From contig QKDN01000051.1 of assembly GCA_003252535.1 (NCBI GenBank), positions 62,001-126,000 on the forward strand: a stretch of 64,000 bases of DNA, in the 5' to 3' direction. The first letter of the stretch is position 1. Every line of letters begins with the position of its first letter. This stretch comes from Campylobacterota bacterium. Its GTDB lineage: Bacteria; Campylobacterota; Campylobacteria; Campylobacterales; Sulfurovaceae. This document shows positions 1-64,000 of the stretch, in pieces. The notes beneath the pieces were generated by a model. The model did not search any database. It saw only the letters and a program-made list of their open reading frames with translations, and was not told the origin of the DNA. The translations under genes were made by a program, and so were the position numbers.

Positions 1-1
1 A

Positions 2-3664
<3,663 letters not shown>

Positions 3665-3665
3665 T

Positions 3666-3750
3666 CCGTTCCACCGAACGGATATATCCCTGTTCCGGGC
3701 ACTGTGCTCCGGGACATGGTCACTTATATACTTCTTTTTCCCTTCTTTTC
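3666..3750 (+). terminator. Likely rpoC transcription terminator region
   Basis: Two short stems follow the rpoC stop. The first is CCGTTC/GAACGG with a 4-base loop at 3666-3681. The second is a CGG-GCAC/GTGC-CCG stem with one bulge at 3696-3711. A pyrimidine- and T-rich run follows at about 3730-3747. The geometry is looser than a textbook intrinsic terminator because the T-run is some 20 bases past the second stem. Confidence 0.4.
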
Positions 3751-3826
3751 ATCCCAAAGATCTCTCTCTTTTGCAAATGCCGTGTTTTTTCTGTACAATA
3801 AATATTATGATACTAGGGAGGAGCAG

Positions 3827-4714
3827 ATGGAATACTTCAGAGGATTGATCGCAGCAGTTATGATGGCAGCACTGTTCACAGCGTGCGGCGGAGGTGGCGG
3901 CAGCAGCGGATTGTCCGAGGACAATACCAGTACGGATGAGAACAGCAGTGTGGAGACCGATGACAATACCACCGTGCCCGATGATGAGAATACTTCGTTC
4001 GATCCCATGTCGCTGGGCGGAATGACATTCTATATCCCTGCCAATCCCGGCGTCTACAAGATGGTGTTCAATGCCGATATGACCCATGCCGAACTCATCG
4101 ACGGCAGCACGGTGATCGAGAGCCAAGATGTCGAGGTGAATGGCAGCGCGCTCGTTTTCTACCACGACCCGCAGCACACCAGTGGCGTGACGATGCTCTT
4201 CGAGGTGGAGAGCGGCGAGATGTATGCCGGACACCAGTACTACTTCGACGGTACGCTCAGGTCGATGTTCTATTTCTTCAAAGAGGAGTCTGCCGCCCTT
4301 GGGATACAGGGGACAGCCCCCAATGAAGTCCTCGAGTATATCACGGCGACCAGCGAAATACTTGACGGCAATGTACTCTACACGATGGATGTCCAGAGAT
4401 ACACGCAGAACAATATCGATGTTACGGAGTACCAGTATATGAAGGTGAGCTTCTACGCTACCGGTGCCGATATCAAGAGTATCAAGGTGATCAACGGTGT
4501 GCAGCAGCCTACAGAGCTCTCCACAACAGCATTCGACCTGATAGACGGCAGGATAGATATCCCGAGCGGCCCTGAACTCACACTGCTCTACAGCGACGAT
4601 GAACACTGGCTCTTCCAGTACTATGAGGACACGAACAATGACGGTACTCGCGAAAGCATCGATTTCGCCATCTGGTATACAAGCAAGCCCGAGGGGTATC
4701 CTGCCGATCTGTAG
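3827..4714 (+). CDS. Putative lipoprotein, unknown function
   Basis: A 295-residue predicted lipoprotein. The start at 3827 is chosen because GGGAGGAG lies just upstream and because it gives a clean type II signal peptide: a short n-region, a hydrophobic AAVMMAALF core and the lipobox FTAC with the modified Cys near residue 20. The mature N-terminus is a Gly/Ser stretch followed by an acidic Asp/Glu/Thr-rich linker of about 30 residues, a common spacer between membrane anchor and folded domain. The rest is beta-strand-like with many aromatic and Thr residues. I recognise no named family. The open frame extends upstream to 3704, but that part codes for no signal peptide and overlaps the rpoC terminator. 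Confidence 0.75.
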   Translation: MEYFRGLIAAVMMAALFTACGGGGGSSGLSEDNTSTDENSSVETDDNTTVPDDENTSFDPMSLGGMTFYIPANPGVYKMVFNADMTHAELIDGSTVIESQDVEVNGSALVFYHDPQHTSGVTMLFEVESGEMYAGHQYYFDGTLRSMFYFFKEESAALGIQGTAPNEVLEYITATSEILDGNVLYTMDVQRYTQNNIDVTEYQYMKVSFYATGADIKSIKVINGVQQPTELSTTAFDLIDGRIDIPSGPELTLLYSDDEHWLFQYYEDTNNDGTRESIDFAIWYTSKPEGYPADL

Positions 4715-4931
4715 GCGGGTATTACGAGTACCGAAGAGGAGGGTGAAACGGTTTTTTTGCCACCGGGAAAGTTTCTGCTGTGCTGGTGTGGGGAGGAATC
4801 TTACATACCCCTTACCATAGTGTGCATAAAATCTACTAACGATAATATATCTAACAATTCTACACCACCCCTGATATAAGTGATAAACAAGTATGATTAC
4901 AAAATATTACCTTTTCTGATAAGGATAGAGT

Positions 4932-5561
4932 ATGAAACCTTTTTTCCCAGTGAATGTATTGATATGTACAGTTATTGCTGTATCGAACACTTTCGGCGGC
5001 GGTGATATAGCCAAAGTGGAGATAGAACCGGTCGCGATACCATCGGCGCAGATGAGTTCGTTTTATATAGGTCTCGGCACTTCGGATATGAGGCTGATGA
5101 ACAACGATACCGATGAGGAGTTCGCTACGGTGGGGGTGACCCTCCAGGCAGGGTATATCTACAACGAATATCTTGCGATAGAAGCCAGGTATATACAGAA
5201 CGCTACCAATGTCAAATATGACAATGGCACGACCACTGCCGCAGCCGATACCGATGACTATCCTACCGATTTCATCAATGTCGGTATCTATATCAAACCT
5301 ACCTACAGTATAGATGACATTACACTCTATGCACTGCTCGGATACGGAGAAGTATCACTGACAAATATCCCTGAGGGTGATGTCGACAGGGGAGAGGAGG
5401 GGTTCCAGTGGGGTATGGGGATCAGCTACTCGATATGTGAGAGCTGGAGTATATTCGCTGATTATATGTCGCTATACAGCGGTGAAGGTTTCGACCATCT
5501 GGCTGTCAACAATGACAATGATGCTGCACTCATCAGTGTAGGGATCAGCTATAGGTTTTAG
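4932..5561 (+). CDS. Small outer-membrane beta-barrel protein
   Basis: A 209-residue protein with an N-terminal signal peptide and alternating hydrophobic strands typical of an eight-stranded outer-membrane barrel. It ends in YRF, the C-terminal aromatic signature read by the BAM complex. Motifs such as FYIGLGTSD, VTLQAGYIYNEYLAIEARYI and GMGISYSICESWSIFADY resemble the OmpA/OmpX-type porin-like barrel family (outer membrane protein beta-barrel domain). AAGGATAGAG precedes the ATG. The next gene starts 10 bases after the stop, so the two are probably co-transcribed. Ligand or adhesion role is unknown. Confidence 0.75.
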   Translation: MKPFFPVNVLICTVIAVSNTFGGGDIAKVEIEPVAIPSAQMSSFYIGLGTSDMRLMNNDTDEEFATVGVTLQAGYIYNEYLAIEARYIQNATNVKYDNGTTTAAADTDDYPTDFINVGIYIKPTYSIDDITLYALLGYGEVSLTNIPEGDVDRGEEGFQWGMGISYSICESWSIFADYMSLYSGEGFDHLAVNNDNDAALISVGISYRF

Positions 5562-5571
5562 GAGAGAAAAA

Positions 5572-7329
5572 ATGAAGAAGATATCGATCAGACAAAGTTT
5601 TGAAATTGTATTGGTGTTCATGATACTGGGTCTTGGCGGCTGTGTGGGCAATGGAGAGAACGGTACGGAAACAGAAAACGGGTATATGACCGTAGTCCCT
5701 GCTGCCGCGGATAATACAACAACAGATGAGAACAACGATACGACGCCATCAACACCAGAGAACAATGATACAACGTCGACAACGCCAGAGAATAATGATA
5801 CGTCACCGTCAACGCCTGGGAACAGTGCCCCGGCAGCTACAGCCCAAAGCGTTACAACCAATGAGGATAGCAGCAAAACGATCACACTCACCGGAACGGA
5901 TGCAGAAGGTGATACTCTCACCTACTCTGTGACGGTCGTCCCATCTCACGGTATGCTCTCCTGTGATGGCGATCTATGTACCTATACACCGGCATCCGAC
6001 TACAGCGGGAACGACAGCTTCAAGTTCATCGTCAACGATGGTACGGCAGACAGCCCGGAAGCAACCGTGACGATCACCGTGAACGGAGTCAATGATACAC
6101 CGGTAGCCACAGGACAGTATATCACCGTAGATGAAGAGAGCAGTGATAATGCGATCACATTAAACGGTACAGATGCTGATGGGGATACCCTCACATATAC
6201 GGTGACTGTTCATCCGACGAACGGGACACTGAGCGGTACACCGCCAAACCTCGCATATACACCAAACGCCGACTACAACGGAAATGATAGCTTGAAGTTC
6301 ATCGTCAACGATGGTACGGCAGACAGCCCGGAAGCAACCGTGACGATCACCGTGAACGGAGTCAATGATGCACCGGTAGCCACTGAGCAGAATATCACAG
6401 TCGATGAAGACAGCAGTGATAATGCAATCACACTGAGCGGCAGCGACATTGACGGCGATCCCCTCACATACATCCTGACCGTTCATCCTGCAAACGGGAC
6501 ACTGAGCGGCACACCGCCAAACCTCACATATACACCCTATGCCGACTACAATGGAAGCGACAGCTTGAAGTTCATCATCAACGATGGTACGGTTGACAGT
6601 GCTGAAGCGGTCGTGTCCATTATGGTCAATAATCTGCCAGATAATGCACCGAAACTGGTCGCAAATACGAGTGAGATCACAGAGTTTACATACAGCGGTA
6701 ATGCCGGATGGGAAGAGGACAATGCCACATACTACACTCCCGACGGCTCCTGGAGAAATCAGGATATAACGCATACTCAGTCAGCCTGTATGATGGCTAC
6801 GGTCGATGTGAGTAATGATAGAAATCTTACATTCTACTATAAAGTATCCTGTGAGGGCTCTTTTGATTTCCTGAGATTCTATATCGACAATACCCAGATG
6901 ATGTCTGACAGCGGCAATAAGACCTGGATACATTCGAATACCTATGGAGTATCTGCGGGTACACATACCCTGAAATGGTGCTATACGAAGGATAGTTCGG
7001 TAAATTCTTTCTCTGACACAGTATGGGTAGACGAGATCATCCTTGAAGGTGCTCCACATGAGCTTACACTTGCCGAAGATACTCCTCTTGGTGCAGTCGG
7101 CACGATAGAGATAGTGGCTCAGAGCGATGCTGCCATAGATCATTTTACGATCAGCGGTACAGGCAGTGAACATTTCGAAGTCTCGCCTGACGGTACGCTT
7201 TCGCTGGTAGAGGGACTCGATTATGAGACACAGACACTTTATACGCTTGATATCACTGCATACAACGATGTCGGTGCGAGCAATACCGTCACCTATACGA
7301 TCTATGTCACCGATGTACCGGGGTATTGA
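5572..7329 (+). CDS. Surface lipoprotein with tandem Ig-like/cadherin-like repeats
   Basis: A 585-residue predicted lipoprotein with lipobox LGGC near residue 24. A low-complexity Asn-Asp-Thr/Thr-Pro linker spans about residues 45-83. Three roughly 90-residue modules follow, starting near residues 84, 174 and 265. Each has the pattern N-A/D-P-A...D-E-D...L-x-G-T/S-D-x-D-G-D-x-L-T-Y ... Y-T-P...Y-x-G-x-D-S-x-K-F-I-V-N-D-G-T, the hallmark of the tandem-95/Big_9-type calcium-linked modules of bacterial surface proteins. A jelly-roll-like region (about 360-490) and a C-terminal cadherin-like repeat (LDYETQTLYTLDITAYND) complete it. It is probably displayed on the cell surface and adhesive. It sits 10 bases after the barrel-protein gene. 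Confidence 0.8.
   Translation: MKKISIRQSFEIVLVFMILGLGGCVGNGENGTETENGYMTVVPAAADNTTTDENNDTTPSTPENNDTTSTTPENNDTSPSTPGNSAPAATAQSVTTNEDSSKTITLTGTDAEGDTLTYSVTVVPSHGMLSCDGDLCTYTPASDYSGNDSFKFIVNDGTADSPEATVTITVNGVNDTPVATGQYITVDEESSDNAITLNGTDADGDTLTYTVTVHPTNGTLSGTPPNLAYTPNADYNGNDSLKFIVNDGTADSPEATVTITVNGVNDAPVATEQNITVDEDSSDNAITLSGSDIDGDPLTYILTVHPANGTLSGTPPNLTYTPYADYNGSDSLKFIINDGTVDSAEAVVSIMVNNLPDNAPKLVANTSEITEFTYSGNAGWEEDNATYYTPDGSWRNQDITHTQSACMMATVDVSNDRNLTFYYKVSCEGSFDFLRFYIDNTQMMSDSGNKTWIHSNTYGVSAGTHTLKWCYTKDSSVNSFSDTVWVDEIILEGAPHELTLAEDTPLGAVGTIEIVAQSDAAIDHFTISGTGSEHFEVSPDGTLSLVEGLDYETQTLYTLDITAYNDVGASNTVTYTIYVTDVPGY
6022..6096 (+). repeat. 75-bp direct repeat, copy 1
   Basis: This segment inside the tandem-repeat lipoprotein gene is identical, base for base, to 6295-6369, 273 bp (91 codons) downstream. 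It encodes the conserved end of modules 1 and 2 and the linker into the next module. Such identity, including third positions, means recent duplication or gene conversion. Confidence 0.95.
6295..6369 (+). repeat. 75-bp direct repeat, copy 2
   Basis: Second copy of the perfect 75-bp repeat at 6022-6096, in the same reading frame. The two copies diverge at one base immediately on each side. Confidence 0.95.
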
Positions 7330-7383
7330 GAACCGTCAGATGAAAATGATGCTTTGATAAAGTCGGGAAGACCAGACCGTTTA

Positions 7384-7677
7384 TCACCCGATATGCACTG
7401 CCAGCCAGATCGTCCCCTGTACGACTGAGAGGACGCTGTGTGGCGTACGTGCGGGGATGAAGAGGCTTTCGCCCTTCGAGAGCCTGTGGGTCGTCCCGTC
7501 CATCTCCACTGTCGCCGCCCCGTCGATCACCACAACCCACTCGTCATCATCCTGTACATAGAGATTCTCTTCGATATTTTCAGAGCTTGCGATCCGCATG
7601 ATCCTGACATTTTTGTGAGAGAGGAGGGTGTCGAAGGCTTCCCCCTCCATAAGCATAGGGATGTCGTAGAGATTCAT
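7384..7677 (-). CDS. Small cupin-domain protein
   Basis: A 97-residue single-domain cupin. The core reads EWVVVIDGAATVEMDGTTHR-L-x-K-G-E-S-L-F-I-P-A-x-T-P-H-S-V, with the G-D/E-x-x-x-I-P-x-x-x-x-H pattern of cupin motif 2. The usual HxH-E metal set of motif 1 is not complete, so metal binding is uncertain. It lies one base after the riboflavin synthase stop and is surely on the same transcript. The family covers small-molecule enzymes and sensors; the substrate cannot be told from sequence. Confidence 0.8.
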   Translation of the reverse strand: MNLYDIPMLMEGEAFDTLLSHKNVRIMRIASSENIEENLYVQDDDEWVVVIDGAATVEMDGTTHRLSKGESLFIPARTPHSVLSVVQGTIWLAVHIG

Positions 7678-7678
7678 A

Positions 7679-8299
7679 TCAGTAGAGCGCCTGGATATGC
7701 TCGACCTCGTCCCAGCTCAGCGATCGTTTGGGGTTGCGGCCGTGGGAGAGGATGTGGTCGATATAGCGGGCGAAGAGATCGGTCTCTATATTGAGTTTCG
7801 TGCCGACCTTGTAGTCTCCGATGAGTGTTTCGCGCAGGGTGTGGGGGATGATGGTGAGGCGGAAGCTGTCGTCGTAGACATCGTTGACCGTGAGGCTCAC
7901 GCCGTCGATCGTGATGGAGCCCTTGGGGACGATATACCGGATATGTTCGGGATCGAGCGAGATGATGTAGTCGGTGGCATTGGTGCGCGGCGTGATCGAA
8001 GCGACGGTGCCGATACAGTCGACATGCCCCTGGACGACATGACCCTCGAAGCGGTCATCCATACGCATAGCAGGCTCCATGTGGACACGCCCCCTGAACT
8101 TCCCCATATCGACGATCGAGCGGGTCTCATCCGAGAGCTCGAGGTCGAAGCCGTCGCTGTGTACTTTGATGACGGTGAGGCAGATGCCGTTGATGGCGAT
8201 GCTGTCCCCGAGACCTGCTTTGTGGCAGGAGGCGATGGTGAGGATGTTGTTGGCGTATCTTTTGACGGTGGCTATTTCGCGAATGAGTCCGGTGAACAT
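7679..8299 (-). CDS. ribE: Riboflavin synthase, alpha subunit
   Basis: Catalyses the dismutation of two 6,7-dimethyl-8-ribityllumazine molecules to riboflavin and a pyrimidinedione, the last step of riboflavin synthesis in the cytosol. The 206-residue protein has the family's two lumazine-binding barrels. The N-terminus MFTGLIREI is diagnostic, SIAINGICLTV and GSITIDGVSLTVNDV are the paired repeats of the two barrels, and GHVVQGHVDCIGT is the signature loop. AGGGATAGT precedes the ATG and a TATAAT box lies 27 bases upstream. Confidence 0.96.
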   Translation of the reverse strand: MFTGLIREIATVKRYANNILTIASCHKAGLGDSIAINGICLTVIKVHSDGFDLELSDETRSIVDMGKFRGRVHMEPAMRMDDRFEGHVVQGHVDCIGTVASITPRTNATDYIISLDPEHIRYIVPKGSITIDGVSLTVNDVYDDSFRLTIIPHTLRETLIGDYKVGTKLNIETDLFARYIDHILSHGRNPKRSLSWDEVEHIQALY

Positions 8300-8325
8300 A
8301 CTATCCCTAGTTTCTAAGATAGCAA

Positions 8326-8331
8326 ATTATA
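8326..8331 (-). promoter_or_regulatory. -10 box for ribE-cupin
   Basis: Perfect TATAAT on the minus strand, 27 bases before the ribE ATG. No convincing -35 is visible, as is usual for Campylobacterota sigma-70 promoters. Confidence 0.6.
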
Positions 8332-8375
8332 GCAGAAGATACAAAAACTACACCCACCCGGGGTGCAGCAGGGTG

Positions 8376-9098
8376 CTAGTTGACCTTGTTGTATGGACGG
8401 GTTGGAGGAGGCGGTGTCTTGTCCTTGTCGTTCTTGCCGTGGTTGTGATGATTGGGTGGGTTTTGACCGGAATTGTTCGTATGGTTCACATTGCCCGTAT
8501 GGGTGCCGAAATTGTTGTGGGGGTGATTATTGGTCGTGGTGGTGCTTCGTGGCTGGCTGCTGTTCACAGTGCTTCTATTGCCCCCATAATTGGTGGAAGT
8601 ATTGTTCGTTGGATGGTTGTTGTTCTGGCCATAGTTATTGTTGTGCTGCGGTCTGTGGTCGTTTTGGTTGCGGTTGCCGTCCGGACGTCCCTGGTAGCGC
8701 TCGCCGTTGATATAGCGTGTATTGTTGTTGATATGGTGTTTTGGAGGAGTGTCATATGTGACTCCTACAGTGACACTGTTGTATGAAGGCTCATAATCAT
8801 AGCCGTGATCGTAGCGGTCATGGTCATTGTAAGGGTTGTGGACATGATGGGGGCGTTTGGATCTCCAGATGTACCAGTTGGGATAGTCATAGACCCAGTA
8901 GCCGCGCTTGCCGTACTCGCCGCACCATGGACCCCCTTCCCAATAGCCGTAATCATAATAATCGCCATACTGGTGGCGGTCGTGTCTGCACTCGAGTACC
9001 TGTTTGAGGCCGACATATTTGCCGTGGGCAGAAGAGAATCCGTCTCTGGCATAAAGCGAACCGATAGCCAGGAGGGTCAATAAAAGAAACTTTTTCAA
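8376..9098 (-). CDS. Secreted protein: one W/Y/G-rich 'WCG' domain plus His/Asn-rich tail
   Basis: A 240-residue secreted protein. I place the start at a TTG (9098) because AAGGAG lies 5 bases upstream and because the resulting MKKFLLLTLLAIGSLYA is a clean Sec signal; an in-frame ATG at 9128 lies before that ribosome site. Residues about 26-79 form a domain of pattern GKY-x2-L-K/R-Q-x-L-x-C-x2-D-R-x2-YG-x3-DYGYW-x-GG-x-WCG-x2-GK-x-GYWVY-x-YP-x-WY. It has Cys37 and Cys59, 22 residues apart. The remaining 160 residues are Asn/His/Pro/Thr-rich and probably disordered, with possible metal affinity. The neighbouring gene carries two copies of the same domain. I know no named family for it. Confidence 0.75.
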   Translation of the reverse strand: MKKFLLLTLLAIGSLYARDGFSSAHGKYVGLKQVLECRHDRHQYGDYYDYGYWEGGPWCGEYGKRGYWVYDYPNWYIWRSKRPHHVHNPYNDHDRYDHGYDYEPSYNSVTVGVTYDTPPKHHINNNTRYINGERYQGRPDGNRNQNDHRPQHNNNYGQNNNHPTNNTSTNYGGNRSTVNSSQPRSTTTTNNHPHNNFGTHTGNVNHTNNSGQNPPNHHNHGKNDKDKTPPPPTRPYNKVN

Positions 9099-9141
9099 AA
9101 GAGCTCCTTGAAGATGATAGAGTAGCATCTACTCAAAGCGA

Positions 9142-9147
9142 ATTATA
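9142..9147 (-). promoter_or_regulatory. -10 box for the His/Asn-rich secreted protein
   Basis: TATAAT on the minus strand, 44 bases before the proposed TTG start at 9098. Its position makes the ATG at 9128 lie only about 14 bases downstream of the box, without a ribosome site, which supports the TTG. Confidence 0.5.
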
Positions 9148-9212
9148 GATTTGGATGGAGAATGATAGATGAATAGAATGTAAATATTTGTCAACCGCAG
9201 GGGGCGGAGATT

Positions 9213-9899
9213 CTACCTCCTGCTCCCCCATACATACCAGTTGGGATAGACATAGACCCAGTAGCCACCTTTGCCCTGCTGCCCGCACCATCGGCCGCCT
9301 CTCCAGTAGCCGTAGTCGTAGTAGCTGCCGTAGGTACCCCTGTCCCGTTTGCAGTGGAGTTTCTGTCTGAGGTTGCGGTACTTACCGTACCCGGAAGCCT
9401 CTTCGGGGATCGGTCTCGTACGGGGTGGATTATTGCGTCTGAGGTCATTCCCGAGAGCCGGAGGTGGGAGGTCGCCGGAGCGCTCGAGCGTACCGCTGTT
9501 GCCCGATGGCGGAGTGTCATCGCCCGTATCTTCGGAGATAACGGGCGGTTGTGAGTTGTCGGCATTGTCATTTGACGGAGGGGCATTGTCCGCGGTGTCG
9601 ACCGGAGGCGGCATATCATCTGTGACAGGTTCCTGCGGTTTGTCGCTGTCGGCCTTCTTGCCCCAGACATACCAGCTGGGGTAGAGGTAGACCCAGTAGC
9701 CGCTCTTGCCCTGCTGCCCGCACCACGGGCCGCCGCCCCAGTAGCCGTAGTCGTTGAACTCACCGTAGCTCGCCCGATCCTTGCTGCACTCGAGCACCTG
9801 CCTGAGATCGGTATATTTGCCGTCAGCCGAACTGCGATCCCTGAGCGCAAAAGCGCCTGTGACAAAAACCGCCAACAAAAGGAAAAGAACCCGCTTCAT
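9213..9899 (-). CDS. Secreted protein with two W/Y/G-rich 'WCG' domains
   Basis: A 228-residue paralogue of the gene downstream of it. A Sec signal (MKRVLFLLLAVFVTGAFA) is followed by domain 1 (residues 27-80, Cys38 and Cys60), an acidic Pro/Asp/Asn linker (about 81-168), and domain 2 (residues 172-225, Cys183 and Cys205). Both domains keep DYGYW-x-GG-x-WCGQQGK-x-GYWVY-x-YP-x-WYVWG and the 22-residue Cys-Cys distance. A periplasmic disulfide-bonded fold with a sticky aromatic face is plausible but is inference. GAGGAG lies 5 bases before the ATG. The role is unknown; cell-wall or surface binding would suit it. Confidence 0.75.
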   Translation of the reverse strand: MKRVLFLLLAVFVTGAFALRDRSSADGKYTDLRQVLECSKDRASYGEFNDYGYWGGGPWCGQQGKSGYWVYLYPSWYVWGKKADSDKPQEPVTDDMPPPVDTADNAPPSNDNADNSQPPVISEDTGDDTPPSGNSGTLERSGDLPPPALGNDLRRNNPPRTRPIPEEASGYGKYRNLRQKLHCKRDRGTYGSYYDYGYWRGGRWCGQQGKGGYWVYVYPNWYVWGSRR

Positions 9900-9930
9900 A
9901 AGAACTCCTCATAATAAAATATAATAATCC

Positions 9931-9936
9931 ATTGTA
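9931..9936 (-). promoter_or_regulatory. -10 box for the two-domain WCG protein
   Basis: TACAAT on the minus strand, 32 bases before the ATG at 9899. It forms the left half of a divergent promoter region with the mnmG promoter. Confidence 0.4.
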
Positions 9937-9994
9937 CTCTTTTTAAACTAATCTCGAAATAAAAGAGCTCAAAGAGAGGGCGGTATATTTTGGG

Positions 9995-10000
9995 TATAAT
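9995..10000 (+). promoter_or_regulatory. -10 box for mnmG
   Basis: TTTTGGGTATAAT: a TATAAT box preceded by a T-rich run, 33 bases before the mnmG ATG. Confidence 0.65.
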
Positions 10001-10032
10001 TGCACATTTAGTAGCAATGTATAGGAAACACA

Positions 10033-11901
10033 ATGAATTATGATGTGATAGTGATCGGCGGCGGCCATGCGGGCGTCGAGGCTTCGCTCGCAGCGGCGCG
10101 GATGGGCTCGAAGACTCTCCTGGTGACGATCCTCGCCGAGCAGATAGGGGCGAGCAGCTGCAACCCTGCCATCGGCGGTCTCGCCAAAGGACACCTGGTC
10201 AAGGAGCTCGATGCACTCGGCGGCGAGATGGGTCTGGCGACCGACGCGACGGGGATACAGTTCCGTATCCTCAACGCCTCCAAGGGGCCTGCCGTCCGCG
10301 GGAGCAGGGCGCAGATCGATATGGACAGGTACCGCATCTATATGCGCGGCGTCGTCCTGGGTGCACCCAACCTCGAGGTGAAGCAGGAGATCGTCACGGC
10401 GCTCATCATCGATGACAATGCAGTCGGGGGTGTCGAGACGCAGCTGGGCAATATCTACCGTGCCCCCAAGGTGATTATCACTGCCGGCACCTTCCTCGAC
10501 GGCACCATCCATATCGGCTCCAAACAGCAGAAGGCGGGGAGACAGGGGGAGTTCGCCTCGATCGAACTCGCACAGTACCTCCGGACACTGGGGCTCAATA
10601 TCGGACGGCTCAAGACAGGCACATGCGCCAGGATCGACGGCAAAAGCATAGACTTCAGCGTGATGGAGCCGCAGGGGGGAGACGAGCCGCCGATCCCGTT
10701 CTCGTTCCGCACCGATCGGGCGAACTTCGACCCGGTACAGCTGCCGTGCCATGTCACCTATACCAACGAAACTACCCATAATATCATCGAGGGGAACTTC
10801 GACCGCGCGCCGCTCTTCTCGGGACAGATCGAGGGGGTGGGACCGCGATACTGCCCGAGCATCGAGGACAAGATCTATAGATTTCGTGATAGACCGCGCC
10901 ACCAGATATTCGTCGAGCCGCAGACCCTCGAAGCGACCGAGTACTATATCAACGGCATGAGCACCTCCCTCCCCACCGATGTGCAGCTCGATATGATCCG
11001 CTCGGTCGCAGGGATGGAGAACGCCAGGATCGTCCGCTACGGCTACGCGATCGAATACGACTATGTCGACCCGATGGAGCTCCACCACACCCTCGAGACC
11101 AAGAAGATCAGAGGGCTCTACTGCGCCGGACAGATCAACGGCACCACAGGCTACGAAGAGGCCGCCGCACAGGGGCTGATGGCGGGTATCAACGCAGCGC
11201 TGAGCGTCCAGGGGAAAGAGCCCTTCGTCCTCGGGCGCGACGAGGCCTATATCGGCGTCCTCATCGACGACCTCGTCACCAAGGGGACGAAAGAGCCCTA
11301 CCGTATGTTCACCAGCCGAGCCGAGTACAGGCTGCTGCTCCGCGAGGACAATGCCGACCTGAGGCTCAGCGAGTACGGTATCGCCCTGGGGCTCCTCGAC
11401 AGTGAGTACGCCGCCGCGCTCCTCACCAAAAAAGAGGCGATCGACGAAGCGATGGCTTTCCTCCGCGAGAACTACGCTACCCCGACCAAGGAGTTCCTCG
11501 CACAGCTCGAAGCGATCGGCGAGATGAAGATCAACGATAAGACCCACTGGATCGATATCCTCGGGCGCGGTGAGTTCGACCGCGAAAAGCTTGTCTCCCT
11601 CCTGCCGGATTTCGCCCGATACAGCGATGAGGTGATCGAGCAGATACTCGTCCAGTCGAAGTACAGCCGCTATATCGAGAAGCAGCAGTCGCAGATCGAC
11701 AGGATGCACGATATGCTCCAGGTACGCATCCCCGAGGGCTTCGACTACCGCAAGGTCTCGGGGCTCAGCAACGAGATCGTCGAGAAGCTCGAGCGCGCCA
11801 CCCCGCCGACACTCTTCGGCGCCTCGCAGATATCGGGCATCACCCCCGCCGCTCTGGAGATCATCCATATCTATATCAGGATGGCGCAGAGGAGTCGGTA
11901 G
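10033..11901 (+). CDS. mnmG: tRNA uridine-5-carboxymethylaminomethyl(34) synthesis enzyme MnmG
   Basis: FAD-dependent partner of MnmE that modifies U34 of tRNAs reading NNA/NNG codons, using methylene-tetrahydrofolate and glycine or ammonium. The 622-residue length fits the family (E. coli 629). The N-terminal dinucleotide-binding motif [12 protein letters not shown] is at residues 7-18. [23 protein letters not shown] and [23 protein letters not shown] are the two MnmG family signatures. The C-terminal helical region that docks MnmE and tRNA is complete. It stands alone between opposing genes. Confidence 0.97.
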
Positions 11902-12208
11902 GGTGCTCCGGCATTCTTGATGTTAGTTGGAGTGTGATGATCTATTCACATTTGCAGCTTCCATCCTACTTTTTTAGAAAAAGTAGGCAAAAAGCGTCGC
12001 CGCTCTCGAATCGTTCGGCTTTGCCTCACTTTCAAGGTCGTTCACGGCGACAGATTTATTTTATGATGGGTAGGGTGGAATATTGCATTATGTGTAGGTT
12101 TGATTTTATCGAACGATTTTGATAGGAATCAGGAAATTTTCTGTATACGGAATAATGTTCGATAAAATCGAACCTACGGAGGAAGGGATCACCTCCGAGG
12201 TTACGAGA
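11902..12208. other. Gene-poor 307-bp region with hairpins and a palindromic element
   Basis: No credible gene lies between mnmG and the end of lgt. A hairpin at 11965-11987 (10-bp arms CCTACTTTTT/AAAAAGTAGG) may end mnmG transcription. A wider inverted repeat GTCGCCG (11996-12002)/CGGCGAC (12045-12051) follows, and then the palindromic element listed separately. The stretch is more AT-rich than the flanking genes. A short open frame at 11934-12122 runs through the repeats and is not believed. Confidence 0.7.
12068..12180. repeat. Palindromic miniature element, copy 1
   Basis: 21-bp terminal inverted repeats at 12094-12114 and 12157-12177 differ at one base (GTAGGTT-C/T-GATTTTATCGAAC) and enclose a 42-bp core. 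Each arm is itself a small palindrome (TTCGAT-AAA-ATCGAA). A second copy is at 25313-25423. Outside the left arm lies a shared flank GGAATATTGCATTATG; outside the right arm the shared sequence is CGGAG. No coding capacity. It resembles a non-autonomous (MITE-like) or regulatory extragenic palindrome. Confidence 0.85.
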
Positions 12209-12997
12209 TCATATGCTCTTCCTATAACTCACTATCGCCCAGATGAGCCAGAGGATACCGGCTATGGCCAGCGGGGCGCTGAGGAGTTGTCCGGTGGAGA
12301 AGGGGATACCCAGGTCGTAGGCCTCCTGCTTGGACTTGGTGTACTCGATGAAGAACCTTGCGCTGAACATCACGGCGAGGAAGATCGGCGGCATGATGCG
12401 CTGCGAGAGCTTGAACGGAGTCTTGAGATAGATGGCGAAGAGGATCGCGAGCAGCGCAATATAGGCGCCGAACTCATAGAGCTGCACCGGGTGGCGGGGG
12501 AGCATATCGACCCGCTGGAAGATGAACGCCCACGACACATCGGTGGGGTTGCCGACGATCTCGGAGTTCATGAGGTTGCCGATCCGCACCGATGCGGCGG
12601 TGAGTGCGCCGGGGATCGTGATGCGCGCGACGAGCCAGGCGTACGATTCGTTGTAGACCCTGGAGAATATCCACAATGCTATCAGCGCCCCGGCCATGCC
12701 GCCGTGACTGGCGAGCCCCCCTTCCCATACATAGAATATCTTGATGGGGTGGGAGAGATAGTACTCCGGCTCGTAGAAAAAGCAGTGCGCCAGCCTCGCC
12801 CCGATGACAGCCCCGGCGATCATATAGAGGAGGATATTGTCGAGGGTAGCGGTGTCCTTCCCCTCGCGCTTGTATATCCATTTGAATATTTCCAGACCGA
12901 TAAGCATCGAACCGATGAAGATCACCCCGTACCAGTGGACCTTGACAGAGCCGAAGTCGACCATCAGGGGATTTGCGTTCCATACGATATGTTCCAT
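12209..12997 (-). CDS. lgt: Prolipoprotein diacylglyceryl transferase
   Basis: Inner-membrane enzyme that moves a diacylglyceryl group from phosphatidylglycerol to the lipobox Cys, the first step in maturing the several lipoproteins encoded in this window. The 262-residue protein has seven predicted membrane segments. Family signatures are WYGV near the N-terminus, GGLASHGGMAGA with the essential His, the RIGNLMNSEIVG loop, HPVQLYE and RFFIEYTK. I use the ATG at 12997; a TTG just upstream would add one residue. A TATAAT box lies about 27 bases upstream. The gene is convergent with mnmG. Confidence 0.97.
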   Translation of the reverse strand: MEHIVWNANPLMVDFGSVKVHWYGVIFIGSMLIGLEIFKWIYKREGKDTATLDNILLYMIAGAVIGARLAHCFFYEPEYYLSHPIKIFYVWEGGLASHGGMAGALIALWIFSRVYNESYAWLVARITIPGALTAASVRIGNLMNSEIVGNPTDVSWAFIFQRVDMLPRHPVQLYEFGAYIALLAILFAIYLKTPFKLSQRIMPPIFLAVMFSARFFIEYTKSKQEAYDLGIPFSTGQLLSAPLAIAGILWLIWAIVSYRKSI

Positions 12998-13023
12998 CAA
13001 AAGACCTTTAGAGTTTTGGGGAG

Positions 13024-13029
13024 ATTATA
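13024..13029 (-). promoter_or_regulatory. -10 box for lgt
   Basis: TATAAT on the minus strand 27 bases before the lgt ATG. Confidence 0.55.
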
Positions 13030-13067
13030 CACTGAACTGCTTACAAAACTATAGCAAAACGCCGGTA

Positions 13068-14150
13068 TCAGGCGGCGGATCGGACGACGACCATATTTCT
13101 GCCGTTTCTTTTGGCTTCGTACATGGCACGATCAGCTCTGTAGATGATCTTTTCGGTCCTCTCGTCTTCTTCAAGGAGGACGGAGATACCGAAACTCCCC
13201 GTGAAAGAGATGGGGCTGTGTTCATAGATCACCTGCGCCCCGGCAAACTCTTCTCTGAGCCTTTCGGCATAGAGCTGTGCGCCGATATGGTCCGTCCCGG
13301 GGAGGAAGATGACGAACTCCTCGCCGCCATAGCGCGCGATGATATCGTCCTGACGGCTGTTCGCATTGAGGATATCGGCTACTGACATGAGCACTTTGTC
13401 CCCGGCAGGGTGGCCGTAGGTGTCATTGATCGATTTGAAGAGATCAAGGTCGAGCATGATGACGGCGCAGGTGTCACTGGCAGACTTGGCATCTGTGAAC
13501 CCCCGCTGGATATACCGGCAGAAAGCTCCCCGGTTCAGGAGTCCGGTGAGGGCATCGGTATCGGCAAGTTTGAGGAGTTCGTTGTTTTTCTTCTGGATGA
13601 TATCGAGGGTATCGCGGCGGCTCTTTTCGTAATAGGCGATCAGCATCACCAGCAGGATGGACGCCCCGGCGATATTGAAGATCGATTCGAATGTGAAGGG
13701 AGCCGGTTCCCATGTCTTATGGAAGGTGATCATCGTGCCGATATGGTAGCCGAAAAAGAGGGTCGTATAGATCGTCCCGTAGAGTCCCCCGAGGAGGAAG
13801 AAGGCCAGCGGGACGATGACGACCATCCAGTAATAGCCGTAGAAGAAGTACCGGTACATATCGAGGAAGCTCATGATCATGAAGGTGAAGATCAGCACGG
13901 CGCCCCATGCCCCGAGCATGACCCGGGAGGTTCGCCTGAAGAGATAGAGGACGATGAGATCGGCTGCGAAAGTGACAGCATTGATCACGGCGAGCTGCCG
14001 ATACCCTACGATATAATCTGCGACGGCGAAGAAAAGGTGCATCGCCATCAGCGAAAGGAGGAAGGTATTGATCAGGTAGACCCGGTGGTACTCCCTGTGA
14101 TCCCTGGCAAAAGTATAGTTGTTGCTTACGAATTTTTGCCAGCTGTACAT
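13068..14150 (-). CDS. Membrane diguanylate cyclase (6-TM sensor + GGDEF)
   Basis: Predicted to make cyclic di-GMP from two GTP. About six hydrophobic segments fill roughly the first 185 residues and act as an integral sensor of unknown ligand. A short helix (KKNNELLKLADTDALTGLLNR) joins them to the GGDEF domain. The active site is GGEEF, preceded by DLDLFKSINDTYGHPAGD, so catalysis looks intact. No RxxD inhibitory site is obvious just before it. The ATG at 14150 is preferred over the ATG at 14156 because AAGGA sits 5 bases before it. Confidence 0.92.
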   Translation of the reverse strand: MYSWQKFVSNNYTFARDHREYHRVYLINTFLLSLMAMHLFFAVADYIVGYRQLAVINAVTFAADLIVLYLFRRTSRVMLGAWGAVLIFTFMIMSFLDMYRYFFYGYYWMVVIVPLAFFLLGGLYGTIYTTLFFGYHIGTMITFHKTWEPAPFTFESIFNIAGASILLVMLIAYYEKSRRDTLDIIQKKNNELLKLADTDALTGLLNRGAFCRYIQRGFTDAKSASDTCAVIMLDLDLFKSINDTYGHPAGDKVLMSVADILNANSRQDDIIARYGGEEFVIFLPGTDHIGAQLYAERLREEFAGAQVIYEHSPISFTGSFGISVLLEEDERTEKIIYRADRAMYEAKRNGRNMVVVRSAA

Positions 14151-14334
14151 CCCCATCCTTCGCCTGTAGATCGTGTGGGCGCTATTGTATCCTTTTAACC
14201 GTTAAGCGAAAGTTTAAGTCTTCTATTGGCAAAGAGCCGGGAGCCAAGAGCTTTAAGTAAGTACTGATTCTATACATTATGGGATGGAAGTGCAGAGGAT
14301 GAGGAAATGGAGATAGCGGGAGGGGCGGGGAGGA

Positions 14335-15951
14335 TCACTTCCTCACCCATATCTCGACCCGTCTGTTCTTGTCGCGCCCGTTGGCGTCGGCGTTGTTGGC
14401 GACGGGGTAGTCCTCGCCGATCCCGATGATATTGTCGGGGGTGATGAGTATCCCTTTGGACTTGAAGTAGTAGAGCACCGATTTGGCACGCTCTTTGGAG
14501 AGGATGAGGTTCTTCTCCGCCGATCCGAGGTTGTCGGCGAAGCCGATGAGGTAGATGTTCTGCGCCGGGAAACTCCCCTCCTTGAGGTACTTCACGACCC
14601 TCTCGAGGTCTCTGAGCGCCTTGTTGTCGAGGTTCCTGCTGTTGGGCTCGAACCTGAAGTTGGTCGAGAGCCTCGTGAGCTCTTTGGCGAGGTTCTTGTA
14701 GTCGGTGGGCATCTCATCGGTGATGATGGGATGGAACTCTTTGATATTGAGATCGATAAAGTTGGTCGCATCGACGATCTCCTGCCCTTTGGAGGAGAGG
14801 ACGAACTCTACGAAATCCTTGACGACTTTGGACGAAGCGTCGGTCGTATAGAGGTAGAGTCTTCTGGCAAGCGGGTAGTCCTCGGTAGCGACGGTGAACT
14901 TGTCGGGTTTGATCGTCATCTCTCCGTCCGAGATCGCCAGCTCTTTGGTGTCGAGGATATAGGGGAGACCGCCGAAGCCGATAGCGTTGATATCGCCCGA
15001 TACGTCATCGGAGAGCTTTTTGTTGTCCTCGTAGCGGGTCGCGCTCTGTGCGAGGGGGAGCTCGTTCATGATGAGGGTGTTGAAGGTATCCCATGTACCC
15101 GAGTTCTCGTCCCTTGCGAGCACCTTGATAGCCCCTTTCTCACCCCCGACCTGGCTCCAGTCGGTGACGGTGCCTGTGTAGATATCCTTGATCTGGTTCG
15201 TGGTGAGCCTGAAGATCGGGTTCTTTTTGTTCACGAAGACCGCCACGCCGTCGATAGCGATGATGTGTTCGTTCTGCGGCGATCTCATGTCTCCGTGGGC
15301 TGAGAGCTTCTGCGCCTCTTCGGACTTGATCCTGCGTGAAGCCATGGCGATATCGCATGAATCCTTCGCGATATCCTTGAACCCTGTCGATGAACCGTGG
15401 GCATGCACCTCTATCTTGATCTCTTTGCCGTCAAGGATAGCGTATATCTCCTGCTCCTCTTTGGCTTTCTCGCTCTGGGTGATGTTGGTCGCGCCGATAG
15501 AAGCAAGGTAGCCCTTGATGAGGGCAGGGGCGAGCTCTGCGCCGATAGTGTTGGAGCCGTGTATCCTGAAGAGGTAGTCACCGCTGGCAGCAGGTGCGGC
15601 AGCCGTATCCTTCGCATCAGTCGTGCCTGGCTGGGACTCGGACGGTGCGGAGCTGTCTATAGACTTGATATCGCTGTTCCTGATCTTGAGGTAGTAGTTG
15701 TTGTCGACGAACTTGACGATCTGGGTCGATACGTCGGTATTGTTGGCGAAACGGACATAGTCGGGTGTGCCGTACTTGACCTGGAGTATCTGTGATTTGT
15801 GTATCTTGAAGATATGTGAGCCGTTCTCTATCGAGTGGACTCCCGCCTCGAAAGATGCTCCGTTGCCAAGTTTGATAGATTCTCCCATACCGGCCTGGAT
15901 CATGAGGGCGAACATCAGCAGCACCCTCGCTATTATCGGTAGAAATTTCAT
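14335..15951 (-). CDS. PstS-like binding protein fused to a C-terminal OmpA domain
   Basis: A 538-residue secreted fusion. After the signal peptide come a beta-rich N-terminal domain (about 25-110), a Pro/Ala/Thr linker, and a phosphate-type substrate-binding domain (about 130-395). The latter has RIHGSNTIGAELAPALIKGY, HGSSTGFKDI and ARDENSGTWDTFNTLI, the PstS-family ligand-loop signatures. An OmpA peptidoglycan-binding domain (about 425-538) follows, with IGFADNLGSAEKNLILSKERA and NRRVEIWVRK. OmpA would tether it to the cell wall. No pst transporter genes are adjacent, so it may capture or sense phosphate or a related anion rather than feed a dedicated permease. AAAGGAA lies 6 bases before the ATG. 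Confidence 0.9.
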   Translation of the reverse strand: MKFLPIIARVLLMFALMIQAGMGESIKLGNGASFEAGVHSIENGSHIFKIHKSQILQVKYGTPDYVRFANNTDVSTQIVKFVDNNYYLKIRNSDIKSIDSSAPSESQPGTTDAKDTAAAPAASGDYLFRIHGSNTIGAELAPALIKGYLASIGATNITQSEKAKEEQEIYAILDGKEIKIEVHAHGSSTGFKDIAKDSCDIAMASRRIKSEEAQKLSAHGDMRSPQNEHIIAIDGVAVFVNKKNPIFRLTTNQIKDIYTGTVTDWSQVGGEKGAIKVLARDENSGTWDTFNTLIMNELPLAQSATRYEDNKKLSDDVSGDINAIGFGGLPYILDTKELAISDGEMTIKPDKFTVATEDYPLARRLYLYTTDASSKVVKDFVEFVLSSKGQEIVDATNFIDLNIKEFHPIITDEMPTDYKNLAKELTRLSTNFRFEPNSRNLDNKALRDLERVVKYLKEGSFPAQNIYLIGFADNLGSAEKNLILSKERAKSVLYYFKSKGILITPDNIIGIGEDYPVANNADANGRDKNRRVEIWVRK

Positions 15952-16158
15952 TGTGATTCCTTTATGATCGATTGTCTTCGATTTGCGACCTGTTTATGGA
16001 TAGGTCGTGGTGACATCGGCGCAATTTTAAGGCAGATATGAAACAATTTGATAACATTCAAAAAACGAAAAACTGCTGTTTTTTCCTCTTTCTGTTACCT
16101 TCTTGTTGCCATCGTCGACTAAACTTCCGTCAAAACTAATCTATATCAGGGAGTGAAA

Positions 16159-19100
16159 ATGGGATTGAAACATATTCGGATCAACCTTATGATGGTGCTG
16201 GTGGTACTGGTTGCGGTCTTCACCGTAGGGGTGTTCTTTGCCATGACCACCTGGAGCAGATACGGTACGACACTTGAGCTCAGACAACATATCGAGAAGA
16301 ACAGGCTGCTCCAGAACCTGGTCGTATCGGTCGCAGGGGAGATCGCCTGTACGAGCAAGATGAACTCCAATATCGGGGAACTTGCCAAAGAGTGCCAGAA
16401 CAGCAGGAACAGGACCGATATCGCCCTCGAAGAGATCACCGCCTACGACGATACCACACCGTGGCCGCAGAGGATCAAAAGCTTCTTCTACCCCACCGCT
16501 TCCAAACGCGCAAGCATATCGATCTTCGAGGAGAAGAACCTCCGAAGAGAGCTCCAGAAGATCAGGGACTCCCTCGACAATGCCTCTGAGATCACGATCG
16601 AGCAGCTCATCGACGGCGAGTACCAGCACCGGTTCATCGCCCCGATCCAGACCTACTGGAGCAATGCAGAGCTCTACGGTGATGCCGGCGACAAATCCTA
16701 CCTCGGACTCTACAACCTCCTCACGAGAGCCCATGTCGATACGATATCCGATACTATCTTCGGTGCCTATTTCCTCACTAACAAACGGGGATTCAGCTCC
16801 GAGAACTTCTCGCTGTGGGACAAGTACGCCACCCTGGCATCACTCCCCGAGCTGAAGAAGGTACAGAACATCACGATGGTCAAAGAGTCGCTTTTCAATC
16901 TCTTCGGCTCCAAGGAGGCACAGACGGTCGTAGACGGTGTCGACAATATGCGTATCGATATGCTCCTCAGCCGCGAGAGCAAGAACAGCGAGACGACCAT
17001 CGACGGATGGATGGCAACGAGCAAGAAAAAGATGGAGCTCTATGAAAAGGCCGAGGAGAGTACCCTCGGATACCTCGAAGAGCAGGCGAACACCAAGATA
17101 GAGGAGAGCGAATCGGTCTTCATGGCCGCCATCCCGGCAACCGTGATGAGCTTCGTGCTCTTCCTCTTCACCCTCAAACTGTACTTCGAGCGCCGCAGAC
17201 GGGAGCACGAAGCCCTCAGGTTCGTCATGGACGACCTCGAATCGCTCACCAAAGAGAGCCGTAGGGAGATGGGGAGCTCCGAGGAGATCCTCCGCGACCT
17301 CTCCGACAAGGAGCAGATCTACAGGTATATCGGCTCGATCATCACCCTCCTGCGCCAGAAAGAGATACAGGCAGAGGAGGCGAGCAACGCCAAAGACCTC
17401 TTCCTCGCCAATATGTCCCACGAGATACGCACCCCGCTCAACGGTATCGTAGGGTTCACCCAGCTGCTGCGTGAGACCGCGCTCGCCAAGGACCAGCAGG
17501 AGTTCGTCACCATCATCGAGAACAGCTCCGAGAACCTGCTGGCGATCGTCAGCGATATCCTCGACCTCTCCAAGATCAACGCGCAGAAGATGGAGCTCGA
17601 GCACATCGCGTTCGATATCTTCGAGAAGGTCGAATCCTCAGTAGAGACCTTCGCCGCCAAAGCGGACGAAAAAGAGATCGCCCTCTGTGCTTACACCGAT
17701 CCCGCACTCCCGCGCCATCTCCTCGGCGACCCCACCAAGCTTGCGCAGGTGCTCAACAATCTCATCAGCAACGCCATCAAGTTCACCCCTGACAAAGGGA
17801 CGATCACCCTCTCCATGACGCGCGAGAGCGAGGACGGGGAGCGCTGCCGCATCCGCTTCGGCGTCAAGGACTCGGGGATCGGGATCAGCAGGGAGCAGAA
17901 GGAAAAGATATTCCAGGCGTTCACCCAGGCTGATTCGAGTACGAGCCGTGAGTTCGGCGGTACGGGTCTGGGGCTGACGATCTCCTCGGCTATCGTCCAC
18001 TCAATGGGCGGGATGCTCGAAGTGGAGAGCGAGGTGGGCAACGGGGCGGAGTTCTATTTCACCCTCGACCTCGAGAAGGACAGGAACCACAAAGCATCGC
18101 CCAAACGCTCCTACCGTCCGTTCAAGGCAGGGATCGTCGCTGCCGACAGCCGCAATATCACCCACGCCGAGCGTGCCCTCCACGAATACATCTCCCACGA
18201 GGGGATCGATGTGACCCTCTACGGTGTCGAGACGATCGTCAATCTCAGAAGTGCCAGCGATCTTCCCGAGCTCCTCATCATCGACCACAGTGATTTCAGG
18301 GATGCGGCGATGCTGAACGCACTGGTCAAACTCGATATCAAAGTGGTGCTGATGACCACCGGAAGTCTCAAAAAAGAGCTCGATGCTGCCCTCCAGGAAC
18401 GGATCAGTGTCATCTACAAGCCGGTCACACGCTCCAAGACCCTGCGGATACTCGAAGGTTTTGTCGAGGGTGCCGTGACCCAAAGCGCACCCAGGAGTGA
18501 CAAGCCGGCTGCGAACCGTTTCGGCGATATGCGCGCCCTTGTCGCCGAGGACAATACGATCAACCAGAAGCTCATCAAAGTGACGCTCGAGAACTTCGGT
18601 ATGCACGTCACGATCACTTCCAACGGCAAAGAAGCCTATGAAGCAAGACAGAACGGCGAGTACGATATCATCTTCATGGATATCCAGATGCCGGTGATGA
18701 ACGGACTCGAAGCGACCGAAGCGATCATGGCATACGAAGAGAGAGAAGGGCTGGTACATATCCCTATTATCGCCCTCACCGCCAACGCCCTCAAAGGGGA
18801 CAGGGAGAAATACCTCCGCGCCGGTATGGACGGGTACGCCTCCAAACCGCTCAACCTCCTCGAACTCCAGGCGATCATCGCTGAGTTGAGCCTCAAGAAG
18901 GATGAGAACGGGAACAGAAAAGAGCAGCCGGCCAAATCCAGCCATACCGAGAGAGAGACCCATATGTTCATCCCTCAGGGTGTGCATAGCGAACAGAAAA
19001 AGGTCAAGGATCCCCATGAGACCAAAGGGGACGGAGAGCACAAAAAGCCCAAAAAGAAGAAAAAGCACAAGAACAAGCACGGCAAGAAGATCCTCCTCTT

Positions 19101-19410
19101 CAACGAGGGGACCCTCCACTCCAATGTCTACCGCTCGATCTTCAGCGGACTTGGCTTCGATGTCGATGTCGTCCATGACGGCCATGACTTCCTCGACAGG
19201 CTCGAACATAGTTCATACGCCTACGCAGCGTACGATTGCAGCTGTTTCGAAGAGCCGCCGTGCCTTATAGCCGATGTGGTGCGCGGTGCCGATGCGATCC
19301 CTCTGGTCTTCGTCAACGAACAGCAGATGAACGACGAGTACTGCACCCAGACGGTAGAGCGGCGCTGCGATGTCGAGACGATCAGGAAAAAGATGGAAGA
19401 GGCCTGGTGA
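16159..19410 (+). CDS. Hybrid sensor histidine kinase with receiver and C-terminal pseudo-receiver
   Basis: A 1083-residue membrane kinase. TM1 is at about residues 8-28, followed by a long, mostly helical periplasmic sensor resembling the nitrate/nitrite-sensing (NIT) helical type, and TM2 at about 320-343. HisKA contains SHEIRTPLNG with the phospho-acceptor His421. The ATPase domain has N, G1 and G2 boxes (NLISNAIKFTPD, DSGIGIS, GGTGLGLTI). A degenerate middle receiver (about 655-780) precedes a true receiver with AEDNTINQ and phospho-acceptor Asp841 in FMDIQMPVMNG. A Lys/His-rich linker (about 947-977) leads to a C-terminal receiver-like fold that lacks the Asp. I use the ATG at 16159, 5 bases after AGGGAG. 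No partner regulator is adjacent. Confidence 0.92.
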   Translation: MGLKHIRINLMMVLVVLVAVFTVGVFFAMTTWSRYGTTLELRQHIEKNRLLQNLVVSVAGEIACTSKMNSNIGELAKECQNSRNRTDIALEEITAYDDTTPWPQRIKSFFYPTASKRASISIFEEKNLRRELQKIRDSLDNASEITIEQLIDGEYQHRFIAPIQTYWSNAELYGDAGDKSYLGLYNLLTRAHVDTISDTIFGAYFLTNKRGFSSENFSLWDKYATLASLPELKKVQNITMVKESLFNLFGSKEAQTVVDGVDNMRIDMLLSRESKNSETTIDGWMATSKKKMELYEKAEESTLGYLEEQANTKIEESESVFMAAIPATVMSFVLFLFTLKLYFERRRREHEALRFVMDDLESLTKESRREMGSSEEILRDLSDKEQIYRYIGSIITLLRQKEIQAEEASNAKDLFLANMSHEIRTPLNGIVGFTQLLRETALAKDQQEFVTIIENSSENLLAIVSDILDLSKINAQKMELEHIAFDIFEKVESSVETFAAKADEKEIALCAYTDPALPRHLLGDPTKLAQVLNNLISNAIKFTPDKGTITLSMTRESEDGERCRIRFGVKDSGIGISREQKEKIFQAFTQADSSTSREFGGTGLGLTISSAIVHSMGGMLEVESEVGNGAEFYFTLDLEKDRNHKASPKRSYRPFKAGIVAADSRNITHAERALHEYISHEGIDVTLYGVETIVNLRSASDLPELLIIDHSDFRDAAMLNALVKLDIKVVLMTTGSLKKELDAALQERISVIYKPVTRSKTLRILEGFVEGAVTQSAPRSDKPAANRFGDMRALVAEDNTINQKLIKVTLENFGMHVTITSNGKEAYEARQNGEYDIIFMDIQMPVMNGLEATEAIMAYEEREGLVHIPIIALTANALKGDREKYLRAGMDGYASKPLNLLELQAIIAELSLKKDENGNRKEQPAKSSHTERETHMFIPQGVHSEQKKVKDPHETKGDGEHKKPKKKKKHKNKHGKKILLFNEGTLHSNVYRSIFSGLGFDVDVVHDGHDFLDRLEHSSYAYAAYDCSCFEEPPCLIADVVRGADAIPLVFVNEQQMNDEYCTQTVERRCDVETIRKKMEEAW

Positions 19411-19448
19411 TTTATTTGTTGGTCTGAGTTGTTGCTTGGAGAGTATGC

Positions 19449-19454
19449 TATAAT
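19449..19454 (+). promoter_or_regulatory. -10 box for yajQ
   Basis: TATAAT 30 bases before the yajQ ATG; AAGGAG lies in the leader. Confidence 0.6.
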
Positions 19455-19484
19455 TAGTCCGCAATAACACCAAGGAGAACAACA

Positions 19485-19982
19485 ATGGCAAAAGACCACT
19501 ACTTCGACATCAGTGCCAAGCTCGATATGATGGAGCTCAAAAATGCTATTGTCATGGCTCAGAAAGAGATACAGACAAGATTTGACTTCAAAGGAGTCCT
19601 CGCCGAGATCGATATGAACGAAAAGGCAAAGACCGTGACACTCAGCTCCTCGAACGAGAACAAGATCGATGCTCTCAAGGATATCCTCGTCTCCAAGCTC
19701 ATCAAGCGCAACATCGCCGGCAAATCGCTCGACGAGGTCAAGAGCGAAGGGATCAGCGGGGGCAATATGAAGATCACCTACCGTATCGTCGACTCTATCG
19801 ACAAGGACGAAGCCAAAGAGATCGTGAAGGCGATCAAGGCGATGAAGGTGAAGGTCACACCATCCATCCAGGGGGATGAGGTGAGGGTCTCGGGCAAGAA
19901 GATCGACGATCTCCAGGAGGTGATGCGCGAGGTGAAGAAGCTCGAGCTCAAAGCGCCGTTGGTCTTCGGAAACTTCAAATAA
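19485..19982 (+). CDS. yajQ: YajQ-family nucleotide-binding protein
   Basis: A 165-residue YajQ/UPF0234 protein made of two ferredoxin-like halves. The N-terminus FDISAKLDMMELKNAIVMAQKEI-x-T-RFDFKG and the core SGGNMKITYRIVDSIDKDEAKEIVKAIKAMKVKV-x-x-SIQGDEVRV are family signatures. Xanthomonas and Pseudomonas homologues bind cyclic di-GMP and modulate transcription, and others bind tRNA or GTP. Here it may be one reader of the many cyclic-di-GMP enzymes in this window. A methyltransferase gene follows 13 bases downstream. Confidence 0.95.
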   Translation: MAKDHYFDISAKLDMMELKNAIVMAQKEIQTRFDFKGVLAEIDMNEKAKTVTLSSSNENKIDALKDILVSKLIKRNIAGKSLDEVKSEGISGGNMKITYRIVDSIDKDEAKEIVKAIKAMKVKVTPSIQGDEVRVSGKKIDDLQEVMREVKKLELKAPLVFGNFK

Positions 19983-19995
19983 TATCGGTACGATC

Positions 19996-20604
19996 ATGGA
20001 ACAGGAAAACTTTTTCGACACTGTTTACAAGAGAGCGTCGGACGATCTCTCGTCGATTCCCTGGGTGAAGCTCGAACCAAACGGACTGATCAGGGAGTAT
20101 CTAGCCTCAGTGCCCGATACGGATGGGAAGAAAGCCCTCGTGATCGGCTGCGGCGTGGGTGACGACGCGGCGATACTCGCAGAGGCTGGGTATGTGACCG
20201 ATGCGATCGATATCTCACCCACTGCTATCGGGATCGCTGCCGAACGTTTCGCCAGCCTCGGGATCAACTTCACTGTGGAGGATATCTTCGCCCTGGAGAG
20301 CGGCTATACAGGGAAGTACGATCTCGTCTACGAGGGGCTGACGATCCAGTCGATCCCGAGGGAGAAGCGGGAAGCACTTATCGAGATCATCGCTTCGCTG
20401 GTCGCGCCCGGAGGGGTACTCCTCCTCTACGCTCACAGGCAGGAAGACCACCAGGATATGGGCGGTCCTCCGTGGCCGCTCTACGGGCATGAGTTCGACT
20501 GGTTCCTCGGGCACGGTTTCGAGGAGCTCTCCAGGGAAGAGAGACCGGAAACCAAACCGATAGCCCCCTACAACCGCTCTCACATCTACAAAAAAACCGT
20601 TTGA
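19996..20604 (+). CDS. Class I SAM-dependent methyltransferase (TPMT-like)
   Basis: A 202-residue cytosolic methyltransferase. Motif I is ALVIGCGVGDDAAILAEAGY and motif II DAIDISPTAIGIAAERF. The post-motif segment DLVYEGLTIQSIPREKREALIEIIASLVAPGGVLLLYA resembles the thiopurine S-methyltransferase branch, which also includes thiol and halide methyltransferases. The substrate cannot be assigned. It lies 13 bases after yajQ, so it is probably in the same transcript. Confidence 0.85.
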   Translation: MEQENFFDTVYKRASDDLSSIPWVKLEPNGLIREYLASVPDTDGKKALVIGCGVGDDAAILAEAGYVTDAIDISPTAIGIAAERFASLGINFTVEDIFALESGYTGKYDLVYEGLTIQSIPREKREALIEIIASLVAPGGVLLLYAHRQEDHQDMGGPPWPLYGHEFDWFLGHGFEELSREERPETKPIAPYNRSHIYKKTV

Positions 20605-20605
20605 C

Positions 20606-20672
20606 AGTCAGCCGTTGCCATCCCGGATACGATCCGGGCCACTGTGCGGCGGCAATGCTCCGTAGCTGACCC
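20606..20672. repeat. Nested extragenic palindrome upstream of gyrB
   Basis: An inner hairpin CCCGGAT-acg-ATCCGGG (20622-20638) sits inside outer arms GTCAGC/GCTGAC. It begins right after the methyltransferase stop and could end its transcription, although no T-run follows. A CCCGGG-type palindrome also occurs near 27561-27580. Confidence 0.55.
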
Positions 20673-20730
20673 CTCTTAACGCTTTTCTTACTATTTTTTG
20701 GATAAAATATATATATCTAGTCTTTCGTGA

Positions 20731-23105
<2,375 letters not shown>

Positions 23106-23106
<1 letters not shown>

Positions 23107-24542
23107 TGCTCCACTCTGCGCTTGATGAGAGGGGGCGGCGGTTCAAGCTCGCCCTGCGTGCCGGTATCCCGATACTGGTACTGTTCACCCTGATCTTCTT
23201 CACGACCTTTTCCAAAGAGGCCATCTTCAAGATCACCCTCGACAATGCCCTGCTTATGGGGGGACTTGTCTTCACGACGATCTATTTCATCTACTTCCTG
23301 CTCGAACTCGATATCAAGGAGACCCTCCTTGACCAGACCACCCAGGGGTACAACCAGGAGTCGTTCGTCAGGAAGCTCCAGGCAGACCATCCAAAGACAC
23401 TGGCCATAGTCTATATCAACAACCTCGGCACGATCAACGACAACTACGGTACGAACGCTGCGAACGAAATGCTCCAGAGGCTTATCATCAAGCTCCACGA
23501 CCATGCAAAGCGCTACAGTATAGGTGAGACGCTCATCGGGCGCAATATGGGAGCCGAGTTCCTTGTAGCCGTCAACAACGACAATATCGAGGTGAAGCAG
23601 ATGCTCGAGAGCTTCACCCTGGAAAACCCTACGATCAATTCCATCGAGGTCGATTACCGCTTCGCTGTCGTGGTCAACAGCAGCAGCGACCCGGAGCAGA
23701 CCATATCCCTCCTCAGAGACCAGATCAAGTCACAGGACTATGAGAAACAGGAGAAAGCCACCCCAGTCAAAGATGCCAGGGAGCTCTCGATCCTCGAGTC
23801 ATCCGTCATGGGTGCGCTTAACAACAGGTCGTTCAATTTCTACTACCGCCCGCTTGAGAACGTACACGACAAACGTGTCGACACCTATGAGATATCGATC
23901 AAGCTCAGAAGCGAGAACGGTAAGGAGATACTCCCGAGGGATTATCTCCCCATCATCAACCGTCTGGGTCTGGGAAGGGCATACGACCGTATCATCCTTG
24001 AACGTACGGTCGATACGGCGCTGCTGGTAGACGATACGGTCAATTTCAGCTTCAACCTCTCCCCGTTCTCGATACGCGACAGGGACTTCCTCGACAGCGC
24101 TTTCGCCTACATCGAGGAACAGGGGCTCGACCCGGCGCGCCTCATCATCGAGATATACGAACGCAAGACCCACCACGACCTGGGGAAATACCTCAAGACC
24201 CTCAACCGCATCAGGGCCAAAGGGATACGGATCTGCATCGACAATTTCGGCTCGTCCAACGCCTCGATGGAGTATATGAAACATTTCAACTTCGATATGG
24301 TACAGTTCGACCGTGATTTCGTCACCAATCTCGACGACAAGAACAGCCTTTCGATCCTCAAATCGCTGATCGATATGTCCAAGGAGCTGGGACTCACCAG
24401 CGTGGCCAAATGGGTCGACAACGACCGGCAGAAAGAGAAGCTCGAAGAGCTCGGGATAGACTATGTCCAGGGCTTCGGGATAGGCAAACAGCTCGATGAA
24501 TACACACTGCTTGAAACTTACAACAAAAGGAACGACAAATGA
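23106..24542 (+). CDS. Membrane protein with degenerate GGDEF and EAL domains
   Basis: A 478-residue protein with two N-terminal membrane segments (about 17-36 and 47-66). The GGDEF-like domain reads NMGAEF at the active-site position. The EAL-like domain has EIS in place of EAL, IEIYERK in place of the ELTES region, DNFGSSNAS in place of DDFGTGYSS, and AKWVDN in place of AEGVE. Almost every metal and nucleotide ligand is replaced, so I infer neither synthesis nor hydrolysis of cyclic di-GMP; a binding or scaffold role is more likely. It overlaps gyrB by one base (TGATG) and queF by four (ATGA), so translation is probably coupled. Confidence 0.88.
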
Positions 24543-24919
24543 AATACGGTGAAGAAGAGATAGCAAATTTCGATATCAATGCGGCCGAGAACTACTGGCC
24601 CAACGAACATCCGAAGAACTATACGATCGATATCAAGCTCCCGGAGTTCATGTGCAAATGCCCCAGAAGTGGTTATCCCGATTTCGCCACGATCTACCTC
24701 AGCTACTCGCCAGGCGACAAGGTGATCGAGCTCAAAGCTCTCAAACTCTATATCAACAGCTTCATGAACCGCCATATCTCCCATGAGAACGGGGCGAATG
24801 AGATATTCGACACCCTCTACGGCAACCTCAGCCCAAAATGGCTCAAGATCGTAGCCGACTACAACCCACGCGGCAATGTCCACACCGTCATCACGATCGA
24901 CAGCCGCGAAAACGACTAA
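24539..24919 (+). CDS. queF: NADPH-dependent 7-cyano-7-deazaguanine reductase
   Basis: Reduces preQ0 to preQ1 in queuosine synthesis. The 126-residue protein is the short unimodular (YkvM-type) QueF with the T-fold. EFMCKCPRSGYPDFA contains the catalytic Cys41 and Asp48 of the family motif, and FMNRHISHENGANEIFD holds the substrate-binding Glu. It begins in an ATGA overlap with the preceding gene. No preQ1 riboswitch is visible, which fits its being a distal operon gene. Confidence 0.97.
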   Translation: MKYGEEEIANFDINAAENYWPNEHPKNYTIDIKLPEFMCKCPRSGYPDFATIYLSYSPGDKVIELKALKLYINSFMNRHISHENGANEIFDTLYGNLSPKWLKIVADYNPRGNVHTVITIDSREND

Positions 24920-24931
24920 AAAATATCAATT

Positions 24932-24958
24932 TGCGATATTTTTGAACTTTCTGCGATA
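24932..24958. promoter_or_regulatory. Direct repeats TGCGATA, 20 bp apart
   Basis: TGCGATA occurs at 24932-24938 and 24952-24958, a 20-bp period or about two helical turns. The pair lies just upstream of the small repressor gene, where a -35/-10 region is expected. It could be the operator of that repressor or of another regulator. Confidence 0.4.
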
Positions 24959-24966
24959 AATCCATT

Positions 24967-25004
24967 ATCATTCTGTTATCTTGATACAAAGGTAACAGAA
25001 TGAT
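24967..25004 (+). promoter_or_regulatory. Inverted repeat covering the repressor-gene start codon
   Basis: Arms 24967-24980 (ATCATTCTGTTATC) and 24991-25004 (GGTAACAGAATGAT) pair over 14 positions, 13 Watson-Crick plus one G-U in RNA, around a 10-base loop. The right arm contains the ATG at 25000 and the AAAGG ribosome site sits at the loop/stem edge. As RNA it would sequester the start; as DNA it could be an autoregulatory operator. Confidence 0.75.
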
Positions 25005-25242
25005 AGATTTCGATACCATCCTCGCCAGACTCAGACTCCTCTATACGTCAAAGAACAAAAAGAAAAAGGCATACGACAAAGACGTGGCCCTGATGCTCGG
25101 CCTCTCACCCGAATATTTCGCAGTGATCAAAAAACGGGGGAAGATCCCCTACCGGGAACTCATACTCTTCTGCCACGAGACGAAGATCAGTATCAACTGG
25201 CTTTTTTTCGGGGATGAGGGGAAAGAGACATCAGCGCTCTGA
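25000..25242 (+). CDS. Small phage CI-type HTH DNA-binding protein
   Basis: An 80-residue single-domain protein matching the N-terminal helix-turn-helix of phage CI-like repressors (family PF07022). DVALMLGLSPEYFAVIKKRGKIPYRELILFCHETKISINWLFFGD has the typical recognition helix and the closing [V/I]-x-[L/I]-[D/N]-W-L-[F/L]-x-G-[D/E] motif. The C-terminal LexA-like peptidase/dimerisation domain is absent, so it would dimerise differently or act as a small stand-alone regulator. No other phage genes are nearby. It is separated from queF by 80 bases carrying the repeats described separately. Confidence 0.88.
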   Translation: MIDFDTILARLRLLYTSKNKKKKAYDKDVALMLGLSPEYFAVIKKRGKIPYRELILFCHETKISINWLFFGDEGKETSAL

Positions 25243-25272
25243 CACTGACAATAAAATAATCTATATGACATA

Positions 25273-25294
25273 GGTGCTGTGAGGTTACAGCACC
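25273..25294 (+). terminator. Hairpin after the small repressor gene
   Basis: Perfect 8-bp arms GGTGCTGT/ACAGCACC with a 6-base loop, 30 bases after the stop. No T-run follows, so termination is only likely, not certain. Confidence 0.45.
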
Positions 25295-25312
25295 CTTCGG
25301 TATACTAATTCT

Positions 25313-25423
25313 CCGTAGGTTCGATTTCATCGAATGAATTTAGCGGAATCGGGAAAATTTCTGTATACGGGATTATGTTCGATACAATCGAACCTACGCA
25401 TAATGCAATATTTCATCCAACCC
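25313..25423. repeat. Palindromic miniature element, copy 2
   Basis: Second copy of the element at 12068-12180. Arms are 25315-25335 and 25377-25397; the TTTCTGTATACGG core is in the same strand orientation as copy 1. The GCATTATG-side flank, however, is on the right and reverse-complemented (25398-25413), whereas in copy 1 it is on the left. Core and flanks therefore have opposite relative orientation in the two copies. Confidence 0.85.
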
Positions 25424-25495
25424 TTCCACAAAAAATCCCTATGCCAAAATGAAATATTTTCACCCCATATCTTCCATAAATACTACAATACCATT

Positions 25496-26731
25496 ATGAA
25501 ACTAGAAGAGAAACTCCAGATCCTTACCGACTCTGCCAAATACGATGTCTCCTGCTCCTCCTCGGGCTCGACGAGGGGAGAGAGCTATGGGAGTCTCGGG
25601 GCGACCCATGCCAGCGGCATCTGCCATTCGTTCAGCGCCGACGGGCGGTGTATCTCGCTGCTCAAGATACTCTTCACCAACCACTGCATCTACGACTGTG
25701 CCTACTGTATCAACCGCAGCAGCAACGACCGACAGCGCGCCGCCTTCACCCCGCGCGAAGTCGCCGACCTCACTCTCAACTTCTACAAGCGCAACTACAT
25801 CGAGGGGCTCTTCCTCAGCTCCGGGATCGTCAGCAGCGAGGATCACACCATGGAGCTCATCGCCAAGAGCCTTGAGATACTCCGCTTCGAGCATGGGTTC
25901 AACGGCTATATCCATGTCAAGCTCATCCCCGGAGCGAGTGACGACCTCATCCGCAGGGTCACCAAGCTCGCCGACCGGGTCAGCTCCAATATCGAGCTCC
26001 CCACCCAGAAAAGCCTCGCGCTCCTCGCCCCGGAGAAGAGCAGGGAGAAGCTCTTCGCCCCGCTGGAGCTGGTGAGGAACGACGCGCTGGAGCAGAGCAA
26101 ACACCCCATCGGGATGAGCACCCAGCTCATCATTGGAGCGACCCCTGAGAGCGACTACGAGATACTCCGCCTCTCCTCCGCCCTTTACAACAAATCGCTA
26201 CTCAAACGGGTCTACTACTCCGCCTACATCCCCACCGTCTCCCATACGCTCCTCCCCGCGCTGCACACCCCGCCGCCGCTGCTGCGGGAGCACAGGCTCT
26301 ACCAGGCGGACTGGCTGATGCGCTTCTACCACTTCAGCTACGATGAGATACTCTCGCCGCAGTACGACACCCTCGACGAGCGTTTCGATCCCAAGCTCGC
26401 TTGGGCGCTGCGCAACCTCCACTGCTTCCCCGTCGAGATCAACCGCGCCGACAAAGAGACGCTCCTGCGGGTGCCGGGGTTCGGGATGCGGACGGTGATC
26501 AAGATACTGCGCGCCAGACGGGCAAGGAGTCTCGGTGAGAACGACCTCAAGGCGATGAAGATATCGCTCAAGCGGGCACGGTTCTTCATCACGATACAGG
26601 GGAAGAGGGTCAAGCAGACCACCCTGAAGTACGAGTATCTCCAGAACCAGCTCCTCGCACTGGAGAAGCCCAAAGCAGGGACGCAGCCGAGCCTCTTCGA
26701 CCGGTTCCAGAGCTTCACGGGGGAGCTGTAG
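25496..26731 (+). CDS. Putative DNA modification/repair radical SAM protein (TIGR03916 type)
   Basis: A 411-residue radical SAM enzyme. CIYDCAYC gives the C-x3-C-x2-C triad for the 4Fe-4S cluster; the N-terminal GICHSFSADGRCISLLKIL region adds family Cys residues. A helix-hairpin-helix DNA-binding motif lies near the C-terminus (INRADKETLLRVPGFGMRTVIKILRARR). This matches the family named putative DNA modification/repair radical SAM protein, which is normally encoded beside a TIGR03915/uracil-DNA-glycosylase-type partner, as here. The actual reaction is unknown. The start at 25496 avoids the palindromic element; the longer frame from 25334 would translate part of it. The stop overlaps the next gene by one base. 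Confidence 0.9.
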   Translation: MKLEEKLQILTDSAKYDVSCSSSGSTRGESYGSLGATHASGICHSFSADGRCISLLKILFTNHCIYDCAYCINRSSNDRQRAAFTPREVADLTLNFYKRNYIEGLFLSSGIVSSEDHTMELIAKSLEILRFEHGFNGYIHVKLIPGASDDLIRRVTKLADRVSSNIELPTQKSLALLAPEKSREKLFAPLELVRNDALEQSKHPIGMSTQLIIGATPESDYEILRLSSALYNKSLLKRVYYSAYIPTVSHTLLPALHTPPPLLREHRLYQADWLMRFYHFSYDEILSPQYDTLDERFDPKLAWALRNLHCFPVEINRADKETLLRVPGFGMRTVIKILRARRARSLGENDLKAMKISLKRARFFITIQGKRVKQTTLKYEYLQNQLLALEKPKAGTQPSLFDRFQSFTGEL

Positions 26732-27459
26732 TGACCTGGCTCTGCGACGGGAGCCTGGAGGGGTTCCTCTGCGCCCTCTACGAGAGCTTCAGGCTCCGGC
26801 GGCTCCCCGAGAGGCTGACGCGCGACCGCTCCACGATCGACCTCTTCGAGGAGGTGTACGATATCCATACGGACGATGAAACGGCGGCGAAGATGATGGC
26901 GCACCTCAGGGTGCAGCTCGCCCCCGACACCCTCAGACGCATCCTCCACACCACACTGTGCGACGACGCGGCCTACGAGCGGGAGCTCCTCCTCTACACC
27001 CGTCTCGCCCTCAGGGACGATAAGGCGCTGCATGACCTCTCCCAACCCGTGGTCTTCGCCATCGAGGGGTACGAGAAGCGGCTCATGCGGGTGGTGCACA
27101 GGATGTACGGCTTCGTGAGGTTCGAGATGCTCGAGGACAGCTCCCTCTACGCCCGTATCGCCCCGCCGTGCAATGTCCTCCCCCTCATCGGCCGTCACTT
27201 TGCCAAACGGATGGAAGGGGAGCGGTTCATCATCCACGACACCTCGCGAAACCTCATCCTCGTCTGGGATACAGTGAATCTCGCCGTCCACCCCATCCTC
27301 GAAGCGAGCGCCCCGATCCTCCACGCAGAGGAGCAGCGGTACAGGGGTCTGTGGAAAAGCTTTTTCGAGAGCGTGGCGATAGAGGAGCGGAAGAACTACA
27401 AGGCGCAGAGGAATTTCGTCCCCCTGCTCTACAGGGAGTACATGAGCGAGTTCGCATAG
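26731..27459 (+). CDS. TIGR03915-family putative DNA metabolism/repair protein
   Basis: A 242-residue protein beginning with GTG in a one-base overlap with the radical SAM gene. DGSLEGFLCALYESF at the N-terminus and RVVHRMYGFVRFE plus PPCNVLPLIGRHFAKRM-x-x-E-RFIIHDTSR are the DUF4130/TIGR03915 signatures. In many bacteria this module is fused to a uracil-DNA glycosylase; here it ends without one, and no glycosylase gene is adjacent. Known of the family: constant pairing with the radical SAM protein. Inferred: a joint role in handling an unusual DNA base or lesion. Confidence 0.88.
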   Translation: MTWLCDGSLEGFLCALYESFRLRRLPERLTRDRSTIDLFEEVYDIHTDDETAAKMMAHLRVQLAPDTLRRILHTTLCDDAAYERELLLYTRLALRDDKALHDLSQPVVFAIEGYEKRLMRVVHRMYGFVRFEMLEDSSLYARIAPPCNVLPLIGRHFAKRMEGERFIIHDTSRNLILVWDTVNLAVHPILEASAPILHAEEQRYRGLWKSFFESVAIEERKNYKAQRNFVPLLYREYMSEFA

Positions 27460-27498
27460 AGCCCCGCGAACAAACGACAAGGAGATAATGCGGGGCTC
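27459..27498 (+). terminator. GC-rich hairpin at the end of the radical SAM pair
   Basis: Perfect 9-bp arms GAGCCCCGC (27459-27467) and GCGGGGCTC (27490-27498) around a 22-base loop; the left arm touches the stop codon. No T-run follows. The remaining spacer up to 27636 holds a CCCCGGG/CCCGAGG palindrome at 27561-27580 and no credible gene. Confidence 0.45.
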
Positions 27499-27636
27499 AG
27501 GGATACTGCCAAGAATCAGTAAGCTGTAGATACCATCTTGCTATCCATATGGCATATGATCCCCGGGTCAAGCCCCGAGGATGACGAAACTCCTAAAGTG
27601 GATGTAATCCACCGTTTGTTCCGGCTTACAGAGGTG

Positions 27637-27963
27637 TCAGTACACCTCGCCTGCTTCTGTGCTCTCTTCGCTTTTTGGCTTCGGCTCCCACTCCTTGGAA
27701 CTCACGACCACTTCGATGAAACACTCGCTCCACCCTGCAGCTATCACGGTGTCGAGCTCTTTGATCAGGGCATCGAAACCCATCTCATTTGACTCGGCTT
27801 CGCTCTTGCCGAATCTGCACTGGGTCTCCCAGAAGAGCTTTGTCTCGCTCTCCGACTTCTTGTTCTGTTCTCTCTTGACATATTTGCGAAGCTCGTGTTT
27901 GATCGCTTCTACGATACGCTCGGGGGCTTTTTTCTCATCTGTAAGCTTAAATATCTTTTTCAC
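27637..27963 (-). CDS. DUF6172-family protein
   Basis: A 108-residue, highly charged cytosolic protein of unknown function. [44 protein letters not shown] and a C-terminal [10 protein letters not shown] segment match, from memory, the DUF6172 pattern (KKYIKRERKK...FWDFDCKFG). The GTG start overlaps the helicase stop by four bases (GTGA), so it is translationally coupled to rhlE. The basic surface and helicase link suggest an RNA-related role; that is inference. Confidence 0.7.
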
Positions 27964-29312
27964 TGTTTCTCTCCTTTGTTTCGTGTCCTGCTTCTGCTGC
28001 TCCTGCCGTCGGCTTTCGGGGCGGATGCTTTGGGTCTGGACTCATCCTTTTTGGGCTGTGAGCGACCGCCGGGTCTCGGGGCGGAAGTCTTGGGTTTGGA
28101 CTCGTCCTTTCTTGGCTGGGCGCGTCCGCCGGGTTTCCTCCCCTGCTTCTGTTCTTTTGGTTCGGGTTTGATATTGGGGTCGGGCGCGAAACCGTCGACG
28201 AGCACCTTGGGTATCTCTCTCTTGATCAGTTTCTCGATCCCGGCGAGGTACTCGTACTCATCGATACAGACCAGTGAGACCGCCTCGCCCGCTCTCCCCG
28301 CACGACCTGTACGCCCGATGCGGTGGACATAGTCCTCGGGGACATTGGGGAGCTCATAGTTGACCACATGGGGGAGCTGGTCGATGTCGATGCCGCGTGC
28401 GGCGATATCGGTGGCGACGAGCACCCTGATATCCCTGCTCTTGAAGCTATCGAGCGCTTTGACACGTGCCCCCTGGCTCTTGTTGCCATGGATGGCGAGG
28501 GCGGTGATCCCTTTCTCTTCGAGCTGCTTGGTGAGCTTGTTGGCGCCGTGCTTGGTGCGGGTGAAGACGAGCACCTGCTCCCATTTGCTGGCTTTGATTA
28601 GGTGGGCGAGGAGCTCCTTCTTGCGCCCTTTGTCGACGAAGTGAACCACCTGCGAGACCTGCTCGGCGGTGCTGTTCTCCCTCGCTACTTCGACGAGTGC
28701 GGGGTCGTGGAGGAGCCCCGAAGCGAGCTTCTTGATCTCGGCGGAGAAGGTGGCGGAGAAGAGGAGCGTCTGCCGCTTGTGCGGCATCATCTTCATGAGG
28801 CGTTTGATATCGTGGATGAATCCCATATCGAGCATCCTGTCGGCCTCGTCGAGGACGAGCGTCTCGATCCTGGAGAAGTCGACCCCCTGCTGCCCGGCGA
28901 TATCGATGAGCCTGCCCGGAGTGGCGATGACGATCTCCACACCCTTGCGGAGAGCTGCGAGCTGCGGGTTGATCCCCACGCCGCCGTAGATGACCGCCGA
29001 GCGGTGGTGGAGGTGCTTGCCGTAGGTCTTGACCGATTCGTGCACCTGTATCGCGAGCTCACGGGTCGGTACGAGGATGAGGACGGCGATCTGTTTCTTG
29101 TGCAGGGTGCGCTTGTGCCTGGTGAGGTTCTCGAGAATGGGGAGGGTGAACCCCGCGGTCTTCCCCGTACCCGTCTGCGCCGCCGCGAGGATATCCCTGT
29201 GATCGATGATATGAGGGATCGCCTGCGCCTGTATCGGTGTGGGGTTCGTATATCCCGATTCCTTGAGTGCGCGAAGGATCGGCTGGGAGAGTCCCAAAGT
29301 TGTAAATGACAT
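27960..29312 (-). CDS. rhlE: DEAD-box ATP-dependent RNA helicase, RhlE type
   Basis: A 450-residue DEAD-box helicase that remodels RNA, probably in ribosome assembly or mRNA decay. Motifs in order: Q motif ([14 protein letters not shown]), I (AAQTGTGKT), Ia (PTRELAIQ), Ib (TPGRL), II (DEAD in [14 protein letters not shown]), III (SAT), IV-VI with [14 protein letters not shown] and [11 protein letters not shown]. The C-terminal tail (about 375-450) is Lys/Pro/Gly-rich with two or three near-repeats of (K/R)-P-G-G-R-x-Q-P-(R/K)-K-D-E-S-(K/R)-P-K, a likely RNA-binding extension. A TATAAT box lies 30 bases upstream. Confidence 0.95.
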
Positions 29313-29341
29313 GATTTTATAGCCTTTGTATTAGAAGCGCG

Positions 29342-29347
29342 ATTATA
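29342..29347 (-). promoter_or_regulatory. -10 box for rhlE-DUF6172
   Basis: TATAAT on the minus strand, 30 bases before the helicase ATG. Confidence 0.6.
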
Positions 29348-29405
29348 GCATAAGTTTCGGGGATTGGGACACCCCATCGGATATATTGATAGTGTCGCCC
29401 AGGAT

Positions 29406-32400
29406 TTACTCCTGCGGCACGCCGGTGCTGCCCGACAGGGTGGAGGGCTCAGGTTGCTCCTCCTCTTTCACCCTCTTCGGCCAGACATCGCCGGTCGTGA
29501 AGACCTCCCATGACCACTTGAGCCATCCTATGAGAGAAAATGCTATCCAGATGGCCCATATGAGCATCAGGGCCCTGTAGTACCAGAGGGAGATGGTGAC
29601 CACGGTGGGTTCGGCCAGTGCAGCGGTGATGCGGTCGCTGTACCAGCTGAGATGGTGGCCGTAGGAACCGTTGCCCAGTATCATCATGTCGGGGTTGCCC
29701 AACAGACCCGATGATACGGCAGCGATGATCGTCGCTATCGCGATCAGCGTGAGCAGTACGAGACCCACCTGCACGAGCTTTCTCAGTCCTCCTTTGAGCG
29801 CGGCATCCTTCTCCTTCCTGTATCTGAGGGCAAATATCCATACGACTACGGGCAGCATGATATAGACGCTCGTCGTGCTCACACCCAGCCCCAGCAGCAG
29901 CCAGTCCCTGCTTCTGAGGGGAGTCCCGCCGAACCGCCCGAGAATCACCGAGAAGAGGAGGACAGCCAGCAGCACGCCCCACAGGAGGACGGCGGGTCCG
30001 AGGGTGGGGCCATTCGTCCAGAGTATCCATCGGTCATAGGGGAGTGTGAGGGAGACGGTGCTGTTGACACTTTCTCTGTCGAGGTTGACACGGGGGAAGC
30101 GGTAGGTGGTCGTGGACGGTATCTCCTCTCTCCATGAGAGCTTGACGCTCTGTGCTTTTGCCTGGAGCGGGATCGATACCTTGCCGTGGTCAGCCTTGAG
30201 GTAGTGGCTCTTCTCGTCTATCTGGGTAGGTTTGAGCTCGGTGGTTTCATCCAGTGTGATGATATATTGACCCGCTTTCGAGCTTTTGATCCTGAGGTCG
30301 AGGGTCACATCGCGGTATCGGCCCGACTGTACGATATTCAGCTTGCTTGACTCTATACTGAGACTCTCGCCGCTGACCGCTTTGGCTTTTTGCATGGTGA
30401 GCCTGAGCTTCTGTCCCTGCCATGGTTTGAAGAGCGGCATGAGGATCGACCCGACCCGCAGCTGTTCGACAGGCTCTATCCCCTCGTACCGGGCATCCCA
30501 GATCGCTGATATATCCATCTGCCATAGCTCTGTATGACGGTTCTCTTTGGCGAAGAACAGTTCCAGGCTCTCCGTGATGGGGATCGATGAACGCCAGCGG
30601 TAGTAGCTGTTTTTGTTGTCGAGATGGAGCAGGGCCTTGTCGTCCTTGAGCTCTATCTCCTTGTCGAGTATCGACTCGTCCGGGAGGAGGGTATAGAGGA
30701 AAGGGTATGGTTTGTCGATAGTGTTGAGGAGTCTGACCTCCGTGTCGATATACCACCGCAGGCCGAAGTAGAGGGTTCGGCGCACCTCTACCATCGGTTC
30801 GATCCGGCTCTTCTCCTTCTCTTTGGCTTTTTGCTCCCTGATATTGTTGATCTCGATATAGCTCTTCTCATCGCTTGTCACTTTCCATGAAGAACCTGTA
30901 GCGGTGTTGGTGAGATTGTGTATGGGGAGGATGGATGAGAGCACGATCTGGTCGTACCCCATGAGGGTACCGCTCATCCGCACCTCGTGTACCCCTTTGG
31001 TGAGCGCGACCCTGAGCCTGCCGCCGGTGTCGATATCGAGGATAGAACGATTGCCGTCGACACTGACGCTCTCAGGCAGCCAGACATTGCGGTCGCCGAA
31101 GAGGGGTACGGAGATATCCGCACCTGCCGATATCGATAGGGTGATCTCCAGTCTGTCCCCCGTGATACCGAGCGCTACACTGTCCATCGAAGCGCACTCG
31201 GGGAGACAGCCCGGCGGCTGGACGAGCTTCTCCCTGAGCTGTCCGAGGAGAGCGTCGGAGGGGATATCGGCCCTGAGGGCATGGGGTGAGAGTGCGAGCA
31301 GCAGGGCGACGAGGAGCGGCCTGGAGCTGCCCAGAGGGAGTCTGGCCGGTATCGATGCCGCCAGTGCACGCAGGAACATAAAGAGGAGGAAGAGTACGCC
31401 GATGATATTCATGATCTTCCAGAGCGTGGAGAGGGGAGGGGGTATCAGCCAGAGCTCCAGCCGCTCGTCGCTCCCTACAGCGCTCTGCCAGGTGAAGTAG
31501 TGGGTATTCCAGCTCCATGTCGGCTTGCCTATCCCTGCCTGGACGACGGCATTGGGGTCGATCCTGTTCTGCATGATGAGGTTCTCCGACTTGCTGATAT
31601 TCTGCACGGAAGGGGATTTGCGTTTGGCGTAGCTCTCCATCTTCTCTTCGTAGGCGATTGATTCGCTCCGGCTCGAACCGAGCATCGGACTGTAGTCGTA
31701 GGATGTGTCGTAGTAGGACTTCTCCAGCTGCGGATAGAGCGCCGTCCGTATCTCCGTGACAGCAAAGCTCAGCACTTTGAGTATGGTGATCCCGAGCACG
31801 ATCAGCGCCGTTATCTTTATAAATCTTCTCATTTTTCCCTCCCCAAGGACACGGAGCAGCGCCGCGAACGCCAGTACGAAAAGCCAGATGACCGTGGGCG
31901 CCTCATCTTCGTGCCAGAGGAGTATCATAAAGAGTGTCGACGGCAGCGACCATCTCCATCCAAAGAGCTGATAGAGGGCGATCCCGAAGAGGAGCACGAG
32001 GAAAATATCCATCAGGTTCCATTTGTCGATCCATGCGCTCCCCTTGCCGTCGGAGCCGAAAGATGCGAAGAGCCTCCACCCTATCGGCAGGTGCAGGCTG
32101 GTGGTGACCCGGTCGAGATTTTCATCCCATCCGCTCGCCGGGGGCAGGGAGATATCCCCCTCGTATCTGCCGGAGGCCTCGATCCTGAGGTTTTCCTCCC
32201 GCAGCTCTACACCCTTTTGGGCGCTGTTGCCAAGGGTGGTGATGAGAGTCGGTTTGTTGTTGACCGAGACGGATGCGAGGTTGATGATATCGGCAGCCTC
32301 CAGCCGTCTCACCTCAGATATCCTGGCGTCGATGGTGTCGCTGATGGTATAGCCTTTGCCGTCGAAATCGAGCCAGATATCCCGCTTGAGTAGGAACTCG

Positions 32401-33422
32401 TTTTTCTGCTGCTGTTCGGCGCTCTTGTAGAGTTCTTTGATCCCGAATGGTTTGTCGTCTATCAGGTAGGCCGGGAGGGTTTTCCACTCTTTGGGGAGTG
32501 CTGTCTCAGAGGCATCGATCGACCGGGCCCCCTCGATCTCTATGCTCCTGTACCCGGGGTCGCTTTGCAGCGACCACACCTCCTCGTTGGCATAGGCGAA
32601 TTCCCCTTTTGGTCTGCGGAGGACGGTGAGGTCGTGAGGGGTGTAGGAGTCTACGGTGATCTCCCATTCACCCGCTTTGATCTCCACTTTGAGCCTGTTG
32701 TCTTCCGTGATCGTAGCATCGAGAGGTGAGCTGACGGCTGTGGGGAGGAAGCCCTCGAGCATGATCCCGTCGAGGATCACCGAACGCATCTTGCCCGATA
32801 CCCAAAAGTGCAGTTTCGTCTGCATCTTCATCGGGTGGCCGTCGATCACTTTGCGATATATCGAGACGGAGAGCGTCCCTTTCTCTGTCTTCACGGAGCC
32901 TGATCTGTCGAGCCAGAGCCGGGAGTTCTTGTCTACGGTGAATGAGGAGAGCTTCTCGCCGTTCTTATGCAGGCTCACCAGGGCTACCGATGGAGGGAGC
33001 TGGAGATATTTGAGGTCTTTGCCTGCCGCTATCGAGCCTGAGATGGTATGCTCTCCTTTGTCCAGTATCAGCGAGGGGGTGCCGTCGGACTCCAGGAGGA
33101 CTGCCCTCTTACCGTCGACCGTGACATTTTCTGGCCATTTTTGATGGACCGAGGGGAGGATCACACGTGTCCGGTCCCTGTAGAGTGTGACGGCGAGATC
33201 GAACGTCACTTTCTGATCTATCAGCGAGACGGCGATCTCTCTGTACCACGAGCAGTGTCTCCCGTCCGTGCTGTGGTCAACGGGGCACTCCAGGTCCTTG
33301 ACATCATCGAGTACCCACTCCTTCCACTCCATCAGCGAGGGCGGTATCTTCGCCTCATCCATACCGGAGAGTGTTGAAAAGAGCAAAAAAGAGATGAGAA
33401 AGATACGGTAAATGTACGACAT
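29406..33422 (-). CDS. Very large two-half membrane protein, unknown function
   Basis: A 1338-residue protein I cannot name. A Sec signal precedes a long beta-rich extracytoplasmic region with an early Cys pair (about 46-58). A membrane cluster follows (about 465-555 and 665-715, the latter ending in a signal-like ALSPHALRA). A second beta-rich extracytoplasmic half begins near 716 with its own Cys pair, and C-terminal membrane segments lie at about 1140-1310. The two halves share a pattern: Cys pair, L-P, P-E-x-V-x-V-D-G-x-R, a D-x-G-x-x-L/R turn and K-G-x-H. This suggests an ancient internal duplication. A TATAAT box lies upstream. It appears to be a single-gene transcript. Confidence 0.8.
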   Translation of the reverse strand: MSYIYRIFLISFLLFSTLSGMDEAKIPPSLMEWKEWVLDDVKDLECPVDHSTDGRHCSWYREIAVSLIDQKVTFDLAVTLYRDRTRVILPSVHQKWPENVTVDGKRAVLLESDGTPSLILDKGEHTISGSIAAGKDLKYLQLPPSVALVSLHKNGEKLSSFTVDKNSRLWLDRSGSVKTEKGTLSVSIYRKVIDGHPMKMQTKLHFWVSGKMRSVILDGIMLEGFLPTAVSSPLDATITEDNRLKVEIKAGEWEITVDSYTPHDLTVLRRPKGEFAYANEEVWSLQSDPGYRSIEIEGARSIDASETALPKEWKTLPAYLIDDKPFGIKELYKSAEQQQKNEFLLKRDIWLDFDGKGYTISDTIDARISEVRRLEAADIINLASVSVNNKPTLITTLGNSAQKGVELREENLRIEASGRYEGDISLPPASGWDENLDRVTTSLHLPIGWRLFASFGSDGKGSAWIDKWNLMDIFLVLLFGIALYQLFGWRWSLPSTLFMILLWHEDEAPTVIWLFVLAFAALLRVLGEGKMRRFIKITALIVLGITILKVLSFAVTEIRTALYPQLEKSYYDTSYDYSPMLGSSRSESIAYEEKMESYAKRKSPSVQNISKSENLIMQNRIDPNAVVQAGIGKPTWSWNTHYFTWQSAVGSDERLELWLIPPPLSTLWKIMNIIGVLFLLFMFLRALAASIPARLPLGSSRPLLVALLLALSPHALRADIPSDALLGQLREKLVQPPGCLPECASMDSVALGITGDRLEITLSISAGADISVPLFGDRNVWLPESVSVDGNRSILDIDTGGRLRVALTKGVHEVRMSGTLMGYDQIVLSSILPIHNLTNTATGSSWKVTSDEKSYIEINNIREQKAKEKEKSRIEPMVEVRRTLYFGLRWYIDTEVRLLNTIDKPYPFLYTLLPDESILDKEIELKDDKALLHLDNKNSYYRWRSSIPITESLELFFAKENRHTELWQMDISAIWDARYEGIEPVEQLRVGSILMPLFKPWQGQKLRLTMQKAKAVSGESLSIESSKLNIVQSGRYRDVTLDLRIKSSKAGQYIITLDETTELKPTQIDEKSHYLKADHGKVSIPLQAKAQSVKLSWREEIPSTTTYRFPRVNLDRESVNSTVSLTLPYDRWILWTNGPTLGPAVLLWGVLLAVLLFSVILGRFGGTPLRSRDWLLLGLGVSTTSVYIMLPVVVWIFALRYRKEKDAALKGGLRKLVQVGLVLLTLIAIATIIAAVSSGLLGNPDMMILGNGSYGHHLSWYSDRITAALAEPTVVTISLWYYRALMLIWAIWIAFSLIGWLKWSWEVFTTGDVWPKRVKEEEQPEPSTLSGSTGVPQE

Positions 33423-33448
33423 GGAGACCCCTTGCGAGTGGATAAAAG

Positions 33449-33454
33449 ATTATA
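33449..33454 (-). promoter_or_regulatory. -10 box for the 1338-residue membrane protein
   Basis: TATAAT on the minus strand, 27 bases before the ATG at 33422. Confidence 0.55.
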
Positions 33455-33561
33455 ACATGATTTTATCGATGGGAGTACGACTTGTGGATTTTTAAGAAAA
33501 TAAGAAAAATAGACGAGCGAGTCTCTATATCTTTGGAATTTGTCAATGGAGTTTGTTTCGA

Positions 33562-33649
33562 TGGCGGATAGGGAGGGATTCGAACCCTCGATAGCTTGCA
33601 CTATACACGCGTTCCAGGCGTGCTGATTCAACCACTCTCACACCTACCC
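33562..33649 (-). tRNA. tRNA-Ser (anticodon GGA)
   Basis: An 88-base class II tRNA with CCA encoded. The 7-bp acceptor GGGTAGG/CCTATCC has one G-U pair; the discriminator is G, as usual for Ser. Anticodon stem CACGC/GCGTG holds loop CTGGAAC with anticodon GGA. A long variable arm follows, and the T-arm is GAGGG-TTCGAAT-CCCTC. Confidence 0.97.
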
Positions 33650-33667
33650 GTAGATGTTCCGGTATGC

Positions 33668-33695
33668 AATTGCATTCCGTTTGAGGAATGCAATT
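33668..33695. promoter_or_regulatory. Inverted repeat overlapping the tRNA-Ser promoter
   Basis: Perfect 11-bp arms AATTGCATTCC (33668-33678) and GGAATGCAATT (33685-33695) with a 6-base spacer. The repeat lies between the modD stop and tRNA-Ser and overlaps the tRNA -10 box. It may be a read-through terminator for modD, an operator or a processing site. Confidence 0.55.
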
Positions 33696-33698
33696 ATA
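33693..33698 (-). promoter_or_regulatory. -10 box for tRNA-Ser
   Basis: TATAAT on the minus strand, 44 bases upstream of the mature tRNA 5' end. Confidence 0.6.
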
Positions 33699-33738
33699 GC
33701 GCATTTATCCAAAAAATCGCTGATAAATCCGACGAATT

Positions 33739-34584
33739 TCAGAGAAGTTCTATCCTGCTGCCGAGGTTGCTCATCCCGGCGCTGTAGAGGCTGCTCGTCA
33801 CCACCGCGTCGATCCCCAGTGCGGCGAATTCCCTGACATTGGCGCGGTTGATGCCGCCGGCTGCGAGTATCTTGACCCGGGGGTAGTTCGTATCCCTTTC
33901 ACGGACGATGCCCGAGATCACTTCGGGATCGGCCTTGTCTATCTGTATCGCGTCCGCGCCGTGCGCCATGAGGGCGGTCGCATCGGCGAGGGTGGAGGAT
34001 TCGACGACGATCATCTTTTCGGGGGTTTTACGCCGGAACTCTTCTATCGCGCCGTAGAATGCCTCGTCACTCCCGTAGACGATCCTGTGCTGCTCGAAGA
34101 GGAGGATCGTCTCGCTGAGGCTGAGGCGGTGGGGCATCGCGCCGCCTGTCATCACCGCCTTGATGCAGAGGCGTTTGGCGAAGGGGAAGCTCTTGCGGGT
34201 GGTGAGGAGCTCGCAACGGTCGTTGACCTCAGCGATGGCGCGTTTCATCTCGGAGGCTGCGGTCGCCATGCGGGTGGTGTACTCGAGGAGTATCTGGACG
34301 GAGCGCCAGAGGCGGTGGATGGTATTGTAGTCGCCGCGGAGGGTGAGGAGCTCAGCCCCCTCCACAGCTCTGTGTCCGCTCGGGAGGAGATATGCCGTTT
34401 CGCAGCCGTGCATATCGGCTATCGCCCGTACCTCCTCGGCGCACGCCATGACGATCTCCTCACGGGTGAAAATGGTGAGCTGCGCATTCTGGCCTGTCAC
34501 CCCCTGGAGGTGGGTCGTGAGGTCGAAGTAGGGGAGATCCTCGCGGAGGTACTCTTCGAGTTCGGTTCGGGTGAGTGTGTACAC
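33739..34584 (-). CDS. modD: ModD-type protein (quinolinate phosphoribosyltransferase paralogue)
   Basis: A 281-residue protein of the NadC fold. EDLPYFDLTTHLQG at the N-terminus, ATAASEMKRAI, TRKSFPFAKRLCIKAVMTGGAMPHRLSLSETILLFEQH and ILAAGGINRANVREFAALGIDAVVTS match ModD, the paralogue found in molybdate-transport operons. True NadC has the R-K-T-x-P-x-R signature; here it is T-R-K-S-F-P-F-A-K. It is the last gene of the porin-modA-modB-modD operon, 13 bases after modB. ModD has been linked to molybdenum uptake by position; its reaction is not established. Confidence 0.88.
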   Translation of the reverse strand: MYTLTRTELEEYLREDLPYFDLTTHLQGVTGQNAQLTIFTREEIVMACAEEVRAIADMHGCETAYLLPSGHRAVEGAELLTLRGDYNTIHRLWRSVQILLEYTTRMATAASEMKRAIAEVNDRCELLTTRKSFPFAKRLCIKAVMTGGAMPHRLSLSETILLFEQHRIVYGSDEAFYGAIEEFRRKTPEKMIVVESSTLADATALMAHGADAIQIDKADPEVISGIVRERDTNYPRVKILAAGGINRANVREFAALGIDAVVTSSLYSAGMSNLGSRIELL

Positions 34585-34597
34585 ATTGGTTCCTTTA

Positions 34598-35266
34598 TTA
34601 GATTTTTTCTTTTTGTAAAAAGCTCAGTATGATAAAAAACAGTAAAGAGATGACGATCAGTATCCCGCTCAGGGTCAGGGCCAGGTCGTGGTCGCCGTCG
34701 AATACGGCATTGTAGATCGCCAGCGATATGGTATCGGTTTTTCCTATAATGTTCCCTCCGAGCATCAGCGTGATCCCCACTTCGCCAAATGCCCTGGCCG
34801 AGGCGATCAGCAGGGCGGCAAAGAGGGATTTCCTGATACTGGGGAGGACGATACGGATGAGCGTGGCGGTGCCGCTTTTGCCAGAGATATAGGAGGCTTC
34901 TTTGATATTCTGCGGAAAGAGTTCGATAGCCGACTGGAGCGGCTTGACCATCAGGGGGAGGCCCGCGACGAATCCGGCGATGACCAGCCCCTGAAAACTG
35001 AAAACAAAGGAGATATCAAACTGTGCAAAGAAGCCTCCTATCGCACCGTTCCTGCCAAGCAGGAGCAGGAGGAAGAACCCCACCGCGATAGGGGGAAAGA
35101 TCAGCGGCATCGTCACGGCGGCGTCGAGGAGCCAGCGGCATCGCATCCGTCTTTCGGAGAGGATATAGGCCAGCGGCACACCGACGAGCAGATAGAGCAG
35201 CGCGCTCATACCGACCGTTTTGATACTGAGAATAAGCGGCGGGAGTATATTCTCAAGTCCGATCAT
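34598..35266 (-). CDS. modB: Molybdate ABC transporter permease
   Basis: A 222-residue inner-membrane permease with about five membrane segments. The cytoplasmic EAA-type loop that docks the ATPase is present (EASYISGKSGTATLIRIVLPSIRKSLFAALLIASARAFGEVGITLMLGGN). PLIFPPIAVGFFLLLLLGRNG and the RAFGE motif identify the ModB/WtpB/TupB group; molybdate versus tungstate cannot be separated by eye. It starts 3 bases after the modA stop. No ATPase gene (modC) follows or occurs in this window. Confidence 0.92.
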   Translation of the reverse strand: MIGLENILPPLILSIKTVGMSALLYLLVGVPLAYILSERRMRCRWLLDAAVTMPLIFPPIAVGFFLLLLLGRNGAIGGFFAQFDISFVFSFQGLVIAGFVAGLPLMVKPLQSAIELFPQNIKEASYISGKSGTATLIRIVLPSIRKSLFAALLIASARAFGEVGITLMLGGNIIGKTDTISLAIYNAVFDGDHDLALTLSGILIVISLLFFIILSFLQKEKI

Positions 35267-35269
35267 GTC

Positions 35270-35980
35270 CTAGAGCCCGTATCTCTTGAATATCTCTCTG
35301 GCTTTCGGCGATCCCATATAGGCGATCAGTTCGCTGCACTCTTTGCCGTCGCAGGTACTGAGCTTCCCAGCAACTATCTCGATAGGGGTGTAGAGCTTCG
35401 GGTCTACTGCGATGGAGCTCCCCAGCTGGTCGCGGTTGGCAAGGTAGGCGGTGAGATTGATGATCCCGGCATCGACCTCGCCCGTGGTCAGATAGGCCAC
35501 TACCTGCGGGATCGTCGCGACGATATAGAGCTTTGGTTTGACCTCCTCATAGAGCTTTGCATTTTTGAGGAACTCTTCCCCGGTGACCCCGTAGATCGCT
35601 TTTGAGGGCTGCGGCATGGCTATCCTGGAGATATCGGCACTTTTGAGGGTATCGAGTCCATCGTTTCGGGTGATCTTTCTGGCAAAAGCTACGACCACTT
35701 TCCCATCTCCCAGAGAGGTGTACTCTTTGATATCGAGTTTTGATTTTTTCTCCAGGAAACCTTTGTCCCCTATGATCAGCGCCACGTCGGTGTTGCGGGC
35801 GTGTTCGACGCTTTGTTTCATATTGCCGTAGAGGGCGTCGACCTTGATCCCTTTCTCCTCCTCGAAGGCCCTGAGGACTTCGCTGAGCGGTTTTTTGTAC
35901 CCTGCCGCTACGGCTATCTTCATCTCTCCGGCGTTGACAAGCAGCGACAACACTGCGGCAATGAGTAGTATACGTTTCAT
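35270..35980 (-). CDS. modA: Molybdate (or tungstate) binding protein
   Basis: A 236-residue periplasmic binding protein with a Sec signal (MKRILLIAAVLSLLVNAGE). MKIAVAAGYKKPLSEVLRAFEEEKGIKVDALYGN is the ModA-type N-lobe; GVTGEEFLKNAKLYEEVKPKLYIVATIPQVVAYLTTGEVDAGIINL is the C-lobe with the family Val-Asp-Ala-Gly turn. The usual first-lobe S-S ligand pair is replaced here by NMKQSVEHA, closer to several Campylobacterota forms, so ligand choice is uncertain. It sits 9 bases after the porin gene. Confidence 0.9.
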   Translation of the reverse strand: MKRILLIAAVLSLLVNAGEMKIAVAAGYKKPLSEVLRAFEEEKGIKVDALYGNMKQSVEHARNTDVALIIGDKGFLEKKSKLDIKEYTSLGDGKVVVAFARKITRNDGLDTLKSADISRIAMPQPSKAIYGVTGEEFLKNAKLYEEVKPKLYIVATIPQVVAYLTTGEVDAGIINLTAYLANRDQLGSSIAVDPKLYTPIEIVAGKLSTCDGKECSELIAYMGSPKAREIFKRYGL

Positions 35981-35989
35981 CTTCTCTCC

Positions 35990-37285
35990 TTAAAACTTGA
36001 GCTGTATCTGCATAAAGACGCCGTAGGCATCATCGTCGGTGATATACTGGTCCTTCGTCGCCGCTTCGGCTATATAGTCGCCTGCGGTGAAGTAGGAGAA
36101 TCCAAGCTGCAGCGAGAGGACCTTGTCGTACTTGTAGACGGCGACCAGGTCGATCTCGTCGCCGTATTCGTCACTCTTGATATCCTTGATGGTGTAGCTC
36201 TTCCACTTGTTGGTCGGCTCGTCGGCGTAGAACTTGTGGTATTCGAGCTTGATATCTGTTTTGGGAAGTCCTTTGTAGATCGCGAAGAGTTCGTAATCTT
36301 TGAGGTTGCTCCAGCTGAAAAGGTTGAGTCTGCCGTAGTACTTGTCGCTCGCTCCGAATACGCCGTCGAAGGTCTCCCTCTCGGGCGTCGTCGGGTCGTC
36401 GCCGCTGGCGTAGGTGTAGCCCACCCCGATCTTGAGCTTCTGTGGTTTGAACCTGTATCCCCCTTCGAGATGGTATCCCTGCGCGTCTATATCGACCGTG
36501 GTTCCGTCGGTTTTGGTGTACTCTCCGAGCGCTTTGATATAGGTGGTGTCGTAGAAGAAGCCGTGGAAATCCTCATCATAGAGTCTGAATCCCAGGTAAT
36601 AGCTCTCGAGCTTGTTGTACATATCGTTCGCTTCGTCGTTGAGCTTGTAGGCGGCGATGGGCTCGAAAGCACCGCTTTTGCCGAGGGCATAGTGTCCGTA
36701 GAGTCCACCGCCGGTGTAGCCGTGACGATGTTCGGTGCTGAGCTCGTCGGGGTCATGGAGCATCGTCCCGCCGTAGAAGAGATCGATGAAGTTCTCGCCG
36801 TCTTTGTAGGAGGCCTTGAGGGCGTCCCAGACCCATTTGCCGGCGTTCTTCCATTCGCCCGGACCGAAGACGCGGTTGTCACCGTAGGCGATCTTCTGCC
36901 GTCCCGCTTTCACCTCGTAGTGCTCGTCGTGGTACCTGAGGTAGGTTTCGTAGAATTCGGTGTTGTCCTGCTGCGGGTTGTTGACCATCCCGAACTCTTT
37001 GCTGTACCAGTCGCTGTTGTCGAAGCTCCACCCAAAGACCCTCGAATCCTGCAACGATGCACGGAGCTCGAGAGAGTCGGTCAGGTCATAGGTGAACCCG
37101 ATACGGATACGGGTGAGCATATAGCTGTCGTCGCTCGAGCCTGTTTTGGGGTTGGCGCCGTAGTACTTCTCATTGACATTGTCAAAAACCTCATAACGGT
37201 ATCTCACCTCCCCATCGGCGCTGAAGTCGGCATAAGCGGCCGATGAGAGCGAAAGTATCGCCAAAGCTGTGATCTTGTGTTTCAT
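35990..37285 (-). CDS. Outer-membrane porin, alginate-export-like barrel, first gene of the mod operon
   Basis: A 431-residue outer-membrane protein with a signal peptide ending AYADF and a C-terminal LKF. KAGRQKIAYGDNRVFGPGEW and KNAGKWVWDALKASY are the hallmark of the alginate-export/AlgE-like porin group (large 16-18-strand barrels). FDGVFGASDKYYG and the alternating strands fit. It heads the operon followed 9 bases later by modA, so it may be the outer-membrane entry port for molybdate or tungstate. That substrate is inference from position and from the ModE-like operators upstream. Members of this barrel group elsewhere take organic anions or other solutes. Confidence 0.88.
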   Translation of the reverse strand: MKHKITALAILSLSSAAYADFSADGEVRYRYEVFDNVNEKYYGANPKTGSSDDSYMLTRIRIGFTYDLTDSLELRASLQDSRVFGWSFDNSDWYSKEFGMVNNPQQDNTEFYETYLRYHDEHYEVKAGRQKIAYGDNRVFGPGEWKNAGKWVWDALKASYKDGENFIDLFYGGTMLHDPDELSTEHRHGYTGGGLYGHYALGKSGAFEPIAAYKLNDEANDMYNKLESYYLGFRLYDEDFHGFFYDTTYIKALGEYTKTDGTTVDIDAQGYHLEGGYRFKPQKLKIGVGYTYASGDDPTTPERETFDGVFGASDKYYGRLNLFSWSNLKDYELFAIYKGLPKTDIKLEYHKFYADEPTNKWKSYTIKDIKSDEYGDEIDLVAVYKYDKVLSLQLGFSYFTAGDYIAEAATKDQYITDDDAYGVFMQIQLKF

Positions 37286-37317
37286 AGTGTCTCCTTGGAT
37301 AAGTGTCCTTTGTTCTA

Positions 37318-37345
37318 TGCATTGTATATTCCAGTATACAACGAA
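37318..37345. promoter_or_regulatory. ModE-like box, promoter-proximal (downstream of -10)
   Basis: TGCATTGTATA-N6-TATACAACGAA, an inverted repeat with TTGTATA/TATACAA cores and 6-bp spacing. The right half matches 9 of 11 positions of the ModE half-site TATATAACGAT (consensus from memory). It lies between the -10 box and the porin ATG. Confidence 0.6.
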
Positions 37346-37351
37346 AACAGG

Positions 37352-37357
37352 ATTATA
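37352..37357 (-). promoter_or_regulatory. -10 box of the porin-mod operon
   Basis: TATAAT on the minus strand, 67 bases before the porin ATG. It is placed exactly between the two ModE-like boxes. Confidence 0.65.
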
Positions 37358-37362
37358 GCCAC

Positions 37363-37390
37363 ATCTTTATATATTTTTGTATATAACGAT
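37363..37390. promoter_or_regulatory. ModE box, upstream of -10
   Basis: ATCTTTATATA-N6-TATATAACGAT. The right half is a perfect match to the ModE half-site and the left half differs at only one or two positions from the known consensus ATCGNTATATA-N6-TATATAACGAT (recalled, not searched). It covers the -15 to -45 region of the operon promoter, a position expected to block RNA polymerase. Confidence 0.8.
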
Positions 37391-37438
37391 GGGTATTTTT
37401 GTTTCTTTGGGTGGAAACGGAGAGACAAAACGGAGATG

Positions 37439-37996
37439 CTAGAGTGGTTTGCGGGCTGCGAGCGAGCCTTTCATCGTGCGCGCCCCTTTGTAGTCGGTGT
37501 CCCAGTACTCGCGCAGCTCGATGATCTCGAGATCGGAGCCGAACATCGCCGCGAGTTCCCCCTCTTCGAGGAGAAAGGTGCGGTTGGCGGTGGAGGGGTC
37601 GTTGTCGGGGTGGTAGATGAAGGTCTCGATGATAAGGATGCCGTGCGGGGCCAGTGCGTCGGGGAACTGCCCGTAGAGCCTGCGGTCGAGGAAGTAGGTG
37701 CAGACGATGAGGTCGTAGCTCCCGGTGAGGGTGAAGCGGTCGAAGTCGATTTCTCGCGCATCGATCCCCTCGATCCCCCGGAGCGATCCTATGGCGGTGG
37801 AGCTGATATCGAGCGCATCGACCGTGAAGCCGTGCGCGGCGAGGTAGCGTGCGTTACGCCCCATGCCGCAGGCGACATCGAGGGCCCTGCGGGCGGGTGC
37901 GAGGGCGGCATACTCGGTGAGGAGTCCGACGGGTCTGTCTGGGATGGGGTAGTCGAGGTGTTTCCTGTCCCACTTCTCTTTGTCCTGGAGCGACAT
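37439..37996 (-). CDS. Class I SAM-dependent methyltransferase (TehB/UbiG-like)
   Basis: A 185-residue cytosolic methyltransferase. Motif I is ALDVACGMGRNARYLAAHGF, followed by VDALDISSTAIGSL and YDLIVCTYFLDRRLYGQFPDALAPHGILIIETF. This resembles the TehB-like/small-molecule branch. The start at 37996 is used because AAAGG lies 6 bases upstream; the frame could extend to 38044, but that adds a non-conserved stretch crossing the promoter. It is transcribed alone. Substrate unknown. Confidence 0.82.
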   Translation of the reverse strand: MSLQDKEKWDRKHLDYPIPDRPVGLLTEYAALAPARRALDVACGMGRNARYLAAHGFTVDALDISSTAIGSLRGIEGIDAREIDFDRFTLTGSYDLIVCTYFLDRRLYGQFPDALAPHGILIIETFIYHPDNDPSTANRTFLLEEGELAAMFGSDLEIIELREYWDTDYKGARTMKGSLAARKPL

Positions 37997-38023
37997 GGCC
38001 AACCTTTGGGAGAATTTGACGTG

Positions 38024-38029
38024 ATTGTA
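38024..38029 (-). promoter_or_regulatory. -10 box for the methyltransferase
   Basis: TACAAT on the minus strand, 28 bases before the ATG at 37996; it lies inside the longer alternative frame and so supports the shorter start. Confidence 0.45.
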
Positions 38030-38159
38030 GCACAAATCTCGCAAAGTCGCAACGGAGCTTCCCCTGTATTGAGGACCTGATCTATAGAGGTCCGATGTTA
38101 TTGAAATGATACAAACTTGTTATATCATAGCCCCGAACAGAAATTCCAAGGAGTACTCC

Positions 38160-38732
38160 ATGACTGTCATACCCGATCAGATAACCGGTAGAGAGAAAAA
38201 AGTCGCTTCGCACCAGATGCTCGTCAGCAAGACCGATGCCAAAGGTGTGATCATGTTCGCCAACGACAATTTCGTCGATGTCTCGGGCTACAGTATGGAA
38301 GAGCTCGTCGGGCAGCCCCACAGTATCCTCCGGCATCCCGATATGCCGCGTGCGATCTTTTATCACATGTGGGACAGTATCAAACACGGCAACAACATCA
38401 TGGCAGTGGTCAAGAACAAGACCAAAAGGGGCGATCACTACTGGGTGACGACCGACTTCGAGATACGCAGGGACAGGGAGGGGAGGATACAGAGCTATAT
38501 CGCTTTCCGCCACGCTGCACCCAGGCATGTGGTGAGGGAGATCGAGCCCCTCTACGCCAGTATGCTCGAGATAGAAAAGAAATATGGGATGGATGCGTCC
38601 TTCGCCTATCTCGAGGGGTACCTCGAGACCATCGGGATGAGCTATGATGCCTACATCCAGCGGCTTGCAGCCCCCAAAGGTCTGGCTGCGACGGTGTTTA
38701 CCAAAATGAAAGAGATATTGAACTACGAATAA
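38160..38732 (+). CDS. PAS-domain signalling protein, CetB/Aer-like
   Basis: A 190-residue soluble protein. Its PAS domain (about 20-130) has ILRHPDMPRAIFYHMWDSIKHG and KRGDHYWVTTDFEIRRDREGRIQSYIAFR, the pattern of Aer and of Campylobacter CetB, which bind FAD and report redox or energy state for taxis. A helical C-terminal extension of about 60 residues follows. In Campylobacter, CetB works with the membrane signal transducer CetA; no such partner or chemotaxis gene is adjacent here. AAGGAG lies 6 bases before the ATG. Confidence 0.88.
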   Translation: MTVIPDQITGREKKVASHQMLVSKTDAKGVIMFANDNFVDVSGYSMEELVGQPHSILRHPDMPRAIFYHMWDSIKHGNNIMAVVKNKTKRGDHYWVTTDFEIRRDREGRIQSYIAFRHAAPRHVVREIEPLYASMLEIEKKYGMDASFAYLEGYLETIGMSYDAYIQRLAAPKGLAATVFTKMKEILNYE

Positions 38733-38767
38733 GAACAGAGGGTGTTGTCAAGCGCCGTATTTTTGAT

Positions 38768-38897
38768 GGGCATCTCTAAAAACTATACCATACTCAAAAA
38801 CAAATGCGACAAGCCATGCGCCAAACCCTTGAAAAGGGCGCTTGCGTTTGCATGGTGCAGGAGCGTTTGTATTTTGAGTGGGTTTTTAGAGGTGTCC
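38768..38897. mobile_element. 130-bp MITE-like element with 4-bp target duplication
   Basis: Imperfect inverted repeats at the ends (GGGCATCTCTAAAAAC against the complement of GTTTTTAGAGGTGTCC) continue inward (ACTCAAAAACAAATGC/GCGTTTGTATTTTGAGT), so nearly the whole element folds on itself. It is flanked by TGAT at 38764-38767 and 38898-38901, consistent with a 4-bp target duplication. No open frame of note. The size and duplication suit a non-autonomous derivative of an IS5-like element; that family is a guess. Confidence 0.75.
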
Positions 38898-38935
38898 TGA
38901 TGATATTCAAAGAGTAGATGGGATACAATCTGCTT

Positions 38936-39775
38936 ATGAGGCAGATAAGTTTGATATATATACTCGCACTATTTATGTATGCCGTATCGGTGGAAGCGGC
39001 ACAGGGCAAAAAGGTGATCAATTTCGCCCCGCTCCCCATCGAAGAGCGTTCGAAAGTGCTCAAGGAGTTTATGCCTTTCTTCGCCTATGTAGAGGAGAAG
39101 AGCGGGATAGAGACCAACTTTGTTTTCGAAACGGACTATTCGAAGATCATCGAGAAGTTCAGGTCGGGGAAGATCGATATGGTTCTCCTCGGTCCGCTCC
39201 CCTATATCAAGCTGCGGCAGAGCTATCCCGACGCAAAACCCATCATCGCATTGCATGAGAAGGACGGCAAGCCCCACTACCGCTGCGTACTGGCGAAGTT
39301 CGGCAACGATACGGTCGATACGGGGCGGCAGATCAGGGTCGCGCTGACCCAGCCCCTCTCCACCTGCGGCTACTATATGAGCAGCCGGCTTGTCAGGGAG
39401 CATTACGGCCTGGATCTCGACCGTCAGCTCTTCGACTATACCATGTCGCATGAGAATGCGCTGCTGCGGGTGCTCGAAGGGAGATTCGATATCGCCGGGG
39501 TCAAGGAGAATATAGCCAGGGGATATGCTTCGCTGGGGATCGAGGTGATCGCGCAGAGCCCCTACCTCCCCGGATTCGCATTCGTGGTCAATACCCGGAC
39601 CCTCACGAAAGAACAGATAAGGCTCCTTCAGGAGACTATCGCTTCGATCCCCGAAGCCCGGTATAAGGAGTGGTCCAAAGAACTCTCCTACGGTTTCTCA
39701 CCGGTCGATGAGAAGACATACGATATCTTCGATGTCGATTTCGATACGATCATCCTCCACGGAAATACACGATGA
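38936..39775 (+). CDS. PhnD/SsuA-type periplasmic ligand-binding protein
   Basis: A 279-residue periplasmic binding protein with a Sec signal. FAPLPIEERSKVLKEFMPFFAYVEEKSGIETNFVFETDYSKIIEKFRSGKIDMVLLGPLPYIK is the N-lobe of the PhnD family (phosphonate-type). VRVAL/ALTQPLSTCGYYMSSRL and LRVLEGRFDIAGVKENIARGY form the ligand hinge. It overlaps the diguanylate cyclase gene by ATGA and no transporter is nearby, so it most likely presents its ligand to that sensor rather than to an ABC permease. The start is uncertain: an in-frame ATG at 38918 adds six residues, and a TACAAT at 38924-38929 lies between the two. Confidence 0.85.
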   Translation: MRQISLIYILALFMYAVSVEAAQGKKVINFAPLPIEERSKVLKEFMPFFAYVEEKSGIETNFVFETDYSKIIEKFRSGKIDMVLLGPLPYIKLRQSYPDAKPIIALHEKDGKPHYRCVLAKFGNDTVDTGRQIRVALTQPLSTCGYYMSSRLVREHYGLDLDRQLFDYTMSHENALLRVLEGRFDIAGVKENIARGYASLGIEVIAQSPYLPGFAFVVNTRTLTKEQIRLLQETIASIPEARYKEWSKELSYGFSPVDEKTYDIFDVDFDTIILHGNTR

Positions 39776-41691
39776 GAGCGAAAATAGTACTCGCCATCTA
39801 TTTCCTCCTGGTCATAGTATCCAACTACGCCGTCACGATCTATGCAGAAAATGCCAAAAAGGTCGAGATCGAATCGTTCAACAACGAATCGCTCCGGAAG
39901 CTCGATGTAGCCTACCGTTCGATATGGAACACATTCAAGATCGTCACGAAAATACATGCGGACAATATCATCCGGGACCAGAAGCTCCTCTCGCTGCTCA
40001 GGGACTTCAAATACGAGAGCGATCCGTGGAAACGGTCACTGCTGCGCGGCGAGCTCTACCGGCACCTTTACGGGGAGTATGACGAACTGAAGAGTTTGGG
40101 TATCAGGCAGCTGCATTTCCATACCTGCGACGGGAAATCCCTCCTGCGATTCCACTTCCCTTCGAAGAACGGCGACAGTCTTGCAGCGATCCGGAAGTCC
40201 ATCCGTGATACCAACGAAAAACTCGTCCCCTCATATGGGTTCGAAGGGGGGAGGATATATTCGGGTTTCCGCTATGTCTTCCCCGTCATGCAGGGCTCCG
40301 AACATCTCGGCAGCGTTGAGCTCTCGATCCCTTTCGATACGATAGAGAAAGAGCTCCAGGCAGTCCTCCCCGCAGGGTATCAGCTCCACCAGGACAAAGC
40401 ATCGGTCTATGAGAAGATATTCGATCCGTACAAGGATATCATGCTCCCGTCGCCTGTCCTGAGCGACCACTATATCGAAAACCCTCATATCTCCGAAGTG
40501 GAGAAAAAGATCGCTTCCAACAGGATCGTCAACCGGCTCTATCCGCTGATCGCAAAGAATGCCGAATTCAGGCACATGCAGCATACCCTTCACAACTTCA
40601 GTATCAACATTTTCGACGGTGACGGAGGGTACAGCATCCTCTTCCTGGATATCAGGGATACCGAAGGGAAGCACGGAGCCTACCTCGTCTCATACAGCCG
40701 TCTCAACATCCTGCTCGAGATCGAGAAGAGGTTCGATATACTGACCATCATCCTCGATCTGGCCGTTGTCATCATCCTCACGCTGGGGTATGTCGTCTAC
40801 AGGCAGTTCGAGAGTATGCGTACCCAGGGGCACACCCTCCAGAACCTCATCGATATGCAGGAGAACATCATCCTCCTCAGCAACGGGATCAGGATCAGCT
40901 ACGCCAACCGCAAGTTCTTCGATTTCTTCGGGATCGATGATCTCTCCGAATTTTTGGATGGGCACAGGTGTGTCTGCGAAACTTTCATCCGTGACGATGC
41001 ATACTTCCATCTGGGCAAACTCGGGGATAAGAGCAACTGGATCGAGGCGATCATGGTGCTTCCCCACGCACAGCGGATCGTCTCCATCGCCGATACCAGG
41101 GGCGCGGTGCATATCTTCACCATATCGTTCAACCGCTACGACAACGATCTCTATATCTTCAGCTTCACCGATATCACCGCCACGGTCGAAGAGAAGAGCA
41201 TTCTCCGGGAAAAGACGATCCATGACAAGCTCACCGGGGTCTACAACCGCGAATATTTCGACCAGACCTATACAGGTCTCCTCGAAGAGTGCCGTACCCA
41301 ACAATACCTCGCCGCCTTCGCGATCATCGATATCGATCTCTTCAAGCGGGTCAACGACACCTACGGGCACGATACCGGCGACCGGGTACTCATGGAATTC
41401 GCATCGAGGATCGACCGGTACTCGAGGAAAGAGGACATCCTCATCCGCTGGGGCGGCGAGGAGTTCGTCCTGAGCATGAAGGTCAAGGAGCCGGCGGGAC
41501 TTCAGACGGCCCTGGAGCATATCCGTCAGGTGATAGCGGCCGAACCGTTCGAGGGGGTCGGGTCACTGACATGTTCCATCGGCGGTACGCTCTACAGGGA
41601 GGGTGAAGAGATCGGCGAGACGATCAAAAGGGCTGATGAAGCGCTTTATCTCGCCAAAGAGAGAGGGAGGAACTGCACCGTCATCGTCTGA
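39772..41691 (+). CDS. Membrane diguanylate cyclase: periplasmic Cache-like sensor, PAS, GGDEF
   Basis: A 639-residue protein. TM1 (about 5-25), a periplasmic double-Cache-like domain of about 295 residues, TM2 (about 323-346), PAS (about 355-475) and GGDEF (about 485-639). The active site is GGEEF after IDIDLFKRVNDTYGHDTGD, so cyclic-di-GMP synthesis is expected. The periplasmic part, paired by a 4-base gene overlap with a PhnD-like binding protein, suggests that the binding protein delivers the signal. Its end overlaps the convergent PhoX-like gene by 11 bases. Confidence 0.92.
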   Translation: MRAKIVLAIYFLLVIVSNYAVTIYAENAKKVEIESFNNESLRKLDVAYRSIWNTFKIVTKIHADNIIRDQKLLSLLRDFKYESDPWKRSLLRGELYRHLYGEYDELKSLGIRQLHFHTCDGKSLLRFHFPSKNGDSLAAIRKSIRDTNEKLVPSYGFEGGRIYSGFRYVFPVMQGSEHLGSVELSIPFDTIEKELQAVLPAGYQLHQDKASVYEKIFDPYKDIMLPSPVLSDHYIENPHISEVEKKIASNRIVNRLYPLIAKNAEFRHMQHTLHNFSINIFDGDGGYSILFLDIRDTEGKHGAYLVSYSRLNILLEIEKRFDILTIILDLAVVIILTLGYVVYRQFESMRTQGHTLQNLIDMQENIILLSNGIRISYANRKFFDFFGIDDLSEFLDGHRCVCETFIRDDAYFHLGKLGDKSNWIEAIMVLPHAQRIVSIADTRGAVHIFTISFNRYDNDLYIFSFTDITATVEEKSILREKTIHDKLTGVYNREYFDQTYTGLLEECRTQQYLAAFAIIDIDLFKRVNDTYGHDTGDRVLMEFASRIDRYSRKEDILIRWGGEEFVLSMKVKEPAGLQTALEHIRQVIAAEPFEGVGSLTCSIGGTLYREGEEIGETIKRADEALYLAKERGRNCTVIV

Positions 41692-43444
41692 CGGGTATGG
41701 CGGCTGCACGGACAGCCGATTCTTTGTCGCGCGGCGGGACATTCTCATGCCGCAGGGGGTGCTGCACGACCGTCAGGATGTAGTCGTAGTCCCCGATACC
41801 GCCGTACCAGTAGAGCGAGGTGTTCTCGGCTTCGAGCGGGGCGGTGAGGAGGCGTGAGAGCTTTTTGCTCTTCATGTCGTATGCCCATACCGCGTTGTTC
41901 AGATGCTGCTTGCTGTCCTCGGCGATGAGGAGGGTATCGCTCCCGGGGATGAACGTGAGGTTGTCGGGGTTGGCGATCCCGTCGACATCGCACTGATTGC
42001 CCGCATAGGTGGAGTTCGCGTCATAGTATCTGTAGGTACCGTTCAGCAGCGCTGTCATGGAGTCGGCGTTGTAGTGCTCATCGAGGGGCAGCTCGTAAAC
42101 CCCGCCGCACATATTGTAGGGGAGGCGGATATCGTTGGGGCCGCCGAGATCGTACCGGTCGTCAGCCTCGTCAGTGTTCCTGTAGTCCTCCATCCCGCGC
42201 GACACTTCGCTGATCGAGATATAGAGCCTGTTGCGGTTGGGATCGTAGGTGATCCCCTCCATCTTGCGGAACTCCGTGGTGGCCCCCTGCATAGCGCCGT
42301 ATCTCCTGGTCTCGAGCCTCGAGGCTGCCGTCTCCATCCCCTCTTTCACCCGCAGGCACTCATGGCCGAAGATGGTGTGGATAGAGGCAAACCCGCGGGG
42401 GCATCTCCCCTCTTTGGGGTCAGCTGTGTCGAAGAGATCGGAGAACCTGAGACCGTCGTTGGTGGAGATGTTGTGGTCCGGGTCGAGGTACGCTCGGACC
42501 TCTCTGTCATCGGCATGTCCCAGGTCGATCCAGCGGATGTAGAAGCTGCCGCCATTCTGGCTGCTCTTCTGTGTCAGTTTGGCCATAGAGAGCCTCCCTG
42601 ATCCGAGATCGCCCGCTTTGTCGGCTACGAACTTGTAGAGCCCTGTATTGAAGCCGTCATCGGACATATAGACCGTCCTTTGGTCGGGCATCACGAAAGA
42701 GAGCTCGTGGGAGAACCTCCCCATCGTGTAGTGCTTGGTATAGTGGGGCGTGCCGTTGTCATCGATCTTCACTTCGGGCGTCCATCCATAGTAGTAGGGG
42801 TTCATGAGCTTTTTTTTGCCGTGGAAATACCTCACGATCTCGTTGTAGTCCTCGCCGCCGTCGTTGCAGGTGATCGAGGTGATGTTCTGCTCCACAGCGC
42901 GCGCGTCGAACTCGTACTCCTCGCTGCCGAGGTGGGAGTTCCAGGGGGTCTTGACCCCGGCGCAGTGGTTGTACCCGCCGAACTCGCTCTTCTGCGAGAT
43001 ATAGCGGAGCGTCCCCTTCTTCGGTGTGAGGGTGCCGTCGCTCCCCTGGTCGAGCTCGACCATGTACATCGAGCCCAGCCGGCACTCGAACTGGCTGATG
43101 AGGTAGAGCTTCTCCCCGACCCTGTGGAGCGATGAGAAGTCTACACCCGCACCCACCGCGTCGTTGGTGCCGTTGCAGATATAGGGGGAGCCGTCGTAGA
43201 GATGGATCGGGCGGTCCTTATAGTCTTTCGATGCGCCGAATATCTCGCCGTTGTCCCTCTCCCCGGTCGTCATGATCCGGGAGAATTTCACCGGGGTTTT
43301 GCGGCCATCCGACAGGACATGGTCGATGGAGCGTAATACTGTCTGGTCATTGTATCGTTCCGGGACAGGGACAGAGGGGAACTCGATGCCGTCGCCATAG
43401 AGCGACACCGCGGAGAGGAGTGCTGTGAGGATGGTTTTTTTCAT
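41681..43444 (-). CDS. PhoX-family alkaline phosphatase-like protein (DUF839)
   Basis: A 587-residue exported protein. NHCAGVKTPWNSHLGSEEYEFDARA corresponds to the PhoX/DUF839 C-x-G-x-TPWGTWLT-x-EE signature. GRFSHELSFVMPDQRTVYMSDDGFNTGLYKFVADKAGDLGSGRLSMAKL and GVYELPLD match the six-bladed propeller core that binds Fe and Ca in characterised PhoX. It has a Sec-type signal (MKKTILTALLSAVSLYG) rather than the twin-arginine signal of classical PhoX. Likely role: release of phosphate from periplasmic esters, though some DUF839 proteins have no shown phosphatase activity. TPWN replaces TPWG. Confidence 0.82.
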   Translation of the reverse strand: MKKTILTALLSAVSLYGDGIEFPSVPVPERYNDQTVLRSIDHVLSDGRKTPVKFSRIMTTGERDNGEIFGASKDYKDRPIHLYDGSPYICNGTNDAVGAGVDFSSLHRVGEKLYLISQFECRLGSMYMVELDQGSDGTLTPKKGTLRYISQKSEFGGYNHCAGVKTPWNSHLGSEEYEFDARAVEQNITSITCNDGGEDYNEIVRYFHGKKKLMNPYYYGWTPEVKIDDNGTPHYTKHYTMGRFSHELSFVMPDQRTVYMSDDGFNTGLYKFVADKAGDLGSGRLSMAKLTQKSSQNGGSFYIRWIDLGHADDREVRAYLDPDHNISTNDGLRFSDLFDTADPKEGRCPRGFASIHTIFGHECLRVKEGMETAASRLETRRYGAMQGATTEFRKMEGITYDPNRNRLYISISEVSRGMEDYRNTDEADDRYDLGGPNDIRLPYNMCGGVYELPLDEHYNADSMTALLNGTYRYYDANSTYAGNQCDVDGIANPDNLTFIPGSDTLLIAEDSKQHLNNAVWAYDMKSKKLSRLLTAPLEAENTSLYWYGGIGDYDYILTVVQHPLRHENVPPRDKESAVRAAAIPVRR

Positions 43445-43484
43445 CAGGTTGGAGCCTTTGGAGCAGGGTTCAAAAGATTGTCGC

Positions 43485-43490
43485 TATAAT
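43485..43490 (+). promoter_or_regulatory. -10 box for the Cys-rich lipoprotein
   Basis: TATAAT only 9 bases before the ATG at 43499. A transcript starting from it could hardly serve that ATG, which supports translation from the ATG at 43529. Confidence 0.5.
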
Positions 43491-43528
43491 ACACAAAAAT
43501 GATCAACAAAAAGAAAAGGATTGGACGT

Positions 43529-44086
43529 ATGAAAAAGATAATGAAGAAATCTTCATGGTTGACACTATTGCTGGGGATGTTCCTGTTCGCGGGATGCGGT
43601 GGGACTACGCCGCAGCCGCCGCAGCCGAAAAGCGACTGCGTGACCCTGTGCGAAAGCAAGATCAAGACCCTGTGCAAAGGGAAGAAATACGACAAGAACA
43701 CCTGTATCAAGAGATGTGCCGGGTGGAGCGACGAGACGATCAAATGCATCGGGACAGCCGTCTCATGCGGCGAGGTCGATCCCAAAAGGGGTTTCTGTAT
43801 CAAGGAGCATACCCCTTCGGACAGTGCCGACACCGAAACGGAGTTCATCGATCCAAGCTGCCATAAAGCGTGTACCAATTATAAAAAATGCGCGATGTAC
43901 GGTGACGATGTCACCGCCCAGAACGGCCTCGAAGCGTACAACACCTGCATGAGCGAATGCGCCCACTGGAAACCGCAGACGGTCAAATGTATGAGCCAGG
44001 TCAAGGTGACCGCCCCGGCCCACTGTGCCAAAGTAAGCAGTTGCGGGCTCAAGGAGTATACAGGCAAGGGGCTGCCGGGCTATTGA
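43529..44086 (+). CDS. Cys-rich lipoprotein with two homologous Cys repeats
   Basis: A 185-residue predicted lipoprotein with lipobox FAGC. AAGGA lies upstream of the ATG at 43529, so I prefer it to the ATG at 43499. After a Pro-rich spacer come two Cys-rich units. Unit 1: C-x3-C-x7-C-x9-C-x3-C-x2-W...IKC...C. Unit 2: C-x3-C-x5-C...C-x3-C-x2-W...VKC...C. The repeated C-x3-C-x2-W-x6-KC element is striking, and an even set of Cys suggests disulfides in the periplasm. I know no named family. Confidence 0.78.
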   Translation: MKKIMKKSSWLTLLLGMFLFAGCGGTTPQPPQPKSDCVTLCESKIKTLCKGKKYDKNTCIKRCAGWSDETIKCIGTAVSCGEVDPKRGFCIKEHTPSDSADTETEFIDPSCHKACTNYKKCAMYGDDVTAQNGLEAYNTCMSECAHWKPQTVKCMSQVKVTAPAHCAKVSSCGLKEYTGKGLPGY

Positions 44087-44096
44087 GCAGACCCGC

Positions 44097-44804
44097 TCAG
44101 CTTTTCTCCCGCACAGTGCGATCCCCGATCAGGGTGAGGAATACCGCGCTTGCCAGTCCGCTCGAGGAGAGGATCATCAGCATCACCATCGCCTGATACT
44201 TCACCGCGACGATGGGATCGGTCCCCGAGAGTATCTGCCCTGTCATCATCCCCGGGATCGAGACGAGACCTACCGCAAAGAACGTATTGAGCATGGGGAT
44301 CAGCGATGCCCTGTAGGCGATCGAACGGGAGCTCCTGTGGTCGCCGCTGCGCGAGTATTCGGTAGCGTAGCGTTCGCCTGCCAGTGAAAGGGCGTTCATA
44401 GAGGCGGAGAGGATCATCCCTGCAAGGGGGATCACGTAGCGGGGCTCGTACCACCGGGGGAGATCGAGTACGGCGAAGACCACGATCCCCAGCGTGAGGA
44501 TACTGCCGACCGCTATCGAGAGGAGACTTGAGAGGTAGAGGGAAGTATCTTTCTGCACGATGGGGCGCAGGGCGATGACCGAGGCGGCGATGAGCATCAC
44601 CGAAAGAGCTGCCGTGACATAGTACCACCGGCCACTCTCGAAGATATAGGTCAGCACATACCCGATGGCTATGAGCTGCAGGAGCATCCTCGCAGCCGCA
44701 TGGGGGATCGTCGTGTTGTCCTCCGTCCAGCTGCGGTAGACCGTATAGACGATCCCCACCGGCAGCAGCAGCCAGAGGAGCGAATAGAATGAGAGTGTCT
44801 GCAT
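44097..44804 (-). CDS. fetB: FetB-type iron export permease
   Basis: A 235-residue inner-membrane protein of the FetB/YbbM (UPF0014) family with about seven membrane segments. SLYLSSLLSIAVGSILTLGIVVFAV, PLAGMILSASMNALSLAGER, FFAVGLVSIPGMMTGQILSGTDPIVAVKYQ and MVMLMILSSSGLASAVFL are family signatures. FetB with the ATPase FetA exports iron and protects against oxidative stress in E. coli. No fetA-like ATPase is adjacent or elsewhere in this window. The start at 44804 follows GGAGG by 5 bases; a TTG at 44816 is less likely. Confidence 0.9.
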   Translation of the reverse strand: MQTLSFYSLLWLLLPVGIVYTVYRSWTEDNTTIPHAAARMLLQLIAIGYVLTYIFESGRWYYVTAALSVMLIAASVIALRPIVQKDTSLYLSSLLSIAVGSILTLGIVVFAVLDLPRWYEPRYVIPLAGMILSASMNALSLAGERYATEYSRSGDHRSSRSIAYRASLIPMLNTFFAVGLVSIPGMMTGQILSGTDPIVAVKYQAMVMLMILSSSGLASAVFLTLIGDRTVREKS

Positions 44805-44848
44805 GTATACCTCCAAAAACGGCTATGATACAATAAGAGGCTTTGATG

Positions 44849-44854
44849 TATAAT
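44849..44854 (+). promoter_or_regulatory. -10 box for the GCS2-AspA-like pair
   Basis: TATAAT within GATGT-ATAATAAA-ACATC, a 5-bp hairpin. GGAGG follows before the GTG start at 44881. Confidence 0.5.
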
Positions 44855-44880
44855 AAAACATCAACCCTGGAGGATAAAGC

Positions 44881-46290
44881 GTGGGAAGCGAGATAGGGAG
44901 AGACGAGTACCGGGCGGCTGAGTACGCGGAGTTCGAGAAGCGGTGGCTGGAAGAGCTGGAGTTCGTCCGCACCCTCTTCAATGACCCGGCGAACTTCAGT
45001 GACGAACGGCGGGTAGGGTACGAGCTCGAGGCCTGCCTCCTCGACGGCGACCGCGAACCCTCCCCGGTCAATTTCACTATCCTCGATGACCTCGCCTCCG
45101 GGGATTTCGCCAACGAGCTGGCCAGATACGACCTCGAGATCAACGGAGGCGTTTTCCCCCTCGATGACCATGCGCCGCAGGCACTCAGTGCCGATATGCG
45201 GGGCAAATGGGGGCAGCTCCAGACCTCGGCAGCCAAGTTCGGCGTCCATGCCGGGCTCTTCGGGGTACTCCCCAACCTCCGCCCAGAGCACTTCGATCGG
45301 GAGCGGTACCAGTCGGTCATGAAGCGCTATACCCTCTTCAGCAAGCGGCTGTTCCAGATGCGACACGAGAGCTTCCATATTCTCTTCCACGGGCTCGATG
45401 AGGTGGCGTTCGACCGCGAGGATGTGATGGGGGAGGCGCTGTGCACCTCGGTGCAGGCACACCTCCAGGTGCCGCTGGATCGGAGCGTCGACTACTACCA
45501 CGCCTCGCTGATCGCTTCGGTCGTCATGGTGGGGATCGGGGCCAATTCACCGCTGGTACTGGGCAAACGGGCATGGCACGAGTCGCGCATACCGATCTTC
45601 GAGCAGGCGACCGACAGCCGCGACAGGGAGGGGCGGGAGCACGGGGATGAGAACCGCGTCCACTTCGCCCACGGCTATATCGGCAGCTGGCGCGAGCTGT
45701 TCGAACAGAACCGTGATTTCCGCGTCATCCTACCCGACATCACCGACGACCCGCCGCAGAAGCTCCACCACTTCAATATGCACAACGGCACGATCTGGCG
45801 GTGGGTACGCCCTATCATCGCGCAGGAGAGCGACGGACGATGGACGCTCCGCCTCGAGCTGCGCGTCCTCCCCTCGGGTCCTACCCTGATCGATACCGAG
45901 GCGAATGTATGGTTCTATATCGGGCTGATAGAGGGGCTGGTGGCAGGCGGTATGGACTTGACCGCGCTCCCGTTCGGAGCGCTCAGGGATGACTTCTACC
46001 GCATCGCCAAGCACGGTATCGGGGCGCACTTCCATGAGCCGAAAGCTCACAAAGAGACGATACTCGCAGAGTGGATAGCGCAGGAGGGGATAGAGCTCGC
46101 ACGCACGGGGCTGGAGAGCCTGGGGATAGAGGGGGAGGAGACCCTCGATATCATCCGCGGGAGGCTCTCGCAGAACGGTGCGTCGTGGCAGCTCGCACAC
46201 TTCGACAGGTATCACGATATCAACAAACTGATGGAGGACTATATGACAAATTTCGACAACGATCTGCCCGTACACAGGTGGTCGCTATGA
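44881..46290 (+). CDS. Glutamate-cysteine ligase family 2 (GCS2) type carboxylate-amine ligase
   Basis: A 469-residue cytosolic ATP-dependent ligase of the GCS2/glutamine-synthetase-like fold, starting with GTG after GGAGG. VGYELEACLLDGDREPSP gives the catalytic Glu strand; LARYDLEINGG, MGEALCTSVQAHLQV and LIASVVMVGIGANSPLVLGKR are family motifs, and TLRLELRVLPSGPTLID closes the active site. Family members join Glu or another carboxylate to an amine, and only some make gamma-glutamylcysteine. The ATGA overlap with an AspA-like deacylase suggests a dedicated small-molecule or peptide-tag pathway, as proposed for GCS2 gene neighbourhoods. The substrate is unknown. Confidence 0.85.
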   Translation: MGSEIGRDEYRAAEYAEFEKRWLEELEFVRTLFNDPANFSDERRVGYELEACLLDGDREPSPVNFTILDDLASGDFANELARYDLEINGGVFPLDDHAPQALSADMRGKWGQLQTSAAKFGVHAGLFGVLPNLRPEHFDRERYQSVMKRYTLFSKRLFQMRHESFHILFHGLDEVAFDREDVMGEALCTSVQAHLQVPLDRSVDYYHASLIASVVMVGIGANSPLVLGKRAWHESRIPIFEQATDSRDREGREHGDENRVHFAHGYIGSWRELFEQNRDFRVILPDITDDPPQKLHHFNMHNGTIWRWVRPIIAQESDGRWTLRLELRVLPSGPTLIDTEANVWFYIGLIEGLVAGGMDLTALPFGALRDDFYRIAKHGIGAHFHEPKAHKETILAEWIAQEGIELARTGLESLGIEGEETLDIIRGRLSQNGASWQLAHFDRYHDINKLMEDYMTNFDNDLPVHRWSL

Positions 46291-47303
46291 GGCTGCATCT
46301 CATCGACACCCTCCCGGAGCGGTTCCTGGAGATAGAGCACCAGGATATCAAAGAGCTCTTCGACTCCCCGACGCTGGTGAGGATAGAGGGGGAGAAGAAC
46401 CCACCGCTCTTCGTCTCCATCATGCTCCACGGCAACGAATACAGCGGGCTGCTGATCATGCAGGAGATACTCAGACGCTACCGCAGCGGCGAGGGTTTCG
46501 CGCTGCCGCGCTCCCTCTGGCTCTTTATCGGCAATGTCAACGCGGCCAAGGAGGGGCTGCGCACCCTCGACGGGGAGCTCGACTTCAACCGCGCGTGGCC
46601 GGGGACTCCCCATACCGACAGCCCCACTGTCAGGCTCGTGGAGGAGGTGATGGGGCATATCACCGCCAAAGGGCTCTTCGCCGCCCTCGACCTCCACAAC
46701 AACACAGGCAAGAACCCCCACTACGGCTGCATCTCGGTGGTCAACGAGCCCAACAAATACCTCGCGAGCTATTTCAACCATATCGCGATGGTGTTCAAGA
46801 CCCCCAAAGGGGTCTCGACGATGGCATTCGACGATATCTGCCCGGCGATGACGCTCGAGTGCTCCACCCCGGGCAACCGGCCAGCGATCGAGAGGGCGGT
46901 CGAGCTGATCGACGACCTGATGCACCTCGACCACTTCCCCCACAAGCCCCTCCCGAGCCACGACCTCCAGCTGGTGGAGAACCGCGCGACACTGACCGTC
47001 GCGGAGGGGGTGTCGTTCGGTTTCGAGGATGAGGAGGGGGAGTTCGACCTCACCATCACGGCGGGCTTCGACCGCCACAACTTCAGCGAGCTCATGGCCG
47101 GGGAGGTCTTCGCCCGCACCGCCGTCCCCCGCCCCTTCACGGTGCGATCGAGCGACGGGGAGGATATCACCGACAGCGTGCTGTCGATCACCGACGGCGC
47201 GGTCTCCCTCCGAACGACCCTCATCCCCGCGATGATCACCCTCGACAAAAGGATCATCCGCCAGGACTGCCTCTGCTACCTGATGGAGGATTACCGGGGG
47301 TAG
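46287..47303 (+). CDS. Succinylglutamate desuccinylase/aspartoacylase-family (M14-like) zinc hydrolase
   Basis: A 338-residue hydrolase of the AstE/AspA type. MLHGNEYSGLLIMQEIL holds the zinc ligands (H-G-x-E); LDFNRAWPG supplies the substrate Asn-Arg pair; ALDLHNNTGKNPHYGCIS holds the third zinc His. The later segment MTLECSTPGN carries the catalytic Glu. A C-terminal beta domain of about 90 residues follows. The start at 46287 forms ATGA with the upstream GCS2 gene; frames extending further upstream are antisense noise. The enzyme class removes acyl groups from amino acids or trims amide-linked glutamate. Its coupled partner makes an amide, so the pair may form and break the same bond. Confidence 0.88.
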   Translation: MRLHLIDTLPERFLEIEHQDIKELFDSPTLVRIEGEKNPPLFVSIMLHGNEYSGLLIMQEILRRYRSGEGFALPRSLWLFIGNVNAAKEGLRTLDGELDFNRAWPGTPHTDSPTVRLVEEVMGHITAKGLFAALDLHNNTGKNPHYGCISVVNEPNKYLASYFNHIAMVFKTPKGVSTMAFDDICPAMTLECSTPGNRPAIERAVELIDDLMHLDHFPHKPLPSHDLQLVENRATLTVAEGVSFGFEDEEGEFDLTITAGFDRHNFSELMAGEVFARTAVPRPFTVRSSDGEDITDSVLSITDGAVSLRTTLIPAMITLDKRIIRQDCLCYLMEDYRG

Positions 47304-47398
47304 CAGATACAATGGTGGGAGAATCCCACCATTTGTTCCTTTACAAAATGTAAATCTTTTCGCTAGTATCATCAAAACAGATCAAAGGAAGAGAGACT

Positions 47399-48409
47399 AT
47401 GAAAAGTTTTATCATCGTAATGGTATTGATACTTGCAGGCATATCGCTCCATGCCGGGGAGAGCGTTCAGAATGCCGAGTCCAATGGGTTGGAAAATCTC
47501 CTCTCGGATATCAAAAGCGGCAAAGCTGTCGAACCTCAAAGGATCGTAACTGCGCTCAAAGCCTACTATGCGCCGTTGGATAAAGATGCCGATGTCGCCG
47601 TCACACTCAGGCTCACACCGGTTTTCGTGCTGCTGAACAATCATTATGATACTTACAAAAGTATCGTTATAAGTATGTACACGGATAAAAGCAATCATAA
47701 TCTTTTGCGACTCCCTATGCTCAATGTCATCAAATACCATAGAGATGACGCCACTGCACTGAATGCTGTCAAAGCTGTTTTTGCCGATCAGAGTGATGAT
47801 AGTTTTGTCGTAGCAAAAAGCGGCGAGCTCCTGGCAAAAATGGGGATCGATATATCCAAAGAGGTTGAAAAACGATATCCTGCTTCTACCGATGATTCCA
47901 AATCTCTTTATGCCAAAATCCTTGCTCATTTCAAGCCAGGTAGCTCAAGAGCTATGATCGAAAGGGATATGGACAATGAAACGGATGGAAATAAAAAGAT
48001 ACGGCTGATTCGCGCATTTGCCGATACGGGTATAGATGATGACTATGTGATCAACAAGCTTGAGGATATGTTGTATAACACTTTGCCAAAATCACACTTT
48101 CATCCAGTAGAACAGGATATCATATCCGTAGGTATCGTAATGCATATCGCAAGGTCAAGTAGGGATGACAGATTTTATAGACTTATTGAAATTGCGGGGA
48201 ATAATAGTTTGTATTTTGATACTCGTAGAACAGCATTAAGTAAAATTTATTTTGGCTTGCAAAAAAATACAACTGCGAATAAGGCCGATATCAAAATCCG
48301 TTTACAGAAATTGTCAAAAGATATCCTTGCAAACCCTAAAGCTTTCAAGGATGAACGATATCAAAACCTGCTCAATGATGATGTTTTACAAATAATCAAT
48401 AGTTTGTAA
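47399..48409 (+). CDS. Secreted alpha-helical (HEAT-like) protein, unknown function
   Basis: A 336-residue protein with a Sec signal (MKSFIIVMVLILAGISLHAGE). The mature part is a chain of amphipathic helices of about 30-40 residues each, resembling HEAT-like solenoids, though I see no clear consensus. The base composition is visibly more AT-rich than the neighbours (runs such as the stretch around 48181-48400), and codon choice is looser, suggesting a later arrival. AAAGGAAGAG precedes the ATG. No operon partner. Confidence 0.7.
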   Translation: MKSFIIVMVLILAGISLHAGESVQNAESNGLENLLSDIKSGKAVEPQRIVTALKAYYAPLDKDADVAVTLRLTPVFVLLNNHYDTYKSIVISMYTDKSNHNLLRLPMLNVIKYHRDDATALNAVKAVFADQSDDSFVVAKSGELLAKMGIDISKEVEKRYPASTDDSKSLYAKILAHFKPGSSRAMIERDMDNETDGNKKIRLIRAFADTGIDDDYVINKLEDMLYNTLPKSHFHPVEQDIISVGIVMHIARSSRDDRFYRLIEIAGNNSLYFDTRRTALSKIYFGLQKNTTANKADIKIRLQKLSKDILANPKAFKDERYQNLLNDDVLQIINSL

Positions 48410-48430
48410 TAATCCTCAATAAAGGAGCTT

Positions 48431-48922
48431 TCACACCCCATAAACCACCCTATACTCCATCCCGCTGCCGCCCCTTCGGCTCTCGTAGAGGTTGATCTGC
48501 GGGAGGAGGGTGCCGGGCTCTTTGTCTCTGTACCTGTGGAGCAGTCTCCCGTAGGCCTCGGGATCGATGACCCTCTTGATGCGGCAGATCGTGACATGGG
48601 GGACAAAGCGGTAGAGGTCGAAGCCCTCCGAGCGGAAAGAGCGGGCTGTGTCGTAGAGGAGTCTGTCGGAGGCGGCGATATAGAGCACTTTCGGCGGTGA
48701 GCTGAAATCCCCCAGTCCCCGCAGGGCGACGCTCCGCTCAGGGTTCCGGAGCGCTCCCATCTTCTCTATGATCCCGGCACTTTCCGCGACTTCTCCGAGG
48801 AAGACCCATGTGAGATGGAGGTTCTTCTCCTCGACCCATTTCCCCTCGATGATCCCGTCGAATTCGGCGCGGAGTGCGGCGTAGTCGCCGATGACGGCGG
48901 GCGAGGCGATGAAGAGTCTCAT
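48431..48922 (-). CDS. thpR: RNA 2',3'-cyclic phosphodiesterase
   Basis: A 163-residue member of the 2H phosphoesterase (LigT/ThpR) family. The two catalytic motifs HxTx are HLTW (near residue 40) and HVTI (near residue 109). It opens 2',3'-cyclic phosphates at RNA ends in vitro; the cellular substrate is uncertain. Its start overlaps the stop of the upstream GGDEF-EAL gene by four bases, so the two are co-translated. Confidence 0.92.
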   Translation of the reverse strand: MRLFIASPAVIGDYAALRAEFDGIIEGKWVEEKNLHLTWVFLGEVAESAGIIEKMGALRNPERSVALRGLGDFSSPPKVLYIAASDRLLYDTARSFRSEGFDLYRFVPHVTICRIKRVIDPEAYGRLLHRYRDKEPGTLLPQINLYESRRGGSGMEYRVVYGV

Positions 48923-51195
48923 GACTCCGGCTTGCAGTATCCGCCGTCTTTTTCAAGCAGCGAAATGAAATCGAGGGAGTTCACCGGCCTGGAGCAGAGG
49001 TAGCCCTGGAAGGTATCGGCCTCTTTCTCCTCGAGGTAGCGGAGCTGTTCGTACTCCTCCACCCCTTCGACCACGATCTGCAGGTGGAGGTTCTTCGCGA
49101 TGAGGATGATCGTGCTCACCAGCTGCTTGTCCTCCTCGTCGACGAGGATATCGCGGGTGAAAGAGCGGTCGATCTTGAGCGTCGTGAACGGGATGTGCTT
49201 GAGGTAGGAGAGCGAGGAGTAGCCCGTCCCGAAATCATCGATGGAGATACCCATCCGCATCTCACGGATACGGGACATCTTCTCCTTGCTTGTTTCGATA
49301 TCGTAGACCAGTACCGATTCGGTCAGCTCCAGCTCGATGGCGGATGGGTCGACGGGATATCTGGCGAGGAGATTCTCGAGGAAAGGGATGAAGCCTGTCG
49401 TCATGAAGTGCTTTGCGCTGACATTGACCGCGATCTTGTCAAGTGCGTGTCCCATCGTCTGCCACCTGAGGTATTCCCCGATAGCGTTCTCGAGCACCCA
49501 TTCCCCGATAGGGATGATCAGGCCGCTCTCCTCGGCGATCCGTATGAACCTCTCCGGTGAGAGCGTAAGGTCGTTCCGGAGGCGCAGGAGCGCTTCGGCG
49601 GCGATGATCCTGCGGGTCTTGAGCTCGACGACCGGCTGGTAGTAGAGTTCGAAACCGTCCTGTTTGACAGCCTCCTTGAGAAGGTTCTCGATCTCGAGAT
49701 GCTCGCGCACGAATTCGTTCATCGAATTCTCGTAGTAGCGGAAGGTGTTGCGCCCCGCTTTTTTGGCCGAGTACATCGCTATGTCCGCACGCATCAGCAG
49801 GTCATCCGCGCTCAGACCGCTGTCGCATAGAGAGACGCCGATGCTGACCGTGACTTCGAAACGGTGATGTTCTATCCTGATGGGGTCTTTGACCGCTCTC
49901 TCTACCTTTTCGATCACCGATTCGGTATGGAGGGCCGCTTCCTCGGCTGAGTTGCCGAGATTGGCCAGGAGGATGATGAACTCGTCGCCGCCGAGCCGTG
50001 AGACGATATCGGTCTCCCGGATGACGGAGCGGAGTCTCCCTGCGACATCGATGATGAGGCGGTCGCCGATAGAGTGGCCGAAAGAGTCGTTGATGTTCTT
50101 GAAATTGTCAAGATCGATGAAGAGGAGGGAGAAGAAGTTCCCGGAGCGCCTGAAACGGGCGATCTCATTGTCAAGACGCTCCATCAGGGTGTAACGGTTG
50201 GGGATATGGGTCAGGAGATCGTAGCGTGCCTTGTATTCGAGCTGCTGCTGTGTCTTGATCTTGTCGGTGATATCCTGCGCGATCCCGAGACCCCCTTCGA
50301 CCTCTCCGCGGTCATTGAGGATAGGGGAGCTGTAGAGACGTATCCATTTGTGATGCGCTTTGAGCTTCGTGACGTATTCCCCCTCGTAAAAACCGTTCTT
50401 TTTCTCCAGGGCGTTCACCAGGATGGGGAGCACTCTCCTGTCGGTGAGGGTATTCATATCGAGCCCTGTGAGATACTCTATCGGGGCATCCACGATCTTG
50501 GCGAATTCATTGTTGACCTCAAGGATATTGAGGTTGTTGTCGTACGATATGATCCCAAGCGGGGCGTTGTCGATCACCCCTTTGAGATAGGAATTGGAGA
50601 TCACAAGCTCTTTCTGGGAGCAGATATAATTGACCTCGTTCTCATGGAAGAGCGAGGAGATCTTCAGCAGCATGAAAAAATAGAAGACGATCAGGAAGCC
50701 AAGATAGTAGTAGGATGATCCGTCGGTGAGCATGATCTTGACGGTCAGCGGGATGAGGACGAGGGAGAGGAATATCTTGATCGAGAGTCTGTGCGATGAG
50801 AGGGAAGCGACCGAGCCCGATGTGATCCCCGCTATGATGATGATAGCCATCGTCTGGTCGACGATATCCATGTCGTAGATCATGAAGAACGGCACGGCGC
50901 TCCATATCAGCCCACCGAGGACGACCCCGGCCACGAACAGCTGCTCCCATACTTTCACGTCGTATCTGAAAGGGTTGTTCTTGTAGATGGTGGCAAGCCA
51001 GTAGCGCATTCCGGTCACGACCATACCGTATGCGAACCAGCTGTTGAGCACAATGCTCCCGATATGTTCCATGAAGATGATGTAAATGATGGTCATAGTG
51101 ACCGATACGTTGATCGCGGAGAGTCTCAAATGCCTGAAAGCAATATCGAGTTTTTCCAGCAAAAAACGCTCTTCAGGATTTATTTTGTCGTGCAT
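48919..51195 (-). CDS. Membrane GGDEF-EAL cyclic-di-GMP enzyme with PAS domain
   Basis: A 758-residue protein: an N-terminal membrane region of about six segments (about 25-190), PAS (about 205-325), GGDEF (about 330-490) and EAL (about 505-750). The GGDEF active site is an intact LGGDEF and the EAL signature is EALLRL, with ELTES, DDFGTGYSS and EGVE all present. Both activities look possible; such proteins often act mainly as phosphodiesterases with GTP binding at GGDEF as control. It shares a 4-base overlap with thpR downstream. Confidence 0.94.
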   Translation of the reverse strand: MHDKINPEERFLLEKLDIAFRHLRLSAINVSVTMTIIYIIFMEHIGSIVLNSWFAYGMVVTGMRYWLATIYKNNPFRYDVKVWEQLFVAGVVLGGLIWSAVPFFMIYDMDIVDQTMAIIIIAGITSGSVASLSSHRLSIKIFLSLVLIPLTVKIMLTDGSSYYYLGFLIVFYFFMLLKISSLFHENEVNYICSQKELVISNSYLKGVIDNAPLGIISYDNNLNILEVNNEFAKIVDAPIEYLTGLDMNTLTDRRVLPILVNALEKKNGFYEGEYVTKLKAHHKWIRLYSSPILNDRGEVEGGLGIAQDITDKIKTQQQLEYKARYDLLTHIPNRYTLMERLDNEIARFRRSGNFFSLLFIDLDNFKNINDSFGHSIGDRLIIDVAGRLRSVIRETDIVSRLGGDEFIILLANLGNSAEEAALHTESVIEKVERAVKDPIRIEHHRFEVTVSIGVSLCDSGLSADDLLMRADIAMYSAKKAGRNTFRYYENSMNEFVREHLEIENLLKEAVKQDGFELYYQPVVELKTRRIIAAEALLRLRNDLTLSPERFIRIAEESGLIIPIGEWVLENAIGEYLRWQTMGHALDKIAVNVSAKHFMTTGFIPFLENLLARYPVDPSAIELELTESVLVYDIETSKEKMSRIREMRMGISIDDFGTGYSSLSYLKHIPFTTLKIDRSFTRDILVDEEDKQLVSTIILIAKNLHLQIVVEGVEEYEQLRYLEEKEADTFQGYLCSRPVNSLDFISLLEKDGGYCKPES

Positions 51196-51274
51196 TGGGA
51201 GTCCGTACGTTGATTTCTTTTCTATTCTTTTATGTTACTCCAAAGCACAATAAAAGTTCTTTAATTTTCTGTAC

Positions 51275-52045
51275 TCAACGGGTCGCTTTAAGGTTTTCCA
51301 ATTGTATCCATTTGCGGTAGGTTCTCTTCGGATGGCGATACTCTACCTCTGTCCAGCGCAGGCTCCTGTCGATCCCGGTCACTCTGACCCTCTCCCCTTT
51401 GAGGATATAGCCTGCCGTCTTGCTTTTCTCATCCGGGGCATCGTGGAGATAGGCCCTGTCGGCAGCGACTTCCAGGATTGAGGGTTTGAAATGGCGCCCG
51501 GTTCTTTGGCCATGGTTGTCGAACTCCTCCGTCATCTCCAGCACTCCCCCCAGCCATTCGCTTCGGCGTGAGAGGTAGGGTCCGGAGTCTTTGATCCTGT
51601 AGACGAGGGTGTAGTAGCCGGGGCCGCTTCTGACCTGTGTCGTAAGGGTCTTCCCATCGATCTCCAGGTTGTTGACATTGCTTAAGACGTTGCGGAAAGT
51701 TCTTTTGCGGGGATCGTAGAAATAGTAGTTCCTGAAGACGTTCACACCCCCATACCCGACCGCATGAGCTATGGCGATGTCATTGTATCCGTCGAAATTG
51801 TAATCGTCGATCACTACGAGCCCATCCTCCCCTATGATCGAGACCACCGCCTCCATATCACCGGACAGCGGTGCGTTCGCAAGGGGTGTGCTCCTGTTGC
51901 CGATGGTCACTGTCACCTTTTCTCCCTCTATCGTGAGCGATGCCTTTTCCCCTTTGAGGGAGAACTCTCTCGTGATATCGAGCGCTTCCTCTCCTGCGCA
52001 AAGCAGGGTTGCCGCGAGGAGGATCGGGAGGATGGTCTTGTGCAT
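51275..52045 (-). CDS. Secreted protein with FG-GAP-like element and C-terminal SH3-like domain
   Basis: A 256-residue exported protein. The start at 52045 follows AAAGGAG by 5 bases and gives the signal MHKTILPILLAATLLCAGE. IDDYNFDGYNDIAIAHAVGYGG is a calcium-binding-like DxNxDGxxD element, as in FG-GAP/XAC2610-type proteins. The C-terminal part, with YLHDAPDEKSKTAGYILKGERVRVTG and WTEVEYRHPKRTYRKWIQLENL, is a bacterial SH3 fold that usually binds peptidoglycan. Function unknown. Confidence 0.78.
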   Translation of the reverse strand: MHKTILPILLAATLLCAGEEALDITREFSLKGEKASLTIEGEKVTVTIGNRSTPLANAPLSGDMEAVVSIIGEDGLVVIDDYNFDGYNDIAIAHAVGYGGVNVFRNYYFYDPRKRTFRNVLSNVNNLEIDGKTLTTQVRSGPGYYTLVYRIKDSGPYLSRRSEWLGGVLEMTEEFDNHGQRTGRHFKPSILEVAADRAYLHDAPDEKSKTAGYILKGERVRVTGIDRSLRWTEVEYRHPKRTYRKWIQLENLKATR

Positions 52046-52070
52046 TACAGCTCCTTTATGTCTATCGTTT

Positions 52071-52076
52071 ATTATA
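52071..52076 (-). promoter_or_regulatory. -10 box for the SH3-type protein
   Basis: TATAAT on the minus strand, 26 bases before the ATG; part of a divergent promoter pair with 52110-52115. Confidence 0.55.
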
Positions 52077-52109
52077 CAGGATATTGGATGAAGCGGTATG
52101 CAAAAATGG

Positions 52110-52115
52110 TATAAT
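52110..52115 (+). promoter_or_regulatory. -10 box for the 39-residue lipoprotein
   Basis: TATAAT 28 bases before the small lipoprotein ATG. Confidence 0.6.
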
Positions 52116-52142
52116 CTCACAAAAAGAGAAAGGAGTCAGATT

Positions 52143-52262
52143 ATGAAAAAAGCAATTGCATCTCTACTGGTCATCACAGCAGGTTTGTTGGTCCTCTCCG
52201 GGTGCGGCGTCCCGACACCCGCCAAAGAGAAAGACTCGAAGTCCAAGGTCTACATCTACTAG
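52143..52262 (+). CDS. Very small lipoprotein (39 residues)
   Basis: A complete 39-codon gene with its own promoter, AAAGGAG ribosome site and a strong hairpin after the stop. MKKAIASLLVITAGLLVLSGC is a textbook lipoprotein signal with lipobox LSGC; only about 19 residues remain after cleavage, starting Cys-Gly-Val-Pro-Thr-Pro and ending Lys-Val-Tyr-Ile-Tyr. It recalls very small lipoproteins such as entericidins or LptM, but the LptM motif (GCGxKGPLY) is absent, so no name is given. Confidence 0.75.
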   Translation: MKKAIASLLVITAGLLVLSGCGVPTPAKEKDSKSKVYIY

Positions 52263-52268
52263 CACGCC

Positions 52269-52302
52269 GCCGTACCGCAGGGTCGTATGTCTGCGGTACG
52301 GC
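52269..52302 (+). terminator. Strong hairpin after the small lipoprotein
   Basis: Perfect 12-bp arms GCCGTACCGCAG/CTGCGGTACGGC with a 10-base loop, starting 7 bases after the stop. The T-run is weak, but the stem is the most stable in this neighbourhood. Confidence 0.7.
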
Positions 52303-52481
52303 TGTATATCCCCGTTCCCACAATATCATTTTGATCGTTTTTTTGCTACTGCGGGTTACGTCCGGGCGAGTCTGGTATATTCCTGATGGAAAGCTGCGGC
52401 GGAACCTGCCGGAAATGTTATAATATATAAAAGACAATAACAAGTATCCGGAAGCATATCCGCATAGAAGGAAATAATGCA

Positions 52482-53855
52482 TTGAAAATGAATGGAACTA
52501 TCAAGACGGTATTGATCACACTGCTCGTAGCAGCATCCTACTTTTTGTCTGCCAAGGCGGTCTATCCGCTATCACTGGGTGAGTCGTCGAGCATTTTTGC
52601 GATCTGGCCCCCTACGGGTGTCGCACTGGTATTCCTGCTTCATCAGGGGCGTATCGTCGTCCCGGGGATATTCCTCGGTGCATTCCTCCTCAATGCGACG
52701 ATCAGCTCCCCGCTTGTCGCTTTGGAGATAGCTGTCGGCAATACGGTCGGCCCTTATGCAGTCTATGTTTTGTCCAAAAGGTTTCTGAGCGAAGATATTC
52801 TCTATGATACCAATGCCGTGATCAGTTTCATCTGGTACAGTCTGCTCGGATCGGTCATCACGTCGGGAGCCGGGACCTTTGTCCTGCACATGAACGGACT
52901 GCTTGCTGCGGAAGACCGGATGGTGGGGTGGCTGGTGTGGCTCTTTGGCGATCTGATCGGTTTCCTCCTCCTGACTTCCCTCTATATCTCCTTCAGACTC
53001 GAACGCCGCTACAACAAAGCGCTCCAGGACTCCATCATCGAGATCGGCTTGATGCTGCTGTTGCTGTCGTCGATCTCCATCATCGTGTTCGGTTCCGGCT
53101 TCTTTTTCACCCAGCGCTACCCTATCGAGTATCTTATCCTCTTCCCACTGCTCTGGGCGACGATACGGTTCAAACCCGGCATCAACCTGATCTTCCTGTT
53201 CCTGATCACGATCATGGCGATCCTCGGGACGACATCTGGATACAGTCTTTTCTCGATGGAGGACAAGAAGATATCGCTGGCCTTGCTGCAATTCTTTATC
53301 TTCACCGTCACTTTTGCCGTACTGCTCATGACGGCGCAGCGGATCCAGATGTTGCGGATACTCTATGAAAAAGAGCGGCTGACACTGGTCGATCCCCTGA
53401 CGCAGATCGGCAACCGAAGGTATATCAGCGATATCATCGCACAGGAGCAGAGTATCCACCGGAGATACCTCAGGCCGATATCGATGATCCTGTTCGATAT
53501 CGATCATTTCAAGAGTATCAATGACCGTTTCGGGCACGATAAGGGGGACCATGTCCTTATCGAGCTTACGAATCTGGTGAGGAAGATCATCCGGGAGAGC
53601 GATCATCTCGCCAGATGGGGAGGCGAGGAGTTTATCATCATTCTGCCCGAAACCTCACTCGAAAGTTCTGTTACCGTCGCTGAGAAGATTCGGACCGCGA
53701 TAGAGTCGCATGATTTCGGCCTGCCATTGACCATCACATGCAGCTTCGGCGTCATCGATATGGAAGAAGAGGAACCTTATACCGAAGTGTTCAAAAAAGC
53801 CGACCGGAAACTCTACGAGGCCAAGAATGCAGGGAGGAACAGGGTGGTGGCGTGA
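52482..53855 (+). CDS. MASE1-domain diguanylate cyclase
   Basis: A 457-residue protein. An N-terminal MASE1-type membrane sensor (about eight segments, residues 8-285, with FAIWPPTGVALVFLL and GNTVGPYAVYVL) precedes GGDEF (about 295-457). The active site is GGEEF after FDIDHFKSINDRFGHDKGD, so it should make cyclic di-GMP. The TTG at 52482 is preferred because AAGGAA is 8 bases upstream; the ATG at 52488 is 14 bases from it. It stands alone between the small lipoprotein and tRNA-Phe. Confidence 0.93.
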   Translation: MKMNGTIKTVLITLLVAASYFLSAKAVYPLSLGESSSIFAIWPPTGVALVFLLHQGRIVVPGIFLGAFLLNATISSPLVALEIAVGNTVGPYAVYVLSKRFLSEDILYDTNAVISFIWYSLLGSVITSGAGTFVLHMNGLLAAEDRMVGWLVWLFGDLIGFLLLTSLYISFRLERRYNKALQDSIIEIGLMLLLLSSISIIVFGSGFFFTQRYPIEYLILFPLLWATIRFKPGINLIFLFLITIMAILGTTSGYSLFSMEDKKISLALLQFFIFTVTFAVLLMTAQRIQMLRILYEKERLTLVDPLTQIGNRRYISDIIAQEQSIHRRYLRPISMILFDIDHFKSINDRFGHDKGDHVLIELTNLVRKIIRESDHLARWGGEEFIIILPETSLESSVTVAEKIRTAIESHDFGLPLTITCSFGVIDMEEEEPYTEVFKKADRKLYEAKNAGRNRVVA

Positions 53856-53974
53856 AGGATGGGCAGGGCTATCTTTGTGCATATCCTAATAGGATAGAGA
53901 CGTAGAAAACTATATTTTGGTATATTGTGAAATTGTGTATAGGGATTATTTTTTTTGTGATTGAGTTTTAGAAA

Positions 53975-54050
53975 TGGTGGCGCTGGACGGAATCGAACCG
54001 CCGACACAAGGATTTTCAATCCTTTGCTCTACCAACTGAGCTACAGAGCC
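53975..54050 (-). tRNA. tRNA-Phe (anticodon GAA)
   Basis: A 76-base cloverleaf with CCA encoded. D-arm GCTC/GAGC, anticodon stem AAGGA/TCCTT with loop TTGAAAA, T-arm GGCGG-TTCGATT-CCGTC. The acceptor stem GGCTCTG/CAGCGCC has one apparent U4-C69 mismatch. A TATAAT box lies upstream. The 119 bases between it and the diguanylate cyclase hold only a small palindrome TATCCT-AAT-AGGATA. Confidence 0.95.
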
Positions 54051-54067
54051 ATGCTTTGTGGACTGAC

Positions 54068-54073
54068 ATTATA
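54068..54073 (-). promoter_or_regulatory. -10 box for tRNA-Phe
   Basis: TATAAT on the minus strand, 18 bases upstream of the tRNA 5' end. It lies just downstream of the murD stop, so the tRNA may be both read through and independently transcribed. Confidence 0.55.
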
Positions 54074-54090
54074 GCAGGAAAGTCTTAAAT

Positions 54091-55311
54091 TTATCTTAAA
54101 TTTAAGACTGTTTGCATAAATATTTCGCCTCTCTGCTTATAGGAGGTGAATTGATCGAGACTTGCAGCTGCCGGGGAGAGGAGGGCGACCTCGTTTGGGG
54201 TCATATCTGCGTCGATCGCCGCGATCGCTTTGTCGATCGTGCTGCATGAGACGGCTGGGATGGCGTAGGTCGTAGCGAGACTCATGAGCCTGTCGTTGTT
54301 CGAGCCGATGGTATAGAGGGTGACATCGTAGCCGGTGAGTATCTCGAAGAGGGGGGCGAGGTCGACACCCTTGTCATCGCCGCCGAGGATGAGTCGGATG
54401 GGGCGGTCGCCGTAGGCGTAGACCGCCTGGATGGCGGCGTCGAGGTTGGTCGCCTTGGAGTCGTTGACCCAGAGACGCCCCTTGCAGTCGGTCACTTCCT
54501 GCTGGCGGTGGGCATCGAGGACGAAGGAGTTGATCGCCTCATAGTCGACCTCGTTGAAGAGGGTGCGGGTGACGGCAAGTGCGAGCATCGCATCGAGGAG
54601 GAAAGCAGCCTTGAAATTGATCCTGGCCGGGTCGATATCGAAGTATTCTGCGAGGAATTCGGCCGTATCGTACTCGACGACGAAGGCATCGGTTTGCGGC
54701 AGGTTGAGTCCCTTGGGGATGAGCGCCAGTTCACCCTCTCGCATCGTCAGCAGCGGGCGGAGCTTGTCGGCTTCGTACGCCTCGGGGGTCACATGCCAGT
54801 CGAGGTGGTCGGGTGTGATGGGGAGGAGCAGGTAGATATCGGGCGACGCAGTGCGGGTGTGGCGCAGCGTGAAGGAGCTGGTCTCGAGCACCCAGATAGG
54901 AGCAGCAGGATCGAGATCGGCGAGGGGCGTGCCGATATTGCCGCCGCTCTGGGCGCCCCTTTTGGCGAGGAGGTGGGTGAGCATCTGGGTCGTGGTGGTC
55001 TTGCCGTTGGTGCCGCTGATCCAGACGGAGAGGGGTCTTTTCTGATGAAGCGAGTAGATATAGTCGTATTCGCTCATAAGATTGCGGGCGTTTTGGATCA
55101 GTGGATGGGTCGGCTTGAGACTCGGCGTGGTGACCTCGAGGGTACTCGCTGCCGGGTCGAAGAGGTGCGAGGGGAGGATGGTGTTCCCTTCGTCGTCGGT
55201 GCGGGGTTCTTTGGCATTGTCGTCGAAGAAGGTGCAGCCGCCTCCGAGACTTCGGGCGATAGAGCGGGTAGTGAGGCCGTAGCCAAAGAGTGTGGGTCTG
55301 GTTTCACTCAC
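54091..55311 (-). CDS. murD: UDP-N-acetylmuramoyl-L-alanine--D-glutamate ligase
   Basis: Adds D-Glu to UDP-MurNAc-L-Ala in peptidoglycan precursor synthesis (cytosol, ATP-dependent). The 406-residue protein has the short N-terminal UDP-binding domain typical of Campylobacterota. The ATP loop SGTNGKTTTT is at about residues 99-108; ETSSF, PDHLDWH and WVNDSKATN-x-D-A follow in family order, with LILGGDDKG and LLSPAAASLDQF closing the C-terminal domain. The GTG start follows AGGAG by 7 bases. It lies 25 bases after mraY, as in a reduced mur cluster. Confidence 0.96.
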   Translation of the reverse strand: MSETRPTLFGYGLTTRSIARSLGGGCTFFDDNAKEPRTDDEGNTILPSHLFDPAASTLEVTTPSLKPTHPLIQNARNLMSEYDYIYSLHQKRPLSVWISGTNGKTTTTQMLTHLLAKRGAQSGGNIGTPLADLDPAAPIWVLETSSFTLRHTRTASPDIYLLLPITPDHLDWHVTPEAYEADKLRPLLTMREGELALIPKGLNLPQTDAFVVEYDTAEFLAEYFDIDPARINFKAAFLLDAMLALAVTRTLFNEVDYEAINSFVLDAHRQQEVTDCKGRLWVNDSKATNLDAAIQAVYAYGDRPIRLILGGDDKGVDLAPLFEILTGYDVTLYTIGSNNDRLMSLATTYAIPAVSCSTIDKAIAAIDADMTPNEVALLSPAAASLDQFTSYKQRGEIFMQTVLNLR

Positions 55312-55336
55312 GGTAAGACTCCTGTGCAGTGTGGTG

Positions 55337-56395
55337 TTATCTGAATTTGAGGGTGATCATGGCGAAGATATTGGCGATGAGCGAGATCATCCAGAATCGT
55401 ACGATGATCTTGTTCTCCGCCCACTTCTTGAGCTCGAAATGGTGGTGGATGGGAGCCATCAGGAATATCCGCTCTCCTCTCAGTTTGAAGCTCGCCACCT
55501 GGAGGATCACCGAGAGGGTCTCGATGACGAAGATGAGACCGATGAGGAGCATCAGTATCTCGCTCTTGCCAAGGATCGCGAGGTAGGCGAGGGTGCCGCC
55601 GATGGCGAGGCTCCCGGTATCCCCCATGAATATCTCGGCAGGGTGGCAGTTGTACCACAGGAACCCGAGGAGCCCCCCTGCGAAGCTCGCCGTGATGATA
55701 CTCACCTCTCCCACATGCTTGATATTGGGCATGAGGAGGTAGTTCGAGAGTCCGGCGTGTCCGGTGATATAGATGATGAGACCCAGCGTGGTGAGGGCGA
55801 TGATCGATGGGACGGTGGCGAGACCGTCGAGGCCGTCGGTGAGGTTGACCGCGTTGGTGGTGGCGAGGAACATCATCAGCCAGAAGGGAATGGCGAAGTA
55901 TCCCATGTCAAAGAGCGGCGTCTTGATGAAAGGGACATAGAACTCTGTCGGGAAGCCCGCATAGAAGAGCATCGAGATGACGATCAGCGCCACGATGATC
56001 TGCAAAAAGAACTTGCCGCGCGGGCTGAGCCCCTGGAGGTTGTCTGCCTTGATGACCTTGCCCAGGTCATCCTTGAAGCCGATCAGGCCGAATCCCACGA
56101 TGGTGACGATCCCGGTCCATATATAGATGTTGGAAAGGTTCGCACTGAAGAGGATCGCTGTAACGATCGAGAAGAGATAGATCGCTCCGCCCATGGTCGG
56201 GGTGTGCTTCTTGGAGTTGTGTGCCGGGACATACTTGGAGATGGGCTGATTGGCCTTTTTGGCGATAGCCCAGGCGATATAGCGCGGCATAAGGAACATC
56301 GTCATTGTAAATGCTATCAGGAAGCCGAGCGCGGAGCGAACCGTGATATATGAAAATAGGTTTATATCAAGGAGATGGTATAATTCATACAACAT
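55337..56395 (-). CDS. mraY: Phospho-N-acetylmuramoyl-pentapeptide transferase
   Basis: Inner-membrane enzyme that makes lipid I from UDP-MurNAc-pentapeptide and undecaprenyl phosphate. The 352-residue protein has about ten membrane segments. Signatures: [20 protein letters not shown]-type [13 protein letters not shown] with the Mg-binding Asp pair, [14 protein letters not shown], and [12 protein letters not shown]; the terminal [15 protein letters not shown] motif is complete. Followed 25 bases later by murD. Confidence 0.98.
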
Positions 56396-56468
56396 TTATT
56401 GCGTTTCTTTCGTCTGTTTTTAAGTTGGAAATGCTATTCTACTATCATTTCAATTAAGGATTGTCAAA

Positions 56469-57950
56469 ATGGGTGTACAAAAAACACTGCTGGTCATCAC
56501 AGACGGTATCGGGTATAAGCCGAACAGTGTCTGTAATGCATTCGAGGATGCGGTCAAACCGGCCTTCGATCATCTCCTCACGAGCGTCCCCAAAACGCTG
56601 ATCTCCACGCACGGCCTGAGCGTAGGGCTCCCTGAGGGGCAGATGGGGAACTCCGAAGTGGGACATATGACGATCGGCAGCGGCAGGATACTCTACCAGG
56701 ACCTGGTGAAGATATCGCTGGCACTCGAGGACGGTTCTATAGAGGAGAATGCTGCGCTGGGCGACACCCTGGCAAAGAGCGACCGTGTCCACATGGCAGG
56801 GCTCCTCAGTGACGGCGGTGTACACTCCCATATAGAGCATATCATCGGGATGGCGAAGCTCGCCAAAGCCCGCGGCAAAAAGGTATTCCTCCATCTGATC
56901 ACCGACGGGCGTGACGTGAGTCCGACATCGAGCGGCAGATACCTCTCTCAGATAGAAGCGATATGCGATGACGCGATCTCCATCGCCACCATCGGCGGGC
57001 GGTTCTATACGATGGACAGGGACAACAGATGGGAGCGGGTCAAAAGAGGGTACGATGCGATCGCTTCGGCTACACCGATGAGCGAGACGGCTCCTGCTGC
57101 GTATATCGAGGCTTCCTATGCGAACAATATCACCGACGAGTTCATCGAACCGGCAGCATTCGGCGGGTACGAGGGGATCAGGGAAGGGGATGTATTCCTC
57201 ATGATCAACTTCCGCAGCGACAGGGCCAGGGAGATCACGACTGCCCTCGGCGACAGCGATTTCAACGGGTTCGAGAGGGAGTTCGTGCCGCTGCACATAG
57301 CAACGATGACACAGTACGACGCATCGTTCCCCTATCCGATCCTCTTCCCCAAGCAGGCTCCGGCCAATACCCTCTCCGAAGTGGTCGCTGCGGCGGGGTA
57401 CAGACAGCTCCATACGGCTGAGACCGAGAAGTACGCCCATGTCACCTTCTTCTTCAACGGTGGTGTAGAGACACCGGTGGAGGGTGAGAGCAGGGTACTC
57501 ATCCCAAGTCCCGATGTCAAGACCTACGATATGAAGCCTGAAATGTCGGCTCCCGAAGTGGGTGCGGCGGTGAGGACGGCGATGGATGAAGAGTACGAGT
57601 TCGTCGTCGTCAACTTCGCCAACGGCGACATGGTGGGCCACACCGGCAACTACGAAGCGGCGAAGCTCGCCGTCACTGCGGTGGATGCAGAGATCGGCGC
57701 GATACTCGAGAAAGCCGAAGAGAAGGGGTATGCGGTCATCATCACCTCCGACCACGGCAACTGCGAGGAGATGAAGGATGCCCAGGGGCATATTCTCACC
57801 AACCATACCGTAGGGGAAGTGTGGTGCTATATCATCGCGCCGGGTGTCGAAACACTCAAAGAGGGGAAAGGGCTGAACAATGTCGCACCGACAGTCCTCA
57901 AGCTCATGGGGCTTGAAATCCCGGCAGAGATGGATGAAGCGCTGTTCTAA
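56469..57950 (+). CDS. gpmI: 2,3-bisphosphoglycerate-independent phosphoglycerate mutase
   Basis: Interconverts 3- and 2-phosphoglycerate through a phosphoserine intermediate, Mn-dependent. The 493-residue protein has the metal site DG-x-G at the N-terminus (ITDGIGYKP), the catalytic Ser in [38 protein letters not shown], and the phosphatase-domain metal motifs GDMVGHTG and [15 protein letters not shown] precedes the ATG. It is divergent from mraY. Confidence 0.97.
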
Positions 57951-57956
57951 TTAGGG

Positions 57957-57962
57957 TATAAT
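57957..57962 (+). promoter_or_regulatory. -10 box for the TerB-like gene and fabG
   Basis: TTAGGGTATAAT immediately after the gpmI stop, 28 bases before the next ATG. Confidence 0.6.
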
Positions 57963-57989
57963 TACGAGATAACTTGAGGGGAGGAGAGA

Positions 57990-58340
57990 ATGGACAAAAG
58001 AATAAAAGAATCCGTCGGTACACTTTTGGCGCATATCATCAAGATCGACAACAGGGATGTCGAGAAGGAAGCGCCGCTGTTTTGCAAGCTCATGGGTGAG
58101 AGCTTCGACTGTAGTACGGAGGAGGCCAAAGGTTTTCTCACCCGTCTCGTGCACAGCGATTACGATCTCGAAGAGCACCTTGATATCATCAACGATGCGC
58201 TCTGCAACGACAGGCTCAGCAAGATGCATGTCATGGAGCAGCTCAACCATATCATCTATTCGGACAAGATCACCGAACAGGATTACAAAGAGTTCGAACG
58301 GATCAAGGACAGGCTCTTTACCTGTGACGTAAAGAAATAA
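57990..58340 (+). CDS. TerB-like small acidic helical protein
   Basis: A 116-residue all-helical acidic protein. The pattern VGTLLAHIIKID...EAPLFCKLM...F-x-C...EEAKGFL and ...MEQLNHIIYSDKITEQDYKEFERIKDRL fits the TerB/co-chaperone DjlA N-terminal fold, with an Asp/Glu cluster in helix pairs. TerB folds bind metal and often act in membrane-stress complexes; no ter genes are nearby, so a simple housekeeping role is more likely. It is 28 bases upstream of fabG. Confidence 0.7.
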   Translation: MDKRIKESVGTLLAHIIKIDNRDVEKEAPLFCKLMGESFDCSTEEAKGFLTRLVHSDYDLEEHLDIINDALCNDRLSKMHVMEQLNHIIYSDKITEQDYKEFERIKDRLFTCDVKK

Positions 58341-58368
58341 TCGGTCAAAATTCAAAGTAAGGAAAGAA

Positions 58369-59112
58369 ATGAAATTCAGCGGTAAGAATGTATTGGTAAC
58401 AGGTGGCAGCAGGGGGATCGGCGCGCAGATCGCAAAGACGCTTGCATCTATGGGACTCAAAGTATGGGTCAACTACAGAAGCGGTGAAGCCGAAGCCAAT
58501 GCTGTAGCCGATGCGATCAGAGCCGAAGGTGGCAATGCCGAGGTGATCGGGTTCGATGTCAGCAATGAGAGCGCGTTCGTCGAAGCACTCAAGAGCATCG
58601 TGGAGGCTGACGGAGAGCTCAGCTATCTTGTCAACAACGCCGGGATCACCAAGGACAAACTCGCCCTTCGTATGAAAGAGGACGAGTTCATGGATGTCAT
58701 CAATGCCAACCTCAAATCGACATTCATCGGCTGCCGCGAAGCGCTCAAAGTGATGAGTAAGAACAGGTTCGGCAGTGTCGTCAATGTCGCTTCGATCGTC
58801 GGCGAGACAGGTAATGCAGGACAGACCAACTACGCCGCATCCAAAGGGGGTACGATCGCAATGAGCAAATCGTTCGCGGCAGAAGGTGCGGCGAGAGGCG
58901 TGAGGTTCAACACTATCACTCCGGGCTTCATCGCTACCGAGATGACCGATGTCCTCAAAGAGGATATCAAAGCGGCATTCATCTCCAGGATACCTCTGGG
59001 CAGGTTCGGCAATGCGAGCGAAGTAGCCGAAGCAGTGGCGTTCCTCCTCTCGGATCACTCCAGCTACATTACGGGCGAGACGCTCAAGGTCAACGGCGGG
59101 ATGTTGATGTAA
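58369..59112 (+). CDS. fabG: 3-oxoacyl-[acyl-carrier-protein] reductase
   Basis: NADPH-dependent reduction of beta-ketoacyl-ACP in type II fatty-acid synthesis. The 247-residue SDR has TGGSRGIG (cofactor), NNAGIT, the catalytic Ser/Tyr/Lys (ASIVGETGNAGQTNYAASKGG) and the C-terminal YITGETLKVNGGMLM typical of FabG. acpP, which follows fabG in many Campylobacterota, is absent; a response regulator starts directly at the next base. Confidence 0.95.
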   Translation: MKFSGKNVLVTGGSRGIGAQIAKTLASMGLKVWVNYRSGEAEANAVADAIRAEGGNAEVIGFDVSNESAFVEALKSIVEADGELSYLVNNAGITKDKLALRMKEDEFMDVINANLKSTFIGCREALKVMSKNRFGSVVNVASIVGETGNAGQTNYAASKGGTIAMSKSFAAEGAARGVRFNTITPGFIATEMTDVLKEDIKAAFISRIPLGRFGNASEVAEAVAFLLSDHSSYITGETLKVNGGMLM

Positions 59113-59772
59113 ATGTCTTCGAAGATCTTGCTGCTGGAGGATGACAGGCTTCTCAATGAAACATTGCAGGATTTTCTCGAGGAGGAGGGGTATGAGCTCT
59201 CATGTGCCCTCGATCCCTATACTGCTCTTGACCTCACCTACGAACAGAACTTCGATCTCTACCTTTTCGATGTCAATCTCCCCTATGAGAGCGGTTTCGA
59301 CCTCCTCTCGAGGCTTCGCCAGAGCGGCGATACCACTCCTCTGATCTTCATTACGTCGCGCAGTGACAAAGAATCCCTCAAAGAGGGGTTTGCCGCAGGT
59401 GCGGATGACTATATCAAAAAACCCGTCGATCTCGATGAGCTTCTCCTCCGTATCGAAGCCCTGCTGCGCCGCCAGGTGCGGAACGAACGGGTGACGATAG
59501 GCGGTTACAGTCTCGATATACGCTCGAAGCAGCTTTATGCCGGGGATGAAGTGATGGAGCTCTCCAAGAAAAGTATCGATCTTCTGATCCTTTTTATATC
59601 CAACAGCGGCAATGTCGTCGACCTTGAGACTATCAAGCGTACCCTCTGGGCAACCAGCGAGGAGTCGAGCGAAGGTTCCATCCGTGTCTATGTCGCACAG
59701 CTCAAAAAGCTCTTCCCCGACTCGATCGAGAATATCAGGGGGATCGGGTACCGTTTCGTCCCACAGAGCTGA
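59113..59772 (+). CDS. OmpR/PhoB-family response regulator
   Basis: A 219-residue two-domain regulator. The receiver has LLEDDRLL (acidic pair), phospho-acceptor Asp in FDVNLPYESGFDLL, T/S in FITSRSD and Lys in IKKPVD. A winged-helix DNA-binding domain follows (about 125-219) with SKKSIDLLILFISNSGNVVD, GSIRVYVAQLKKLFP and IRGIGYRFVP. Its ATG directly abuts the fabG stop, so it is probably made from the fabG transcript. The cognate kinase follows 6 bases later. Confidence 0.93.
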   Translation: MSSKILLLEDDRLLNETLQDFLEEEGYELSCALDPYTALDLTYEQNFDLYLFDVNLPYESGFDLLSRLRQSGDTTPLIFITSRSDKESLKEGFAAGADDYIKKPVDLDELLLRIEALLRRQVRNERVTIGGYSLDIRSKQLYAGDEVMELSKKSIDLLILFISNSGNVVDLETIKRTLWATSEESSEGSIRVYVAQLKKLFPDSIENIRGIGYRFVPQS

Positions 59773-59778
59773 CATCCC

Positions 59779-60651
59779 ATGAACAGCCGCAAAAAACTCC
59801 TCTTCGCTACGATCATCTATGCACTGATGCTCCTGCTGCTGCTGGGGATGCTCTACTGGTTCCTGAGTCTCAACGGTTTCAACGAGGCGAACTTTCTCAT
59901 CACAGCTGCCGGGCTCTATGTCGTTTTTCTTTTCCCCGGGTATCTCTATGTCTCCGATCTCCTCGCCTCCAAGGAGGAGACCGACTATAACCTTTCACGC
60001 ATCACCAAGGAGATACTCCACGAGCTCAATATCCCCCTCTCGACGATCAAGGCGAACGCTTCGATGCTCGCGAGGAAACTCGATGATGAGAAGTCCCGGA
60101 AGAGGCTCTCGCGCATCGAGGGGGCGGCGGCGAGGCTGGGGAAGCTCTACGAGGAGCTCGTATACGCGATCAACAAAGAGATACGCACCATCGAGAAAGA
60201 GACCTTTGCCCTCGCGCCGCTGCTTCTCCAGAGGGTCGAGCATTTCAGGGAGTTCGCAAGGAATCCTTTCGTCCTCGAGCTTGATGAGCTTGAGATACGA
60301 GTCGACAAGATCGGTTTCGAACAGGTGATCGACAACCTCCTCTCCAATGCCATGAAATACAGCGACAAGAGCACCCCCATTACCATCAGGCTCAAAGGGA
60401 CGAAACTGACGGTCGAGGACAGGGGGATAGGGATGGATGAAGCGACTTTGGTAAAGATATTCGAGCGCTATTACCAGGCCGATACGAGAAGGGAAGGGGA
60501 GGGGATCGGTCTGGCACTCGTCAAGAGCTACTGCGACGGGATGAAAATCGCCATCCAGATACGCTCGCGCAAGGATGAGGGGACCGTCGTGACGCTCGAT
60601 CTCGCCTCCGCTGCTGTACAAAAAGATAATGAATTGTCAAAATTAAAATAA
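59779..60651 (+). CDS. Two-membrane-segment sensor histidine kinase
   Basis: A 290-residue small kinase. Two membrane segments (about 8-30 and 38-58) are separated by only a few residues, so there is almost no periplasmic sensor; it may sense the membrane itself or a partner protein. HisKA has EILHELNIPLSTIKAN with the phospho-accepting His, and the ATPase part has N box (DNLLSNAMKYSD), DRGIGMDEA and GEGIGLALVKSYC. Partner of the preceding response regulator. Confidence 0.92.
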   Translation: MNSRKKLLFATIIYALMLLLLLGMLYWFLSLNGFNEANFLITAAGLYVVFLFPGYLYVSDLLASKEETDYNLSRITKEILHELNIPLSTIKANASMLARKLDDEKSRKRLSRIEGAAARLGKLYEELVYAINKEIRTIEKETFALAPLLLQRVEHFREFARNPFVLELDELEIRVDKIGFEQVIDNLLSNAMKYSDKSTPITIRLKGTKLTVEDRGIGMDEATLVKIFERYYQADTRREGEGIGLALVKSYCDGMKIAIQIRSRKDEGTVVTLDLASAAVQKDNELSKLK

Positions 60652-60724
60652 TAAATTATTATTTGTCCCTTGCAAGTTTGATATAAAAAAGGTAGAATAT
60701 TGCATTGTCTCACAAAGGAGTCCG

Positions 60725-61012
60725 ATGAGAGTTTTTACAGTTGTCTATTTCTTGATGTCTGCTATGGTCGCAGCATCTGCCGAGCCTGCCGATAATGCTG
60801 TCTGTACGGTCGAACCTGCGAGCATGGCCTTCGAGGTCAAGTGCGGCGGGGATGATGGCAAACTCTTTTTCTTCAAATCCAAACGAAGCGACGGAAAATA
60901 TCTCTATGGTATAGAGTCCAACGACAAGGAGCAGCTGCTCTTTGACAGTGCCGATCTTGAGAGCGGTGTCTACATCGACGACAAAGGGCGGGCGCACAAT
61001 TTCGAAATATAG
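60725..61012 (+). CDS. Small secreted protein, unknown function
   Basis: A 95-residue protein with a signal peptide (MRVFTVVYFLMSAMVAASA) and AAAGGAG ribosome site. The mature part is about 75 residues with two Cys (about 27 and 40) and alternating short beta strands (FEVKCGGDDGKLFFFKSKRSDGK). I recognise no family. A TAGAAT -10-like box lies at about 60694. It stands alone between the kinase and the protease. Confidence 0.65.
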   Translation: MRVFTVVYFLMSAMVAASAEPADNAVCTVEPASMAFEVKCGGDDGKLFFFKSKRSDGKYLYGIESNDKEQLLFDSADLESGVYIDDKGRAHNFEI

Positions 61013-61111
61013 TTCTCCTCTTCTATCTCCCGGTATTGAGATCACTGCTGAAGCGATCTTGAAGTGCCGGTATCAAAGCGTTCCGTTTAGGCTTTATACT
61101 CCCTATTACGC

Positions 61112-61117
61112 TATACT
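61112..61117 (+). promoter_or_regulatory. -10 box for the Deg9-like protease
   Basis: TATACT 34 bases before the ATG at 61151. Confidence 0.45.
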
Positions 61118-61150
61118 TTCATCAAAAAAACTATCAAGGTACTATCTGTT

Positions 61151-62587
61151 ATGAAATATCTCGTCGCCATCATGGCCATTTTCCTGATACAGCTCAATGC
61201 TCAGTCGCAAAACGACCGCCATCTCAAGCAGGCGATCGTCAAGATCTATACCGTCTCCAAGGTTCCCAACTATGCCGAACCGTGGAACTCTTCGACCCAG
61301 TCCTCCAGCGGGTCGGGAGCAGTCATCAGCGGCAACCGTATCCTTACCAATGCCCACGTCATCGCCAACCAGACCTTTATCGAAGTACAACGCTACGGAG
61401 AGAGAAAGAGGTACATTGCCAAGGTTCTCAGTGTCTCGCACCAGGCGGATATGGCATTGCTCACGGTCGATGACAGGAGTTTTTTCGATGGGGTCAAGCC
61501 TCTTGAGCTCGGGACACTCCCCAAGATAGAGCAGCAGATCACCGTCTACGGCTTCCCCCTCGGCGGCAATACCCTCAGCGCCACGACCGGGGTGGTCTCA
61601 CGTATAGAGCACACGCAGTATGTCCACAGCGGCGAGTCGTTCCTGGCCGTGCAGGTCGATGCTGCGGTCAATCCCGGCAACAGCGGCGGCCCTGCCATCA
61701 GCGAGGGGAAACTGGTCGGGATCGTCATGCAGGGGATATCCAAATCCCAGAGCATAGGCTATATCGTCCCTGTTGACCTGATACGGCATTTCCTTGTCGA
61801 TATGGAGGATGGGCACTATGACGGTTTCGCCGAGTTCGGCCTGACGACACAGTACATGGAGAACCCTGCGCTCAAGCAGTACTATAAGCTCGATGAGAAC
61901 ACCACAGGGGTGCTCGTAGCCAATGTGGTCTACAACAGTGCTCTCAAGGGGATCATCAAAGAGGGAGATATCATCACCGCTATCGACGGGCACGATATCA
62001 AGGATGACGGCACCGTCGCATTCAGGGAGGACGAGTATACCGCCTACCAGTACTACAGCGATCTCAAGCAGATGGGGCAGAGCGTCACTTTCGATATCGT
62101 GCGTGACCAGAAACAGCTCAAGATCGATGTCAACCTCACCCACGTAGCCGATGATGTGCTCCTTGTCAAGACCACCGAGTACGATGTGATGCCGCGCTAT
62201 TTCGTCTACGGCGGCTATGTCTTCTCACCGCTCTCACGCAATCTCCTCGCTCTCAACAGCGGCAATGTAGCGCTGCGCTATTACGCTACGCAGTGGCCGA
62301 GCAAAGAGAAAAAAGAGGTCGTTGTCCTCCTCAAGGTACTCGCTTCGGAGATCAGCCGGGGCAACAACAACCTTGCCGCCTGGCCGGTCGACAAGGTCAA
62401 CGGAGAGTCATTCGACACGTTCGAAAAGTTCTACACGCTTATCCGTGAGGCCAAAGGGGAGTATATCGTCCTCGAGGATTCCGAGGGGATCAGAGTGATC
62501 ATCAACCGCTCGGAAGCGCTGGCCAACCAGAAGAACATCCTCCAGAAGTACAATATCGAGTTCGACCGCTCGGTAGACCTGCGCTGA
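61151..62587 (+). CDS. Periplasmic HtrA/Deg-type serine protease with PDZ domains (Deg9-like)
   Basis: A 478-residue exported trypsin-like protease. The catalytic triad is His in ILTNAHVI, Asp in HQADMALLTVDD and Ser in VNPGNSGGPAIS. A PDZ domain (about 240-330) with GVLVANVVYNSALKGIIKEGDIITAIDGHDI and a second PDZ-like region to the C-terminus follow. The N-terminal IVKIYTVSKVPNYAEPWNSS and the spacing resemble the plant Deg9 and its bacterial relatives more than DegP/DegS. Likely role: periplasmic protein quality control. It is separate from the housekeeping HtrA expected elsewhere. Confidence 0.9.
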   Translation: MKYLVAIMAIFLIQLNAQSQNDRHLKQAIVKIYTVSKVPNYAEPWNSSTQSSSGSGAVISGNRILTNAHVIANQTFIEVQRYGERKRYIAKVLSVSHQADMALLTVDDRSFFDGVKPLELGTLPKIEQQITVYGFPLGGNTLSATTGVVSRIEHTQYVHSGESFLAVQVDAAVNPGNSGGPAISEGKLVGIVMQGISKSQSIGYIVPVDLIRHFLVDMEDGHYDGFAEFGLTTQYMENPALKQYYKLDENTTGVLVANVVYNSALKGIIKEGDIITAIDGHDIKDDGTVAFREDEYTAYQYYSDLKQMGQSVTFDIVRDQKQLKIDVNLTHVADDVLLVKTTEYDVMPRYFVYGGYVFSPLSRNLLALNSGNVALRYYATQWPSKEKKEVVVLLKVLASEISRGNNNLAAWPVDKVNGESFDTFEKFYTLIREAKGEYIVLEDSEGIRVIINRSEALANQKNILQKYNIEFDRSVDLR

Positions 62588-62613
62588 TTATGGTGAAATT
62601 AAGGATTTTTCGG

Positions 62614-62619
62614 TACAAT
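62614..62619 (+). promoter_or_regulatory. -10 box for rpmE
   Basis: TACAAT preceded by a T-run (ATTTTTCGG). It implies a start near 62626 and a leader of about 128 bases. Confidence 0.55.
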
Positions 62620-62625
62620 GCGGCT

Positions 62626-62753
62626 CTAAAATTATTGTCTCCGTAAAGGTTGCAATGACCCCTGTAGGACACTACGGTGGAAGAGTACGAAACGTACTGG
62701 AATAGGTTAGTTGCCTATCGTCTTATCAACTAAATCACCAAAAAGGTAACCAA
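62626..62753 (+). ncRNA. Structured 5' leader of rpmE
   Basis: A roughly 128-base leader holds three stems: CCGTA (62641-62645)/TACGG (62673-62677), AGTACG-AAA-CGTACT (62684-62698), and ATAGG-TTAGTTG-CCTAT (62702-62718). AAAGGTAACC precedes the ATG. Several bacterial L31 genes carry autoregulatory leaders that bind L31 protein; I know none described for Campylobacterota. Function is inference from position and fold. Confidence 0.5.
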
Positions 62754-62954
62754 ATGAGAAAAGATATTCACCCGGAATATATAGAGTGTAAAGTGACTTG
62801 TGCTTGTGGTAACACATTCCAGATCAAATCTGACAAAGCTGAGATGTCAATCGATATCTGCAACGAGTGCCACCCGTTCTTCACAGGTTCTGAGAAGATC
62901 GTCGACGCCGCAGGTAGAGTTGAGAAGTTCAAAAACAAATACAAACTCTCTTAA
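62754..62954 (+). CDS. rpmE: 50S ribosomal protein L31 (zinc-binding type)
   Basis: A 66-residue ribosomal protein bridging the subunits near the central protuberance. MRKDIHPEY opens the family. CAC (C-x-C) near residue 16-18 and CNEC (C-x2-C) near 36-39 make the zinc ribbon, so this is the C+ form; a zinc-free paralogue, if any, is elsewhere. HPFFTG and KFKNKY end the protein. Confidence 0.98.
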
Positions 62955-63006
62955 TCGTATCCCATCCCATGCTGCCCCCGCGGCAGCGTGACCCCATTTC
63001 ATCCAC

Positions 63007-63819
63007 ATGATCACATTCGTACCCACCCCCATCGGAAACCCCCAGGATATCACTATCCGCGCTATGCGTACCTTTGAGAAAGCGACACTTTTCCTCTGTG
63101 AAGATACCCGCCAGACAAAGCAGCTGATGAGACTTCTCATCGAACGCTTCGATATGACAGAGCCGGCAGCCGAGTACCACTCCTTCCACGAGCACAACGG
63201 CCGCGAGAGGCTCGAGCAGTGGGGTGAGAAGCTGGGTGAGCACGAGGTGGTCTATGTGAGCGATGCCGGGATGCCCGCCATCTCCGATCCCGGGCAGCTC
63301 CTCGTCGCATACTGCCAGGAGCACAACCTCCCCTACGATGTCCTCCCGGGTGCGAGCGCTGTGGTGACGGCGTACGCGGCGAGCGGTATGAGCAGCGGGA
63401 ATTTCCTCTTCGCCGCTTTCCTCGCCCACAAAGGACAGGAGCGGCAGACAGCCCTCCATGAGCTCCTTGCCCAGCCAAGCGATATCATCCTCTACGAAGC
63501 CCCCCACAGGCTCCTCAAACTCCTCGAAGAGCTCGCCTCTATCGACGGCGAAAGGGAGCTTTTCCTGGCCAAAGAGCTGACCAAACGCTACCAGCGCTAC
63601 TACCGCGGCAGCGCGGCAGCGCTCTATGAGCAGTTCAAAAGCGAAAATATAAGGGGGGAATGGGTTGTCATCATCGAAGGGGAGAAGAGCGAGCGGACAG
63701 CCCTCTACCTCGAGGATATCATCGCCCTCGACATGCCCCCCAAGCCCAAAGCCAAGCTCATCTCCCGCCTCACAGGCAAAAGCGTCAAAGAGTGCTACGA
63801 GGAGCTGATGGAGAAGTAG
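63007..63819 (+). CDS. rsmI: 16S rRNA (cytidine(1402)-2'-O)-methyltransferase
   Basis: Methylates the 2'-OH of C1402 in the decoding centre, using SAM. The 270-residue tetrapyrrole-methylase-fold protein has FVPTPIGNPQDITIRA, FLCEDTRQTKQLM, VSDAGMPAISDPGQLLV and YDVLPGASAVVTAYAASGM in family order, then RELFLAKELTKRYQRYYRG. It starts without an evident Shine-Dalgarno, 52 bases after rpmE, the usual rpmE-rsmI order of this group. Confidence 0.96.
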   Translation: MITFVPTPIGNPQDITIRAMRTFEKATLFLCEDTRQTKQLMRLLIERFDMTEPAAEYHSFHEHNGRERLEQWGEKLGEHEVVYVSDAGMPAISDPGQLLVAYCQEHNLPYDVLPGASAVVTAYAASGMSSGNFLFAAFLAHKGQERQTALHELLAQPSDIILYEAPHRLLKLLEELASIDGERELFLAKELTKRYQRYYRGSAAALYEQFKSENIRGEWVVIIEGEKSERTALYLEDIIALDMPPKPKAKLISRLTGKSVKECYEELMEK

Positions 63820-63902
63820 CGTCATTCCGTTTCTGCATATTTATACAAATCTCAAGAATTTCCCTGTACAATCAAGATATTTATCTGCAAGGGGAGTGAA
63901 TC

Positions 63903-64000
63903 ATGAATGCACTGGATATGTTGGATGCCTTTATCGGGCTGATCACCGTCTACCTGATACTGAGCCTTATTGTCACTGCGACGGTGGAGTATCTCGGCCA
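63903..64000 (+). CDS. Membrane protein, 5' end only (cut by window end)
   Basis: Thirty-two codons are visible before the window ends. AAGGGGAG lies 6-8 bases before the ATG. The segment ALDMLDAFIGLITVYLILSL is one hydrophobic membrane span and continues IVTATVEYLG. It resembles a group of uncharacterised membrane proteins that begin with a single span of this type, but too little is present to say. Confidence 0.5.
   Translation, partial: MNALDMLDAFIGLITVYLILSLIVTATVEYLG

Follow-up and report, generated by a model that had tools for sequence, protein, structure and literature searches.

At nanomolar concentrations, passage of molybdate and tungstate across the outer membrane is usually left to general porins. 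In the 64,000-nucleotide stretch of DNA from a sulfur-oxidizing Campylobacterota bacterium analyzed here (the window), a porin gene lies directly ahead of molybdate transport genes and behind two putative ModE operators, which raises the question whether this porin is part of the ModE regulon and serves uptake of molybdenum or tungsten (Mo/W). The operators are inverted repeats of the form ATCGNTATATA-N6-TATATANCGAT. The strong, upstream operator (ATCTTTATATA-TTTTTG-TATATAACGAT, positions 37363–37390, 32.1 bits) has one mismatch to the consensus, and the weaker, downstream operator (TGCATTGTATA-TTCCAG-TATACAACGAA, positions 37318–37345, 21.2 bits) has two. Their start-to-start distance is 45 bp, and 78 nt separate the end of the strong box from the porin ATG. 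A candidate −10 box, TATAAT, is read on the minus strand between the two operators (positions 37352–37357), and a ribosome-binding site, AAGGAG, is read on the same strand ahead of the porin (37291–37296). No TTGACA was found in the porin promoter sequence at 16–19 bp from TATAAT. The preliminary description of the locus had placed both boxes correctly to the base, with a TATAAT between them. If transcription starts about 7 nt past the −10 box, the strong box spans about −18 to −45, the −35/spacer region, and the weaker box about +1 to +28; given this putative start, the operator pair is a predicted clamp on the porin promoter. The upstream gene, coding for a TehB-like methyltransferase (37439–37996), is co-directional with the porin, and 48 bp separate its end from the strong box. 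The boxes therefore serve the porin operon only.

Open reading frames and family scans bore out the order porin-modA-modB-modD that had been proposed downstream of the boxes. The four genes lie on the minus strand with intergenic gaps of 9, 3 and 13 bp, and no ATPase gene was found in the operon. The porin (431 amino acids, 35990–37285) belongs to the Alginate_exp family (Pfam PF13372, 116.8 bits against a gathering threshold of 25.2). The modA product (35270–35980) exceeds the TIGR01256 cut-off (90.6 vs 62.5) and was assigned, by alignment and modeling, to a divergent “GYKKP/GNM” subfamily. Two further products score just below their curated cut-offs: the modB permease (34598–35266; TIGR02141, 181.4 vs 182.6) and the quinolinate-phosphoribosyltransferase-like ModD (33739–34584; TIGR01334, 175.8 vs 178.85), which also matches the Pfam QRPTase family and scores 128.9 with the nadC model. 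Elsewhere in the window (38918–41691), open reading frames point to a likely sensor pair: the gene for a phosphonate-binding-like periplasmic protein overlaps one for a membrane GGDEF protein.

The AlphaFold model of the porin, built with 23 sequences, has a mean pLDDT of 83, a pTM of 0.82 and 18 strands. A Foldseek search with this model placed AlgE at the top, with a TM-score of about 0.7, followed by C. jejuni MOMP and the Occ/OprD group; the protein is thus a predicted 18-strand barrel nearest to AlgE. It shares both the Pfam family and the AlgE-like barrel with the alginate porins, but is only 14–15% identical to AlgE by structural alignment, has no recognizable alginate genes adjoining it among the open reading frames read and is joined to the Mo regulon. 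Neither single-sequence nor profile searches found PDB relatives of the porin, and the pore residues of AlgE therefore cannot be mapped onto it by sequence. The net charge, summed over the whole protein rather than the pore interior, is −23; this is contrary to what an anion-selective pore suggests, and charge was rejected as support for anion selectivity.

Could the boxes be a chance outcome of an AT-rich promoter? The intergenic region is indeed 65% A+T, in a window of 54% G+C. We built a symmetric scoring matrix from 16 boxes, all taken from genomes other than this one. The matrix ranked the strong and the weaker box first and second in the window, the next place scoring 6.8 bits, and the best of 45 simulated 64-kb windows reached 13.5 bits. 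Neither box score was reached by any of 20,000 random sequences with the intergenic base composition. Whole-genome counts, which rest on pattern searches, gave three sites with at most three mismatches to the E. coli-like consensus in 2,924,503 bases, two of them the pair at the porin promoter, and none for the reversed pattern. Since the boxes are, in addition, conserved at porin orthologs and absent from unlinked family members (see below), simulation and comparative control together rule out a chance origin, the probability of which we regard as negligible. The third site of the genome (contig C7, 6200–6227, 29.8 bits) lies 98 bp before a gene for a 465-amino-acid beta-CASP ribonuclease-like protein, which is followed by a P-type ATPase-like gene; a link to molybdenum is not evident there.

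A regulator for these sites is encoded in the genome. Proposed ModE control had been made dependent on a modE gene, and one full-length ModE of 259 amino acids, with a helix-turn-helix and two Mop domains, is encoded on contig C49. It exceeds the cut-offs for the ModE repressor domain (TIGR00637, 106.5 vs 98.5) and the Mop domain (TIGR00638, 131.3 vs 55, in two stretches) and falls below that of the enterobacterial equivalog PRK10676 (177.7 vs 369). Ahead of modE, in a run of three genes (locus L003, 6991–10045), lie two weaker boxes scoring 20.8 and 18.6 bits at a distance of 41 bp from each other; the nearer one overlaps the AAGGAG of modE. One base after modE an OprD-type porin gene begins (Pfam, 36.7 vs 25), followed by a canonical modA (182.4 bits, compared to 90.6 for the operon's ModA). 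Contig C40 carries mop-modB-modC with no recognizable ModE box. No modC above the curated cut-off was found in the genome; the C40 ATPase (TIGR02142, 192.0 vs 285.05) nonetheless comes after mop-modB.

Many Campylobacterota have a single modE-modA-mop-modB-modC operon with tandem boxes ahead. In the genome studied here the canonical mod set is split in two, with a porin inside, and porin-modA-modB-modD forms a second set without an ATPase. In another genome (locus L130) modE-modA-mop-modB-modC is fused in one run with a second, variant modA and a modB, with a single ATPase for both sets, which suggests that ModC is shared between the two sets. Tandem ModE boxes 33–70 bp apart precede most of the Campylobacterota modE operons read (L122, L130, L089, L092 and others). 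Helical phasing of such boxes was considered and rejected, the spacings following no single period.

We next compared 20 loci with orthologs of the porin (49–66% identical), the locus studied here and 19 others, of which those with names come from Sulfurovum, Sulfurimonas and a deltaproteobacterial bin. With the matrix, a box of at least 15 bits was found within 260 bp upstream in 17 of the 20, with a close pair in eight. Because the matrix was partly trained on some of these loci, the independent figure is the 14 of 20 obtained when the E. coli-type consensus alone was used, with up to three mismatches allowed. The search for the same porin beside mod genes in relatives, which the preliminary description had proposed, was positive: mod or modE genes adjoin the porin in 13/20 loci. 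The neighbors are modA or modABD at the locus studied here and at L065, L026/L027 and L031; mop-modB-modC at L066–L068 and also at L065; modE at L020, L021, L033, L039 and L070; and modD at L038. Three loci have no good box and seven no mod neighbors. At L038 (112–5136), from one Sulfurimonas, two ModE boxes precede the porin, an SsuA-like binding protein, a permease, a WtpC/ModC-like ATPase and modD: the type of ABC transporter has been swapped, the porin and modD kept. At L079 (contig C73 of genome G243; 6665–11523 and 13890–18748), box, porin gene and two upstream genes occur twice about 7.2 kb apart, apparently identical.

The rest of the Alginate_exp family served as a control. Ten relatives without mod neighbors have no box, several of them lying beside rhodanese and efflux genes; three distant relatives have one, and in one of these (L077) modA-modE is close by. 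On the porin tree, the presence of a box is clustered: the label changes five times, compared to a mean of 10.4 after shuffling. Of 399 genomes sampled from the order, 12 have a close ortholog of the porin; all 12 encode ModE, compared to 243 of the 399 overall. Nine other genomes of the organism's own genus had no close ortholog, and the operon's ModA had distant matches only; since both are missing from the rest of the genus sampled, the porin-mod unit is accessory. With a full-length ModE in the genome and boxes before the porin in most relatives, the proposed control by ModE is strongly supported and, as far as sequence evidence goes, near certain.

Control by ModE would also be expected if the porin admitted the substrate of a molybdoenzyme, such as nitrate, thiosulfate or a sulfur oxyanion, rather than the metal. 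ModE of E. coli also controls molybdoenzyme genes. However, uptake or sensor genes adjoin the porin in the 13 loci named above, and the arrangement of its operators matches that at modE transport operons. We therefore consider this alternative decidedly unlikely, and a role of the porin in Mo/W uptake likely.

The association of ModE sites with outer-membrane proteins extends beyond one porin family. In 23 whole genomes of relatives, 14 sites with at most two mismatches to the consensus were found, compared to two for the reversed control. All 14 could be placed: six before Alginate_exp porins (G388, G243 twice, G287, G326 and G315), three before OprD porins (G153, G326 and G408), two before TonB-receptor systems (G287 and G408), two before modA (G377 and G019) and one before modE (G031). 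Among the loci read, 79 of 83 boxes of at least 18 bits are located at a gene for a porin, ModE or ModA, a figure that shows position within loci only, because the loci were picked for these genes. OprD-type porins occur in modE operons or behind boxes of their own at L003, L065/L127, L114, L115, L117 and L129. In G287 (L113, 5947–10476) and G408 (L115, 5101–9631), the genes behind a 33.9-bit box downstream of modE encode a BtuF-like binding protein, a TonB-dependent receptor and a BtuC/FecCD-like permease with ATPase. Together they make up a candidate TonB uptake system under ModE control. The ModE regulons of these bacteria have thus acquired outer-membrane components by at least three routes, namely Alginate_exp porins, OprD porins and TonB-receptor systems.

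ModE-regulated mod operons are known from E. coli (modABC), from Geobacter sulfurreducens (modDABC; PMC545781) and from Campylobacter jejuni, for which ModE with separate Mo and W transporters is described (Taveirne et al. 2009, as cited in PMC7759655). The operon studied here has in common with them the ModE protein, the box, its repression-type placement and mod transport genes; unlike them, it begins with an outer-membrane porin, has two boxes flanking the −10 element, lacks an ATPase and encodes a divergent ModA. A predicted Fur-controlled porin-feoAB of G. sulfurreducens (PMC545781) likewise places a porin and an inner-membrane metal transporter under the common control of a metal sensor, but metal, regulator and porin family differ. 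The open-access literature searched, which includes few subscription papers, yielded no description of a porin under ModE control.

The best explanation of these data, to which we assign a probability of roughly 0.7, is that the operon is repressed by ModE and encodes an envelope-spanning uptake route for a molybdenum or tungsten species. When molybdate or tungstate is plentiful, loaded ModE dimers would occupy both operators and shut the promoter between them, repression that we infer by analogy with E. coli ModE. When the metal is scarce, the operon would be derepressed, Mo/W species would pass the outer membrane through the 18-strand porin and be caught in the periplasm by the divergent ModA, and ModB would import them with the ModC ATPase encoded on contig C40. 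From position only we infer that the porin passes these species and that ModC is shared. Because the pairing of box and porin recurs in many relatives, the porin is probably a dedicated outer door for Mo/W that opens on metal shortage.

The identity of the cargo is less clear. The preliminary description had proposed a dedicated molybdate/tungstate channel; the tie of the porin to Mo/W stands on its neighborhood in relatives, and the dedicated channel remains conjecture, with the ModA without canonical ligands, the SsuA-type partner at L038 and the negative charge of the porin as points against it. A narrower version of the uptake reading, compatible with it, is that free molybdate is not the cargo of the porin and the divergent ModA. 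They would instead handle another form of Mo/W, such as thiomolybdate, only tungstate or a chelate of the metal, with molybdate being taken by the canonical modA beside modE and by mop-modB-modC. Two ModA types do coexist in the genome, as their scores show. The canonical oxyanion ligands of E. coli ModA are S12, S39, A125, V152 and Y170, and in an alignment with the E. coli protein the operon's ModA has the positions of S12, S39 and Y170 replaced. Seven loci have this subfamily (window 35270–35980, L065, L031, L027, L118, L130 and L114); in most of them AGYK, GN(M) and NLT-type motifs occupy the positions of the usual ligands, and the divergent ModA is usually found with modB and modD and without an ATPase of its own. 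At L038 the porin and modD have remained associated despite the exchange of the ABC transporter, and the sulfidic habitat of Sulfurovum and Sulfurimonas makes thiomolybdate plausible. Yet the operon's ModA still passes the family cut-off, and its model matches known ModA structures, pointing to a ModA-like fold. On balance we regard a non-molybdate cargo as a tentative possibility. Rather unlikely is the more specific proposal of a dedicated route for such species made up of the porin, the divergent ModA and ModD. Its cargo could, for instance, be thiomolybdate, in sulfidic water, or a pyridine-carboxylate chelate, in which case ModD would go on to process the ligand.

For the uptake reading as a whole, the repeated occurrence of porins of two families within the ModE regulon makes them direct candidates for an outer-membrane channel for Mo/W, and the question becomes testable in culturable relatives such as Sulfurimonas. 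In addition, the divergent ModA and the enigmatic ModD are brought together in a single regulated unit. If true, a route for species other than molybdate would give the quinolinate-transferase-like ModD a function.
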